Positions 1-42,651 of a DNA stretch of 42,651 bases are shown in pieces (the stretch's first letter is position 1; every line of letters begins with the position of its first letter). Source of the stretch: a virus. The stretch spans positions 1 to 42,651 of IMG/VR virus record IMGVR_UViG_3300017991_000032. The stretch is one strand, 5' to 3'. The notes below the pieces were generated by a model that saw only the letters and a program-made list of their open reading frames with translations, searched no databases and was not told the DNA's origin. A program made the translations under genes and the position numbers.

Positions 1-43
1 GATCAAGGCATCTATTGAAGAGATCCGGGCGGCCGCCAAGACA
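1..43. repeat. Terminal direct repeat, left copy
   Basis: These 43 bases are identical to bases 42609-42651. The reading frame of the tape measure gene continues across the join when one copy is removed. This is what an assembled circular or circularly permuted molecule looks like. A true short terminal repeat of the virion DNA is possible but less likely, because the repeat sits inside a coding gene. Confidence 0.95.
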
Positions 44-796
44 AACGGGATTCCACCGTTTGACGATGAAACTATTGACACGACCAAAACGAAAGCCCAG
101 GAATTCGCTGATTTCATCGCTGACCTCAAGCAACGAATGTATGAGGAGGATTTGAATCGCCTACAGGCGGTAATGGATGAACAGGATCGCTATATTCAGG
201 AGGGCTTGGATAAACAAAAGGCTGCCTTAGAAGAACTGAATGCCTGGAAACGAGCGGTCACGGATGAGACGGCTCGGGCTATGCAGCGCAATTTCTCGGA
301 TCTCTTTTTCGACATCTTCACCGGGGAGCTGAAAACGATTGAAGATTATTTCAAAGCCTTCACCCGCTCACTGCTTAGGGCCTTCTCCGATATGGTGGCC
401 CAAATGCTCATAAAAATAGCAGTATTAAAAGCGGCCATGGCATTTGGCGGGGGCGGCGGTTTCCTCGGGGGCCTGTTCCATGAGGGCGGTGTCGTGGGCA
501 AGACAAAGGTGCCCATGCGATTGATACCCCTGGATATGCAACCTATCCCCCGGCTGCATGCCGGCCTGGGGCCGAATGAGTTTCCGGCGATTCTGGAGCG
601 CGGGGAAACGGTGATACCGAAAGATGCGGGGCCGGGAGGTATTACGCAGATCGTAAACGTACATAATGAGATTTTGCCCAATGCCGGGAACGTGGAAAGT
701 CTGTTGCAGATGAGCAAGAAGGATTGGGAGCGGGTTATTGAAGATAGGATTATTCCGGCCATGACAAGACTCAAATTCGCGGGCATAAAGCCATGA
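1..796 (+). CDS. Tail tape measure protein, C-terminal part
   Basis: This frame is open from base 2 and is the continuation of the gene that starts at 41467. Joined across the terminal repeat, the whole protein is 645 residues. It sets tail length and helps deliver DNA. The C-terminal part has a charged helical stretch, then a phenylalanine-rich segment (SDLFFDIFTGE) and a hydrophobic helix. A Gly-rich patch with FHEGGVVG and the ending EFPAILERGETVIPK follow; this combination is typical of the C-termini of lambda-like and Mu-like tape measures. The ATG at 137 is internal, not the real start. The stop overlaps the next gene by ATGA. Confidence 0.9.
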   Translation, partial: IKASIEEIRAAAKTNGIPPFDDETIDTTKTKAQEFADFIADLKQRMYEEDLNRLQAVMDEQDRYIQEGLDKQKAALEELNAWKRAVTDETARAMQRNFSDLFFDIFTGELKTIEDYFKAFTRSLLRAFSDMVAQMLIKIAVLKAAMAFGGGGGFLGGLFHEGGVVGKTKVPMRLIPLDMQPIPRLHAGLGPNEFPAILERGETVIPKDAGPGGITQIVNVHNEILPNAGNVESLLQMSKKDWERVIEDRIIPAMTRLKFAGIKP

Positions 797-1158
797 GTAC
801 AACGTTTGAACTGGGCCCCACGAGCGCAACCGCCGTGACCCTTTATCCTGAATGGGATTACTGGAACGGCGAGAAACAGGTCCGCACGGAAAAACGGGCC
901 AAATCCGGCAGGCTCAGAGTTTACAAGTGGTATGATTACGACCGGATTGATTTCGGCTTGAACTGGGTTCCTGCCTCGGATGCCGCCCTTGTCAATTCCT
1001 GGTGGGATAGCAATACGGAGCTTTTATGGTTTGTGACCTCGGATAGCACAACGGAGGTTCATAGCGTTATGATCCTGAACGAGGAAACGCCCCTGGCGGC
1101 CTATAACAAGCCGTACAACAACTACTATAAGGGAAAGATCGAGCTTGAGGGGTATTGA
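793..1158 (+). CDS. Tail tip protein, paralogue of the 3592-4041 product
   Basis: A 121-residue protein directly downstream of the tape measure (ATGA overlap), where distal tail or minor tail proteins sit in siphoviruses. It is rich in Trp and Tyr (LYPEWDYW, YKWYDYDRIDFGLNW, NSWWDSNTELLWF). It is clearly related along its length to the product of 3592-4041, sharing L-Y-P-E-x-D-x-W, YKWY, NSWWD-NT, EVHS and KIELEGY-like ends. I infer a beta-rich structural tail-tip subunit; no specific family is recognised. Confidence 0.75.
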   Translation: MSTTFELGPTSATAVTLYPEWDYWNGEKQVRTEKRAKSGRLRVYKWYDYDRIDFGLNWVPASDAALVNSWWDSNTELLWFVTSDSTTEVHSVMILNEETPLAAYNKPYNNYYKGKIELEGY

Positions 1159-2336
1159 TGCCGTATGATGTAACAAGCTGGTTTCAGGTGCAGCTCGAAA
1201 ACGTTGCCTCTGAGCCGGTGCGTCAATTTACCATCGGCACCTCAGATTATTCGGATCGGGTGACGCGCTGGCCCCGTATTAAGCGCACGGTGAATGATCT
1301 CCGCTCCCTCAAGGTATCCGTTCCCCTGGACAATACCGATGGGCATTTCAACGGTTTTTACTCAAACGTCTACACAATCCCGAACACGGCTACACTGCAG
1401 TTAGGGTTTAATCATGCCACGAGCGGGGATGAGCTTGTCACGCTTTACACCGGATATCTGAAAAATGTCGGCTATAAGCAGGAGATCTGCGAAGTTGAGT
1501 TTGTGGATAACCTCTATGACTTTGAAAAGCGGAAGGTGGGGGCTTCCGATGCGCCGGTCAGTCTGGCGGCTCAGATCCCCTCCGATATAGCCTGGACGCT
1601 TTGCACCTGTTACGGCGGGAAATCCAGCCTCGAAAGCACGAACAACCCCGATATTGATTACACGTCCTTCCAGGCCTGGGCCGCTGTTTTATCGAGTGAT
1701 AGCGTGGAATGTGCGGCGCACTACGATGGCGTGAAAGTCATCGAGGCCCTGAAAAGCCTGGCCGAGGTAACGGATTCCGGTATCTATGTCGAGGGCGACG
1801 GCAAGATCAATTTCTTTTCTTACGGCGAGGTTTCATCCCTTGATAAAACCTTTGTAAATACGGCCTATCAAGACCTTGAAATAGACGTGGAAAGTCAGCG
1901 CCTTGTCAATAAGGCTTTCTGTTTTTTTAACTATTCCGTGGCGAGTGATTATTTCCAAAGCACCGTGTATGCCGTTCACACCGATTCGATCAGCTCCTAC
2001 GGGCAGCATGAGGAAGTCTACAAAGATGATACCATCTGGCATACAACGAGCGTCGATGCCACCGTTCACGCCGAAAAAAGGGTGACGCTTTACAGCGAGC
2101 CCCCCCGGAGGTTCGGCGTCAATCTCGATCTGTATGGTATGCGGCAGAAAATAGGCGAGACAATCAGGCTCGTGGATAGCTTTTACAGCATCACCTCCGC
2201 TGACGGTTGGCGGCTGGTGGAAACCGAACTCAACATGGATGATGGCCAGTTAAAAATGGAGCTGGATGAGGCGGCCACGTTGCACGGCTTTTATCTGGAT
2301 GTCGATTATTTAGACGGAGAACATCTGTTACTGTGA
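1158..2336 (+). CDS. Putative tail hub / baseplate protein
   Basis: A 392-residue protein whose ATG overlaps the previous stop (TGATG). It has segments such as TLYTGYLKNVGY, EVEFVDNLYDFEKRKV and GVKVIEALKSLAEVTDSGIYVEGDGKINFFSYG. These resemble the hub-type tail proteins (gp27/gpD-like folds) in which a domain reading 'surface trace plus tilt' is followed by a coordinate-like beta domain. The position after tape measure and tip protein fits a hub. The assignment rests on context and general character, not on a firm family match. Confidence 0.6.
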   Translation: MPYDVTSWFQVQLENVASEPVRQFTIGTSDYSDRVTRWPRIKRTVNDLRSLKVSVPLDNTDGHFNGFYSNVYTIPNTATLQLGFNHATSGDELVTLYTGYLKNVGYKQEICEVEFVDNLYDFEKRKVGASDAPVSLAAQIPSDIAWTLCTCYGGKSSLESTNNPDIDYTSFQAWAAVLSSDSVECAAHYDGVKVIEALKSLAEVTDSGIYVEGDGKINFFSYGEVSSLDKTFVNTAYQDLEIDVESQRLVNKAFCFFNYSVASDYFQSTVYAVHTDSISSYGQHEEVYKDDTIWHTTSVDATVHAEKRVTLYSEPPRRFGVNLDLYGMRQKIGETIRLVDSFYSITSADGWRLVETELNMDDGQLKMELDEAATLHGFYLDVDYLDGEHLLL

Positions 2337-2533
2337 CCGAATTAAACAAAATTGTATGTGATCGTAAAGGCTGTAAGGCCAAGCACACGGAGGAGCATTT
2401 CAACCAGGGACATCCGGGCTGGGGGCATGTCGCCGGTATTTTTGATGATCGAACCGGCGCGGATCGCGCTCACCTCTGCCCCGAACACATGCAAGCAATT
2501 AAGGATTTCTTGAACGGAGATGATCTAAAATGA
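2333..2533 (+). CDS. Small putative zinc-binding protein
   Basis: A 66-residue protein starting at GTG inside the previous stop (GTGA) and ending in ATGA with the next gene, so it is translationally coupled on both sides. It has the pattern C-D-R-K-G-C near residue 9, then H18, H22 and a later H-L-C-P-E-H. That is a plausible zinc site of two Cys and several His. The function is unknown. The tight packing between hub and fibre genes suggests a tail-assembly role. Confidence 0.7.
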   Translation: MTELNKIVCDRKGCKAKHTEEHFNQGHPGWGHVAGIFDDRTGADRAHLCPEHMQAIKDFLNGDDLK

Positions 2534-3402
2534 CATGGGTTGATCTATCGAGCGCATTCGGATACGGAACGAAACTCACAAGTACCCAAATGCAGAATTT
2601 GAGGGACAACATCACGGCCCTTGCCAATGGCGACAGCGGCGCCCCGGCGATCAAAGAAGCTGCTGTGGACACCGGCGCGATAACAGTAAACAAGCTAGGT
2701 GATTCTGCAGTCGCACAAGCCAAGCTGAAAACGACTACCCATGAGCAGTCTACCGTTGAAACTACATGGCAGCCGAAATGCTTGACCTATGCGGATTATG
2801 CGTTTGCATTTCGATGTAAGACGAGCTTAGCCACTCAGGAGGCATATTTTTGTAGGGCATCTCAAGCGGCTAATTATACTTTTGACACCACAAGCTATGT
2901 CGGCGAATACGTTTATATAAAAGCTACAAGCGGATACACTGCCTATGCAATCTATAGATACGTCCAGGCCTCGGGTGAGGTTTATTGGGTGTGGCTTTTG
3001 AGGGACAAGGAAACGGGGCTAATATCAGACGGCGATGCGGCGGGGGATGTTTGCTGCTGGGGCCGGGACCCATCGGAAAGGCCTCACCCGTTTACGGAGA
3101 TCTATGATCCTGAAAAACATGATATTGTCCTATGGACCCCGGACCAGGATGAGCTGAGGGAATTGTATGCTAGGGGCAACAATGGAGATAGGCATCCGTT
3201 GCAAGTAGCCCTTGAGGATTTCTATATTGATGAAGAGACTAACATGGCCTGGCCTGATAAGCCCTGCACCACAAAGATTTTGTGTGATGATAGCTTCGAG
3301 GCGATGCTAAAGGGTGAGCCTGTGCGGGTCCTGCAGCAAGTGATACCGCCCTCTCCGGATGTATTGGTCAAGCAAATGCGACCGAATAATAAATGGATAT
3401 GA
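2530..3402 (+). CDS. Putative tail fibre or tail tip protein
   Basis: A 290-residue protein. The N-terminus (YGTKLTSTQMQNLRDNITALANGDSGAPAI) resembles the short N-terminal segment of many phage minor tail proteins that name a number of points and attach to the tail tip. The middle is Tyr/Ser/Thr rich and predicted beta. The last third is charged and may be globular, ending LVKQMRPNNKWI. The ATG overlaps the previous stop (ATGA). The receptor is unknown. Confidence 0.6.
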   Translation: MTWVDLSSAFGYGTKLTSTQMQNLRDNITALANGDSGAPAIKEAAVDTGAITVNKLGDSAVAQAKLKTTTHEQSTVETTWQPKCLTYADYAFAFRCKTSLATQEAYFCRASQAANYTFDTTSYVGEYVYIKATSGYTAYAIYRYVQASGEVYWVWLLRDKETGLISDGDAAGDVCCWGRDPSERPHPFTEIYDPEKHDIVLWTPDQDELRELYARGNNGDRHPLQVALEDFYIDEETNMAWPDKPCTTKILCDDSFEAMLKGEPVRVLQQVIPPSPDVLVKQMRPNNKWI

Positions 3403-3587
3403 AAATGGACAAGCAATGCAGCAAACACACCGGCATTGAGAGCGATATCGGACACCTAAAAGACTCCGATAAAAGCCAGTGGAAGGAGATAAACACATTG
3501 AAAAACAGATTTCTCGTTCTAATTACCGGGATAGCATTGACACTCCTTGGCGTGATAGCTGATCTGGCCTTGGCCCTTATCAAGTGA
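3393..3587 (+). CDS. Small single-pass membrane protein, XhlA-like
   Basis: A 64-residue protein with a charged, helical N-terminal half (HTGIESDIGHLKDSDKSQWKEINTLKNR). One C-terminal transmembrane helix follows (FLVLITGIALTLLGVIADLALALIK). This is the layout of the XhlA/BhlA holin-like accessory proteins found near phage tail or lysis genes. It overlaps the fibre gene by 10 bases. A holin accessory role is inference, since the main lysis cassette lies elsewhere at 17571-19429. Confidence 0.6.
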   Translation: MDMKMDKQCSKHTGIESDIGHLKDSDKSQWKEINTLKNRFLVLITGIALTLLGVIADLALALIK

Positions 3588-3591
3588 AAAT

Positions 3592-4041
3592 ATGCTCAAT
3601 ACGATCTATGAAGATACGAGCGATATCAGCTTTGAGAATACCAGTGACTATGAATGGGACGATGCATTCGGCACCATTCCGCATTATGCGCTCGGCCCTA
3701 CCTGGCCATTGGCTGTCAGTCTCTACCCCGAATATGATCTATGGATAGGAAAGCGGCAACGGCGGACGGATACCAGGGCGAAATTCGGCAATCTCCGCAC
3801 CTATAAATGGTATGAGCAAGACAAGATAGAGTTTTCCGTGAACTGGCTTTGCTCGAGTCACGCTTCACTGATCAATTCTTGGTGGGATACGAATACGAAA
3901 ATCCAATTTTATATCACCTCAAATCAGGCGGCAACGGAGGTACACAGCCTTATGCTGATGAATGAAAGTGAGCCCCTTGTGTCTCACAATAAGCCATATA
4001 TCGAGTATTACAGGGGCGAGATCAAGTTAGAGGGTTATTGA
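3592..4041 (+). CDS. Tail tip protein, second paralogue
   Basis: A 149-residue protein. Residues from about 29 onward align with the 793-1158 product, sharing ALGPTWPLAVSLYPEYDLW, YKWYEQDKIEFSVNW, INSWWDTNTK, ATEVHSLMLMNE and EIKLEGY. It has an extra N-terminal 28 residues rich in Asp, Glu, Ser and Thr. The divergence is large in DNA but the length and motif order are kept, so the duplication is old. It immediately precedes the tailspike and may form its adaptor on the tail tip. Confidence 0.72.
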   Translation: MLNTIYEDTSDISFENTSDYEWDDAFGTIPHYALGPTWPLAVSLYPEYDLWIGKRQRRTDTRAKFGNLRTYKWYEQDKIEFSVNWLCSSHASLINSWWDTNTKIQFYITSNQAATEVHSLMLMNESEPLVSHNKPYIEYYRGEIKLEGY

Positions 4042-4042
4042 T

Positions 4043-6118
4043 ATGGCCAATAAAATACGAGGAGCATCAGGCCTAACAGGGGGCGCGGTTGGTGCTCTTG
4101 ATTCAATAGACGGCAGCCTTCTCAATGACGGCGATCTTGCCGTTGTCCTTGCCTCTGACGATCAGGCCTATTTCTACACACTCGATGCCGACAGTGGGGC
4201 AACCGAGGCCTCGCCACGTATTATTAGCCCGGATACTAACGCGGGGAATAAACGCTGGATTCGGATAGGCCCCAAGATCGACCGGCTTACCAATTATGCC
4301 GATTTAAATACTGCTATTACGGCGATAGGCGCTACCGAACAAACCCTTATTCTCGACAAACCAACGACTCTCACGGCAAATGCTACAATCCCGACTACCC
4401 TGCATGTCATAGGGATGCGGAATTGTCAGATTGACGGCTCCTATACCATCACCATCAACGGCCCTTTTGAGGCTGGGTCTTATCAGGTGTTTGGGTCGAG
4501 CATTACGGTGAGTTTTGGAAGTGGGGCTATAGAAGAAGGTTATGCTGAATGGTGGCAGGAAAACACTACGCCTGGCACAACCGATATGTACACCGCTATC
4601 CAAGCGGCAGTAACCGCTTTTCAAGGTAAAGGCATAAAGCTCAAAGGCTTGGGAACCACCTATTATGTAAGCACAGACGATGATATTGACATAAGCGAAC
4701 CTATCATCATTGAGGGTAGCGGCTGGAATACGGTTTACAAGAACGGGCGGGATCAAATCATGTTTCTCGCCCAGGATCTAACCACAGAGCAAACGGGACT
4801 TGTTTTTAGAGATTTTGCCATAAACGGAAACAGCAGAGGGCAATACAACGCCGGTGTAATCCAGATAAATGGTTTTGCCGGGTTTTTGGTGGATCATGTC
4901 TATGTGTATGGGGCCGACAGAACAGACGGATCTAACGGCGTAAACGGAATAAACTTCAGTGACGGGGGCGGGGCAGCAGTTTCTAGGGGCACTGTGCAGA
5001 ACTGTTTTATTGACGGTTGCTCAAAGGCTGGCATTTACGGTGCTACCGCAGACGGCGGACGTGGACTCATTATTGGAAACACAGTTCGGGATTGTACTGG
5101 AATCGGTGGTGCGCCAGGTATCCAGGTAAAAGGCCAATATTGTCGTGTTATCGGGAATGAAGTGTATAGCAATGAGGGTGACGGGATACATATAACCCCT
5201 ACGGCGGCAGCCGCAGCTCAGGGCATAATCATAGCAAATAACGAGTGCTACAGTAATGGTGACGGAGGGAGTAATACCGGGGCCGGCATATATCTCGGAA
5301 ATGCTGAAAGCCAACCGGGTCATTTCCCAATCATCACTGGTAATTTCTGCTATGGGAATGATGGGCACGGGATAGAAATACAGCTTACCAACGGCATTAT
5401 CATTACGTCAAATCAATCCAGAAATAATAATTATCAGGGCATTAAGGTTGACCGCACAAATGATGCTATCATAAGCAACAACGAATGCCTCAACAATAAT
5501 CAAAGTGGAGCTGCCAATAGTGCGGGGATAGTGATAGACGGGGGTGCAGGCGCATATAGCAATTTTCAAATATTGGGGAATCTTTGCACGGATGACCAGG
5601 GCACTGCCACACAGGATTATGGACTGCGGTTTGAGGCAGGAACGCTAACCAAGGTCACAGTAAAAGACAATAATTTCGGCGGCAATGCCGATGGGCCGAT
5701 TCTGTTTACAGTGACCCCGGAACTCCAGGCCGAACAGGAAACTATTTATATTGGCACATTAGCAGCGGCAACCGATGAAGAACACGCTGTCCATGTAAGT
5801 CCTGGTCCTACTGGTTCGGTTCTCTATGATGTATTATTGATAGATAGAACAGGCGTAGCTGTTGATGCAGCAGACACGCGAATTTTTGACTTAGAGGACG
5901 GGGATGGAAACTCAATTAGCGATATTAACACTGATTCAGGCGATGATAATGTAGCGTTAGGTGCTAATACAGCCGTTTCTATGGCTGATACGGATAATTT
6001 TTCCTCTACTCATCGTGTACTTGTCAGGGATGAGGTGGCAACCTTAGATATTACACATGGCGGGAATGGTAAAGCATTAACAAATTTCAAGGCCGTAGTG
6101 CAGTATATTACTTATTAG
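4043..6118 (+). CDS. Tailspike with right-handed beta-helix domain
   Basis: A 691-residue protein. Residues about 160-520 show the repeating pattern of parallel beta-helix (pectate-lyase-like) proteins, with many short turns such as IIGNTVRDCTGIG, VIGNEVYSNEGDGI, IIANNECYSNGDG and IISNNECLNNNQSG. The first 150 residues look like a virion-attachment and neck region. The C-terminal 130 residues (from about LQAEQETIYIGTL) are probably a trimerisation or cap domain. Such proteins bind and often cleave surface polysaccharide. No catalytic residues can be assigned by eye. Confidence 0.8.
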   Translation: MANKIRGASGLTGGAVGALDSIDGSLLNDGDLAVVLASDDQAYFYTLDADSGATEASPRIISPDTNAGNKRWIRIGPKIDRLTNYADLNTAITAIGATEQTLILDKPTTLTANATIPTTLHVIGMRNCQIDGSYTITINGPFEAGSYQVFGSSITVSFGSGAIEEGYAEWWQENTTPGTTDMYTAIQAAVTAFQGKGIKLKGLGTTYYVSTDDDIDISEPIIIEGSGWNTVYKNGRDQIMFLAQDLTTEQTGLVFRDFAINGNSRGQYNAGVIQINGFAGFLVDHVYVYGADRTDGSNGVNGINFSDGGGAAVSRGTVQNCFIDGCSKAGIYGATADGGRGLIIGNTVRDCTGIGGAPGIQVKGQYCRVIGNEVYSNEGDGIHITPTAAAAAQGIIIANNECYSNGDGGSNTGAGIYLGNAESQPGHFPIITGNFCYGNDGHGIEIQLTNGIIITSNQSRNNNYQGIKVDRTNDAIISNNECLNNNQSGAANSAGIVIDGGAGAYSNFQILGNLCTDDQGTATQDYGLRFEAGTLTKVTVKDNNFGGNADGPILFTVTPELQAEQETIYIGTLAAATDEEHAVHVSPGPTGSVLYDVLLIDRTGVAVDAADTRIFDLEDGDGNSISDINTDSGDDNVALGANTAVSMADTDNFSSTHRVLVRDEVATLDITHGGNGKALTNFKAVVQYITY

Positions 6119-6220
6119 GTTAAGTTCTTACATTATAGATTGCCCAAATTACCATCTCCTCGCTCGCCTTTCCCGAACCTTTTCTGAAAAGTTCTCTAAT
6201 AATTACAGTTGTTTACCCCC

Positions 6221-6247
6221 AAAAACCAGTATCATTACGATACTGGT
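6221..6247 (-). terminator. Rho-independent terminator of the leftward operon
   Basis: On the minus strand a perfect 9-bp stem (ACCAGTATC / GATACTGGT, loop GTAAT) is followed at once by TTTTT. It lies 7 bases beyond the stop of the last leftward gene (6254). On the plus strand the hairpin is not followed by a U-run, so it mainly serves the minus strand. It could also protect rightward tail transcripts from decay. Confidence 0.85.
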
Positions 6248-6253
6248 ATGCCC

Positions 6254-6442
6254 TTACTCCTCAAGGGATTCAGGCTTGTCCGGGGGTTTGTCTAAATCTA
6301 AAACTTGCAGCAATTCACCCGTTTGAGGATCTTCCACAAAAACCTCATTTGCATGGCTCAGTTCAAACAATTCATCAAGATTGGGCCAATTAAGTTTATC
6401 TGACTCCAATGGGTCTTTCAGCTTAACAATGATTTTGCTCAC
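6254..6442 (-). CDS. Small acidic hypothetical protein
   Basis: A 62-residue protein with a GTG start behind a strong site (AAGGAGGGAGAGA). It is rich in Asp, Glu and Leu and ends LDKPPDKPESLEE. The same DKPPDKPES tail occurs in the product of 6669-6887, because the gene ends carry copies of one DNA module. It is the last gene before the terminator, on the distal side of attP. The function is unknown. Confidence 0.6.
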   Translation of the reverse strand: MSKIIVKLKDPLESDKLNWPNLDELFELSHANEVFVEDPQTGELLQVLDLDKPPDKPESLEE

Positions 6443-6460
6443 TCTCTCCCTCCTTTGGAT

Positions 6461-6682
6461 TCAGGGGGTTGTTCCGGGGGGTTTCCATGCATCATTCCAT
6501 AGTACAATTGCTGTTTTTGGTTGGGTGCTTCGTGGTCCCTGTGCCTCACAACAATTACAAAAAACAAAGAAATCTGCGTGAGTGGGAAACCTTAATTCAG
6601 CATCATCATTTTGGCAAAACCGACATTTTTTTATTTCTATATCAGAAATTTGTTTGGCTATAAATTCTTTATAGTCCATCAC
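6461..6682 (-). CDS. Lar-like restriction alleviation protein
   Basis: A 73-residue protein (GTG start, site GGAGGGAAAGA). It has the Lar-family pattern: KKCRFCQNDDAELRF, then FVFCNCCEAQGPRS, then a terminal TAIVLWNDAW. Two CxxC-type pairs likely bind zinc. Lar proteins of Rac and related prophages lessen type I restriction by raising host modification. The small size and motif order match the family well. It lies beside attP with other accessory genes, where it would become the end of the prophage. Activity is inferred from family. Confidence 0.75.
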   Translation of the reverse strand: MMDYKEFIAKQISDIEIKKCRFCQNDDAELRFPTHADFFVFCNCCEAQGPRSTQPKTAIVLWNDAWKPPGTTP

Positions 6683-6887
6683 TCTTTCCCTCCTTTCGGG
6701 ATTCAGGCTTGTCCGGGGGTTTGTCTGGATGAACCCGTTGGGAAGATACCCATTTCCCTAATTCTAAGGGCCAGAAAAGAAGATCAGTAAATCTTTCCGA
6801 AAGCGGTAAATCTGCCCTTATGCCAGTCGTAAACATTAAGCCTATACACCAAATCATAGTCACAACAAAGAGACCGTCACTCATCAC
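6669..6887 (-). CDS. Small membrane protein
   Basis: A 72-residue protein. The start chosen is GTG-ATG at 6887/6884 behind GGGAGGGAGAGA, the same leader as its two downstream neighbours, not the longer open frame. Residues 6-26 form one transmembrane helix (LFVVTMIWCIGLMFTTGI). The tail ends DKPPDKPESRKEGKSDGL. It overlaps the Lar-like gene by 14 bases. The function is unknown; prophage-expressed membrane proteins near attP often act in superinfection exclusion, but nothing here proves it. Confidence 0.6.
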   Translation of the reverse strand: MMSDGLFVVTMIWCIGLMFTTGIRADLPLSERFTDLLFWPLELGKWVSSQRVHPDKPPDKPESRKEGKSDGL

Positions 6888-6969
6888 TCTCTCCCTCCCA
6901 TCGTTGTCAAGTAAATTGCAAATCGTATACATATGGTTGAATATATATTGTATTTTCAATGCATTACAA

Positions 6970-7005
6970 AGCTAGTCGTGGGTTCAAATCCCACACCGCC
7001 CACCA
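6970..7005 (+). other. attP core: 3' end of a tRNA gene
   Basis: The sequence contains a perfect T-arm: 5-bp stem GTGGG / CCCAC with loop TTCAAAT (6978-6994). Then come an acceptor strand ACCGCCC (6995-7001), the discriminator A and the encoded CCA (7003-7005). No D-arm, anticodon arm or matching 5' acceptor strand (GGGCGGT) occurs upstream. It is therefore a tRNA fragment, as expected for the attachment site of a tyrosine integrase that inserts at a tRNA 3' end. The integrase gene lies 685 bases away. The tRNA identity cannot be fixed from the 3' part. Confidence 0.85.
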
Positions 7006-7019
7006 ATGATTTCAACAAC

Positions 7020-7703
7020 TTAGGTCTTTTTTTCTGTCAAGTTAGGTGCAAGCCTATGAAGATTCTTCTTGATCTTGACCTCAGTGAACTTCTCAAGCTC
7101 CTGTATCAATTCCTTGATTTTCCCTGCCGGTGGTTCTGGTAGATTGTGGCCCTTGGAGTCTGCGCCGATGCTAATAAAAACTGGCTTTACCCAGCTTATT
7201 TGATCCACAAATTTGCTTAAATCGAAATCCATAATGGGTTCTATGCTTATCATTCTTTCTCTTGTGATAACAGAGGCAGTTGAAAAAAGAAGACTTGCCC
7301 GTTCTACTGGATTAGGAGCCTTGCTAAAATTCTCTGTATATCTATTTGTTTCAAGCGTAGTGCCTATAATGCTTTTGGGTGGCAATCCCACATATTGAAA
7401 TCGAGCAGGATTCTTTGATTGGAAAAGATACGTGATATCGGGGTAACGCCAACATTTATCAAGGACATGCTCAAGCCACGAAAGCGGTACATCGAAATGC
7501 CACATATCCGTTGAGCTTCCCACAAAGATAGTCTCGGCTTTACTTAGATCATTTCGGAGGCTTTTCTCATCCAAATGCAAAGGCCCCAAAGGAAACCGCT
7601 TCATATAACAATAAGTACATTCATGGGGGCACCTGCCACGTATGGGGTTCCAGGTATGCGTTACCCACGGATACATATTGCCAGCTTGTTTATTTAAGCT
7701 CAT
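7020..7703 (-). CDS. DUF5131 (phage Gp37/Gp68-type) radical SAM-like protein
   Basis: A 227-residue protein. It begins with VTHTWNPIRGRCPHECTYCYM, giving C25-x3-C29-x2-C32, the iron-sulfur signature of radical SAM enzymes in the phage Gp37/Gp68 (DUF5131) family. Later it has IFVGSSTDMWH and SWVKPVFISIGADS. It starts inside the end of the integrase gene with its own site (AGGGAGA). The chemistry of this family is not known to me. It is common in phages and prophages, often near integration or replication genes. Confidence 0.8.
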   Translation of the reverse strand: MSLNKQAGNMYPWVTHTWNPIRGRCPHECTYCYMKRFPLGPLHLDEKSLRNDLSKAETIFVGSSTDMWHFDVPLSWLEHVLDKCWRYPDITYLFQSKNPARFQYVGLPPKSIIGTTLETNRYTENFSKAPNPVERASLLFSTASVITRERMISIEPIMDFDLSKFVDQISWVKPVFISIGADSKGHNLPEPPAGKIKELIQELEKFTEVKIKKNLHRLAPNLTEKKT

Positions 7704-8784
7704 GTTTTTCTTTCTCCCTTATCATCTGTACCTTATCAAGCGCACTTTTTAACGGCGCTGTCTGATACTCTGCATAATGATCTATCATACGCGGGTCTTG
7801 GTGCCTTAACAGATGAGACACAATCCCTTTATCTAACTGCTGAAGCATTCCCATAGCAAAACTTTTCCGTCCAAATTCAGTAAGCGATATATTGAGTCCT
7901 GCCTTTTTAGCTGCTTCCCGAAATATGTCATTCAAGATAGTCTTGCTGTAATGTTCTCCGGTGTTTGGATTGATAAAAGCCCACGATCCTAATGATTTTG
8001 GCATAGAAGCAAATAATTCTTTTAATGCCTCAGTGAGCGGAAATGGCATAATCTTTTTGCCTTTGACTTCTTTAAGTTCATTCTTGCGACCAAAAGTAAC
8101 CGCGTATATAATGTGGCTTTTTTTAATATCAACTTTTCTAAAGGCACGAGCCTCAGAAGGCCTGCAACCTGTGAGCATAATAAAAGTATAGATAAAACGA
8201 TGTCCTGAAGGTATATTTTGGATAATTTTGAATTGTTCATTTGCCTCAATCCATCTTATTTCAGGTTTGACAATTTTGTTTTTGCCAGTCAACTTAGGGA
8301 AAATGGGTATTTGCGGGATATGCCCCGATTCATAAGCATCACGAAGCATCTGCTTGAGGGCATCCATCACATTCTTTTTGCCTTTAGGAGCTCGCTTAAT
8401 TGAGTTCAACAGAGTGGTCAATTTGGCTTTATTCAAATCCTCAATGTACTCCGCACCGATGATAGGATTAATATGCTTCTGAAATGAGTTTCGATAATCA
8501 TAAATAGTGGCCGTGGAAATGCTCGGTTCAATCTGATCTAGCCAGGTTTTGGAATACCCCCTTACGGTAAACAGTTTCTTTGCCTTACGCTTCCAGCGTT
8601 CAGGCCGGAAAATACCTTTGTCGATTTCGGAGTCAATGACATCTTTCGCTTTTCGAGCCAGGGCTTCGTTATCCCTAAAAGAAATGATACCGAGATATGT
8701 AGTGATATAATGCCGTTTCCCTTGCCAGCGTAGGTAAACCCAAAAACCCCCCTCATCCTGTCTGAGTTTGGCTTTCTCGGACAT
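7690..8784 (-). CDS. int: Tyrosine-type site-specific integrase
   Basis: A 364-residue protein. The start at 8784 (MSEKAKLRQ) is chosen because GGGGGG lies 9 bases before it. The longer open frame adds 20 residues without a site. The order is an arm-binding-like N-terminus (GGFWVYLRWQGKRHYITTYLG), a core-binding SAM-like domain around residues 70-150, and a catalytic domain with TGCRPSEA (first Arg). FGRKSFA and LLRHQDPRMIDHYAEY (His and nucleophilic Tyr) follow. The usual HxxR reads ExxR here. It would integrate at the tRNA 3' end represented by 6970-7005. Confidence 0.92.
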   Translation of the reverse strand: MSEKAKLRQDEGGFWVYLRWQGKRHYITTYLGIISFRDNEALARKAKDVIDSEIDKGIFRPERWKRKAKKLFTVRGYSKTWLDQIEPSISTATIYDYRNSFQKHINPIIGAEYIEDLNKAKLTTLLNSIKRAPKGKKNVMDALKQMLRDAYESGHIPQIPIFPKLTGKNKIVKPEIRWIEANEQFKIIQNIPSGHRFIYTFIMLTGCRPSEARAFRKVDIKKSHIIYAVTFGRKNELKEVKGKKIMPFPLTEALKELFASMPKSLGSWAFINPNTGEHYSKTILNDIFREAAKKAGLNISLTEFGRKSFAMGMLQQLDKGIVSHLLRHQDPRMIDHYAEYQTAPLKSALDKVQMIREKEKHELK

Positions 8785-8852
8785 GATTATTAGCCCCCCT
8801 TGATGTTCTAAGGAAAGCATAACATTTTGGACGGGGAGGTTCATCTATTTTT

Positions 8853-9056
8853 CTAAAAGCGTTTCCAAGCGTATGCCAAATCACTTAACTCGTCTAAGAG
8901 TTTTGCTTTACCTACCGCCTGCCAGTAATCAAAACTGTTGTGTCCCTCTCTTTGTGCGATTGCCATTCTTCCAAGAGCTTTTAGGTTCGCGGCTTTACGG
9001 CTTTCAATGTTTGCGTGAAGCCCATCAAAACGGGTTTCCCATACTGGTTTAGACAT
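8853..9056 (-). CDS. Small hypothetical protein
   Basis: A 67-residue, helical, basic protein (MSKPVWETRF to DLAYAWKRF). The start is fixed by a very good site, AAGGAGGT, which overlaps the stop of the upstream small zinc-finger gene. It lies between that gene and the integrase in the leftward operon. No family is recognised. Confidence 0.65.
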   Translation of the reverse strand: MSKPVWETRFDGLHANIESRKAANLKALGRMAIAQREGHNSFDYWQAVGKAKLLDELSDLAYAWKRF

Positions 9057-9059
9057 TTT

Positions 9060-9221
9060 TTACCTCCTTTCTCCAAAATCTTCTCTATCCTTTTTCTCCG
9101 CACATTCCGCGCAGAGCAGTAAGGGGATGCCGTTCGAATAGTAAACGGTGCCCTCATCTACAAATATTGCCCGCATACACTTATCGCAGTTAGCGGTATC
9201 GTCTTGTGGAAATTCGGTCAT
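9060..9221 (-). CDS. Small zinc-ribbon protein
   Basis: A 53-residue protein (MTEFPQDDTANCDKCM to DFGERR). Its ATG overlaps the stop of the RecT-like gene (ATGA), so it is translationally coupled. Two CxxC pairs (CDKC at residues 12-15 and CAEC at 37-40) form a likely zinc ribbon. Its location right after the annealing protein suggests a helper in recombination or replication, but this is inference. Confidence 0.7.
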   Translation of the reverse strand: MTEFPQDDTANCDKCMRAIFVDEGTVYYSNGIPLLLCAECAEKKDREDFGERR

Positions 9222-10456
9222 TGCTGCTTGTCATACTCCGTCCAGGTCGGACAACCTTCTCTCTGGTCGCATCGATTCTGACAATGATCGGCTAACATAG
9301 CTCTGCCATCTTGGTTCGGACAGGGTACACAAACACGCCCGGCAATATCCCGCTTGGCACCGCTAATAACTGACAGCATCCTTTTCTCCTCAGGAGTATC
9401 TTCTAAGCTTTTTACAGGCTCAAGGTTCGGGTCTGGTCCTGTCGGTGTCTGAGGTTCTTCTTCGGGTTCATTTTCCTGTCCAGAAAGAGCAAATTCGCCC
9501 GAGGTTGCGACTTCTTGCTTTGGGAAGGGATAAGGCTTAGTACCCTTATACACATTCGCCCACTTCGTTTTTTCGAGCCATTCTTGGAATTGTGGAGAAG
9601 CATTCTGTATCCTGTCTCCATCACTCTTAACCCGATCCTCGAGGGTTGAGCTTTTCACTCCTTTATAAAGATCATAAAGGGGCCAATCGGTTTCCGGGAG
9701 ACTAGCGCGAACCTTATCTTCTTTATCGGGGGCGGAAGTCTCGAGTTTTTCCTTGGCGCTCCCATGTATCCGCTTCGTCAAATCCTCCGGGGTTTCCTTC
9801 ATCTGATATGAACCATTGGCCTGTTGTTCGAGATCCACAAAATCAAGAATCTCCTCAGTAGTCTGTAAACCGAGCAGAACTTCCGGGCAATGGAGTCGGG
9901 CGAAGAACATGGCGGCACGGTAGTTGAACATGAGATCACGCAGAGTATTCCACTTTGACTTGATTACTTCGCCGGTGGTCCTGTTGGTCTTATCCTTATT
10001 CCAGCCCTCATCGACTACCATCTGCCATGTTACCCAAGGGCCGTAAACGACTTTCTTGGTGCCTTCGCGGGTTCCATATGCCCTGCATTTCTGCTTGTCG
10101 GTGCCCTCTCCCTCCATCTCAAATTCAAGGGGATCGGTAAATTTCCCACTCCCATTGATAAGGGCAATGGCGAGTTTGGCTTCTACTCCCGGTCTACCGT
10201 GTACGATATACATATTCTGCATGAGCATGAAGGGGTCAACATGCATCCGCTCTGCGAAGTTAAGAGCGATCACACAGTTTCCGATGTTTCCCTTAAACTG
10301 CCCCGGCACCATTGTTGATTCTGCGAACACGCGAGCTACGCGCTGAGCGTGTTCAAACTTCGCTACGTTGAAAAAGAGCGAAGCACCCTCTCTGATCATC
10401 ATAGCCCGATCTTCTTTTGTGGCTAATGTTTGTTCCTGTTTTGCTGCTTCTACCAT
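9218..10456 (-). CDS. recT: RecT-family single-strand annealing protein
   Basis: A 412-residue protein. The start at 10456 (MVEAAKQEQ) follows AGGAGG with 6-base spacing; the 14 residues upstream have no site. The core (about 20-235) contains AERMHVDPFMLMQNMYIVHGRPGVEAKLAIALI, VTWQMV and RDLMFNYRAAMFFARLHCPEVL, typical of the RecT/phage recombinase family. The C-terminal third is charged and acidic. It ends with four Cys (VCVPCPN, CQNRC, CPTW) that could bind zinc; this tail is unusual. It pairs with the exonuclease at 10672-11487 for DNA end recombination. Confidence 0.85.
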   Translation of the reverse strand: MVEAAKQEQTLATKEDRAMMIREGASLFFNVAKFEHAQRVARVFAESTMVPGQFKGNIGNCVIALNFAERMHVDPFMLMQNMYIVHGRPGVEAKLAIALINGSGKFTDPLEFEMEGEGTDKQKCRAYGTREGTKKVVYGPWVTWQMVVDEGWNKDKTNRTTGEVIKSKWNTLRDLMFNYRAAMFFARLHCPEVLLGLQTTEEILDFVDLEQQANGSYQMKETPEDLTKRIHGSAKEKLETSAPDKEDKVRASLPETDWPLYDLYKGVKSSTLEDRVKSDGDRIQNASPQFQEWLEKTKWANVYKGTKPYPFPKQEVATSGEFALSGQENEPEEEPQTPTGPDPNLEPVKSLEDTPEEKRMLSVISGAKRDIAGRVCVPCPNQDGRAMLADHCQNRCDQREGCPTWTEYDKQQ

Positions 10457-10457
10457 G

Positions 10458-10667
10458 TTATTCCTCCTTTTTTGGTTTGGTGTAGAGATAGATTCCATGA
10501 TCTATGAGATTTAAAATAACTTTCCCGGGTAAATGCAAGATCACCGCAGCAGGTTTTGGTTTTTCCCACACCGTACCCGGGATGATTACTGCCTTATGAT
10601 TATTGGCTGCATAATCTAATTCGTGAATCGTTTTTATTCGGTTTCTTGGATTTGAAAAATCCGTCAT
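10458..10667 (-). CDS. Small hypothetical protein between exonuclease and RecT-like genes
   Basis: A 69-residue basic protein (MTDFSNPRNRIK to YTKPKKEE). The site AAGGAA lies directly before the ATG. It is spaced 4 bases after the exonuclease gene and ends one base before the RecT-like start, so it belongs to the same recombination operon. The middle is hydrophobic (AAVILHLPGKVILNLIDHGIYLY). No family is recognised. Confidence 0.6.
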   Translation of the reverse strand: MTDFSNPRNRIKTIHELDYAANNHKAVIIPGTVWEKPKPAAVILHLPGKVILNLIDHGIYLYTKPKKEE

Positions 10668-10671
10668 TTCC

Positions 10672-11487
10672 TTACTCCATTGCCCGCTTCACATAGTAGC
10701 GGGGCAGGCTTATGGTTTGCACTTTATCAGGATAGCCCGGCCAGTGGTCGGCTTCCTGGCACTCCCGAAATTCATCCAATAAAACCGCAATCTCCTGGCT
10801 GGCTATGTAGAGCATTTCCTCATCCAGCCGATAGACCGCCATGGCATAAGGGGGTTTGGTTTCGACAACGATAATGAGAAAATCCCTATATTCATTCGCG
10901 TCTAGTATTTCCCTTGTCCCTTCGAGGTAAAGAAACCCCTGCCAGTGATATTTGTAGTTCGCTACCTTCTTAGTAAAGGCGTCATACCCTGCTTCCGTGG
11001 TTGTCTTGAGGTCCACAAGGATTTTAAGCCCGGTTGAAACTTTGTCCGGCCGGCATTTGAGAAGTAAGCCGGTCCGGGGATCCTTCCACCAGCCTGAATG
11101 CTCGATAAGGCCATCATCTTCCAGGAGTGCTCTTGCGGTCTTTGAGGTATAAACTGATTTTTTCATGCCGAGCAGGGCCGTGTGATCATCCCATTTGAGC
11201 ACTGTCTTTCCGCTTGCTTCTGCCTCGGCAAACCATTCTTTCCCGGCCTTGGTTCGTTTATCGATATTCTCCGGCGCTACCATATACTCATCAGCGAAGC
11301 GGGAAGGCTCGAGGATTGCGGCATGTACGGCCTGTCCAAAGGCCATTGTCGGAGTTTCCTCGTATTCTTCTTTGGCTTTGTAATGAGCCGGGGTGACAGC
11401 AAATAGCGTGAGGTCGGATTTGGAAACGCCGGGGCCTTCGTGGTAATCACGATTGCTGATCTGAATGAATTCGTTTTCTGTGATCAT
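10672..11487 (-). CDS. RecE-like PD-(D/E)XK exonuclease
   Basis: A 271-residue protein from the ATG at 11487; a GTG at 11526 is an alternative start. It has the nuclease core of the RecE/exonuclease VIII-like (DUF3799) family: YHEGPGVSKSDLTLF near the start, AFGQAVHAAILEP, and KCRPDKV (active-site Asp). ILVDLKTTTEA gives the D-x-K signature, and YHWQGFLYLEG follows. It would resect 5' strands for the neighbouring RecT-like protein. The order exonuclease, small gene, annealing protein is the usual one. Confidence 0.85.
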   Translation of the reverse strand: MITENEFIQISNRDYHEGPGVSKSDLTLFAVTPAHYKAKEEYEETPTMAFGQAVHAAILEPSRFADEYMVAPENIDKRTKAGKEWFAEAEASGKTVLKWDDHTALLGMKKSVYTSKTARALLEDDGLIEHSGWWKDPRTGLLLKCRPDKVSTGLKILVDLKTTTEAGYDAFTKKVANYKYHWQGFLYLEGTREILDANEYRDFLIIVVETKPPYAMAVYRLDEEMLYIASQEIAVLLDEFRECQEADHWPGYPDKVQTISLPRYYVKRAME

Positions 11488-11546
11488 GCCTCCCGCCTTT
11501 CGGGGGTTGGTTTCGCAGACCCCCACTGCGCTCTATGGAGAAGAGA

Positions 11547-11763
11547 GGTTAGCTATTCGGTTGAAGTAACCGGATCTCCGGGAACCTCCGTAATTGGGTG
11601 CTGGCAGGGCCGTCTATTGTTCCGTAGCATGTTACTGTGTGTCAAAGCCGTTCCCCTGGGCTACTTTGGACAGTGACCAACGTATGACGTTGCCATAGCA
11701 CCTATTTTCATAGGTCGCACACACAGGCCCTAATGCCAGCATTTCAAAGAACTGTTAGCTAAG
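11547..11763. other. Highly structured non-coding segment
   Basis: The 277 bases between 11487 and 11765 hold no convincing gene. They contain nested inverted repeats. A 13-bp helix is formed by 11599-11611 with 11726-11741, carrying a TAA bulge. A TGTGTGT/ACACACA helix pairs 11636-11642 with 11719-11725. Further stems are 11643-11647/11664-11668, 11678-11683/11687-11692, 11700-11705/11710-11715 and 11558-11562/11568-11572. An outer TTAGCTA/TAGCTAA pair lies at 11549-11555 and 11756-11762. On the minus strand one loop is GAAA. The nested architecture suggests a functional RNA or leader of the recombination genes. I recognise no known RNA class. Confidence 0.55.
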
Positions 11764-11764
11764 G

Positions 11765-12010
11765 TTAAGCTGAACGTTTCAGGTTAACCTTGCCAGTACC
11801 ATCGCATTGAGGGCATTTCACGAAATGCCAGCCATCATTAGATGGGTTTTCCCTTTCAGCCTCTAACCATAATGAATGATACGGTTCTTCATCTGATTCT
11901 TGACATGGCACCCATCCAGTACCCTCGCAATCCCCATCACACATGGTTTTTGGATCGGGATAAGGAATGCCCAATGCTTGGTATCTATCAGTGAATTCAA
12001 CCTCTCCCAC
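11765..12010 (-). CDS. Small protein with DnaJ-type zinc motifs
   Basis: An 81-residue protein. The GTG start at 12010 follows GGAGGAATGA. It contains CDGDCEGTGWVPC near residue 24 and KCPQCDGTGKV near the end. These two CxxC/GxG units are like those of the DnaJ cysteine-rich domain and probably bind one or two zinc ions. It is the last gene before the structured segment at 11547-11763. It may bind nucleic acid or protein; the role is unknown. Confidence 0.65.
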   Translation of the reverse strand: MGEVEFTDRYQALGIPYPDPKTMCDGDCEGTGWVPCQESDEEPYHSLWLEAERENPSNDGWHFVKCPQCDGTGKVNLKRSA

Positions 12011-12066
12011 TCATTCCTCCCTTTTTAAGGTTTCGCCTTGGGTTGCCCTCTTTACGTGCTCTAAGC

Positions 12067-12276
12067 CTATCCCCGCTCGCTGTTCGCCGGAGCATTGCCT
12101 AGCAAGTCACGGTGTCCTGGGGGAGAATCAAAACTCAACCGCCCTTTCGTTATGCCGAGAAGGGTAGTCGGGTTTAATCGCTTCAACCATTCTTGATAGA
12201 CCCAAGGGGCAGGGCCTACTAATTCCTCATGGTAGGGACAGTATTTGCCCCGGAGCATGGTTAGTTCTTCTGTCAC
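12067..12276 (-). CDS. Small hypothetical protein
   Basis: A 69-residue protein. I choose the GTG at 12276 because it overlaps the stop of the upstream membrane peptide gene (GTGA), matching the coupling of its neighbours. The longer open frame to 12339 has no ribosome site. The sequence (LTMLRGKYCPYHEELVGPAPWVYQEWLKRLNP) has one CxxH and many aromatic residues. No family is recognised. Confidence 0.5.
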   Translation of the reverse strand: MTEELTMLRGKYCPYHEELVGPAPWVYQEWLKRLNPTTLLGITKGRLSFDSPPGHRDLLGNAPANSERG

Positions 12277-12368
12277 GATAGCCACCATATTGTTAAATGG
12301 ATTGCCATATAGATAAGGGTAAAGATACAGACACCCCATGTTATACGTCTAAGGGTCCGTTCGCTCAC
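12273..12368 (-). CDS. 31-residue membrane peptide
   Basis: A very short gene too small for usual callers. The GTG overlaps the upstream stop (GTGA) and its own stop overlaps the next GTG. The product starts MSERTLRRITWG and continues as one hydrophobic helix (VCIFTLIYMAIHLTIWWL). Stop-start overlaps on both sides support translation. A membrane-acting early peptide is likely, but the target is unknown. Confidence 0.5.
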   Translation of the reverse strand: MSERTLRRITWGVCIFTLIYMAIHLTIWWLS

Positions 12369-12535
12369 CAGTTCACCCCATGTATGGACTCAAACAACAC
12401 CTGATCCCCAAACCTAACTTGCTCTAATTCAGGTGGTGATTTCTCGGGCAACTCTCGCTCGATACGTTCCAAGCGTGCCTTGGTGTCCATAGCAACCTGT
12501 TCTGTGGTATTGGCCTTATGGTTGTCGGAGCACAT
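12365..12535 (-). CDS. Small acidic hypothetical protein
   Basis: A 56-residue protein (MCSDNHKANTTEQ to SIHGVNW). It starts 7 bases after an AGGAGGG site. The middle (RLERIERELPEKSPPELEQVRFGDQVLFE) is charged and helical. It is coupled to the 31-residue membrane peptide by a GTGA overlap. No family is recognised. Confidence 0.6.
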   Translation of the reverse strand: MCSDNHKANTTEQVAMDTKARLERIERELPEKSPPELEQVRFGDQVLFESIHGVNW

Positions 12536-12548
12536 GGTGGCCCTCCTG

Positions 12549-12725
12549 TTAGTTGCACTTGGCCTCGATACTGCCCATCGTTAGCCATTCACCACATCCA
12601 GGGCAGTGAGTAATTTTATTTCCATATTCATCATAGAATTTGGGATAGTGTGAAAGGCCATTCCAAAGCCATTCCACAATTATTGCTTGTCCACACTTAC
12701 ATTCGTAATTTCTGCAAAATGGCAT
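12549..12725 (-). CDS. Small zinc-ribbon protein
   Basis: A 58-residue protein (MPFCRNYECKCGQ to SIEAKCN) behind AGGAGGGC. Cys residues C9-x-C11 and HCPGCGEW (CxxC at 41-44) suggest a zinc ribbon. Trp-rich middle. The upstream sequence AACAGGAGGGC is shared with the next gene. The role is unknown. Confidence 0.65.
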   Translation of the reverse strand: MPFCRNYECKCGQAIIVEWLWNGLSHYPKFYDEYGNKITHCPGCGEWLTMGSIEAKCN

Positions 12726-12757
12726 CTTGCCCTCCTGTTGAGATTGTCAGCGTTTGA

Positions 12758-13213
12758 TTACCAATTCTTGTCACGGCTATCCTCATTAAGGAGTTCGCCG
12801 GTGGGTTTGCGGATTTCGAAGTTAAGAAATGGATAGTATTGTCTAAATAGATCGTATTTTTCTTTGTTTGAGTGGTAGGCCTGTCGGGTGGCAGAGACTT
12901 CTATGAAAACATTTCGTTCAGCATCATAGAAATCGGGAGAATACTTAGAACCATCAAAGTGGAAAGTTGCTGGATGTGAAATCCAATTCTTATGATGAAA
13001 GTAGTTTCTGATGAATTCGATTTCCCCATCGCGCTCATGGCGACTTATAGCAATTCGACTTGTAGGTTCAACAAAAAGATTCGATGGATTTCTTGCCGTA
13101 AAACTTTTTCGGGGAATTTTGCCGGCTCGATATAGCTTCCCATAACAAAGCAAGCAAACACCCCATTTATCAATCTGGACTTGCCTTTCGTTGCATTCAG
13201 AACACAATTGCAT
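12758..13213 (-). CDS. Zinc-ribbon plus nuclease-like protein, first leftward gene
   Basis: A 151-residue protein starting 6 bases after AAGGAGA and about 20 bases downstream of the leftward promoter. The N-terminus has CSECNERQ and CLLCYGK, a four-Cys zinc site. The C-terminal half (YSPDFYDAERNVFIEVSATRQAY) has the spacing of small PD-(D/E)XK endonuclease folds, but a Ser replaces the expected catalytic Lys region (EVS instead of ExK). It may be an inactive or variant nuclease. As the first gene of the leftward operon it is likely made early and repressed in the lysogen. Confidence 0.65.
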   Translation of the reverse strand: MQLCSECNERQVQIDKWGVCLLCYGKLYRAGKIPRKSFTARNPSNLFVEPTSRIAISRHERDGEIEFIRNYFHHKNWISHPATFHFDGSKYSPDFYDAERNVFIEVSATRQAYHSNKEKYDLFRQYYPFLNFEIRKPTGELLNEDSRDKNW

Positions 13214-13232
13214 GCTTATTCTCCTTAGCGTT

Positions 13233-13267
13233 TGACTTTATTATACATAAATGAATAACGATTGCAA
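13233..13267 (-). promoter_or_regulatory. Leftward early promoter
   Basis: On the minus strand, TTGCAA (13262-13267) is followed by a 16-base spacer and a perfect TATAAT (13240-13245). The start of transcription would be near 13233, just upstream of the site and ATG of the 12758-13213 gene. A 16-bp operator (13242-13257) covers the spacer and the -10 box, matching the layout of the rightward promoter. Confidence 0.8.
13242..13257. promoter_or_regulatory. Operator O-L1
   Basis: A 16-bp imperfect palindrome TATACATAAATGAATA that fits TATWCA-N4-TGWATA. It lies over the leftward -10 box. The same pattern occurs at 13587-13602 over the rightward -10 box and, weaker, at 13274-13289. It is the probable binding site of the repressor encoded between them. 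Confidence 0.75.
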
Positions 13268-13273
13268 GAAAAA

Positions 13274-13289
13274 AATGCATATCTGAATA
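13274..13289. promoter_or_regulatory. Operator O-L2 (weaker match)
   Basis: AATGCATATCTGAATA matches the operator consensus TATWCA-N4-TGWATA at 10 of 12 defined positions. It lies just upstream of the leftward -35 box. Two operators on one side would allow cooperative or graded repression. Confidence 0.55.
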
Positions 13290-13318
13290 AAAAAAGTGAA
13301 AAAAATCTGAAAGGCAGG

Positions 13319-13582
13319 CTAGGTGCGGCTTTTGAGGGTGGTAGCTATAAGAAGAAGTTGTTCTCGGGTGTAAATATCCAGACAAAAGGGCAGTTCAAGG
13401 GCTTCAAATAACCTTCTTACCGTATTCAGCTTAACGTTTTTCCCATCAAGCACTCTTGAGATTGTGGCTTGAGAAATTCCGCTTTTATCTTCTAATATTT
13501 GTTGGGTCCAGCCGCGAGAATCCATTTCCTGCTGAACTACCTTTGCAATATTTCCATTCATATTTGAATTAATCCTTGACAT
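13319..13582 (-). CDS. Small HTH repressor (CI-like)
   Basis: An 87-residue XRE/Cro-CI-type protein. The helix-turn-helix is GWTQQILEDKSGISQATISRVLDGKNVKLNTVRRLFEAL (about residues 25-63). It has no peptidase or dimerisation domain like lambda CI. The start is at 13582 or, alternatively, at the Met at residue 8. It is divergent from the Cro-like gene and flanked by operators on both sides, so it is the likely lysogeny repressor. How it would be inactivated is not seen; without a LexA-like domain it would not self-cleave. Confidence 0.75.
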   Translation of the reverse strand: MSRINSNMNGNIAKVVQQEMDSRGWTQQILEDKSGISQATISRVLDGKNVKLNTVRRLFEALELPFCLDIYTREQLLLIATTLKSRT

Positions 13583-13604
13583 TTATTATTCACTTCTGTA
13601 TATT
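13576..13604 (+). promoter_or_regulatory. Rightward early promoter
   Basis: A perfect TTGACA (13576-13581) is followed by a 17-base spacer and TATATT (13599-13604). Transcription would begin at about 13611, at the ATG of the Cro-like gene (13612), so the message is probably leaderless. The spacer and -10 box overlap an operator (13587-13602). The -35 box overlaps the start of the repressor gene. Confidence 0.85.
13587..13602. promoter_or_regulatory. Operator O-R
   Basis: TATTCACTTCTGTATA is the reverse-oriented match to the operator at 13242-13257 and fits TATWCA-N4-TGWATA at all defined positions. It covers the rightward -10 box in the same register as the left operator covers its own -10 box. 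Confidence 0.75.
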
Positions 13605-13611
13605 TGCTCAC

Positions 13612-13836
13612 ATGAATTTAAACAGCTACCTTGAGCAAACAGGCTATTCTATTCATTCCTTTTCAAAGCACTGTAAGATTTCTTATGCGACCCTTTGGCG
13701 AGTCTGCAACCGCAAAACTAATTTATCCTCTAGGTTGGCCGCTCAGATCGAACATGCTACCGGAGGGCAAGTTTCAAAATTAGAGCTGCTTTATCCAGAA
13801 TTAAACAACAAGGCGGCATCTACACCCCCCCCCTAG
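13612..13836 (+). CDS. Cro-like HTH regulator
   Basis: A 74-residue protein from the ATG at 13612 (MNLNSYLEQTGYS). It has a helix-turn-helix (SIHSFSKHCKISYATLWRVCNRKTNLSSRLAAQIEHATGG) like Cro/CII-type regulators. There is no Shine-Dalgarno site and the predicted transcript starts at or next to the ATG. The last codons lie inside a terminator hairpin. It would control the switch together with the divergent repressor. Confidence 0.75.
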   Translation: MNLNSYLEQTGYSIHSFSKHCKISYATLWRVCNRKTNLSSRLAAQIEHATGGQVSKLELLYPELNNKAASTPPP

Positions 13837-13866
13837 ACTAGGTAATTGAGTGGATGTCGCCTTTTT
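13812..13866 (+). terminator. Terminator at the end of the Cro-like gene
   Basis: GGCGGCATC (13812-13820) pairs with GATGTCGCC (13853-13861), one G-T wobble included, and extends to CAC/GTG. It is followed by TTTTT. The loop contains nine C residues and a CTAGACTAG. The first arm is within the last codons of the Cro-like gene. It would stop the early transcript after the regulator, so read-through or antitermination may control the genes downstream. Confidence 0.75.
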
Positions 13867-13916
13867 CAATTTTAATAAAGTCGTTTTCATAATAGCAACA
13901 AAAAAATGGAGGCCCC

Positions 13917-14123
13917 ATGCCTAACTCAAATTCGGAAGATAACGAGCAAGTCACGCTTTATCTTCCCCACGATCTTATTATGTTGATTGATCACGAAGCC
14001 GGTCAGATGGATCTGTCTCGCTCGAAATTCTGTAAGCGGGGCCTTTCTGAATATCTTGCCCGGCTTCACGTTTCCGAGGTCGTGGAGAGATTATCGCAAG
14101 AGCAATATCAAAAGTCAAAATAG
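13917..14123 (+). CDS. Ribbon-helix-helix DNA-binding protein
   Basis: A 68-residue protein behind AATGGAGG. EQVTLYLPHDLIMLIDHEAGQMDLSRSKFCKRGLSEYLARL is a typical Arc/CopG ribbon-helix-helix: a beta strand followed by two helices. It is the first gene after the early terminator and probably regulates early transcription. Confidence 0.75.
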   Translation: MPNSNSEDNEQVTLYLPHDLIMLIDHEAGQMDLSRSKFCKRGLSEYLARLHVSEVVERLSQEQYQKSK

Positions 14124-14162
14124 GGTCTAGGTAAAAAAATTAGTAAACCATTTCAGGGGGTT

Positions 14163-14345
14163 ATGGCCCGAAATTACCAAGTATCACGCATCAAGCTCCG
14201 GAAGAAGAAGAAATGTATGAAGTGCGGTAGATGGAGAACGATGCTCCACGGCCCGGGAGATTCAAACAGCTTTGGCGTGTGTGATGAGTGTCGGACAGAC
14301 AAGTACAGTGAAAAGGATTGGAACCAGCAACATATTAAGGAATAA
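14163..14345 (+). CDS. Small zinc-finger protein
   Basis: A 60-residue very basic protein. CMKCGRWRTM and VCDECRTDKY give two CxxC pairs, a four-Cys zinc site. The N-terminal RIKLRKKKK tract suggests nucleic-acid binding. The site is CAGGGGG just before the ATG. The function is unknown. Confidence 0.65.
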   Translation: MARNYQVSRIKLRKKKKCMKCGRWRTMLHGPGDSNSFGVCDECRTDKYSEKDWNQQHIKE

Positions 14346-14366
14346 TTTAGGGCACAGGGAGAAGTG

Positions 14367-14528
14367 ATGGGTGCCGAGCGAGAACTAATCAGTATCGTAA
14401 AGAACCATATTCGGCAGAATCGAAACCCTATGCTGGCCTCCCATCAGGCAACCAGCGTCGTGTCCTATTTAAAAGCATGGGGGAGGTATAATGCAGCTTT
14501 CTTTTACACCAGTTCATTGCTGGACTGA
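14367..14528 (+). CDS. Small hypothetical protein
   Basis: A 53-residue protein (MGAERELISIVKNH to FFYTSSLLD) starting after GGGAGAAGTG. It is basic and helical. It overlaps the next small gene by 38 bases in a different frame; that gene's ribosome site (GGGAGGT) lies inside this one. Coding is supported by packing and site rather than by homology. Confidence 0.5.
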   Translation: MGAERELISIVKNHIRQNRNPMLASHQATSVVSYLKAWGRYNAAFFYTSSLLD

Positions 14529-14655
14529 TTGGAGTTTCGGGGCAAAAATCGGTCTTAGTTGGGAATGGGCAGAGGGCTTCTTCCTTTTCGACTTTGACCT
14601 AGACTTAGGCCCGTTTGCTTTCAGTTTTCAGATTGTGCGGTATGGGGAGGTATGA
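14491..14655 (+). CDS. Small aromatic-rich hypothetical protein
   Basis: A 54-residue protein with a strong site (GGGGGAGGTATA) and an ATGA overlap with the nuclease gene downstream. It is rich in Phe and Trp (HCWTDWSFGAKIGLSWEWAEGFFLFDFDLDLG), with an alternating pattern that suggests beta strands. No family is recognised. Confidence 0.6.
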   Translation: MQLSFTPVHCWTDWSFGAKIGLSWEWAEGFFLFDFDLDLGPFAFSFQIVRYGEV

Positions 14656-14921
14656 GCGGAGGTAAATCACCAAGAACCAAGGGCTTCGATTTCGAGCGCG
14701 AGGTTGTTAATATTGCCAAAGCTGCGGGTATCGATGCTGTGCGCAGTGTTGCCAGTGTCTACCCGGATGTCAAATTGAACAACCGCCCTGTTAGTTGCAA
14801 GCGGCGAAAGAATGGGCTTGAGTGGGCATATAAAGAATTAGAATCGCCAGAGCCACATGATTATGTGTTGTTTCGGGCAGACAGGAAACGCATTTTAAAG
14901 ATCAGTTATTGGAAGCCGTGA
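14652..14921 (+). CDS. Resolvase-like PD-(D/E)XK nuclease
   Basis: An 89-residue protein. KGFDFEREVVNIAKAAGIDAVRS, then YPDVKL, then VSCKRRKNGLEW follow the layout of archaeal-type Holliday junction resolvases and small phage nucleases (E, then PD, then x-x-K). The acidic residue expected before the Lys is Ser here, so catalysis is uncertain. DYVLFRADRKRILKISYW is a typical C-terminal beta pair. It may resolve recombination or replication intermediates. It is coupled to the methylase gene. Confidence 0.65.
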   Translation: MSGGKSPRTKGFDFEREVVNIAKAAGIDAVRSVASVYPDVKLNNRPVSCKRRKNGLEWAYKELESPEPHDYVLFRADRKRILKISYWKP

Positions 14922-15785
14922 ATGACTCACATAGACCTCTTCACCGGCATGGCCGGCTTCACCCTTGCCTGTCATTGGGCAGGCATACAGACAGAGGTAA
15001 TGTGCGAAAATGACAAACGATGCCGACAATTCCTCGAACGAACATGGCCCGGAATCCCAATTATCCCTGATGTTCGGGACTTCGATGGAACCGAATGGCG
15101 AGGGCGATTCTTACTCACAGCCGGCGTACCCTGCCAGCCTGCGAGTCGTGCCGGGAAGCAGGGAGGCAAGAAAGACGACCGCTGGCTCTGGGGCGAAACT
15201 CTTAGAGTCGTTTCCGAAGCAAGGCCCGATTGGTGTCTTTTTGAAAACCCTCTTGGAATCGACGACGTGGGGCTCGGAGGAATACTTGCTGACCTGGAAG
15301 CCCAGGGTTACGAAGTCGCACCGCCACTTATCATTCCAGCTTGCGCCGTCAATGCCCCGCAGATCAGGCAAAGATATTGGATCGTGGCGCACACCGCAGC
15401 GAGACAATTTCCAACAAGGGCCAAAAAAATGGGAGACAATTCAAAAACAAAAGGCCCCTATTGTTACTCTCACAGATCAAGTCAAGGCAACGTGGCCGAC
15501 ACCGCAACAGCAAGACGGAGAGAGAGGCCCAGAGAATCCAGAGAAATACATCAATGGAGTTCACGGCAGGAAATTGGGCAGCACAATGGCGATTTCTGGC
15601 AAAACTCCCCCTGGCTCCCTTGCGCTGACGGAAAAGTTCGTAGAGCGCCTGATGACACTTTCGGCGTGGTTGATGGGTTACACCGTAGCTTACTTGCAGG
15701 GCTGGGAAACAGCATCGTCCCGCAAGTCGGGTACGAAATCATAATGGCGATAAAGGAGGCGGATGCAACCACCCCCACAGATTAA
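14922..15785 (+). CDS. DNA (cytosine-5) methyltransferase
   Basis: A 287-residue protein. The motifs in order are DLFTGMAGF (SAM-binding), GVPCQPASRAGKQGG with catalytic Cys71, and FENP at 107-110 (usually ENV). QIRQRYWIVAH follows (Q-x-R-x-R), then GLGNSIVPQVGYEI near the end. The target recognition segment between motifs VIII and X is short (about 100 residues) and the protein is smaller than typical Dcm enzymes. It methylates cytosine, likely to protect phage DNA from host enzymes or to regulate. No partner endonuclease is seen. A second long frame overlaps it (15010-15744). Confidence 0.9.
   Translation: MTHIDLFTGMAGFTLACHWAGIQTEVMCENDKRCRQFLERTWPGIPIIPDVRDFDGTEWRGRFLLTAGVPCQPASRAGKQGGKKDDRWLWGETLRVVSEARPDWCLFENPLGIDDVGLGGILADLEAQGYEVAPPLIIPACAVNAPQIRQRYWIVAHTAARQFPTRAKKMGDNSKTKGPYCYSHRSSQGNVADTATARRRERPRESREIHQWSSRQEIGQHNGDFWQNSPWLPCADGKVRRAPDDTFGVVDGLHRSLLAGLGNSIVPQVGYEIIMAIKEADATTPTD
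15010..15744 (+). CDS. Long overlapping frame within the methylase gene
   Basis: A 244-residue open frame that lies wholly inside the methylase gene in another frame. The translation does not look random. It has YLLTWKPRVTKSHRHLSFQLAPSMPR, then WRTPQRDN, TWPTPQQQDG, and LTEKFVERLMTLSAWLMGY. I recall database proteins from phages with T-W-K-x-x-x-T-K-S, WPTP and W-L-M-G-(F/Y) in this order. The first of these segments is the shifted reading of the conserved methylase block GYEV..IPACAVNAP. It may be a real overprinted gene or a by-product of methylase conservation. No strong ribosome site precedes 15010. Confidence 0.35.
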   Translation: MTNDADNSSNEHGPESQLSLMFGTSMEPNGEGDSYSQPAYPASLRVVPGSREARKTTAGSGAKLLESFPKQGPIGVFLKTLLESTTWGSEEYLLTWKPRVTKSHRHLSFQLAPSMPRRSGKDIGSWRTPQRDNFQQGPKKWETIQKQKAPIVTLTDQVKATWPTPQQQDGERGPENPEKYINGVHGRKLGSTMAISGKTPPGSLALTEKFVERLMTLSAWLMGYTVAYLQGWETASSRKSGTKS

Positions 15786-15963
15786 GCCGGCATTTTGGTG
15801 CCCGGTCTGCAACCTGCATCCTATGCGACCGAGCCATTACAAGGGGGAGTATTTTGTTTATGTGTGTTCGGACCCTGATTGTGAGGGGAAGCGGGAATTT
15901 CGTATGACAAAATACAATGAGTTTAGGGAGATATTGAGGCCGAGGGAGATAAGGGAGGGATGA
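15763..15963 (+). CDS. Small zinc-ribbon protein
   Basis: A 66-residue protein starting 23 bases inside the methylase end, behind AAAGGAGG. CPVCNLHPMRPSHY and CSDPDCEGKREF give a four-Cys zinc ribbon like those of phage transcription or replication helpers. It ends PREIREG in an ATGA overlap with the next gene; those bases belong to an 18-bp repeat found again 200 bases later. Confidence 0.7.
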   Translation: MQPPPQIKPAFWCPVCNLHPMRPSHYKGEYFVYVCSDPDCEGKREFRMTKYNEFREILRPREIREG

Positions 15964-16163
15964 AAACGAAAAGAAAGAAACTAACAGTATTCTGCGATTT
16001 CAAAAACCACCTCCGCACGTTCGAGGGAGATCCGGTCTGCCAGGATGAGCATTTCGAGAATCTCGGCCAGGTCTTAAAGTTCTTGGAAGAGAACAAAGGC
16101 CTGTATGAGTTTTTAGGTATGACTACCGACACTAAAGGAGGGGAAGAGATAAGGGAGGGATGA
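15960..16163 (+). CDS. Small hypothetical protein
   Basis: A 67-residue protein (MKTKRKKLTVFCDFKNH to GGEEIREG). It is coupled at both ends by ATGA. Its end repeats the same stop-and-start DNA module as the gene before it. A charged helical middle (EHFENLGQVLKFLEENKGLYEFLG) is visible. No family is recognised. Confidence 0.65.
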   Translation: MKTKRKKLTVFCDFKNHLRTFEGDPVCQDEHFENLGQVLKFLEENKGLYEFLGMTTDTKGGEEIREG

Positions 16164-16951
16164 CCGAAGCACCGGCCTTTCAATTATATTCCGCTGACTT
16201 CTACGTTGACACTAACGAATGGTCTGTCGATGAGGTCGGTATCTACACCCGCCTTTTGCTTTCTCAATGGAGTAACAAAAGCCTCCCCGATAACATCACA
16301 CGCCTTGCCCGGATCGCCGGGTGTTCTCCACAAAAGTTCCAAAAAGCATGGGGACAGATTGCAATTAAGTTCACAAAAAATGGTGATGGCAGATTACAAA
16401 ACCCGAGGCTTGAAAGAGAACGGGAGAAACAACAGAAGTATAGGGAATTACAGGCAGAAAAGGGTAAACGTGGTGCCGAAAAGAGATGGGGAGAGGATAG
16501 CCCCGGCGATAGCCACGGCCATAACCCAAGTAATGACCGCAAGATAGCTCTTCAGTCTTCAGACTTCAGTCTTAAAGAAAAAGATATACAAGCTGCGCTT
16601 GTTTTCCCCCTTCGTAATAACAAAGATTTTGGCCTCTCTCTTAATAAGATTTCGGAGTATGAAAACACCTACCGAAACATTGACGTACCGTTTGAACTCA
16701 AGAAGTGTCTGCAATGGAATATCGACAATCCTTCGAAGCGGAAAACAGAACGAGGTATTTTGAAGCATATCAATGGATGGTTGAGTGATGAGAGCAAGAA
16801 GAGAGGCCCTCAACCAGCACCGGGAATCGAACGAGATAGCAGAGCGGTTGATGAAGCAAGGAAAGAGGTTGAGGAAATGACGCCGGAGAGAAAGGCGAAG
16901 GTAAAAAAGAGGCTGGAAGGTTTGGCCGATATGGTAGGCAAGAAAGTTTAA
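16160..16951 (+). CDS. DUF1376 replication-initiation-like protein
   Basis: A 263-residue protein. The first 95 residues (PAFQLYSADFYVDTNEWSVDEVGIYTRLLLSQW, then LARIAGCSPQKFQKAW and the KF...LQNPRLERER end) match the DUF1376 family, a winged-helix domain found in phage replication proteins. A basic coiled linker and a C-terminal region (EYENTYRNIDVPFELKKCLQW, KHINGWL) follow, as in phage replisome organisers. It probably recruits host replication proteins, since the phage has no polymerase or helicase of its own in this window. Confidence 0.8.
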   Translation: MTEAPAFQLYSADFYVDTNEWSVDEVGIYTRLLLSQWSNKSLPDNITRLARIAGCSPQKFQKAWGQIAIKFTKNGDGRLQNPRLEREREKQQKYRELQAEKGKRGAEKRWGEDSPGDSHGHNPSNDRKIALQSSDFSLKEKDIQAALVFPLRNNKDFGLSLNKISEYENTYRNIDVPFELKKCLQWNIDNPSKRKTERGILKHINGWLSDESKKRGPQPAPGIERDSRAVDEARKEVEEMTPERKAKVKKRLEGLADMVGKKV

Positions 16952-16984
16952 TTTCCGTACATCTTAAAAAAATGGAGGTTTGAA

Positions 16985-17239
16985 ATGGCATTGCCACTAT
17001 CAGAAAGATTTGACTATTACGAGGCCAGTTTGGTGCCGGACCTTTCGGGTAAGACCCGAGAGCAGTTAGAAACTATGATACACGGCCTGCAAACTGAGGT
17101 TGATATGCTCAACCAGACCATAAGGCGAAAACAGGTTTTCACAGACATTCAAAGCAAAGAATCCGAGCGGTTGAAACAGGCCCTGGATACCCTGCTCGAT
17201 TCGGCGGCTTTGGTAAATATGTTTTTGGAGAGGGAATGA
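16985..17239 (+). CDS. Small coiled-coil protein
   Basis: An 84-residue protein behind ATGGAGGTTTGAA. Residues 22-80 form a long amphipathic helix (REQLETMIHGLQTEVDMLNQTIRRKQV, then SERLKQALDTLLDSAALV), a probable coiled coil. It overlaps the next HTH gene by ATGA. It may be an anti-repressor or assembly helper, but this is a guess. Confidence 0.65.
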   Translation: MALPLSERFDYYEASLVPDLSGKTREQLETMIHGLQTEVDMLNQTIRRKQVFTDIQSKESERLKQALDTLLDSAALVNMFLERE

Positions 17240-17421
17240 CCCAAGAAAAACCACTTGTGGGTTGGAAACAAATCTGCGCATACCTGAACGTGGAAAAGAA
17301 GAAGGCCCAAAGGATTACCAAACACGCAAAGGTTACGTTTCTGCCCGACTATTTACCAACGGTTGCAATATACCCCTCAACACTTAAAAAGTACCTCGAA
17401 AAGAACATATATGTACCATAA
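17236..17421 (+). CDS. Small helix-turn-helix (excisionase-like) protein
   Basis: A 61-residue protein. VGWKQICAYLNVEKKKAQRITKHAKVTF has the MerR/excisionase-type HTH that begins with G-W-x-x-I. LPTVAIYPSTLKKYLEKN follows, as in DNA-binding winged HTH-17 proteins. It could be an excisionase acting at attP or a late gene regulator; it is the last gene of the rightward early block before the lysis cassette. Confidence 0.65.
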   Translation: MTQEKPLVGWKQICAYLNVEKKKAQRITKHAKVTFLPDYLPTVAIYPSTLKKYLEKNIYVP

Positions 17422-17508
17422 ATGACCGCTGTTTACCCCCCCAACCCCGTTTGCTTTCTCCCGTTTCCCGTTTTACCCTTATCCTGCATGGTAAATCTTT
17501 TCTCAACC

Positions 17509-17564
17509 GCCGGGCCTTATGGTTTCCCCTCCTTTTCCCAGAGGCCCGGCCCCTACCAAGGGGG
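17509..17564 (+). promoter_or_regulatory. Paired hairpins in the leader of the amidase gene
   Basis: GCCGGGCC (17509-17516) and GGCCCGGC (17543-17550) are exact inverted repeats around a 26-base pyrimidine-rich loop. Immediately after, CCCC (17550-17553) can pair with GGGG (17560-17563) next to the ribosome site GGGGGTGAGGA. The two stems share one base. They may hold back translation of the endolysin or stabilise its message. No U-run follows, so this is not a simple terminator. Confidence 0.45.
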
Positions 17565-17570
17565 TGAGGA

Positions 17571-18134
17571 ATGAAGATTGTACTCGATCCAGGACACGGA
17601 GGGGAGGACACAGGCGCTAGTTTCCGGGGCCTGAAAGAGAAAGACATTGTTCTCGATATCGCTCTCGCCTGCCTTGAGCGCCTGCAGCTTTTCCACTGGG
17701 TAGCCCTTACCCGAACCTCGGATATATACGTTCCCCTCGGCAACCGCACCAAGATGGCGAACTGGTGGCAAGCGGATCTCTTTGTTTCCGTGCATTGCAA
17801 CGCGGACCCGGACAGTGACGAACCCGGAATGCCCGAGGCGAAAGGTGAGGAGATCTGGATTTATCCGGGGAGCTTGACCGGCCTGCATGTGGCTCAGACC
17901 ATCAAAGAGCATGTAGATAGCTTTTTCAGAACTCATCCGTTCCGGGGAATTAAAGAGAGCCGACACTTTTACGTTCTCAAACACACGAACATGCCCGCGA
18001 TTCTCATAGAAACCGGGTTTATCGATAACGTGAATTCGCATGGAGCCTTTCAGGGGGCTGTGGCGAGGCGGAGGATCGGTCTGACGTTGGCACGCGGTCT
18101 CCTGAATTATGATAAGGGCACAAAGCCCGTTTAA
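17571..18134 (+). CDS. Endolysin: N-acetylmuramoyl-L-alanine amidase (Amidase_3)
   Basis: A 187-residue protein. VLDPGHGGEDTG carries the first zinc His. Then come E in GLKEKDIVLDIA, VSVHCNADP (second zinc His) and ILIETGFIDN with the catalytic Glu. This is the full Amidase_3 (AmiC/CwlM) core, with no signal peptide, so export depends on a holin. It cleaves the amide between MurNAc and L-Ala in peptidoglycan. It opens the lysis cassette. Confidence 0.92.
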   Translation: MKIVLDPGHGGEDTGASFRGLKEKDIVLDIALACLERLQLFHWVALTRTSDIYVPLGNRTKMANWWQADLFVSVHCNADPDSDEPGMPEAKGEEIWIYPGSLTGLHVAQTIKEHVDSFFRTHPFRGIKESRHFYVLKHTNMPAILIETGFIDNVNSHGAFQGAVARRRIGLTLARGLLNYDKGTKPV

Positions 18135-18155
18135 CCCTTTAACCGAGGTTTTATT

Positions 18156-18587
18156 ATGAAACGGATCACAGCCCTGATGATTATTGTACTGGGGGTGATT
18201 CTGGTGTTCTCCTCATGTGCGGCATTACAAAAGTTTACCAAACCACAGGCCAACAAACTAACCTTACATTTTGCAGATGATACTGAGCAAACCTATGTGT
18301 TACCCGCTGAATTTCCTGAACTTGCTGAGGATCAGCTTGAATATATCCCCATGTACTACGGTTATATTATGTGTATTCGCCAATGGTTTGATGAAGATGT
18401 GTATGTGCTTTTTCTCATGGGTGAAACAGCAGAAATCGTAGGCGCAGGAATGTTGGTCGATGGTGAGATGACGTTCTGGATATACGAAGATGGTAAGCCG
18501 GTTCAAACCTGTACTGGTGATGAGCTGGATATGTATATCCAGGAAAAGATGTATCAAGCCTCACAAGAAGAAAAAACCGACATATAA
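18156..18587 (+). CDS. Lipoprotein of the lysis cassette
   Basis: A 143-residue protein with a signal helix and lipobox (LVFSSC, Cys21). The mature part is acidic (FADDTEQTYVLPAEFPELAEDQ, then VYVLFLMGETAEIVGAGMLVDGEMTFWIYEDG) and lacks the Pro-rich periplasmic linker of classic o-spanins. It could be an outer-membrane spanin-like partner or a prophage-expressed lipoprotein that blocks superinfection. The location between amidase and holin candidates favours lysis. Confidence 0.65.
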   Translation: MKRITALMIIVLGVILVFSSCAALQKFTKPQANKLTLHFADDTEQTYVLPAEFPELAEDQLEYIPMYYGYIMCIRQWFDEDVYVLFLMGETAEIVGAGMLVDGEMTFWIYEDGKPVQTCTGDELDMYIQEKMYQASQEEKTDI

Positions 18588-18595
18588 TTTGAGTA

Positions 18596-18706
18596 ATGCC
18601 CAACCTAGCCAAAGACTATCTGCTTGAATTGCTCAAGAAGGCGTGGCCCGTGCTCGTGTTTTTCGCAGCAATGGTCATTTGTTGGATATTAAAATTAACA
18701 GAATAG
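18596..18706 (+). CDS. Small membrane protein, holin candidate
   Basis: A 36-residue protein (MPNLAKDYLLELLKKAW then one transmembrane helix PVLVFFAAMVICWILKLT). It is too short for standard gene calling. Amphipathic N-terminus plus single helix is like several pinholin or i-spanin-type signal anchors. It sits 9 bases after the lipoprotein and 8 bases before the next membrane gene. Confidence 0.55.
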   Translation: MPNLAKDYLLELLKKAWPVLVFFAAMVICWILKLTE

Positions 18707-18714
18707 GAGGACGT

Positions 18715-18891
18715 ATGTGGGAGAGAATTAGAAAACATTGGCACACAACGGCACAGGCTTTAATACCGGCCATTTGTGCTGTTGCGGCATGGTGGAGCTT
18801 CGATATTGACCCGAAATTGCTAGGGACAATATCGGCGGGTATTTACGGCATCATTCTGCTTTTTAGCAAAGACGCATCAACGGAGGGATAA
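18715..18891 (+). CDS. Two-helix holin-like protein
   Basis: A 58-residue protein starting at 18715 behind GGAGG; the longer frame starts without a site. Two transmembrane helices are separated by a short loop (LIPAICAVAAWWSF, then LLGTISAGIYGIILLF). Residues SFDIDPKLLGTI between the helices resemble class II holins. It overlaps the next gene by TAATG. This is the best holin candidate. Confidence 0.65.
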   Translation: MWERIRKHWHTTAQALIPAICAVAAWWSFDIDPKLLGTISAGIYGIILLFSKDASTEG

Positions 18892-19247
18892 TGAGAAAAT
18901 ACGCTATACCAATACTGCTCGTTGTCGGCTTTCTTCTGCTTGCTGGATGCTGGCCGAGCCTTGCGCCGGATTCTGACAAGACTCCTTTCCAGGTTGCACA
19001 AGAGCAAGTGCAGAAGATAATGGATGCCTATATCTTCGTATATGACAAGACGGATGCCCTGGCAAAAGACCCGAATATTACTCCCTCTGAAAAGGAGTTA
19101 GTAGCGGCAAACAAGAAGGTCTTGGATAAAGTCTGGCCCAGCTTGAAACGCTGTTTGACCATGATAGGCGAGGGCAGGATACCATCGCAAATCGATCTGG
19201 ATACGGCAGATGATATCCTTGATCTTATCGAGGAGGTAGCGCAATGA
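18891..19247 (+). CDS. Second lipoprotein of the lysis cassette
   Basis: A 118-residue protein with a signal helix and lipobox (LLLAGC, Cys19). The mature part is mostly helical (VAQEQVQKIMDAYIFVYDKTDALAKD, then SEKELVAANKKVLDKVWPSLKRCLTMI). Helical outer-membrane lipoproteins next to holins can be spanin partners. Coupled to the next gene by ATGA. Confidence 0.65.
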   Translation: MRKYAIPILLVVGFLLLAGCWPSLAPDSDKTPFQVAQEQVQKIMDAYIFVYDKTDALAKDPNITPSEKELVAANKKVLDKVWPSLKRCLTMIGEGRIPSQIDLDTADDILDLIEEVAQ

Positions 19248-19429
19248 CACCAGTGGAAATAATCGCCATAATTCGCGGTTTGATGGAACTCAAGGCATTG
19301 AGTGATGATCTGATCGCAAAAGCCAATAAGCGGGCTGGGCTTTCTCAGGATGAGCTCGATACGATATTCCAGGAGAGCAAGGCAAAGGTATTGGCAAGAG
19401 ACCCGGCTGATATTCCGACACCGCAATGA
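19244..19429 (+). CDS. Small helical protein before the terminase
   Basis: A 61-residue protein (MTPVEIIAIIRGLMELKALSDD to DPADIPTPQ), coupled by ATGA to the lipoprotein gene. Two amphipathic helices are visible (IRGLMELKALSDDLIAKA and SQDELDTIFQESKAKV). Similar small proteins lie between lysis and terminase genes in many phages. No function is known. Confidence 0.6.
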   Translation: MTPVEIIAIIRGLMELKALSDDLIAKANKRAGLSQDELDTIFQESKAKVLARDPADIPTPQ

Positions 19430-19435
19430 TCTCCC

Positions 19436-19975
19436 ATGGCTGGCCGTCCGACAAAATTCAAGGAAGAATACATCCACCAAGCCCGAATTGCGTTTGGCGA
19501 GGGCTTTACCGATGTGAAGTTCTGCAAAATGCTCAAAATCGGCCGCCGCACGTTTAATGATTGGCGCGAAGCTCATGAGGAATTCGACAAGGCGGTTCAG
19601 GAAGGCAAGGACGAGTATGACACTGACCGGGTGGAGGCATCACTGAAGAAACGAGCCAATGGCTACTCGTTCACAGAGACAACCCGCGAAATAGAGAAGA
19701 TTGAAATTGATGAGGAAACGGGCAAAGAAAAACCGAAATATCGGATAACCAAGAAAGTTTCAAAGCACGTTTCTCCCGACACCACAGCTGCGATCTTCTG
19801 GCTCAAAAACCGCAGACGTGAGCGGTGGAAAGATATCAAAGCAACTGAAATTAGCGGAGCCGATGGCGGACCGGTACCTATTGATCTAAAGGGACTTTTG
19901 AAAAATCTAAGCATTGATGAACTCAACACACTTAAAGACATTGCCCTTAAAGCTGCTGCAGCCGGAAATAGTTGA
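19436..19975 (+). CDS. terS: Terminase small subunit
   Basis: A 179-residue protein. The N-terminal HTH (GRPTKFKEEYIHQARIAFGEGFTDVKFCKMLKIGRRTFNDWREAH) and the block SLKKRANGYSFTETT, ending in DTTAAIFWLKNRRRERWKDI, are typical of phage small terminase subunits with a phage-type HTH plus a helical oligomer domain. It would bind packaging-site DNA and present it to TerL. It overlaps terL by 59 bases. Confidence 0.82.
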   Translation: MAGRPTKFKEEYIHQARIAFGEGFTDVKFCKMLKIGRRTFNDWREAHEEFDKAVQEGKDEYDTDRVEASLKKRANGYSFTETTREIEKIEIDEETGKEKPKYRITKKVSKHVSPDTTAAIFWLKNRRRERWKDIKATEISGADGGPVPIDLKGLLKNLSIDELNTLKDIALKAAAAGNS

Positions 19976-21404
19976 TTCTGAGCTTTGCAGGCGCGATTTC
20001 CTTAGTTTCGTTCGGGAAGCCTGGCCCGTGATCGAGCCTGGCGTACAGTATCAGCACAACTGGCATATAGAGCTGATTTGCGATTATTTACAACAGGTTT
20101 TCCGGGGTGAAATCACCCGGCTTGTGATTAACGTACCTTATCGCAGCATGAAATCAACCCTATGCTCTGTCATGTTTCCTGCTTGGGTATGGATCAATGA
20201 TCGATCTAAACAATTCCTGACCGGATCGCACAAGGAAGATCTTGCCGTCCGAGATGCCGTCAAGACACGCCGATTGATACAAAGTAGATGGTTTCAGGAT
20301 AGGTGGGGGGATGAAATTGTCTTTACCTCAGATCAGAACCAGAAACGGCGTTATGAAATAAGCGGAACTGGGCAGAGAATCATTTTCGGTATGTCGGGCG
20401 GGATCTCAGGCGAAGGCGGCGATATTATGATTATCGATGATCCGCACGATGCGAAAAAGGCTATGTATTCCGAGGCGGAGCGGCTTGGCGCCTTGGACAC
20501 TTTCGATAATTCTCTGAGTACCCGGTTAAATGACCCCAAGAAATCGGCCATTATCATAATCCAGCAACGGGTACATCAAGATGATTTAACGGGGCATGTC
20601 ATAGCAAAGGGAAACGGTGATTGGATACATGTACGGATACCATTCAAATACGAGATGCAAGATGCAATGGAAGAGGACCCCCGCAAAGAAGAAGGTGAGT
20701 TCTATTGGGGAGATCGCTTTGGAGAAACGTTCTATGAAGAGGCCCAGCGGTTTCTTGGCAGCTATGGTGTAGCCTGTCAGTTGCAGCAACGGCCTGCGCC
20801 TCTTGAGGGGGCAATCGTGGAGATGCAATGGTTTAAGCGGTATCAGTATTTGCCTGAAAAAGGCCAGTGGGTCATGCTTATTCAGGCATGGGATACCTCA
20901 CAAAAGGCCGATGAACTCACAAATGCCCCGTGGGTATGCGGCACCTGGCTTATAACGTATCATGAGTATTATCTTGTCGATGTTTTCCGGGATTGGCTCA
21001 ACTATCCGGCAGGCAAAAAAGCACTGATAGCTCAGGTCAATAAATGTCAGTTGTTGTTAGGCAATAAACCTAATGCGATTGTGATAGAGGACAAATCAAC
21101 AGGGTCATCTCTTTTGCAAGAAGCGGAGGGGTTGCCCGTGATAGCCTTTGAACCTGAATCGGACAAGGTGACACGCCTTGCCACTGAAAGCCCTGCCATA
21201 GAAGCGGGTATGGTGTATTTGCCGAATGAAGCCCCCTGGTTAACAGAATTTGAGCTTGAAATGCAGAATTTCCCAAATACGGCTTATAAGGATCAGGCCG
21301 ACATGGTGAGCATGGCTTTGAAATATCTTAGAGAAAACATAGGCATTCAATGGGAAGGTGGTTTCGGCATAGGCCGGACCGTAGCAAGTGGAGCGGATTG
21401 GTAG
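19917..21404 (+). CDS. terL: Terminase large subunit
   Basis: A 495-residue packaging motor. The Walker A-like loop is NVPYRSMKST (residues 72-81) and Walker B is IMIIDDPH (170-177). A motif III-like segment (SAIIIIQQRVHQDDLTGHVI) follows. The nuclease half has IQAWDTSQKA, IVIEDKSTGSS and the final DQADMVSMAL, as in RuvC-like terminase nucleases. The gene belongs to the large-subunit group often paired with Mu-type portals. The start at 19917 lies inside terS, which implies coupling. Confidence 0.92.
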   Translation: MNSTHLKTLPLKLLQPEIVDSELCRRDFLSFVREAWPVIEPGVQYQHNWHIELICDYLQQVFRGEITRLVINVPYRSMKSTLCSVMFPAWVWINDRSKQFLTGSHKEDLAVRDAVKTRRLIQSRWFQDRWGDEIVFTSDQNQKRRYEISGTGQRIIFGMSGGISGEGGDIMIIDDPHDAKKAMYSEAERLGALDTFDNSLSTRLNDPKKSAIIIIQQRVHQDDLTGHVIAKGNGDWIHVRIPFKYEMQDAMEEDPRKEEGEFYWGDRFGETFYEEAQRFLGSYGVACQLQQRPAPLEGAIVEMQWFKRYQYLPEKGQWVMLIQAWDTSQKADELTNAPWVCGTWLITYHEYYLVDVFRDWLNYPAGKKALIAQVNKCQLLLGNKPNAIVIEDKSTGSSLLQEAEGLPVIAFEPESDKVTRLATESPAIEAGMVYLPNEAPWLTEFELEMQNFPNTAYKDQADMVSMALKYLRENIGIQWEGGFGIGRTVASGADW

Positions 21405-23630
21405 ATGAGCAGATTTAGCGCAGCATTACAGGCATTTAAGAAACCGGACGTACTGGAAAAGGAAGCAGGCACCCCGAAACAAGGCGAGGTCGGTGTTTCG
21501 GCAAGCAGCCTCTATGGAACGGGCCTCTTTAATCAGTACAATCCCGACAGCCTTATGATCAACAAGGGAAACCGGGTTTACAAAACCATGCTCAAGGATG
21601 ATCAGGTCAAACCCACTCTGCAATTCAAGATGAATGCCGTATTGAGCCGTAACTGGTATTTCGATATAGAGACCCAGGACAACGGAGAGCCCCGGAAAGA
21701 CCACGAGGAAATGGCTGCGCTTTTTGAGCATATCATAAACCAGTGCAAGGGCTCCTGGTCCGATCGGCTTATTGAAATCCTCAGCGCCTTCCAAAACGGC
21801 TATTCCGTAGTTGAGAAGGTATTCCAGCCGATTACCTATGACAGTAAAACATATTGGGGCCTGAAAGACCTCAAGCTAAGACCGTTCGATACGTTTGACG
21901 GCGACTTTCAGATTGATAAGCATGGTAATATCGAAAAGGTCAGTCAAATCGTGGGCGGGCAAGCGAATGTCATTCCCCTAACGAAATTGATCCACTTTGT
22001 ACACCAGCCGGATATCAACCGAATCTATGGGGAATCGGATTTACGGGCCTGCTATCGGGCCTGGTGGTCAAAGGATATCGTGATCAAGTTTTACAATATC
22101 TTTCTTGAACGCCACGCCTCCGGGTTTATTTGGGCACAAGTCAAAGGGAGTCTCACAGGCCCCGCAAAGACAAATCTTGAGGATTTGCTCAATAACATCT
22201 CCTCGCGCATGGCCGCGCACGTACCCGATAATATTGACCTCAATTTATTTCAGCCCGTTAGAACGGATGCCTTTGAAAAAGCGATTGCCGTCTATGACAA
22301 GGCGATAGCTAAATCCATACTTGTGCCGAACCTCTTGGGACTATCCGAGCAGGGGCAGACCGGGAGTTACAGTCAGTCGCAAACACAGCTTGAGGCCTTC
22401 TTCTGGATTCTGGATATCATTGCCAAGCGCCTTGAGGAAACGCTAAACGAACAGCTTTTCCGGCAGCTTGCAATCTGGAATTTCGGCACCGAAGATTTCC
22501 CCTGGTTTCGATTCGAGCCGATTTCCGACGCGCAAAAGGCCGAAATAGCGAAGCAATGGGCGGAGCTCGTGAGCAAAGGCGCGGTGACCAAGAGCGATAC
22601 GGATGAGGCCCATGTCAGAAACATAATGGGCTTTCCAGAAAAGGCAGAGGAAGAGGAGCCCGAAGAAGAACCGCCGCCTGTGCCGTTGCCCGGCGAAGGC
22701 CCACCCTCGGAGGAAGAGATTGAAGGCTGGATCTCGGCACAACCCAAGGAAAAGCAAGACCATATCAGAAAGACCTTTGCCGAGCGGCCCTGGTTAAAGC
22801 GCGTGAATTTCACGGCGATTAAGGCCACCCTGGATGATCAGGACAAGAAATTTGTTGACAACCTCAACGAGAGCATGGCCGAGGCCCGCACATCTATTGA
22901 AAAACAAATTATCAATATCGTGGGCACCAGATCCCTCGGGAATGTGAAGCTCAAGGAATTGCTCGGTATTGGTATCAGCAAGGCAATCATGGGCAAGATG
23001 CGCCGGAATATCCGCAACAACCTCACCCGCATACTTGAAAATGGCTATGAGCTGGCCCGCCGTGAGCTGCCCAAGAAAGTACAGGCTAAGGCGATCCGGC
23101 CCGGCATGGACAAGGATCAGGTGGAGAAATACCTTGCAGCTAAGGCCATGACCATCGCCGGTGTGATCGAGCAAGATACCCTGAAAAGCGTACAATACGT
23201 GCTCGAAAACGCCGTGAAATACGATAAGACCCTCGCACAGACAATCAAGGCTATGGGCGAGGAAACTACGCTCTTGCAGATGTTACCGGAGGTGGATGCA
23301 GGAGGAAAGGCTATTAATGTCCCGGCCAGGTTAGAGAACATTGCCCGAACTAATACCGCCGATGCGCTTAATCAGTCACGGCAGGCGTTATTCGGGCAAC
23401 CGGAATTCAGAGGCTTTGTGCTGGCCTATGAATACAGTGCAGTGCTGGATGAGCGGACAACAGACATTTGTGAGTATTTGCACGGCAGGATTCAGAAGGA
23501 TTGGGGCAGCTACACGCCGCCAAACCATTTTATGTGTAGGGCCTTGCTTGTGCCGGTGACCATTGTCGATGAATGGGACGGCAAGGAAAGCCCGAAACCG
23601 AGGCTAGAGCCGCACAAGGGGTTTGCTTAG
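21405..23630 (+). CDS. Portal protein fused to Mu gpF-like domain
   Basis: A 741-residue protein. Residues about 50-425 match the DUF935 portal family (Mu gp29-like), as in KPTLQFKMNAVLSRNW, FQNGYSVVEKVFQ and QTGSYSQSQTQ. A Pro/Glu linker (EEEEPEEEPPPVPLPGEG) follows. The C-terminus (about 640-735) is a Mu gpF/SPP1 gp7-type minor head domain, with IARTNTADALNQSRQ, YSAVLDERTTDICEYLHG and HFMCRALLVPV. In Mu these are two genes. The portal forms the 12-mer DNA gate; the gpF domain is carried inside the head. Confidence 0.9.
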   Translation: MSRFSAALQAFKKPDVLEKEAGTPKQGEVGVSASSLYGTGLFNQYNPDSLMINKGNRVYKTMLKDDQVKPTLQFKMNAVLSRNWYFDIETQDNGEPRKDHEEMAALFEHIINQCKGSWSDRLIEILSAFQNGYSVVEKVFQPITYDSKTYWGLKDLKLRPFDTFDGDFQIDKHGNIEKVSQIVGGQANVIPLTKLIHFVHQPDINRIYGESDLRACYRAWWSKDIVIKFYNIFLERHASGFIWAQVKGSLTGPAKTNLEDLLNNISSRMAAHVPDNIDLNLFQPVRTDAFEKAIAVYDKAIAKSILVPNLLGLSEQGQTGSYSQSQTQLEAFFWILDIIAKRLEETLNEQLFRQLAIWNFGTEDFPWFRFEPISDAQKAEIAKQWAELVSKGAVTKSDTDEAHVRNIMGFPEKAEEEEPEEEPPPVPLPGEGPPSEEEIEGWISAQPKEKQDHIRKTFAERPWLKRVNFTAIKATLDDQDKKFVDNLNESMAEARTSIEKQIINIVGTRSLGNVKLKELLGIGISKAIMGKMRRNIRNNLTRILENGYELARRELPKKVQAKAIRPGMDKDQVEKYLAAKAMTIAGVIEQDTLKSVQYVLENAVKYDKTLAQTIKAMGEETTLLQMLPEVDAGGKAINVPARLENIARTNTADALNQSRQALFGQPEFRGFVLAYEYSAVLDERTTDICEYLHGRIQKDWGSYTPPNHFMCRALLVPVTIVDEWDGKESPKPRLEPHKGFA

Positions 23631-24172
23631 TGAAGCATTTTATTCTCATTGGAAATGGCGGCGGCGGTACAACTTGCACGCAACGGCTTTTGAATTCACA
23701 TTCTCAAATCGAATGCCTGTTTGAGAATAAAGGACAAAGCGGGAGTGTGCGGGCCGATTCGGATTTAACGGAATACTTGCGCCTAGCAGCGGAAGCAGAA
23801 GCGAGAGGTCTTATTTGGGGCAACAAGGAGCCGATTGAGCAGTTTGTTACAAGGGGTTATAGTGCGGAGCAGATCGAGCGCCTTTCGGATCACTTCAAAA
23901 TCATTTGGCTAATGAGGCGATTTTCACGCTATGACAAGCCGAGAACAACTTTTGCGCTTTCGCATCAAAAGTGGACGTATAGACAAACCTGGGATTGGGC
24001 GAGAGAGCGGTTTTGGGCCTGTAAGGATAAACACCCGGAAACAGTAATCAACCTCTCGTGGGAGGATTTGCTTTTGAGGCCGAAGATTGAGCTTGCACGG
24101 ATATGTACGTTTTTAGGCGTGTTGTATGAGCCCGCAATGCTCTCCGAACATTTGAAATTGGAGAAAGTATGA
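23630..24172 (+). CDS. Sulfotransferase
   Basis: A 180-residue protein from the GTG at 23630, which overlaps the portal stop. It opens with FILIGNGGGGTTCTQRLLNSHSQIECL, the 5'-phosphosulfate (PAPS) binding loop of sulfotransferases. It ends with a VINLSWEDLLLRPKIELARICTFLGVLYEPAML segment that is standard for the family. It would transfer sulfate from PAPS to a sugar or other acceptor. It is short (usually about 250 or more residues), so the middle is reduced. The target is inferred to be a surface glycan or virion group. Confidence 0.82.
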   Translation: MKHFILIGNGGGGTTCTQRLLNSHSQIECLFENKGQSGSVRADSDLTEYLRLAAEAEARGLIWGNKEPIEQFVTRGYSAEQIERLSDHFKIIWLMRRFSRYDKPRTTFALSHQKWTYRQTWDWARERFWACKDKHPETVINLSWEDLLLRPKIELARICTFLGVLYEPAMLSEHLKLEKV

Positions 24173-24178
24173 GCTTGT

Positions 24179-24337
24179 CTAGGATGTCTTTTTCATCCTC
24201 TTGCGGATCCCATAGGCACCGATGAGAAAGATAATGGTACCGAAAACGATCTTGAAAGGATCAGCAGGCGGCAGGATGCCGAGGATAACGAAAATGGCAC
24301 CGGCAAGTTCTAAAACAAATGTCAATGGTTTTGTCAC
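24179..24337 (-). CDS. Minus-strand two-helix membrane protein in the late operon
   Basis: A 52-residue protein on the strand opposite to all late genes. GTG start after AAGGGGGTCTCCC. It has two transmembrane helices (LTFVLELAGAIFVILGILPPA and IVFGTIIFLIGAYGI) with a basic tail (RKRMKKTS). The gene runs back toward the sulfotransferase and ends 6 bases from its stop. Codons fit phage use. It is probably expressed from the prophage, as for a superinfection or surface-modifying protein (GtrA-like flippases also have few helices). The function is unknown. Confidence 0.65.
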   Translation of the reverse strand: MTKPLTFVLELAGAIFVILGILPPADPFKIVFGTIIFLIGAYGIRKRMKKTS

Positions 24338-24349
24338 GGGAGACCCCCT

Positions 24350-25108
24350 TTGATTACGTTAAAGACCATAACGACTATTGAGCTTTCTAACATTTGCAAT
24401 CTGAAATGTCAATATTGCATCAACCGGCTGCTCGTAAAACACCCGAGCCGGAAACCGGGCATTATGACAGATCGGGTATTCGATAAAACGCTTGAGCTTT
24501 TGCAAGAGCTTGTGAACAGGGGCACACAGAACGAAGTCAATATGAACGGTGACGGTGAATCGTTTTTAGATCCACAGCTTATCAAGCGGGTAAAACGTAC
24601 CAAGGAAGTCATAGGGTCCCGGCACGTTTGTATGTGCACTAACGGCGTCAATATGACCTATGAAGTTTGTAGAGGCCTCAAAGACGCGGGCATGGATCAG
24701 CTTGATCTCTCACCTCATTCTGTGTGGCATGCCCGGAAAGCGGCACAGATTATGATGCAAGTCGGCATTCCCGGTGTGATCAATGATGGCATTATCACCC
24801 ATTCTCACAATTGGGCTGGCCAGCTTGAGCCGGAAAATCAAATCGAGTGCAGATTGAATTTGTTATGTTTTCCACTCATGGAAGGGAGGGGTTATGTGCT
24901 CACAGAGGGAAATATTACGCCTTGCTGCTATGACTATCGGAATCTGGGGGTTTTTGGCAGCGTGTTTGACGATGATATTTTGGATCATCCTATTCGACCT
25001 TTTGAGCTTTGCAAAACGTGTCATCAGAAGATTCCGCCTGAACTTATGGCGGAATTTGAAATGGAGAATCAATCTACTGACCAAGACCTCGTGAGGATGT
25101 ATGCTTGA
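24350..25108 (+). CDS. Radical SAM / SPASM enzyme 1
   Basis: A 252-residue protein with a TTG start at 24350. CNLKCQYC (C16-x3-C20-x2-C23) is the radical SAM cluster; NMNGDGESFLDPQL and CTNGVNM follow. The C-terminal Cys-rich part (CFPLMEGRGYVLTEGNITPCCYDYRNLGVFGSVFDD, then CKTCHQ) is a SPASM-type auxiliary cluster. Such enzymes modify peptides or sugars. It overlaps the FkbM gene by 8 bases and is a close design match to the second enzyme at 25847. Confidence 0.88.
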   Translation: MITLKTITTIELSNICNLKCQYCINRLLVKHPSRKPGIMTDRVFDKTLELLQELVNRGTQNEVNMNGDGESFLDPQLIKRVKRTKEVIGSRHVCMCTNGVNMTYEVCRGLKDAGMDQLDLSPHSVWHARKAAQIMMQVGIPGVINDGIITHSHNWAGQLEPENQIECRLNLLCFPLMEGRGYVLTEGNITPCCYDYRNLGVFGSVFDDDILDHPIRPFELCKTCHQKIPPELMAEFEMENQSTDQDLVRMYA

Positions 25109-25847
25109 AATACCGCACCCGCATATTACAAAACGCGATATTAAGATGCACATAGCGAAGTCTGATAAATTCATCCTGAATGACGGCGTGAAGTACATGG
25201 AGAATTTTAACGGCTCCCATGACACGATGCTTGAGCTGGGCTCCCATGTCGGCTGCAGCACGTTATATTTTGCAGTAGAAAAAGGTTTTAAGCGAATCCT
25301 AGCCGTCGAAGCCTTTTTTGAAAACTTCGTGAATCTGGTGAAAAATATTTACAATAATCAAGCACAAAATATCATCACGCCTATGTGGGCGGCTGTTGCG
25401 CTCAAGACAGGTGACTTTCGCACGCTATTCTGGTCCGGCTCAAAAAGCAACCATGGACAATACGGGACTTTTTTCAGGCACGATAAGCATATCAATTCGG
25501 GGTTTGCCCAGACAATAAGTTTCGAGCATATCCTATCGCTTTTCGATACGATTGATGTTTTGAAATGTGACATAGAGGGCGGGGAATATGAGATTTTCAG
25601 CCCCCGCGATAGCCTGAAAGATGCACTGAAACGGGTGAGATTCTTAGAACTAGAGACACATACGCCCAATGACGACTATTTTGAGGATGACGAATTCGCT
25701 CAATTCGGGTACCCGCACCAACGGAACGCAAATAGGATCTTGAAAGACTTCCTTAAAGATTGCGGATTCGATTTTGACTTTAGGGGCAAAACTGAGGGAG
25801 GAATGCAGGGATACAATAGAAATTTTAAGGGATGGAAGGATGTTTAA
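25101..25847 (+). CDS. FkbM-family methyltransferase
   Basis: A 248-residue protein. LELGSHVGCSTLYFA is the SAM-binding motif I, ILAVEAFFENFVNLVKNI motif II, and IDVLKCDIEGGEYEIF the diagnostic FkbM block. FkbM enzymes are O-methyltransferases that often act on sugars or lipids of surface polysaccharides. It overlaps the radical SAM gene upstream, and its TAA is shared with the ATG of the second radical SAM gene, so the three are one tight unit. Confidence 0.9.
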   Translation: MLEIPHPHITKRDIKMHIAKSDKFILNDGVKYMENFNGSHDTMLELGSHVGCSTLYFAVEKGFKRILAVEAFFENFVNLVKNIYNNQAQNIITPMWAAVALKTGDFRTLFWSGSKSNHGQYGTFFRHDKHINSGFAQTISFEHILSLFDTIDVLKCDIEGGEYEIFSPRDSLKDALKRVRFLELETHTPNDDYFEDDEFAQFGYPHQRNANRILKDFLKDCGFDFDFRGKTEGGMQGYNRNFKGWKDV

Positions 25848-26557
25848 TGCAGCCAATAACAACGATAAATAGCATTGAGGTCTCAAGTCTTTGTAACAAC
25901 ACGTGCCCGTATTGTCCGGCCCCTTTTCAGAAGAAGTTCCGGGAAGTCGGAAACATGAGCATGGAGATATTTGAGAAAGCCATTGAATGGGTATCGCATT
26001 ATTGCAAACAGGGCACACAGCTTGAGTTAAACCTATTCGGCATAGGTGAGCCCACGTTAAACCCCGATCTTGCAGAGATGGTCCGATTTGCTCGCAATAA
26101 GCTACCTATCAGGCAGGTTATACATACGAATACAAACGGAAAACTTATGACCGAGGAGCTTGCACGGAAATTGAAAGATGCTGGTATTACGGGAATCGAT
26201 ATCACGCACCATGGCGACCCTCGCGTAACAGCCAAGACAATTCAGATATTTCGAAAGCTCGATATTGCAGGCCAACTCTCGCTTGACCCCGTGACACGCC
26301 CGAATAATTGGGCGGGACAGGTGGATTGGTTCGAAAGCCCTGTCACGTATCTTTGCCCCTGGCTTGAGAGGGGGCAAGTAATGATTATGAGCGACGGCGA
26401 TGTGACGACGTGCTGCCTAGACGCAGCGAAAAAGGGCGTAGTGGGTAATATCTTTGATGACATTACGAAATTCAGGCTTGAGCCGTATGAGCTTTGTGCG
26501 AAATGCCATCAGATAGTACCGGAGAGAATGCAGAGGATTAAAGTAGTAAACGGTTGA
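25847..26557 (+). CDS. Radical SAM / SPASM enzyme 2
   Basis: A 236-residue protein from the ATG at 25847 (TAATG). CNNTCPYC has the same C16-x3-C20-x2-C23 layout as the upstream enzyme. LNLFGIGEPTLNPDLAEM, HTNTNGKLMTEE and the Cys-rich end (CPWLERGQVMIMSDGDVTTCCLDAAKKG, CAKCHQ) again indicate a SPASM domain. The two enzymes are homologous but diverged in most loops, so they probably do different steps or use different substrates. Confidence 0.88.
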   Translation: MQPITTINSIEVSSLCNNTCPYCPAPFQKKFREVGNMSMEIFEKAIEWVSHYCKQGTQLELNLFGIGEPTLNPDLAEMVRFARNKLPIRQVIHTNTNGKLMTEELARKLKDAGITGIDITHHGDPRVTAKTIQIFRKLDIAGQLSLDPVTRPNNWAGQVDWFESPVTYLCPWLERGQVMIMSDGDVTTCCLDAAKKGVVGNIFDDITKFRLEPYELCAKCHQIVPERMQRIKVVNG

Positions 26558-26577
26558 TTGACAATAGAATAAGGCCA

Positions 26578-26659
26578 CTCTAAGGCCCCGGAACCTTAGA
26601 GCATAACATTCAAGGCGGCTGTTGAGGAGCCTCAACCTTCTCAATATGCTGCCTTTTTT
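26578..26659 (+). terminator. Two consecutive hairpins, the second a terminator
   Basis: The first hairpin is a perfect 8-bp stem, CTCTAAGG/CCTTAGAG (26578-26585 and 26594-26601). The second pairs AAGGCGGC (26612-26619) with GCTGCCTT (26648-26655). It has an inner perfect stem TTGAGG/CCTCAA (26622-26627 and 26630-26635) and is followed by TTTT. They separate the modification enzymes from the protease and capsid genes and could limit or set the level of the two groups. TTGACA at 26558-26563 before the first hairpin lacks a clear -10 box. Confidence 0.65.
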
Positions 26660-26682
26660 GTTGGCCGATGGAGGATATAACG

Positions 26683-27918
26683 ATGCCTTACCCAACATTA
26701 GAAAGTTTGCCCGATAGCGTGAAAGTGCTTCCCAAGGACGCACAGGAGATATGGCGGAATACGGCGAATAGCTCTTTGGAAAAGACCCCCGGAGATGACG
26801 AGAAAGCCTCAAAGATAGCCTGGGGCGCTGTTAAAAACGCGGGCTGGGCCAAAGACGCCGAGGGCAACTGGAAGAAATCACAGACTGCGCCGAAAACCCA
26901 TGAATTCGATGTCGAGGTTTTCAGCGTCGGGATCTGGAACGGTGACGCGTACACCGAGGGCGATCTAAATGAGATGGTTCATGCTTTCTATGAGTTGCAG
27001 GAGAAAGTCAAGCCCCCGGTGAAATTAGCACACGATAATAGCATGCACCTGAAAGACGGCCAGCCCTCTCTCGGGTGGGTAAAGGGCCTCAAGAAAGTCG
27101 GCGACAAGCTGATCGCCACTGTGACACAGGTGCCGGAGGTACTGTACAAGGCAATAACCTCGGGACGCTACAAACGGGTGAGCGCCGAGATTTATTGGAA
27201 TCTGAAGGAAAGCGGCAAAGTATTCAAGCGAGTACTTTCCGCCGTTGGATTACTAGGGGCGGATATACCCGCCGTTACCAACCTCGCCGACTTAGAGGCT
27301 TTTCTGTCCATGACTCCCGAGGCCGGGACGTTTGAAAAAATGGCCACCTACGCCTTTGATGTCAATGAAAGCGGGGAAATCAAGATAGATGAGGAGGACA
27401 ACAAGATGTCTGACGAAAAGATTAAACAACTTACGGATGAGCTCAACAAGGCAAAGGCTGACTTGGAGAAATCTCAGGATGAGAACAAGACCTATAAGGC
27501 CGAGGCCGAGGCTTTGAAGAAAGAGAAAAGCGAAAGTCTGAAAACTGCCCGTGTTGATGAAGTCAAGACCTTCTGCGAGCAGATGGTGAAAGACGGCAAG
27601 ATGACACCGGCGGCCCGCGATATTCTGGTCAATGACTTGGATAAGCACAGCTATACGGATGATAACGGCTTTGCGATCCCCTTCGAGGCCTTCAAAAAAG
27701 TCTTTGAAACCCACGCTAAGGTTTTTGACGTGGGCGAGAAAGGGCAAGAAGGCGGCGGCGAGGAAAAGAAAGAATATGCCAATGCCGGTGAGGAGCTTGA
27801 GGCCAAGACCAGGAAATACATGGCCGATCACAAGGATGTGAATTATGCCGAGGCTTCCAGGGCCGTGCTCGAATCCGACAAGGATCTTGCTGAGCGATAC
27901 GCCCTAGAGGACTTGTAA
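26683..27918 (+). CDS. Head maturation protease with ChaB-like N-terminus and scaffold C-terminus
   Basis: A 411-residue protein from the ATG at 26683 behind GGAGG. Residues 1-66 look like a ChaB domain (LPDSVKVLPKDAQEIWRNTANSSLEK, AWGAVKNAGWAKD). Residues about 70-230 resemble the Mu gpI-type protease (VKLAHDNSMHLKDGQPSLGWVKGLKKVGDKLIATVTQVP, then KRVSAEIYWN and LGADIPAV). The last 170 residues are a charged coiled coil that fits scaffolding. It cleaves and releases scaffold during capsid maturation. Confidence 0.78.
   Translation: MPYPTLESLPDSVKVLPKDAQEIWRNTANSSLEKTPGDDEKASKIAWGAVKNAGWAKDAEGNWKKSQTAPKTHEFDVEVFSVGIWNGDAYTEGDLNEMVHAFYELQEKVKPPVKLAHDNSMHLKDGQPSLGWVKGLKKVGDKLIATVTQVPEVLYKAITSGRYKRVSAEIYWNLKESGKVFKRVLSAVGLLGADIPAVTNLADLEAFLSMTPEAGTFEKMATYAFDVNESGEIKIDEEDNKMSDEKIKQLTDELNKAKADLEKSQDENKTYKAEAEALKKEKSESLKTARVDEVKTFCEQMVKDGKMTPAARDILVNDLDKHSYTDDNGFAIPFEAFKKVFETHAKVFDVGEKGQEGGGEEKKEYANAGEELEAKTRKYMADHKDVNYAEASRAVLESDKDLAERYALEDL
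27406..27918 (+). CDS. Nested scaffold protein from an internal start
   Basis: An in-frame ATG at 27406 follows AGGAGG with 8-base spacing, as good a site as any in the genome. It would yield a separate 170-residue protein (MSDEKIKQLTDELNKAK) that is entirely the coiled-coil scaffold part. Mu (gpI/gpZ) and lambda (gpC/Nu3) use the same nested protease-scaffold design. The strong internal site makes a second product likely. Confidence 0.65.
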   Translation: MSDEKIKQLTDELNKAKADLEKSQDENKTYKAEAEALKKEKSESLKTARVDEVKTFCEQMVKDGKMTPAARDILVNDLDKHSYTDDNGFAIPFEAFKKVFETHAKVFDVGEKGQEGGGEEKKEYANAGEELEAKTRKYMADHKDVNYAEASRAVLESDKDLAERYALEDL

Positions 27919-27951
27919 TCAGGCCATACATATATGAGGAGGTGATAGCAC

Positions 27952-28671
27952 ATGGCTACTCAGAATGTGCGCTTTAACACGACTATTGAAGCAACGGAAG
28001 ATCTTAACACTTCTGCCTTTCAATATCATGCTATCGCCCTGGATGACGGAAAGCTCGCAAATAACGGCGAGGAAACAAGCGGTATTTTGCTCAACAAGCC
28101 CAAGGATGGAGAATTTCTTACCCTTGGCTATCAAGGCGAAATGAAGTTTGCCGCCGGTGCAGCGATCTCAAAGGGCGCCAAGCTAACAGTAACATTGAGC
28201 GGCTGGTTTACAACCGCCGACAGCAATGATCCAATTTTAGGAGAGGCCAAAGCCGCCGTGACTTCCGGGTCACTAGGTACGGGGCTTTTTAATATTCCAA
28301 CAGGGTCGGACAAGTCAAACATAATTATGGAATCGATTACGGCGAGTGTGGATATGCTTGCAGGAACGGCGATTGATTTGACTGATCACGAGCAGGCCGA
28401 TGTCGGCGACGAAGCCGATGCCGTGGCGTTAGGCGCGGCAACCGCTGGAACTGCTCGGAATTTCGGCGTTTTTGGGATTATGAACGTCAAATGTGATCCC
28501 GCCAAAGTCTGTTCTTTGGGAGATCCCCTTACCGTAACGACTTCCGGGTATTTCATCCCGTGTGACTCTGGATATTGGTCAGTCGGGAAAGCACTGGAAA
28601 ACATCGGGAGTGATTCAACCGGAAAGGCGCTTTTTCTCGGCGGAACCTTTGGCTATGTCTCGTCAATGTAG
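27952..28671 (+). CDS. Head decoration protein, long paralogue
   Basis: A 239-residue protein behind GAGGAGGTGATAG. The N-terminal 110 residues resemble the 28685-29062 product, with AIALDDGKLANNGEETSGILLNKPKDGE, AAGAAISKGAKL and VTSGSLGTGLFN. They fit the DUF2190-like capsid decoration or stabiliser family often found just before the major capsid gene. The C-terminal half (ASVDMLAGTAIDLTDHEQ to GGTFGYVSSM) appears to be a second related unit. Confidence 0.72.
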   Translation: MATQNVRFNTTIEATEDLNTSAFQYHAIALDDGKLANNGEETSGILLNKPKDGEFLTLGYQGEMKFAAGAAISKGAKLTVTLSGWFTTADSNDPILGEAKAAVTSGSLGTGLFNIPTGSDKSNIIMESITASVDMLAGTAIDLTDHEQADVGDEADAVALGAATAGTARNFGVFGIMNVKCDPAKVCSLGDPLTVTTSGYFIPCDSGYWSVGKALENIGSDSTGKALFLGGTFGYVSSM

Positions 28672-28684
28672 GAGGTGAAGTTTT

Positions 28685-29062
28685 ATGGCAGTACAAGGAA
28701 AAGCCGCAGTTACAGCTACTATTCAAGCAGGTGAGGATCTCAGCAGCCATCAGTACAAAGCGATTGCATTTGATGACGGCGAACGGGCTGACAATAGTCA
28801 CGAGGCCGCTGGGATCATACTCAATAAACCGAAAGACAATGAGCACGCAGAATATGGCGTTATCGGAGAATTCAAATACTGGGCAGGTGGCGCAATAACC
28901 GCCGGTAATAGGCTGAGGGTAGACACCGATGGTTGGATGGCCCTCGCTGACAGCGGATATTACACCGTGGGTAGGTCAAAGACTACCGTTACCAGTGGCA
29001 GCATCGGAACCGGATTCTTCAATTTCGCCGCGCCGTTTTATCAGGACGTGAGCTCATTATAA
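28685..29062 (+). CDS. Head decoration protein, short paralogue
   Basis: A 125-residue protein behind AGGAGGTGAAG. It is a diverged copy of the N-terminal half of the previous product: YKAIAFDDGERADNSHEAAGIILNKPKDNEH, WAGGAITAGNRLRV and VTSGSIGTGFFNF. Two decoration proteins in tandem suggest a capsid carrying two kinds of outer protein or a trimer built from different chains. The gene is 18 bases from the major capsid gene. Confidence 0.72.
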   Translation: MAVQGKAAVTATIQAGEDLSSHQYKAIAFDDGERADNSHEAAGIILNKPKDNEHAEYGVIGEFKYWAGGAITAGNRLRVDTDGWMALADSGYYTVGRSKTTVTSGSIGTGFFNFAAPFYQDVSSL

Positions 29063-29080
29063 GCTAGGAGGTGAACGAAA

Positions 29081-30061
29081 ATGGCAGGAGGAGGAGCAAC
29101 AGGTCACGACCTGCACCTTGATCAGCATTTATCAAATATAGCAATCAACTATCACCCTCAAGGCATGATCGCTGATGTTATCGCGCCTATCGTCAAGGTA
29201 GTCAAGCAAAGCGATAATTATATCATCTGGGATCATGCAGACGCCTTCAGGGTAGAGGAGGATAAAAGGTCTCCCGGAGCGGAAGCGAATAAGATTGAGC
29301 GCAGTGTCTCATCTGAGACGTATTTCGCGGATAATTACGCCCTGAAAATGCCCTTGAACCTTGAGGATAGGGAAAACATGGACCCGGTTTTCATCGGCGA
29401 GATGCGGGAAGGCCGGACTAAATTTATCAAGAATAAGCTCATGTTGAGCTGGGAAAAACGAACAGCCGAGCTTTGCACCAGTGGAAGCAATGTTGGCTCA
29501 TACGCCACGATTGACTCGGATTGGATCGAAACACGGAACAGTTACAGTGATCCCCTTGCTGATTGCTGGACCGCTATCTATAACGTGGCGGATTCCACGG
29601 GCTATAAGCCTAATCGGTGCATTATGGGTGATACCGCATGGAGATATTTCAGACGGCATGCGGATGTAATCGACATCATTCATGGCAACACTGGCAACAA
29701 AGGCGCGGACAGTGTTCGGTATGCCACGGTGGAACAGTTCAAGAAGATTTTCGACCTTGAAGCGTTTCACGTAGGCAGGGCTTACTACAATAGCAACCAG
29801 GAAGGACAGAGCGCATCGTTAAGCGTGCTGTGGGATGATTATGTGTTGTGGTATTACGCACCGTCTAACCCGAGCGCGGAGGAACCCAGCTTCATGTATT
29901 CCTTCCGGTGGACAAAGCCCGGATTGCCGAACATGATCGCAGAGCGGCATCCGTTTGACCCGAAAACCAAGAGTGAGGAGATCGAGCTCGGTTACTATCA
30001 GGATGAAAAGATTACTGCAAAGAATCTCGGATACCTGATGACCCATGTAACCAGCGTTTAA
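29081..30061 (+). CDS. Major capsid protein
   Basis: A 326-residue protein behind TAGGAGGTGAACG, in the classic place after protease/scaffold and decoration genes. It starts MAGGGATGHDLHLDQHLSNIAINYHPQG. It includes DNYIIWDHADAFRVEEDKRSPGAEANKIE, then SWEKRTAELC and DTAWRYFRRHADVID. This layout is that of HK97-fold capsid proteins found with DUF935 portals. Codon use is clean, and the strong site plus following hairpin fit a protein made in large amounts. Confidence 0.82.
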   Translation: MAGGGATGHDLHLDQHLSNIAINYHPQGMIADVIAPIVKVVKQSDNYIIWDHADAFRVEEDKRSPGAEANKIERSVSSETYFADNYALKMPLNLEDRENMDPVFIGEMREGRTKFIKNKLMLSWEKRTAELCTSGSNVGSYATIDSDWIETRNSYSDPLADCWTAIYNVADSTGYKPNRCIMGDTAWRYFRRHADVIDIIHGNTGNKGADSVRYATVEQFKKIFDLEAFHVGRAYYNSNQEGQSASLSVLWDDYVLWYYAPSNPSAEEPSFMYSFRWTKPGLPNMIAERHPFDPKTKSEEIELGYYQDEKITAKNLGYLMTHVTSV

Positions 30062-30071
30062 CCTTTGACCA

Positions 30072-30093
30072 GGGAGGGGTTTCGGCCCCTCCC
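30072..30093 (+). terminator. Perfect GC hairpin after the capsid gene
   Basis: GGGAGGGG (30072-30079) pairs with CCCCTCCC (30086-30093), with a TTTCGG loop. No U-run follows, so it is more likely a partial terminator or a 3' end stabiliser that keeps capsid message high relative to the genes below. Confidence 0.6.
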
Positions 30094-30112
30094 ATATTCA
30101 CAGAGGTAAATC

Positions 30113-30376
30113 ATGTTGCGAGACGATGCAATAAGACAAGGCCTTATAAAGCCGACACAAGCCGATTTCGATCGGGGCATAACTGAGGCAGACTTTCCCC
30201 AGCCCGATCAGGTGTTTGATACGGCAGATGAGGGCGAGGGCATAAAAGCCAAAATTGACCTTGAAGATTTGACTTACAAGGAATTGGCGAAAAAGGCAGA
30301 GGAAATGGGGATTGATTTGCCTCCCCAATATATGAAAAAAACGGCCCTGATCGAATTGATACGGGCGCAACTTTAA
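30113..30376 (+). CDS. Small protein with Rho-N/LEM-like C-terminus
   Basis: An 87-residue protein behind AGAGGTAAATC. The C-terminus (LTYKELAKKAEEMGIDLPPQYMKKTALIELIRAQL) fits the Rho N-terminal/HeH-LEM two-helix fold, often found next to phage capsid genes. The N-terminus is acidic and disordered (DFDRGITEADFPQPDQ). It could link the capsid or head-tail joint, or bind DNA. Confidence 0.65.
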   Translation: MLRDDAIRQGLIKPTQADFDRGITEADFPQPDQVFDTADEGEGIKAKIDLEDLTYKELAKKAEEMGIDLPPQYMKKTALIELIRAQL

Positions 30377-30392
30377 CAGAGAGGAGAATGTA

Positions 30393-33311
30393 ATGCACAT
30401 AGCAATGGCAATTCCCGGCATGCCATTCAATGGCGCGACTATCTCCGAGAGCAAAAGCCTCGGGGGGTCGGAAAGCGCCGGGTATTACATGGCCAAGGAA
30501 TTAGTAAAGCGTGGCCATAACGTAATCGTTTTTACAAACAGCGAGCAAGCTGGCAAATGGGATGGCGTCACTTATGAGTTTTTAGGCACTCCCCGCGAAA
30601 ATATGCCTATGGGCGAGCGATTTCATTACGTCATGCATGCCCCCTATGATGTCGTGATAGCACAACGGCATCCCTACGCATTCAAGAGTATCTACAATAG
30701 CAAGCTCAATGTGTGGTGGCTGCATGATCTGGCTTTGCACCGGTATTCTGCACAGATGCAAGAACAGCTTATGAATATCGATCAAGTTTTTACGGTTTCG
30801 GAATTCCACAAGCGACAGGTCTCGGAGGTTTATGGAATCCCGGAAGGCTTTATTTCGGCAACGAAAAACGGCCTTGCTTATGAAGAATATGAAGGCCTTG
30901 AGATATTTGAGCGCGAGCCGAATAGCCTTGTTTATGCCTCACGGCCCGAGCGCGGTCTTGAAAACCTCGTGGGGCCGGACGGTATCATGGACATGCTGCC
31001 CGATTGCCACCTATACGTTTGTGGCTATGACAATACCGTGCCTCAATTAAAGCAGTATTATCAATATCTCTGGGGTCTTTGTGACCAGCGAAAGAACGTG
31101 ACAAACCTGGGGGCCCTGGGCAAACGGCAACTCGCAGAACTCATGGCCCGGTGCATGCTTTACGTTTACCCCACGACTTTTGAGGATACGAGCTGCATGG
31201 TGGCCCTTGAAGCCAATGCCTGCGGGACGCCGTTTATTGCATTTAAGACCGCAGCCCTCCCGGAAACAATGAATGAGGCCGGTGCGATCCTGCTTGACCT
31301 GGATGAAAAAGGGCAAGTGAATAAGAAGCTCTTTGCTAAAACGGTGCGGACCGCCTTGCACAAATGGACAGGCTTGCACAAGAAGGCCAAGGCAAAGCGG
31401 CAGGCATGGCCGGATATAGCTGCGGAATGGGAGCAGCAGTTTGAAGCTATGCTCAGGGAACGGAGTTCAAACAAATATCGCTTACATAATCACTTTGAGC
31501 AGCAGAGCGATATTGCGGCAGCCGTGAAGGACGGTGCTGAAAAGACAGTGCCGGATATCAAACAGAATTATTACTTCTTCTTTTCCGGTGATTACATAGA
31601 CCATTACAAGCGCTACTACATTCACGAAGAAAAAAAGGGTGTGCATTACGGCCCGGAAAACCTGGCCCAGCAACCTCGTTTTCTTCAGATATTCAAGAAG
31701 GTGCAGGACTTGAAACCCAAAACCATCTTGGATTTCGGATGCGCTCATGGCCACTATAGCATGAATATCGGGTTAAGAATGCCGGAGGTCAGGATCACAG
31801 GCGTTGACTTTATGCAGTCAAATATCGACAAATCCCGTGCTTGGGCGGCCAAAGAAAAGGTGCAGGATCGGATTAAATTCAAGTGCGGAGAAATTGAAAA
31901 GATACATGAGGAATTAGGGAAATTCGATTTAGTTATAGCCTCCGAGACATTCGAGCACGTGCCGAATGTGCAAGAGATATCGGATATCCTTTTGAAGCAC
32001 CTCGAGCCGAATGGCCACATGCTTATTACCGTGCCTTGTGGCCCCTGGGAAGCATGGGGATATGACCAAGATCCGGGATGGCGAGCCCACATCCACCATT
32101 TTGAGCGGCAAGACCTTTTTGAGATTTGGGGTAATCAGCGCGAATATAAACTGATCGCTATACCCTATACTTACGTGGCCAAGGGGTATCTCGGCCACTG
32201 GCTCCTGACATTCCAAAACTCTGGCTTGCCTACGGGTCAAATCAACTATGAGCGGAAACTGAAACAGCAGGCCCCCCGCGAAACCCTCTCGGTCTGCATG
32301 ATCGCTAAGGACTCGGAATATACCCTCGGCAAGACACTGAAAAGCGTGAAATCCATTGCACATGAGATCATTATCGGAATCGATGAAACCACAACGGATG
32401 AGACCGAGCGCGTGGCCAAGAAATTCGGAGCTAAGACTTTCAAAATCAAGTCGCCCTTAGAGCAGGGGTTTGACGAGGCCCGGAATCGGACAATCGAAAA
32501 AGCGACTATGGATTGGATCTTGTGGATTGACAGTGATGAGACCCTCGAGGATGCAATAAATCTGCCGCAGCACTTGAGGCAGAATTGCTATAACGGGTAT
32601 TCGGTCAGACAGCACCATTACGCAACGGAACCGGCTGCCCTGTTCAAGACAGACCTTCCGGCCCGGATATTCCGCAATCATAAGGGAATCAAGTTTTACG
32701 GCATGGTGCATGAGCATCCCGAAGAGGAAATGAATTCGGGGATCAGCAAGATTTGTGTATTGAATGATATTGCAATCATGCACACCGGGTATGCAACCGA
32801 GCGGATTCGGCGGGCACGGTTTCAGCGCAACTGGCCCCTCATGCAACGGGATAGAAAGAAATACCCCACGCGGCGCTTAGGGTGTTTCCTCTGGATGCGG
32901 GATCTCATACATCAAGTCAAGTACACCCTGGAAAGCAACGGCGGGCAATTTACGGAAGAGTTGAGGAAGTATGCCGGCGAAGCGATAACGATCTGGCGGG
33001 ATCTCCTGGAAAAGAACGAGCTCCGCATGGTCATTGACGGCATGCAGTATTACACGGAGGCGGTCCGTTTACTCAACAACGGTAACGGCATTAGATTTTC
33101 ATACCTTGACCTTGCCTCGAACCTCACCCCGCATATAGACGAGAACAAGCGGGCGCAGCTCAATTCCGGCCTCATGTCTGCCCTCGAATTTCAGGGCCGG
33201 ATTGCGGAGAATCTCTTTGATGGGGTTTTCGAGAACAAGGAAGATATTAAACGTTTAACCCAAAGGCTCATAGAGGCCAAAACAGGCGTGTATGAGGAAA
33301 AATATTTCTAG
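30393..33311 (+). CDS. Three-domain GT4 glycosyltransferase / methyltransferase / GT2 glycosyltransferase
   Basis: A 972-residue protein. Residues 1-370 are a GT4 (GT-B) glycosyltransferase (AIPGMPFNGATISESKSLGGSE, GTPFIAFKTAALPE). Residues about 380-620 are a class I methyltransferase, with motif I ILDFGCAHGHYS at about 444 and VIASETFEHVP. Residues about 630-860 are a GT2 enzyme (LSVCMIAKDSEYTLGKTLKSV, IDSDE at 710-714, MVHEHPEE). The last 110 residues are helical. It would build and methylate a glycan. It lies next to the capsid genes and fits the surface-modification set at 23630-26557. Confidence 0.88.
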   Translation: MHIAMAIPGMPFNGATISESKSLGGSESAGYYMAKELVKRGHNVIVFTNSEQAGKWDGVTYEFLGTPRENMPMGERFHYVMHAPYDVVIAQRHPYAFKSIYNSKLNVWWLHDLALHRYSAQMQEQLMNIDQVFTVSEFHKRQVSEVYGIPEGFISATKNGLAYEEYEGLEIFEREPNSLVYASRPERGLENLVGPDGIMDMLPDCHLYVCGYDNTVPQLKQYYQYLWGLCDQRKNVTNLGALGKRQLAELMARCMLYVYPTTFEDTSCMVALEANACGTPFIAFKTAALPETMNEAGAILLDLDEKGQVNKKLFAKTVRTALHKWTGLHKKAKAKRQAWPDIAAEWEQQFEAMLRERSSNKYRLHNHFEQQSDIAAAVKDGAEKTVPDIKQNYYFFFSGDYIDHYKRYYIHEEKKGVHYGPENLAQQPRFLQIFKKVQDLKPKTILDFGCAHGHYSMNIGLRMPEVRITGVDFMQSNIDKSRAWAAKEKVQDRIKFKCGEIEKIHEELGKFDLVIASETFEHVPNVQEISDILLKHLEPNGHMLITVPCGPWEAWGYDQDPGWRAHIHHFERQDLFEIWGNQREYKLIAIPYTYVAKGYLGHWLLTFQNSGLPTGQINYERKLKQQAPRETLSVCMIAKDSEYTLGKTLKSVKSIAHEIIIGIDETTTDETERVAKKFGAKTFKIKSPLEQGFDEARNRTIEKATMDWILWIDSDETLEDAINLPQHLRQNCYNGYSVRQHHYATEPAALFKTDLPARIFRNHKGIKFYGMVHEHPEEEMNSGISKICVLNDIAIMHTGYATERIRRARFQRNWPLMQRDRKKYPTRRLGCFLWMRDLIHQVKYTLESNGGQFTEELRKYAGEAITIWRDLLEKNELRMVIDGMQYYTEAVRLLNNGNGIRFSYLDLASNLTPHIDENKRAQLNSGLMSALEFQGRIAENLFDGVFENKEDIKRLTQRLIEAKTGVYEEKYF

Positions 33312-33319
33312 GAGGATAC

Positions 33320-33727
33320 ATGAAAAAATTAGCTTTTGTAACAGGCATTTGCCTCATGGCACTTTTGGTGCCCGTGCTGGCGTTTGGGGCCGATTTACAA
33401 TGGGATGACCCTGGTGCGGAATGGGATACCATAATCGGCTATACGATTTATTTCTCCGATGCCTCTGAGGATTTCAATAAAAGTGTGCTCACAGATGAGC
33501 TGGTGCGGGAAAGCGGCAACGTAACCTATCTGGATATTGATGACAACCTCAACCTGCATTATGGCGTGGAATATACGTTCTATATTACAGCTTACAATGA
33601 TGCGAACGAATCAGGGCCGTCTAACAGCGTAACTTATACTAGGGAGGCTTATGTCCCCCCTTTGGACCACCTGCCGACTCCGGTTGTTTCCTCTCCACAA
33701 TCAGCAGTCGGCTTAGGGATAAATTAA
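33320..33727 (+). CDS. Secreted fibronectin type III protein
   Basis: A 135-residue protein behind AGGAGGATAC. The N-terminus is a clear Sec signal (MKKLAFVTGICLMALLVPVLAFG, then A-D), probably cut near residue 24. One fibronectin III domain follows (WDTIIGYTIYFSDASEDF, VEYTFYITAYNDANESGPSN). A signal sequence is rare among virion genes, so the protein is probably exported by the lysogen and may bind surface sugar. It is next to the glycosyltransferase gene. Confidence 0.72.
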   Translation: MKKLAFVTGICLMALLVPVLAFGADLQWDDPGAEWDTIIGYTIYFSDASEDFNKSVLTDELVRESGNVTYLDIDDNLNLHYGVEYTFYITAYNDANESGPSNSVTYTREAYVPPLDHLPTPVVSSPQSAVGLGIN

Positions 33728-33767
33728 GATAAACCTCCGTGTTTCTTCTCAGTAATAAGGAGATAGT

Positions 33768-34382
33768 ATGGCCAAATGGTCGGTAGCGATACGAGCGATT
33801 GATACACCCCGATATTATCTCAGGCGCACAGAGGATGGTCGCACGGTGAGCTGGCACCAGGAAGAGCCCAGAGATTTTGATGAGAAGCTCTTTTTTGTCC
33901 ACGAGTGCATCGGCTGGGAGAAACGGCTTGAGTTCGGTGATATTGTGGCATTCAAGCCCTATGAGATGACTGGCCGGATGCCACATTACAGCGCAAGGCA
34001 TCGCTGGGGCCACGATGTGTGGACGGAACAGGAGCGCAAGACCTATACCATAGTCACACTTGATGGCCTGGAACTGGAGCAGATGTTTGCGCTCTGTGAA
34101 GCCTATTACGACACAAGCATTATTATCTCGGATAAAGAAGAGGGATTTCCCGACGAATATTTCAAAAAGCGCAGATTTAAGCTACTTGAAGAAGATTTGG
34201 ATGTGCTCGGTGCTGATATTGCCCGCATGAAAAACAAGGAAGATGCCTATATGCCCTCAATGCGAGACATCGTAAAAGAAGATAATTGGGATAAGCTGAG
34301 GCTGCGAAAAGTAGCATCAACGGACAATCTTAGACCTATTGATCCCTTACCGACAACCATACGAAGGGTCATGGAGAAGTAA
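33768..34382 (+). CDS. Hypothetical protein
   Basis: A 204-residue soluble, charged protein (MAKWSVAIRAIDTPRYYLRRTE) behind AAGGAGATAG. No signal or membrane segment. It contains REWG-like blocks (RHRWGHDVWTEQERKTYTIVTLDGLELEQM) but I do not recognise a family. It stands between the FN3 gene and the adhesin-like gene and ends right before the latter's ATG. Confidence 0.6.
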   Translation: MAKWSVAIRAIDTPRYYLRRTEDGRTVSWHQEEPRDFDEKLFFVHECIGWEKRLEFGDIVAFKPYEMTGRMPHYSARHRWGHDVWTEQERKTYTIVTLDGLELEQMFALCEAYYDTSIIISDKEEGFPDEYFKKRRFKLLEEDLDVLGADIARMKNKEDAYMPSMRDIVKEDNWDKLRLRKVASTDNLRPIDPLPTTIRRVMEK

Positions 34383-35447
34383 ATGGCCTGTTACGATTCT
34401 GGCGATTATACTTGTACTTACGATTCTGGCGGCAACGGGTCGCTGCCCGGTGGCGGAGATCCAGATTATAGCTCCCTTGCCACGTGGGAAGGAGACACGG
34501 ATATTGATATATCCGGCTACGGGATTCTTACGCTCGACTGCTACGATAGCCAGACTCACGATGACGAATGCGACACTTTCGGAGGGGCGAGTGGATTAGA
34601 CAGCACCCATTATCGCAGAATCCAATCTTCTTCAAGTTGCGCCACACCGTTTGCCGGAAAGACAAGCACCGGTGCATACTTTGAGTCGACCGGCGTTTTG
34701 CAAGGTGTGATGAAAATTATAGAAGATTACTTTCGGGTTCAGCAATTAAGTACACGATTCAATGGTACGAGGGCTGGCGATATCTCGACGGTAAACATTT
34801 ACGGGGACCATGCAGTGTTAGTCCATGTTATATCGAGAAATTCGCATAATAACCATGAGTCGTATGATATAGAATCCGAAATAAAGTTAACCTCTGGAGC
34901 TGCGGGCGAAAGTGAGACCCTTGCCTATGCTTGTATTGCGTCAGACTGTCAAGATGGATCTGGATTTTACACCTATCCTTACCCCAACGGTTGTAGGATG
35001 GCTTTTATCTGCTGTACAGCCATCGGAAACGCTGCCTATGGCTTCGAAAACACAAATGGAAGCGGCACGGCGGAAGTATTTAGTTGTTATGCGGGCAATA
35101 ACACTTCCGGCGACTTTCTTGAAACGAACTGGAATGACTTCTCCGATTATAATGTCTCCGGCGATGAAACCTCGGATTTAGGAGGTACAAGCTCAAATTA
35201 TACCCACAACAAAGACTATTGGGACGGCGGCACTGACGATGCAATGGATGGCGATGATCTGCTCACGGCATCAGTCGATGGAGGCCGAAACCCCTATAAT
35301 GACGTAACCGGAACGAGCGATTTCAACAACTTTTTGAGGAACGATACATCAGGAGATGCTTTATTCAAATATAGCATCGAGGGTAACGAGAGGCCGAATG
35401 AGGATACAATAGACGCCACATGGGACGTTGGGGCGAGTGAGTATTAG
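34383..35447 (+). CDS. Adhesin-like beta-helix protein
   Basis: A 354-residue protein, Cys-, Asp- and Ser-rich at the N-terminus (MACYDSGDYTCTYDSGGNGS). It continues with beta-rich pieces (RRIQSSSSCATPF, GTAEVFSCYAGNN) and ends IDATWDVGASEY. The ending is the D-x-G-A-x-E-Y type common to parallel beta-helix surface proteins. No signal peptide. It may be a head or tail fibre subunit that binds host or environmental polysaccharide. Confidence 0.6.
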   Translation: MACYDSGDYTCTYDSGGNGSLPGGGDPDYSSLATWEGDTDIDISGYGILTLDCYDSQTHDDECDTFGGASGLDSTHYRRIQSSSSCATPFAGKTSTGAYFESTGVLQGVMKIIEDYFRVQQLSTRFNGTRAGDISTVNIYGDHAVLVHVISRNSHNNHESYDIESEIKLTSGAAGESETLAYACIASDCQDGSGFYTYPYPNGCRMAFICCTAIGNAAYGFENTNGSGTAEVFSCYAGNNTSGDFLETNWNDFSDYNVSGDETSDLGGTSSNYTHNKDYWDGGTDDAMDGDDLLTASVDGGRNPYNDVTGTSDFNNFLRNDTSGDALFKYSIEGNERPNEDTIDATWDVGASEY

Positions 35448-35514
35448 GCGGCGGGGGGAGCGATCTCAATACTTCCCATGATCAATTATTATAAAAGACT
35501 TTTGAGAAATTGAG

Positions 35515-37707
35515 ATGAAAGAACTAATCGGAAAAACGATAATCACTTTTCCCGTTGGCCCGATTGTGAGCAATTCGGACGGCCTTACGCCGGTGACCGA
35601 TCTCACGCTTTCGGGAGCTGATGAAAAGGCTATCAGGAAATACGGCAACGTGACGCCGGTAAGCATCTCGGCGAATAGCTGGGCGGCAATAAGCTCAATG
35701 GAGGGCCATTACAATCTCACGCTGACAAATTCGCAGATGGATACTTATGGTCCCATGAGGATCAGCATTCAAGATGATAGCAAATGCCTGCCCTATTTCG
35801 AGGATGTATCGGTCGTTACCTCGGCTTTCTGGAACAGTAAATACAATACGAATGATTGGGCCTCAGCGCATGCCGTAAGTTCCCTCGATACACGAGTTTC
35901 AAGCATCGGTGTGGAAGTCGATTCAATCCAGGCCCAGGTAACGAGCACGTATAATAAACTGAGCGATTTTCCGGTTTCCGGATATCTCCCGAGCTCCGAG
36001 ACGCTCAATGCACATATAGCGACATTAGCAACCTCCGAAACACTGAATGCACATATAATTACTTTACCGACCTCCGAAACCGTCATGGATGCCATAAGCT
36101 CGGTAGATGTTCGAGTATCCAGCATTGCTATAGAGGTTGATTCTATCCAAGCACAGGTCACATCTAACTATCACCGCATGGGAGACTTTCCGACTTCCGG
36201 ATATTTACCCAGCTCGGAAACCTTGAATGCACATATAGCAACGCTGGCTACATCGGAGACCCTTAATGCTCACATAATAACGCTTCCCACAAGCGAAACC
36301 CTAAACGCCCATATCGTAACCTTGCCCACATCCGAAGCGGTTGGAACGATAGCGGATAAAGCCCTTTCGGATGTCAACCTTGATCACCTAATGAAAACGG
36401 TCGTCACGGATAGCGGTGATTTGACGAATGAGGTTGCCGATTTCAGCGTTTTGGGCCTCATGATGGCCGCTGGCGGTGATATGAGTTCTTTCGTCAGCAG
36501 TGATGATTCGCTTCAGGCCATTGCGGAAGGTGCGGCAGGCGGCGGTGCTTCGGCCAGTGAGGTTCAAAGTGCTTGCTTTGATGTTATACAAGACATGAAC
36601 CTTGACCATCTTATGAAAACGGTGGTTGCTGATAGCTCAGACCTTACAACGGAGGTGGCGGATTTTAGTGTGCTTTCATTGATCATGGCCTCCGGCGGAG
36701 ATACCTCAACCTTTGTTTCCTCGGATGATTCTTTGCAAGGTATCAGCGAAGGCGCAGCCGGTGGCGGGGCAAACAAGAGCGAGGTACAGTCGGCCTGTTT
36801 TGATGCCTTTACCGGGATTCTCCCGAATTCGGAAACCTTAAAATCTCATATTGACACATTGCCGACTTCACAAACCCTAAACGCGCATATTGTTACTTTG
36901 CCCACGAGTGAGACCTTAAAGACGCACATTGACACGTTGCCAACCTCGGAGGGCCTGCATAGCGAAATCGGCACGTTGCCTAACTCACAGACCTTGAACG
37001 CACACATTGTTACGCTACCTACAAGTAGCATGGTTCACCTGGCAGATGACCGGGTTTCCTCAGTAGAGGCACAGGTAGATTCGACTTATAACAGGCTCGG
37101 TGATTTTCCAGTGTCCGGGTATTTGCCAAGCTCTGAAACCCTGAATACGCATGTGATTACCTTGCCTACAAGCGAAACGCTGGAAACTCAGATCAATACA
37201 TTGCCGACATCGGAAACTTTAAATGATCACATAGCGACACTTCCCACGTCCGAGACCTTGTATGATCATATTGCAACCCTGCCCGTGAGCGGTTATTTGC
37301 CGAGCAGTTCAACGCTTGATGATTTAATAGCAACACTCCCGACAAGTTTGACGTTGCAGGCTCACATCGCTACATTACCCACAAGCGAGACATTGAACGC
37401 CCATATGGTGACACTTCCTAATTCACAAACGGTTATGAATGCCGTAAGCTCAATGGATGTACGGGTCACAAGCCTTGCCGTGCATGTGGGTAGCCTGGCA
37501 ACGGAGATCTTTGCAACTGAGGTTGAAAGCGGGTATTCTCTGCTAAGGAAACAGCGGATTGACATGAGTGTGCTTACCGGGATCACGAGCGGGGTCGGCA
37601 CAAGCACCTTGCATTTCCGGGATGTGGGAGACAGCAAGGCTCGATTGATTGTAACGGTAGATTCTGACGGCAACCGCACCGCCGTCAATACGCTGGATGG
37701 CTCGTAA
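35515..37707 (+). CDS. Fibre protein with 13-residue tandem repeats
   Basis: A 730-residue protein. Residues 1-100 form a globular head (TIITFPVGPIVSNSDGLTPVTDLTLSGADE) that I take to be the virion-binding end. Then come about 20 copies of a 13-residue unit (S-E-T-L-N-A-H-I-x-T-L-P-T), a tandem 74-residue duplication beginning at residues 288 and 362, and a C-terminal cap. It probably forms a long, thin trimeric rod on the head or tail. It stands between head and tail-joining genes, so head fibre is plausible. Confidence 0.75.
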   Translation: MKELIGKTIITFPVGPIVSNSDGLTPVTDLTLSGADEKAIRKYGNVTPVSISANSWAAISSMEGHYNLTLTNSQMDTYGPMRISIQDDSKCLPYFEDVSVVTSAFWNSKYNTNDWASAHAVSSLDTRVSSIGVEVDSIQAQVTSTYNKLSDFPVSGYLPSSETLNAHIATLATSETLNAHIITLPTSETVMDAISSVDVRVSSIAIEVDSIQAQVTSNYHRMGDFPTSGYLPSSETLNAHIATLATSETLNAHIITLPTSETLNAHIVTLPTSEAVGTIADKALSDVNLDHLMKTVVTDSGDLTNEVADFSVLGLMMAAGGDMSSFVSSDDSLQAIAEGAAGGGASASEVQSACFDVIQDMNLDHLMKTVVADSSDLTTEVADFSVLSLIMASGGDTSTFVSSDDSLQGISEGAAGGGANKSEVQSACFDAFTGILPNSETLKSHIDTLPTSQTLNAHIVTLPTSETLKTHIDTLPTSEGLHSEIGTLPNSQTLNAHIVTLPTSSMVHLADDRVSSVEAQVDSTYNRLGDFPVSGYLPSSETLNTHVITLPTSETLETQINTLPTSETLNDHIATLPTSETLYDHIATLPVSGYLPSSSTLDDLIATLPTSLTLQAHIATLPTSETLNAHMVTLPNSQTVMNAVSSMDVRVTSLAVHVGSLATEIFATEVESGYSLLRKQRIDMSVLTGITSGVGTSTLHFRDVGDSKARLIVTVDSDGNRTAVNTLDGS
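35992..37445 (+). repeat. Tandem 39-bp coding repeats
   Basis: Each 39-base unit encodes S-E-T-L-N-A-H-I-x-T-L-P-T or a close variant. About 20 units are seen, interrupted by longer blocks at about 36085-36215, 36350-36830 and 37030-37130. The DNA copies differ at many third codon positions, so the array is old and kept by selection on protein. Unit number may vary between relatives. Confidence 0.75.
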
Positions 37708-37925
37708 TGGCCCTATTGCCCGCAGGGTTTTGGCCAGCCCAATTCTGGCCCGACAATTATTGGGTAGATGATTTCTGGCCGGAATTCGGGACTATCAGTT
37801 ACCTGATTGAGATCGAAGGAACACGGCAAGTTTTTGAGAAAGATACGGAAATTAGGCTCTTTCACAAGGATACATTGCGGCGGGTTTTTGAGAAAGACGA
37901 TGACAGAAAGGTGTTTTTGCCATGA
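37707..37925 (+). CDS. Small Trp-rich FWP-repeat protein
   Basis: A 72-residue protein with a TAATG start. It begins PAGFWPAQFWPDNYWVDDFWPE, a short repeat of aromatic-Pro units. It ends with two copies of a motif like R-(Q/R)VFEKD. Similar small proteins occur downstream of fibre genes in many phages, maybe as fibre adaptors. The function is unknown. Confidence 0.65.
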   Translation: MALLPAGFWPAQFWPDNYWVDDFWPEFGTISYLIEIEGTRQVFEKDTEIRLFHKDTLRRVFEKDDDRKVFLP

Positions 37926-38272
37926 GCATTGAAACTTTCTATATCAAGAAAAACGATCTGCAGCCTTATTACTATGCACAGGTCAAGGATGCAGCCGGAG
38001 ACGTTGTGGCTATTACCGGGGCCACGATCTACTGCACCATGAAAAGCGCAGCCGGGACGCTAAAGATCAATCGGCAGACAACGGGTATCAATATCTCCGA
38101 TGGCACCAATGGAAAATTTGAGTACAAGTGGCAATCCGGCGACACTGATAGCGCAGGGAAATACTACATAGAATTCGAGATCAACCCAGCATCGGGGGGC
38201 AAGTTTACCATACCCGCAAAACCGGAGGACAAGGCGGAGGTGCATGTCACCGAAAGCCTTGATACATCATAG
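37922..38272 (+). CDS. BppU-like immunoglobulin-fold protein
   Basis: A 116-residue protein (MSIETFYIKKNDLQPYYYAQVKDAAGDVVAITGATIYCTMKSAAG). It looks like the N-terminal Ig-like domain of baseplate upper proteins, including a K-x-G-D/DTDSAGKYYIEFEI strand pattern. It would attach a fibre or sit on the capsid. Start overlaps the preceding stop by ATGA. Confidence 0.6.
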   Translation: MSIETFYIKKNDLQPYYYAQVKDAAGDVVAITGATIYCTMKSAAGTLKINRQTTGINISDGTNGKFEYKWQSGDTDSAGKYYIEFEINPASGGKFTIPAKPEDKAEVHVTESLDTS

Positions 38273-38280
38273 GTGAGATT

Positions 38281-38739
38281 ATGAGCTATACCGACTATGA
38301 AGAGGTGATAATCCGGTATCCGGTCCTGAAAACCTGGGCCAAGACCGCGATTGAAGTAAACAGCGATTTGATATATTATGCGGAAATGGAGCTAAACGGG
38401 CGCCTAGCCTCTCATTTCTCCGTTCCCTTTTCCGGCTCTCACCCGACTGTTAAGGATCTGACGATTGACCTTGCCTATTACAATGCGCTCAAGACACGGG
38501 TGCCCAAGGATGCCCAAAAAATACATGATGTGGTTATCGGGCGGATCGAGGCTATCAAGGATGGCGAGGAATACATCTACACGGGATCAGGGACAACCAT
38601 AACTCCGGCACCGCAGACCGGGCAAATATGGTCAAACCTTCAAGATTATCACCCTGTGCATACCATGTTGGGGGCGGAAAGCCCGTATACACAGGTAAGC
38701 TCGGAGCGGTTGGATGCATTAGAGGATGTGAGGGATTGA
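38281..38739 (+). CDS. Head-tail connector (Mu gp36 / DUF1320-like)
   Basis: A 152-residue protein behind AGGTGAG. YTDYEEVIIRYPVLKTW, IYYAEMELNGRLASHF and VKDLTIDLAYYNAL fit the DUF1320/gp6-like connector proteins of Mu-type phages. It would form the ring that joins portal to tail. It is followed by the Mu gpG-like gene, as in Mu. Confidence 0.75.
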   Translation: MSYTDYEEVIIRYPVLKTWAKTAIEVNSDLIYYAEMELNGRLASHFSVPFSGSHPTVKDLTIDLAYYNALKTRVPKDAQKIHDVVIGRIEAIKDGEEYIYTGSGTTITPAPQTGQIWSNLQDYHPVHTMLGAESPYTQVSSERLDALEDVRD

Positions 38740-39200
38740 TGGCACGGGCATTAGCATCATTTACCATGATCGGCATTAAGCAGCTACAAAAGCACATGGA
38801 TTCACGGGTGCAAAAGCTACAGAACCGAAAAACCGTAAATGCTCAGGCTGTTGCGGTGACCGATCGCTGGATTCAAAAGAATTTCCAGACGCAAGGGAAA
38901 CTGGCCCATCCCGGCACGGGCTGGAAAGAGCTCTCCCCGGTGACTATTGCACTCAGAAGGAAAGGACCGAAGAAAACGGGCAAGGTAATGATCCTGCAGG
39001 ATACCGGAACGATGCGAAGCCGGTGGAAACACTATTGGGATGCATGGGTAGCGAAGATTCAGGCGGGGGTGGATTATGCCTATAAGCACCACTTTGGCAA
39101 GGACAATCTCTCGGTGCGCCGGATATTGCCCACACAAAGGCAGATCGGCCCGCAGATCAAAGAACTTTACGCTAAGTGGGTGAGGAAGATCCTGAAATGA
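38739..39200 (+). CDS. Virion morphogenesis protein (phage tail completion, Mu gpG-like)
   Basis: A 153-residue protein starting at 38739 with a TGATG overlap; the longer frame begins inside the connector gene. QKHMDSRVQKLQNRKTVNAQAVAVTDRWIQKNFQTQGKLAHPGTGWKELSPVTIALRRKGP and ILQDTGTMRSRW are hallmarks of the phage virion morphogenesis family (PF05069). It acts when head and tail join. Confidence 0.8.
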   Translation: MARALASFTMIGIKQLQKHMDSRVQKLQNRKTVNAQAVAVTDRWIQKNFQTQGKLAHPGTGWKELSPVTIALRRKGPKKTGKVMILQDTGTMRSRWKHYWDAWVAKIQAGVDYAYKHHFGKDNLSVRRILPTQRQIGPQIKELYAKWVRKILK

Positions 39201-39631
39201 TCAACATGAAGGACATAACCAAGGGGGTTAAGACGGTTTTGGATGATAACCTGTCCGATTACATCATTCAGCGAAACCCAAAACGCAATGATGACCCGAA
39301 CACAGCAGCCCAAGGCAAGGGCTGGATCGGGATTTATAGAAGCGGATTAGATTATGATTCCTACACTACGGGCGCACAGCCATGGCTTGCCCATCCTTCG
39401 GTCATGGTGGAGATCCAGGCGGCCAGTTTTTTAAGAGGGGAGGATGCAGAGGACCGCTTGCAGGATGCGGAAAAAGAAGTCATGGACGTGCTCACGGCGA
39501 ATAAAACCCTTAACAATACCGTCAGCATGACAAACGGATATGAGATCAAGTATGAATTCAATGAGGATGAGGAGGCACAGATTTACTTTCACGCCGCAAT
39601 CATAACAATCAAGGCAGAGGTGCGAGCATGA
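39197..39631 (+). CDS. Tail terminator-like protein
   Basis: A 144-residue protein with an ATGA start (39197). It has a beta-rich core (GWIGIYRSGLDYD, HPSVMVEIQAASF, then EKEVMDVLTANKTL and YFHAAIITIKAEVRA). Size and location between the completion protein and the tail tube suit the tail terminator, which ends the tail tube. Family match by eye is moderate. Confidence 0.65.
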   Translation: MINMKDITKGVKTVLDDNLSDYIIQRNPKRNDDPNTAAQGKGWIGIYRSGLDYDSYTTGAQPWLAHPSVMVEIQAASFLRGEDAEDRLQDAEKEVMDVLTANKTLNNTVSMTNGYEIKYEFNEDEEAQIYFHAAIITIKAEVRA

Positions 39632-39873
39632 AACTAGAATATATCGGCGAAGAGGAACGCGAATATTCGCTCATTGGCCTCGTGAGAACGGGCGATGTGC
39701 GAAACGTCGGTGATGATCTGGCCAAGCAGCTTAAGAAAAGCAAGCTCTGGCAAAAACCAAAGGCAAAGAAATCTAAGCGAGAAACCCCAAAGCTCGGTTT
39801 GCAGATCAGCGGATTGGGGAAAGATATAGACGAGGAGCTTGAAAAAGCTCAGCGAGAGGAGGTTGAAGAATAA
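39628..39873 (+). CDS. Small basic hypothetical protein
   Basis: An 81-residue protein (MKLEYIGEEEREYSLIGL to REEVEE). The N-terminus resembles short tail-region proteins that start with a K-(L/V)-x-Y-I-G-x-E-E beta strand. A basic middle (KKSKLWQKPKAKKSKRETPK) and acidic tail follow. It overlaps both neighbours. Confidence 0.6.
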   Translation: MKLEYIGEEEREYSLIGLVRTGDVRNVGDDLAKQLKKSKLWQKPKAKKSKRETPKLGLQISGLGKDIDEELEKAQREEVEE

Positions 39874-40838
39874 TGGCTTATGGACAGAATGGACATTTAG
39901 GGATTGCGTTTCAGGATTCCTATGGAACCGCCGAAACGGGATCTTACCACTGGTTTCCGCTTATCTCCGAAAGCCTGGTCGAGACCGTACCGGAGATTGT
40001 TGAATCGGGGATGCGAAACCGGATGGAAGAAGGCGAAAGCCTAGACGGATTTCACGAGATCGCGGGCGATATCGTGGTACCCGCTCATCCGCTTTTAATC
40101 GGGAAATTCTTCAAGGCTTGGTGCGATGTGGACAGCTATGATAAGACACTCGGCACATCGGAGTATACTCATGTATTTATGCCGAGCCCGAACGATTGGG
40201 GCGACCTGGCAGCAGTACCGCCCATGACAGTTGAGGTTTATCGGGACGCCGGGAGCGCTCATCAATATGAAGATTGCTTGCTCAATACCCTAACCCTTGA
40301 GATCGCACACGGCACGGTTATCAAACAAACAGCCTCGGTGATCGGCGGAGGCTTTAGCAAGGTAGCCAAAAACACTGCATCATATACTACGGGATCGGAG
40401 TGGATGTGGAACCAAGCAAGCATACAAATAGGCGGCTCTGCGGTTGACGAGCTTTCCACGATAACAATCACGTTTAACAATAATCTTGAGGCCAAAGGCA
40501 CACTGGACGGCAAGAAGTATGCAAACCGGATCAAGCGGGGTGATTACCGGACAATAGAAGTGGCCGGAACAGCGATTTTCAAAGATGATACCGAATTTGA
40601 TCTTTACCGCAATCAGACCCGGCAGGAATATATAGTAACAGTCGAGGGCCAGGCATGTGCCTCCGGGTATAACACTGCGCTTGAAATCGTCCTTCCCTCC
40701 GTATTTTATACGACCTTTCCGGTCAATATCGGCGGCCCAGGGCTTTTAGAGGTAGGATTTACCGGCAAGGCGAAATACAACAGCGGATCGGGAACGATAG
40801 GCAGATTTACGCTTGTAAACACTTTAGCAACATATTAG
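39873..40838 (+). CDS. Major tail tube protein
   Basis: A 321-residue protein right before the chaperone pair. It starts GQNGHLGIAFQDSYGTAETGSYHWFPLISESL and has GDIVVPAHPLLIGKFFKAW, NTLTLEIAHGTVIKQTASVIGG, and TITITFNNNLEAKGT as regular beta strands. These are typical of Mu/lambda-hybrid tail tubes with two repeated jelly-like units. It stacks as rings to form the tail. Confidence 0.8.
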   Translation: MAYGQNGHLGIAFQDSYGTAETGSYHWFPLISESLVETVPEIVESGMRNRMEEGESLDGFHEIAGDIVVPAHPLLIGKFFKAWCDVDSYDKTLGTSEYTHVFMPSPNDWGDLAAVPPMTVEVYRDAGSAHQYEDCLLNTLTLEIAHGTVIKQTASVIGGGFSKVAKNTASYTTGSEWMWNQASIQIGGSAVDELSTITITFNNNLEAKGTLDGKKYANRIKRGDYRTIEVAGTAIFKDDTEFDLYRNQTRQEYIVTVEGQACASGYNTALEIVLPSVFYTTFPVNIGGPGLLEVGFTGKAKYNSGSGTIGRFTLVNTLATY

Positions 40839-40845
40839 GAGGCAC

Positions 40846-41277
40846 ATGGGTACTGAATACCTCATAGGATGGCGGCCATTTGAGCCGGAATTCAACGGTG
40901 AAAAAGTCTCAATGGAGATCCGTCCCTTTCGCCGGAAGGCAATGCTGGCCGTGAGGCCGTTGCTTGAGAAATGGGAAGAGATGCCAAAGGATCAGGATAC
41001 CGATGCTTTGTTTGATATGACCTTGGAGTTTCAGGAATTGGGCTCACAGGTGCTTTCTGAGCATATCAGGAATATCGATATGAAAGTCCGGGACTCGGAA
41101 AGTGAAGAGGCTCGGCCTGTCACGGCAGAAGATTTGACAGAAGAGATGCAATTCCTTCCCCTTCTTTTGGTAGTGATTTCTAAGATTGCTTCAATTTCCG
41201 GCGTGAATTCGGGAGATGTAAAAAACTTCGGCGGGCCATCCGGTTCTATGGCAGAGCAGGCCGGGACCGTAGCGTAA
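40846..41277 (+). CDS. Tail assembly chaperone (G-type)
   Basis: A 143-residue protein behind TAGGAGGCAC. It is mostly helical and acidic (RRKAMLAVRPLLEKWEEMPKDQDTDALFDMTLEFQELG). It lies between the tail tube and the tape measure, as G of lambda does. A slippery site at 41220-41226 in its final part allows a fraction of ribosomes to make a longer product ending at 41483. Confidence 0.85.
   Translation: MGTEYLIGWRPFEPEFNGEKVSMEIRPFRRKAMLAVRPLLEKWEEMPKDQDTDALFDMTLEFQELGSQVLSEHIRNIDMKVRDSESEEARPVTAEDLTEEMQFLPLLLVVISKIASISGVNSGDVKNFGGPSGSMAEQAGTVA
41220..41226 (+). promoter_or_regulatory. Slippery site for -1 programmed frameshift
   Basis: A-AAA-AAC in the correct phase: in the chaperone frame it reads GTA AAA AAC. 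This is a classic X-XXY-YYZ heptamer. Eight bases downstream, GCCAT (41235-41239) can pair with ATGGC (41248-41252) as a small stem. The -1 frame then stays open to 41483, and its product fits a T-type extension. Confidence 0.88.
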
Positions 41278-41483
41278 GGGCTCTGGTTGCCGGTTGGCCC
41301 GCTTCGATTTGGCTGGATATCTTTTATGACTGCCACGAGCTGCACACGGACGGCATTTACCGGCTCAGGGAGTGGCCGGACCCCGGAGGCGTGTTAGAAC
41401 AGCCGAACGTTATCATTGAGATATTTGCTATTTGCCGGGATGAATGGCTGAAGATAAGGCAGGAACATGGCCGAAAAACTTGA
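41226..41483 (+). CDS. T-type extension of the tail chaperone, reached by -1 frameshift
   Basis: After the slip at 41220-41226 the frame runs for 85 residues, from LRRAIRFYGRAGRDRSVRAL through WPASIWLDIFYDCHEL. It continues YRLREWPDPGGVLEQPN and ends HGRKT. With 127 residues of the chaperone, the fusion is about 212 residues. In lambda, GT recruits the tail tube protein to tape measure. The end of this frame overlaps the start of the tape measure gene by 17 bases. There is no independent start codon with a ribosome site. Confidence 0.85.
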   Translation, partial: LRRAIRFYGRAGRDRSVRALVAGWPASIWLDIFYDCHELHTDGIYRLREWPDPGGVLEQPNVIIEIFAICRDEWLKIRQEHGRKT

Positions 41484-42651
41484 AATAATAATCCACGCGA
41501 AAGATCAATTCTCTCGTACTATGAAATCCCTCCGGGGCATGCTTCCCGGACTCAAGAAGCTCGCCCTTGGCGCAGGCGCAGCAGTCGGCGGTTTGGGTAC
41601 CGGGCTTTATGCCGTAGCTCAAAGCACGGCCAAGGCCGGGGATGAATTTCAGAAGATGAGCCTCCGGCTGGGGCTTTCCTCTGAGATGCTTTCGGGTATG
41701 AAGCACGCGGTTGAACTTTCCGGCTCAAGCATGGAAAGTTTTGAAAAAGGCGTGCGGACCCTAGCCAAGCGTATGAGCGATGCCGACGAGGGACTTGCAG
41801 AGGCGGAGCGGTCTTTCGAGGCCTTGGGTATCGAAGTCAAGAATGCTGACGGTACCCTGAAAGACCTCGATAGTATTATGGCCGAGGCGTCCGAGGGCCT
41901 GGCCAAAATGGAAGATAATACAAAGCGTGTGGCCCTCGCTCAAGAATTATTCGGGCGCTCAGGGACGCAACTCTTACCTTTGATGAAACAGGGTGCCGAG
42001 GGTTTGCGAAAGATGCAGGAGGAAGCACACGCCCTCGGCATTACCTTCGATAAAGTAAGCGCGGACCAGGCGGCAGAGTTTCAAGACAACATGCTCAGGC
42101 TCAGGCGGGTTTTCACCGGTATCAAAACACAGATCGGCCAGGCCATTATTCCCCTTTTCAGCGAAATGGCGGCAACCGGTACAGAGGCCGGGAAACGGCT
42201 TGTCCATTACATTCGACAAAACAAGGATGAAATCCAAAGTTATGCCAAAACCTTTTTGACGGCAATCGGTGAAATGGCCGAGAAAGGCGCTTACGGCATC
42301 GCCCTGCTTGCCGATTCATGGCGGGGCTGGCAGGAAATCTGGTATGTGCTCGAAATCAGTTTTGCCCACTTCGCCAAAACGCTCTGGGAGGGTTTGCACA
42401 AGATTCGCGGTGCTGTAACCTGGACCCTGGAAACCTTCAATTTCAAAGGCATTTTCGATGACATGCTGACCAATTCAAGGCGGATTTTCAGCGAGCAGGA
42501 GACAATCATTAGAGGCTGGGAAGATGTTATAGAGGAGGCAACCGGGAAACTCGACAAACTCCTTGAGAGCGGCCTTGCAATCCATAAAGTCACTGACATT
42601 ATGGGTCTGATCAAGGCATCTATTGAAGAGATCCGGGCGGCCGCCAAGACA
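41467..42651 (+). CDS. Tail tape measure protein, N-terminal part
   Basis: Starts at 41467 behind AAGGCAGGAAC and runs off the window; the gene is finished by 1-796. Seen here are a short start (MAEKLEIIIHAKDQFSRTM), a Gly/Ala transmembrane-like helix (LALGAGAAVGGLGTGLYAV), and a TP901-type segment. Key blocks of the last are ADEFQ-like AGDEFQKMSLRLGLSSEML, ALGIEVKNADGTLKDLD, RVALAQELFGRSGTQLLPLM and LRRVFTGIKTQIGQAIIPLF. Total 645 residues, which by the lambda rule would mean a tail near 100 nm; that figure is a rough inference. Confidence 0.92.
   Translation, partial: MAEKLEIIIHAKDQFSRTMKSLRGMLPGLKKLALGAGAAVGGLGTGLYAVAQSTAKAGDEFQKMSLRLGLSSEMLSGMKHAVELSGSSMESFEKGVRTLAKRMSDADEGLAEAERSFEALGIEVKNADGTLKDLDSIMAEASEGLAKMEDNTKRVALAQELFGRSGTQLLPLMKQGAEGLRKMQEEAHALGITFDKVSADQAAEFQDNMLRLRRVFTGIKTQIGQAIIPLFSEMAATGTEAGKRLVHYIRQNKDEIQSYAKTFLTAIGEMAEKGAYGIALLADSWRGWQEIWYVLEISFAHFAKTLWEGLHKIRGAVTWTLETFNFKGIFDDMLTNSRRIFSEQETIIRGWEDVIEEATGKLDKLLESGLAIHKVTDIMGLIKASIEEIRAAAKT
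42609..42651. repeat. Terminal direct repeat, right copy
   Basis: Identical to bases 1-43 and in the same reading frame of the tape measure gene. Removing one copy gives a circular molecule of 42,608 bp. Confidence 0.95.

Follow-up and report, generated by a model that had tools for sequence, protein, structure and literature searches.

What could a sulfotransferase-family gene, two radical SAM genes, and an FkbM-family methyltransferase gene be doing between the portal and protease genes of a phage? This arrangement is found in the 42,651-nucleotide stretch of viral DNA analyzed here in full (the window; IMG/VR record IMGVR_UViG_3300017991_000032), which derives from an uncultivated, temperate phage and includes an integrase gene. 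A reading made from the letters alone had proposed a four-gene surface-chemistry set, with radical SAM enzymes of the SPASM type, that is expressed late and that adds sulfated, methylated, or otherwise altered groups. Our analysis revises this proposal in several respects, and we consider it reasonably likely that the locus supplies the tailoring enzymes, one half of a system by which the phage glycosylates its own virion.

Layout of the locus

Gene calls and Pfam searches placed all four genes between the portal and protease genes, as proposed (Table 1). The TAG stop of the portal gene (positions 23628 to 23630) shares one base with the GTG start of the sulfotransferase-family gene within TAGTG, and the other overlaps described by the sequence-only reading are also present: rSAM1 and FkbM overlap by 8 bases, and the ATG of rSAM2 lies inside a TAATG that overlaps the end of FkbM. 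Within the cassette, direct overlaps are confined to rSAM1-FkbM-rSAM2, and 177 bp separate the sulfotransferase-family gene from rSAM1. Late expression with the virion genes, which had been an inference only, gained no backing, and rSAM2 is separated from the protease gene by an interval that includes a conserved hairpin resembling a terminator. The two hairpins in this interval have a fold z-score of -5.5 and are kept with paired changes in relatives; an Rfam search with them returned zero matches. Promoter and terminator pattern scans of the window rose no higher than chance level, and no tRNA genes were found in it. The GC content of the cassette is slightly low (0.44 to 0.47 across 24 to 26 kb), which is no strong sign of recent transfer.

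Table 1. Features of the head module and the cassette, with positions in the window
Feature	Position	Strand	Evidence and remarks
Portal protein (Mu-type) with C-terminal Mu F-like minor head domain	21405..23630	+	PF06074, E 8.8e-49; PF04233, E 5.6e-9; phrog_113
Sulfotransferase-family protein, 180 aa	23630..24172	+	PF13469, 40 bits (cut-off, 27); optional gene
rSAM1, predicted radical SAM and Twitch auxiliary-cluster domain, BtrN-like; first paralogue of the pair	24350 (TTG)..25108	+	PF04055; alignment A2; BtrN best by profile and fold
FkbM-family methyltransferase	25101..25847	+	PF05050, 37.4 bits (cut-off, 22.7); TIGR01444, 44.2 bits (cut-off, 37.7); optional gene
rSAM2, predicted radical SAM and Twitch domain, BtrN-like; second paralogue of the pair	25847..26557	+	PF04055; alignments A1 and A5; BtrN best by profile and fold
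Two hairpins, the second followed by a T run; terminator- or attenuator-like	26578..26660	+	Just 5' of the protease ribosome-binding site
Head maturation protease with N-terminal ChaB domain	26683..27918	+	phrog_976; start by homology; a further in-frame ATG lies upstream at 26668
Head decoration/cement-like protein, candidate glycan acceptor	27952..28671	+	phrog_673, E 8.9e-13; PF09956, E 2.9e-4, below cut-off
Second head decoration/cement-like protein, candidate glycan acceptor	28685..29062	+	phrog_673; PF09956, below cut-off
Major capsid protein, candidate glycan acceptor	29081..30061	+	PF03864, 29 bits (cut-off, 22.9); phrog_1005, E 1.6e-60
Fusion enzyme GT4-methyltransferase-GT2, 972 aa	30393..33311	+	Pfam matches; downstream of capsid gene

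The radical SAM pair carries a Twitch motif and resembles BtrN

The two radical SAM proteins score 54.9 and 50.7 bits against PF04055 (cut-off, 29.5). Their CX3CX2C cluster motif is invariant in alignments A1, A2, and A5, and of 101 distinct homologues, 100 have it intact. The four-Cys Twitch motif, CX9-15GX4C...CX2C, is present in 98 of the 101; two of the three homologues lacking it are located where a contig or frame ends, or close by. The seven-Cys SPASM motif, defined as in PMC6231123, had no match among all the radical SAM homologues, rSAM1 and rSAM2 included, and a SPASM peptide maturase identity for the pair was ruled out on this motif. We classify both, from motif and predicted fold, as Twitch-type, BtrN-like radical SAM enzymes and not as the SPASM enzymes they had been taken for.

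BtrN was the best solved relative of both proteins in a profile search and the top Foldseek match for both models (E values of 7.6e-9 and 5.8e-10; TM scores of about 0.54 to 0.66), although the models have a pLDDT of 72 to 74 and the C-terminal Twitch part is of low confidence in both. The BtrN of butirosin biosynthesis (PDB 4m7s/4m7t) likewise has about 250 aa, a CX3CX2C motif, and one four-Cys Twitch cluster; in contrast, the phage proteins are ~20% identical to it and are encoded as paired paralogues. Since the position of BtrN Arg152, which we take to be a substrate-site residue, is occupied by a Trp (within an NWAGQ motif) in nearly all aligned homologues, these enzymes must depart from BtrN in their exact substrate or reaction, and we do not class rSAM1 and rSAM2 as BtrN orthologues. 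BtrN itself oxidizes a sugar-like alcohol, an aminocyclitol (PMC9012708), and published similarity networks come with the warning that function among Twitch/SPASM enzymes is not readable from similarity (PMC6231123). The peptide enzymes ChlB, TigE, and SkfB are also among the fold matches.

rSAM1 and rSAM2 are old paralogues with 36% identity; in the window's group, the radical SAM genes form two old clades that keep their first and second positions. Their dN/dS values against relatives are about 0.04 to 0.14, and those of FkbM are similarly low where synonymous sites are unsaturated, indicating that the cassette genes are real and constrained by purifying selection.

FkbM and the sulfotransferase-family protein

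The FkbM protein exceeds both the Pfam and NCBIfam cut-offs, and its SAM-binding motifs look intact, as in FkbM-family methyltransferases generally, although the phage gene is found in just a subset of relatives. The assignment of the other protein to the sulfotransferase fold family is certain, with a PF13469 match in six of six homologues, but its predicted activity is uncertain. The 5'-phosphosulfate loop of PAPS sulfotransferases has the motif [KR][ST]G[TS]; in the alignment, the Lys/Arg is replaced by Gly, Val, or Leu in all six homologues (Gly in the window's protein), making sulfation doubtful.

A fusion glycosyltransferase accompanies the capsid gene while the other genes turn over

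The exact four-gene order was seen only in the window and in a contig with identical DNA there (L003/L020), and a four-gene operon was ruled out as the unit. The radical SAM pair is the conserved unit, which occurs in dozens of uncultivated viral contigs, whereas FkbM, a second methyltransferase, and the sulfotransferase-family gene each come and go among relatives. Many related phages have radical SAM genes within their head module, often in the portal-protease gap; where they lie outside this gap, they often adjoin the gene for the fusion enzyme (L045, L046, L039, L050, and L040). We saw no case in which the same genes sit at a distance from structural genes as part of a different, known pathway. 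L040 to L044 form the one group with a radical SAM gene outside the head genes, and even there the gene adjoins the same glycosyltransferase. Since the gap holds other, unassigned proteins in relatives that lack radical SAM genes, it is an insertion site.

The fusion enzyme consists of a GT4 domain (about aa 1 to 400), a methyltransferase domain (about 401 to 615), and a GT2 domain (about 616 to 860), as delimited by Pfam, and this layout is intact across relatives. Of the loci selected by their capsid gene, 41 had sufficient sequence for a test; the fusion gene was 3' of the capsid gene in 41/41, and at least 18 of these loci also carry radical SAM genes. Among the larger contigs, some of which were chosen by the fusion gene, it is present in 18 of 18 and radical SAM genes in 11 of 18. 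On the capsid tree, radical SAM genes have been gained or lost many times, but the fusion gene stays. Judged by this distribution, the fusion gene is the apparent fixed core, and the remaining genes are its putative swappable decorators.

In PDB profile searches, the GT4 domain matched GT4 enzymes, including lipid-linked sugar transferases, and the best solved relatives of the GT2 domain were GmaR (E 4.8e-26), the Listeria flagellin O-GlcNAc transferase (PMC9638930), and SunS (E 2.9e-20), the sublancin S-glycosyltransferase. Both glycosylate a protein or peptide; the phage GT2 domain differs in being fused behind GT4 and methyltransferase domains. It scored 58.7 bits against the SunS NCBIfam equivalog, far under the 350-bit cut-off, and we count it as related to these peptide S-glycosyltransferases but not as one of them; the acceptor cannot be deduced from GT2 similarity. 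We recognized no genes for nucleotide-sugar synthesis in the window.

A proposed model of virion glycan tailoring and its alternatives

Given their place among the head genes, the purifying selection on them, and the company they keep with enzymes of sugar chemistry, surface chemistry is still the best reading of these genes, although the central enzyme, the GT4-methyltransferase-GT2 fusion, falls outside positions 23630 to 26557, the span covered by the sequence-only reading. Beyond the gene identities, motifs, purifying selection, linkage, and core/decorator pattern described above, we infer a substrate, an order of steps, a product, and a benefit. The fusion enzyme would attach a sugar to a virion protein through its GmaR/SunS-like GT2 domain, most likely to the major capsid protein or the adjoining head decoration proteins; its GT4 domain would extend the sugar, and its middle domain would methylate it. 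rSAM1 and rSAM2 would each generate a 5'-deoxyadenosyl radical and abstract hydrogen from a sugar C-H, with the second electron passing to the Twitch cluster, and the sugar position would be oxidized (or epimerized), much as BtrN acts on its aminocyclitol. FkbM, or the second methyltransferase in relatives, could then O-methylate the altered sugar, and the sulfotransferase-family protein may sulfate it. Swapping such decorators would make the surface differ from phage to phage, probably as protection against recognition or for adsorption.

The same enzymes could act on other targets. The set might alter the host surface (lipopolysaccharide, capsule, or S-layer) during infection or lysogeny, blocking superinfection or freeing virions, for example, and be tied to the head module by location only. 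This role is often given to phage glycosyltransferases, including those of pelagimyophages with radical SAM cassettes in their host-recognition region (PMC7029224); the integrase would make lysogenic conversion possible, and the lipid-linked sugar transferases among the GT4 relatives fit as well. We nevertheless consider it unlikely, since the fusion gene follows the capsid gene in 41/41 loci, lies on the head-gene strand and away from the integrase gene, and has no recognized lipid carrier, flippase, or membrane glycosyltransferase gene beside it, and since the nearest relatives of its GT2 domain are enzymes that glycosylate proteins. That the radical SAM pair matures a head protein directly and independently of sugar, by introducing a cross-link, epimer, or thioether, seems quite improbable to us. 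Many Twitch/SPASM enzymes do act on peptides, peptide enzymes recur among the fold matches, and the pair often sits between the portal and protease genes; however, both proteins are best matched, by two methods, by a small-molecule enzyme, no homologue has the seven-Cys motif, a length of ~240 aa leaves little room for an N-terminal peptide-recognition domain, the loci listed show no conserved short precursor gene beside the pair, and the capsid protein is retained where the radical SAM genes come and go.

The varied contents of the gap raise the question of whether these genes are simply cargo (morons) with unrelated roles, brought together because the gap tolerates insertions. The other proteins found there in radical SAM-free relatives and the free variation of FkbM, the second methyltransferase, and the sulfotransferase-family gene are in keeping with this, but the radical SAM genes retain their order as two old clades, the gap contents recur as sugar-type tailoring enzymes and not at random, and a radical SAM gene outside the gap recurs beside the fusion glycosyltransferase; we judge cargo to be very unlikely. 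Also very unlikely, and slightly less probable still, is hypermodification of phage DNA, in which a base would be hydroxylated, glycosylated, and tailored for escape from restriction. Work cited in PMC12619734 describes phage glycosyltransferases that attach a variety of glycans to DNA, and the window encodes a C5-cytosine methylase (14922-15785). The thymidylate synthase-like hydroxymethylase (PF00303), however, is absent from 14 of 18 records, the window among them, and occurs in only one radical SAM-positive contig; Tet_JBP had no matches in the 18 records, in a weak search that lacked a positive control; and our searches did not place DNA glucosyltransferases nearest to either the GT2 or the GT4 domain.

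Relation to known systems

Glycosylated virions have been demonstrated in few phages, where they affect recognition by antibodies. The mycobacteriophages Che8 and Rita, as described in papers that cite Freeman 2023, have glycans on the capsid and tail tube. They resemble the window's phage in encoding glycosyltransferases proposed to act on virion proteins and in being siphophages with an integrase; unlike them, the window has a GT4-methyltransferase-GT2 fusion fixed 3' of the capsid gene together with predicted radical SAM tailoring enzymes. The pelagimyophage cassettes (PMC7029224) also combine radical SAM genes, gained in a variable region, with glycosyltransferases, but these lie near tail fibers and are of the GT8 type, and their authors read them as changing host LPS.

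Extension of virion glycan tailoring beyond the window is more tentative. Possibly, a large uncultivated phage lineage builds a virion glycan with a capsid-linked GT4-methyltransferase-GT2 enzyme and edits it with paired radical SAM enzymes, while modular decorators vary by phage. If this is true, glycosylation would be a constant feature throughout a capsid lineage of environmental phages, with decorators that include radical enzymes able to alter unactivated sugar C-H bonds; the enzymes would be testable and a source of unusual glycans, and a capsid gene followed by a GT4-methyltransferase-GT2 gene would serve as a metagenome marker for glycosylated phages.

Our literature search found no description of this gene combination or of radical SAM-tailored virion glycosylation, although virion glycosylation itself is known. 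Among isolated phages, there was no match to the rSAM2, FkbM, or sulfotransferase-family proteins, and the fusion enzyme was matched by part-length hits only. The isolates CRP-6 and Ps60, which are distant capsid relatives, have no annotated glycosyltransferase adjoining the capsid gene, and a 767-aa gene product of Arthrobacter phage Ottawa had no Pfam match. A search of ~85,000 prokaryote genomes returned nothing for rSAM1 and two metagenome-assembled genome (MAG) contigs with rSAM2-like proteins, one of which matches viral record L060/L225.

Linkage of a glycosyltransferase fusion gene and radical SAM genes to the capsid gene

Linkage was assessed beginning from the capsid protein rather than from the radical SAM genes, with a search that covered the 80 nearest relatives of the window's capsid; the 41 loci counted had a portal gene and 3.5 kb or more of sequence on either side of the capsid gene. 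The fusion gene, which in the window is the second gene past the capsid gene, was present in all 41 loci, and radical SAM genes were present in at least 18 of the 41; others may be missed where such a gene falls beyond the fetched flank (one such case is the related viral locus L129/G010). On the capsid tree, radical SAM presence or absence takes 14 changes, no fewer than 9 of them required by branches with good support; a few of these may be artefacts of truncated loci, e.g., L105/L106, which have identical capsid proteins and differing locus lengths. Across these loci the glycosyltransferase stays constant and the radical SAM genes are optional. In several relatives (L039, L045, L046, L050, and L040), the radical SAM gene adjoins the fusion gene rather than lying in the portal-protease gap. 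The isolates CRP-6 and Ps60, which are distant capsid relatives, have no annotated glycosyltransferase at the corresponding site.

The GT4-methyltransferase-GT2 layout of the fusion protein is kept among relatives. Against solved structures, the GT2-domain profile best matched GmaR (E 4.8e-26), which moves GlcNAc onto flagellin (PMC9638930), and SunS (E 2.9e-20); the GT4 domain matched ordinary GT4 enzymes.

Gene layout and the conserved radical SAM pair

The window (42,651 bases) is a virus record from a phage whose genes include an integrase and, for the virion, a Mu-type portal, type E capsid protein, and siphophage-like tail tube. The four genes that the sequence-only reading placed between portal and protease are where it put them, and their overlaps hold: the sulfotransferase GTG start and the portal stop have one common base (TAGTG), the overlap of rSAM1 with FkbM is 8 bases, and FkbM and rSAM2 have TAATG in common. 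All radical SAM, FkbM, and sulfotransferase family assignments were above curated cut-offs, and rSAM1, rSAM2, and the fusion gene are under purifying selection (dN/dS 0.04 to 0.14 where synonymous sites are unsaturated).

Features of the window and of two related loci
Record	Position (strand)	Feature	Observation
Window	4043-6118 (+)	691-aa protein	Right-handed beta-helix repeats; perhaps tailspike
Window	14922-15785 (+)	C5-cytosine DNA methylase (PF00145)	Upstream of terminase and head genes
Window	23630-24172	Sulfotransferase	
Window	24179-24337 (-)	Antisense 52-codon GTG ORF	In sulfotransferase-rSAM1 gap; two hydrophobic, membrane-like segments; G-rich stretch ahead of start
Window	24350-25108	rSAM1	Radical SAM
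Window	25101-25847	FkbM	Methyltransferase
Window	25847-26557	rSAM2	Radical SAM
Window	26578-26660 (+)	Two strong hairpins	TTTTTT after second; directly 5' of protease ribosome-binding site
Window	30393-33311	Fusion gene	GT4, methyltransferase, GT2; 972 aa
Window	33320-37707 (+)	Genes between fusion enzyme and neck genes	One with fn3 domain; replaced by others in relatives
L025	6149-8746, 8512-9069	Fusion gene in two overlapping frames	Sequencing error or broken gene
L031	5993-6508	N-acetylmuramoyl-L-alanine amidase (PF01510)	Between rSAM1 and rSAM2

Scanning IMG/VR with rSAM1 and rSAM2 recovered dozens of contigs. The four genes do not form a unit, their exact order being found among IMG/VR relatives only in the window and the L003/L020 contig, which is not an independent case because its DNA is identical to the window. 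The order in the window's own group is portal, rSAM1, optional genes, rSAM2, protease, cement, and capsid, with FkbM, a Methyltransf_11 protein, sulfotransferase, amidase, small unassigned proteins, or nothing between or beside the pair. The two radical SAM genes are paralogues with 36% identity. A tree of 80 sequences puts this group's 21 "first" genes in one supported clade and its 21 "second" genes, together with six single genes, in another; given these separate clades, the duplication is old.

Class of the radical SAM enzymes and the sulfotransferase

The three cysteines of the radical SAM cluster and the four of a single auxiliary cluster do not vary in the curated alignments, and nearly all of the 101 distinct homologues have these seven residues. 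None of the 101 has the seven-Cys SPASM motif of the class originally assigned; the layout is that of Twitch enzymes, as described for BtrN (PMC6231123). BtrN was also the top PDB match for both profiles and the top fold match for both AlphaFold models, whose confidence is only middling and is lowest over the Twitch part. The reaction of BtrN is a two-electron oxidation of 2-deoxy-scyllo-inosamine (PMC9012708). BtrN Arg152 aligns with Trp in the conserved NWAGQ motif of the phage proteins, so they do not simply share both reaction and substrate with BtrN, and published work cautions that function is not readable from similarity in this subfamily (PMC6231123).

Most of the score that lifts the sulfotransferase over its Pfam cut-off comes from the C-terminal half, and the assignment is shared by six homologues from this phage group. 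Since all six lack the expected Lys/Arg of the 5'-phosphosulfate loop, sulfation by this protein is possible but unproven.

Possible roles

The best reading is that the fusion enzyme makes a virion-protein glycan that would be tailored by the radical SAM enzymes, methyltransferases, and perhaps sulfotransferases. Modification of the host surface and direct peptide modification are rivals to this reading. DNA hypermodification is lowered as an explanation because a thymidylate synthase-like enzyme is absent from the window and present in just one radical SAM-positive contig; a Tet_JBP search of 18 records, run without a positive control, gave no match. A further rival, that the genes are cargo with no common role at an insertion hot spot, holds in part for the site: relatives without radical SAM genes hold other, unassigned proteins in the same portal-protease gap.

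Phage virion glycosylation is already known (Freeman 2023, as cited in PMC12619734 and PMC11256854), and radical SAM genes have been noted, with no mechanism given, in a glycosyltransferase-holding region of pelagimyophages (PMC7029224). No description of a pair of Twitch enzymes alongside a capsid-linked glycosyltransferase was found in the literature searched, an absence that is weak evidence because the search covered only a minority of subscription papers.

Flanking elements

The hairpins ahead of the protease gene (fold z-score, -5.5) are kept with paired changes in the related loci L021, L022, L024, and L026; a terminator so near the next gene would leave no room for a promoter. The region following the fusion gene looks like a second variable site, perhaps encoding head or tail fibres.
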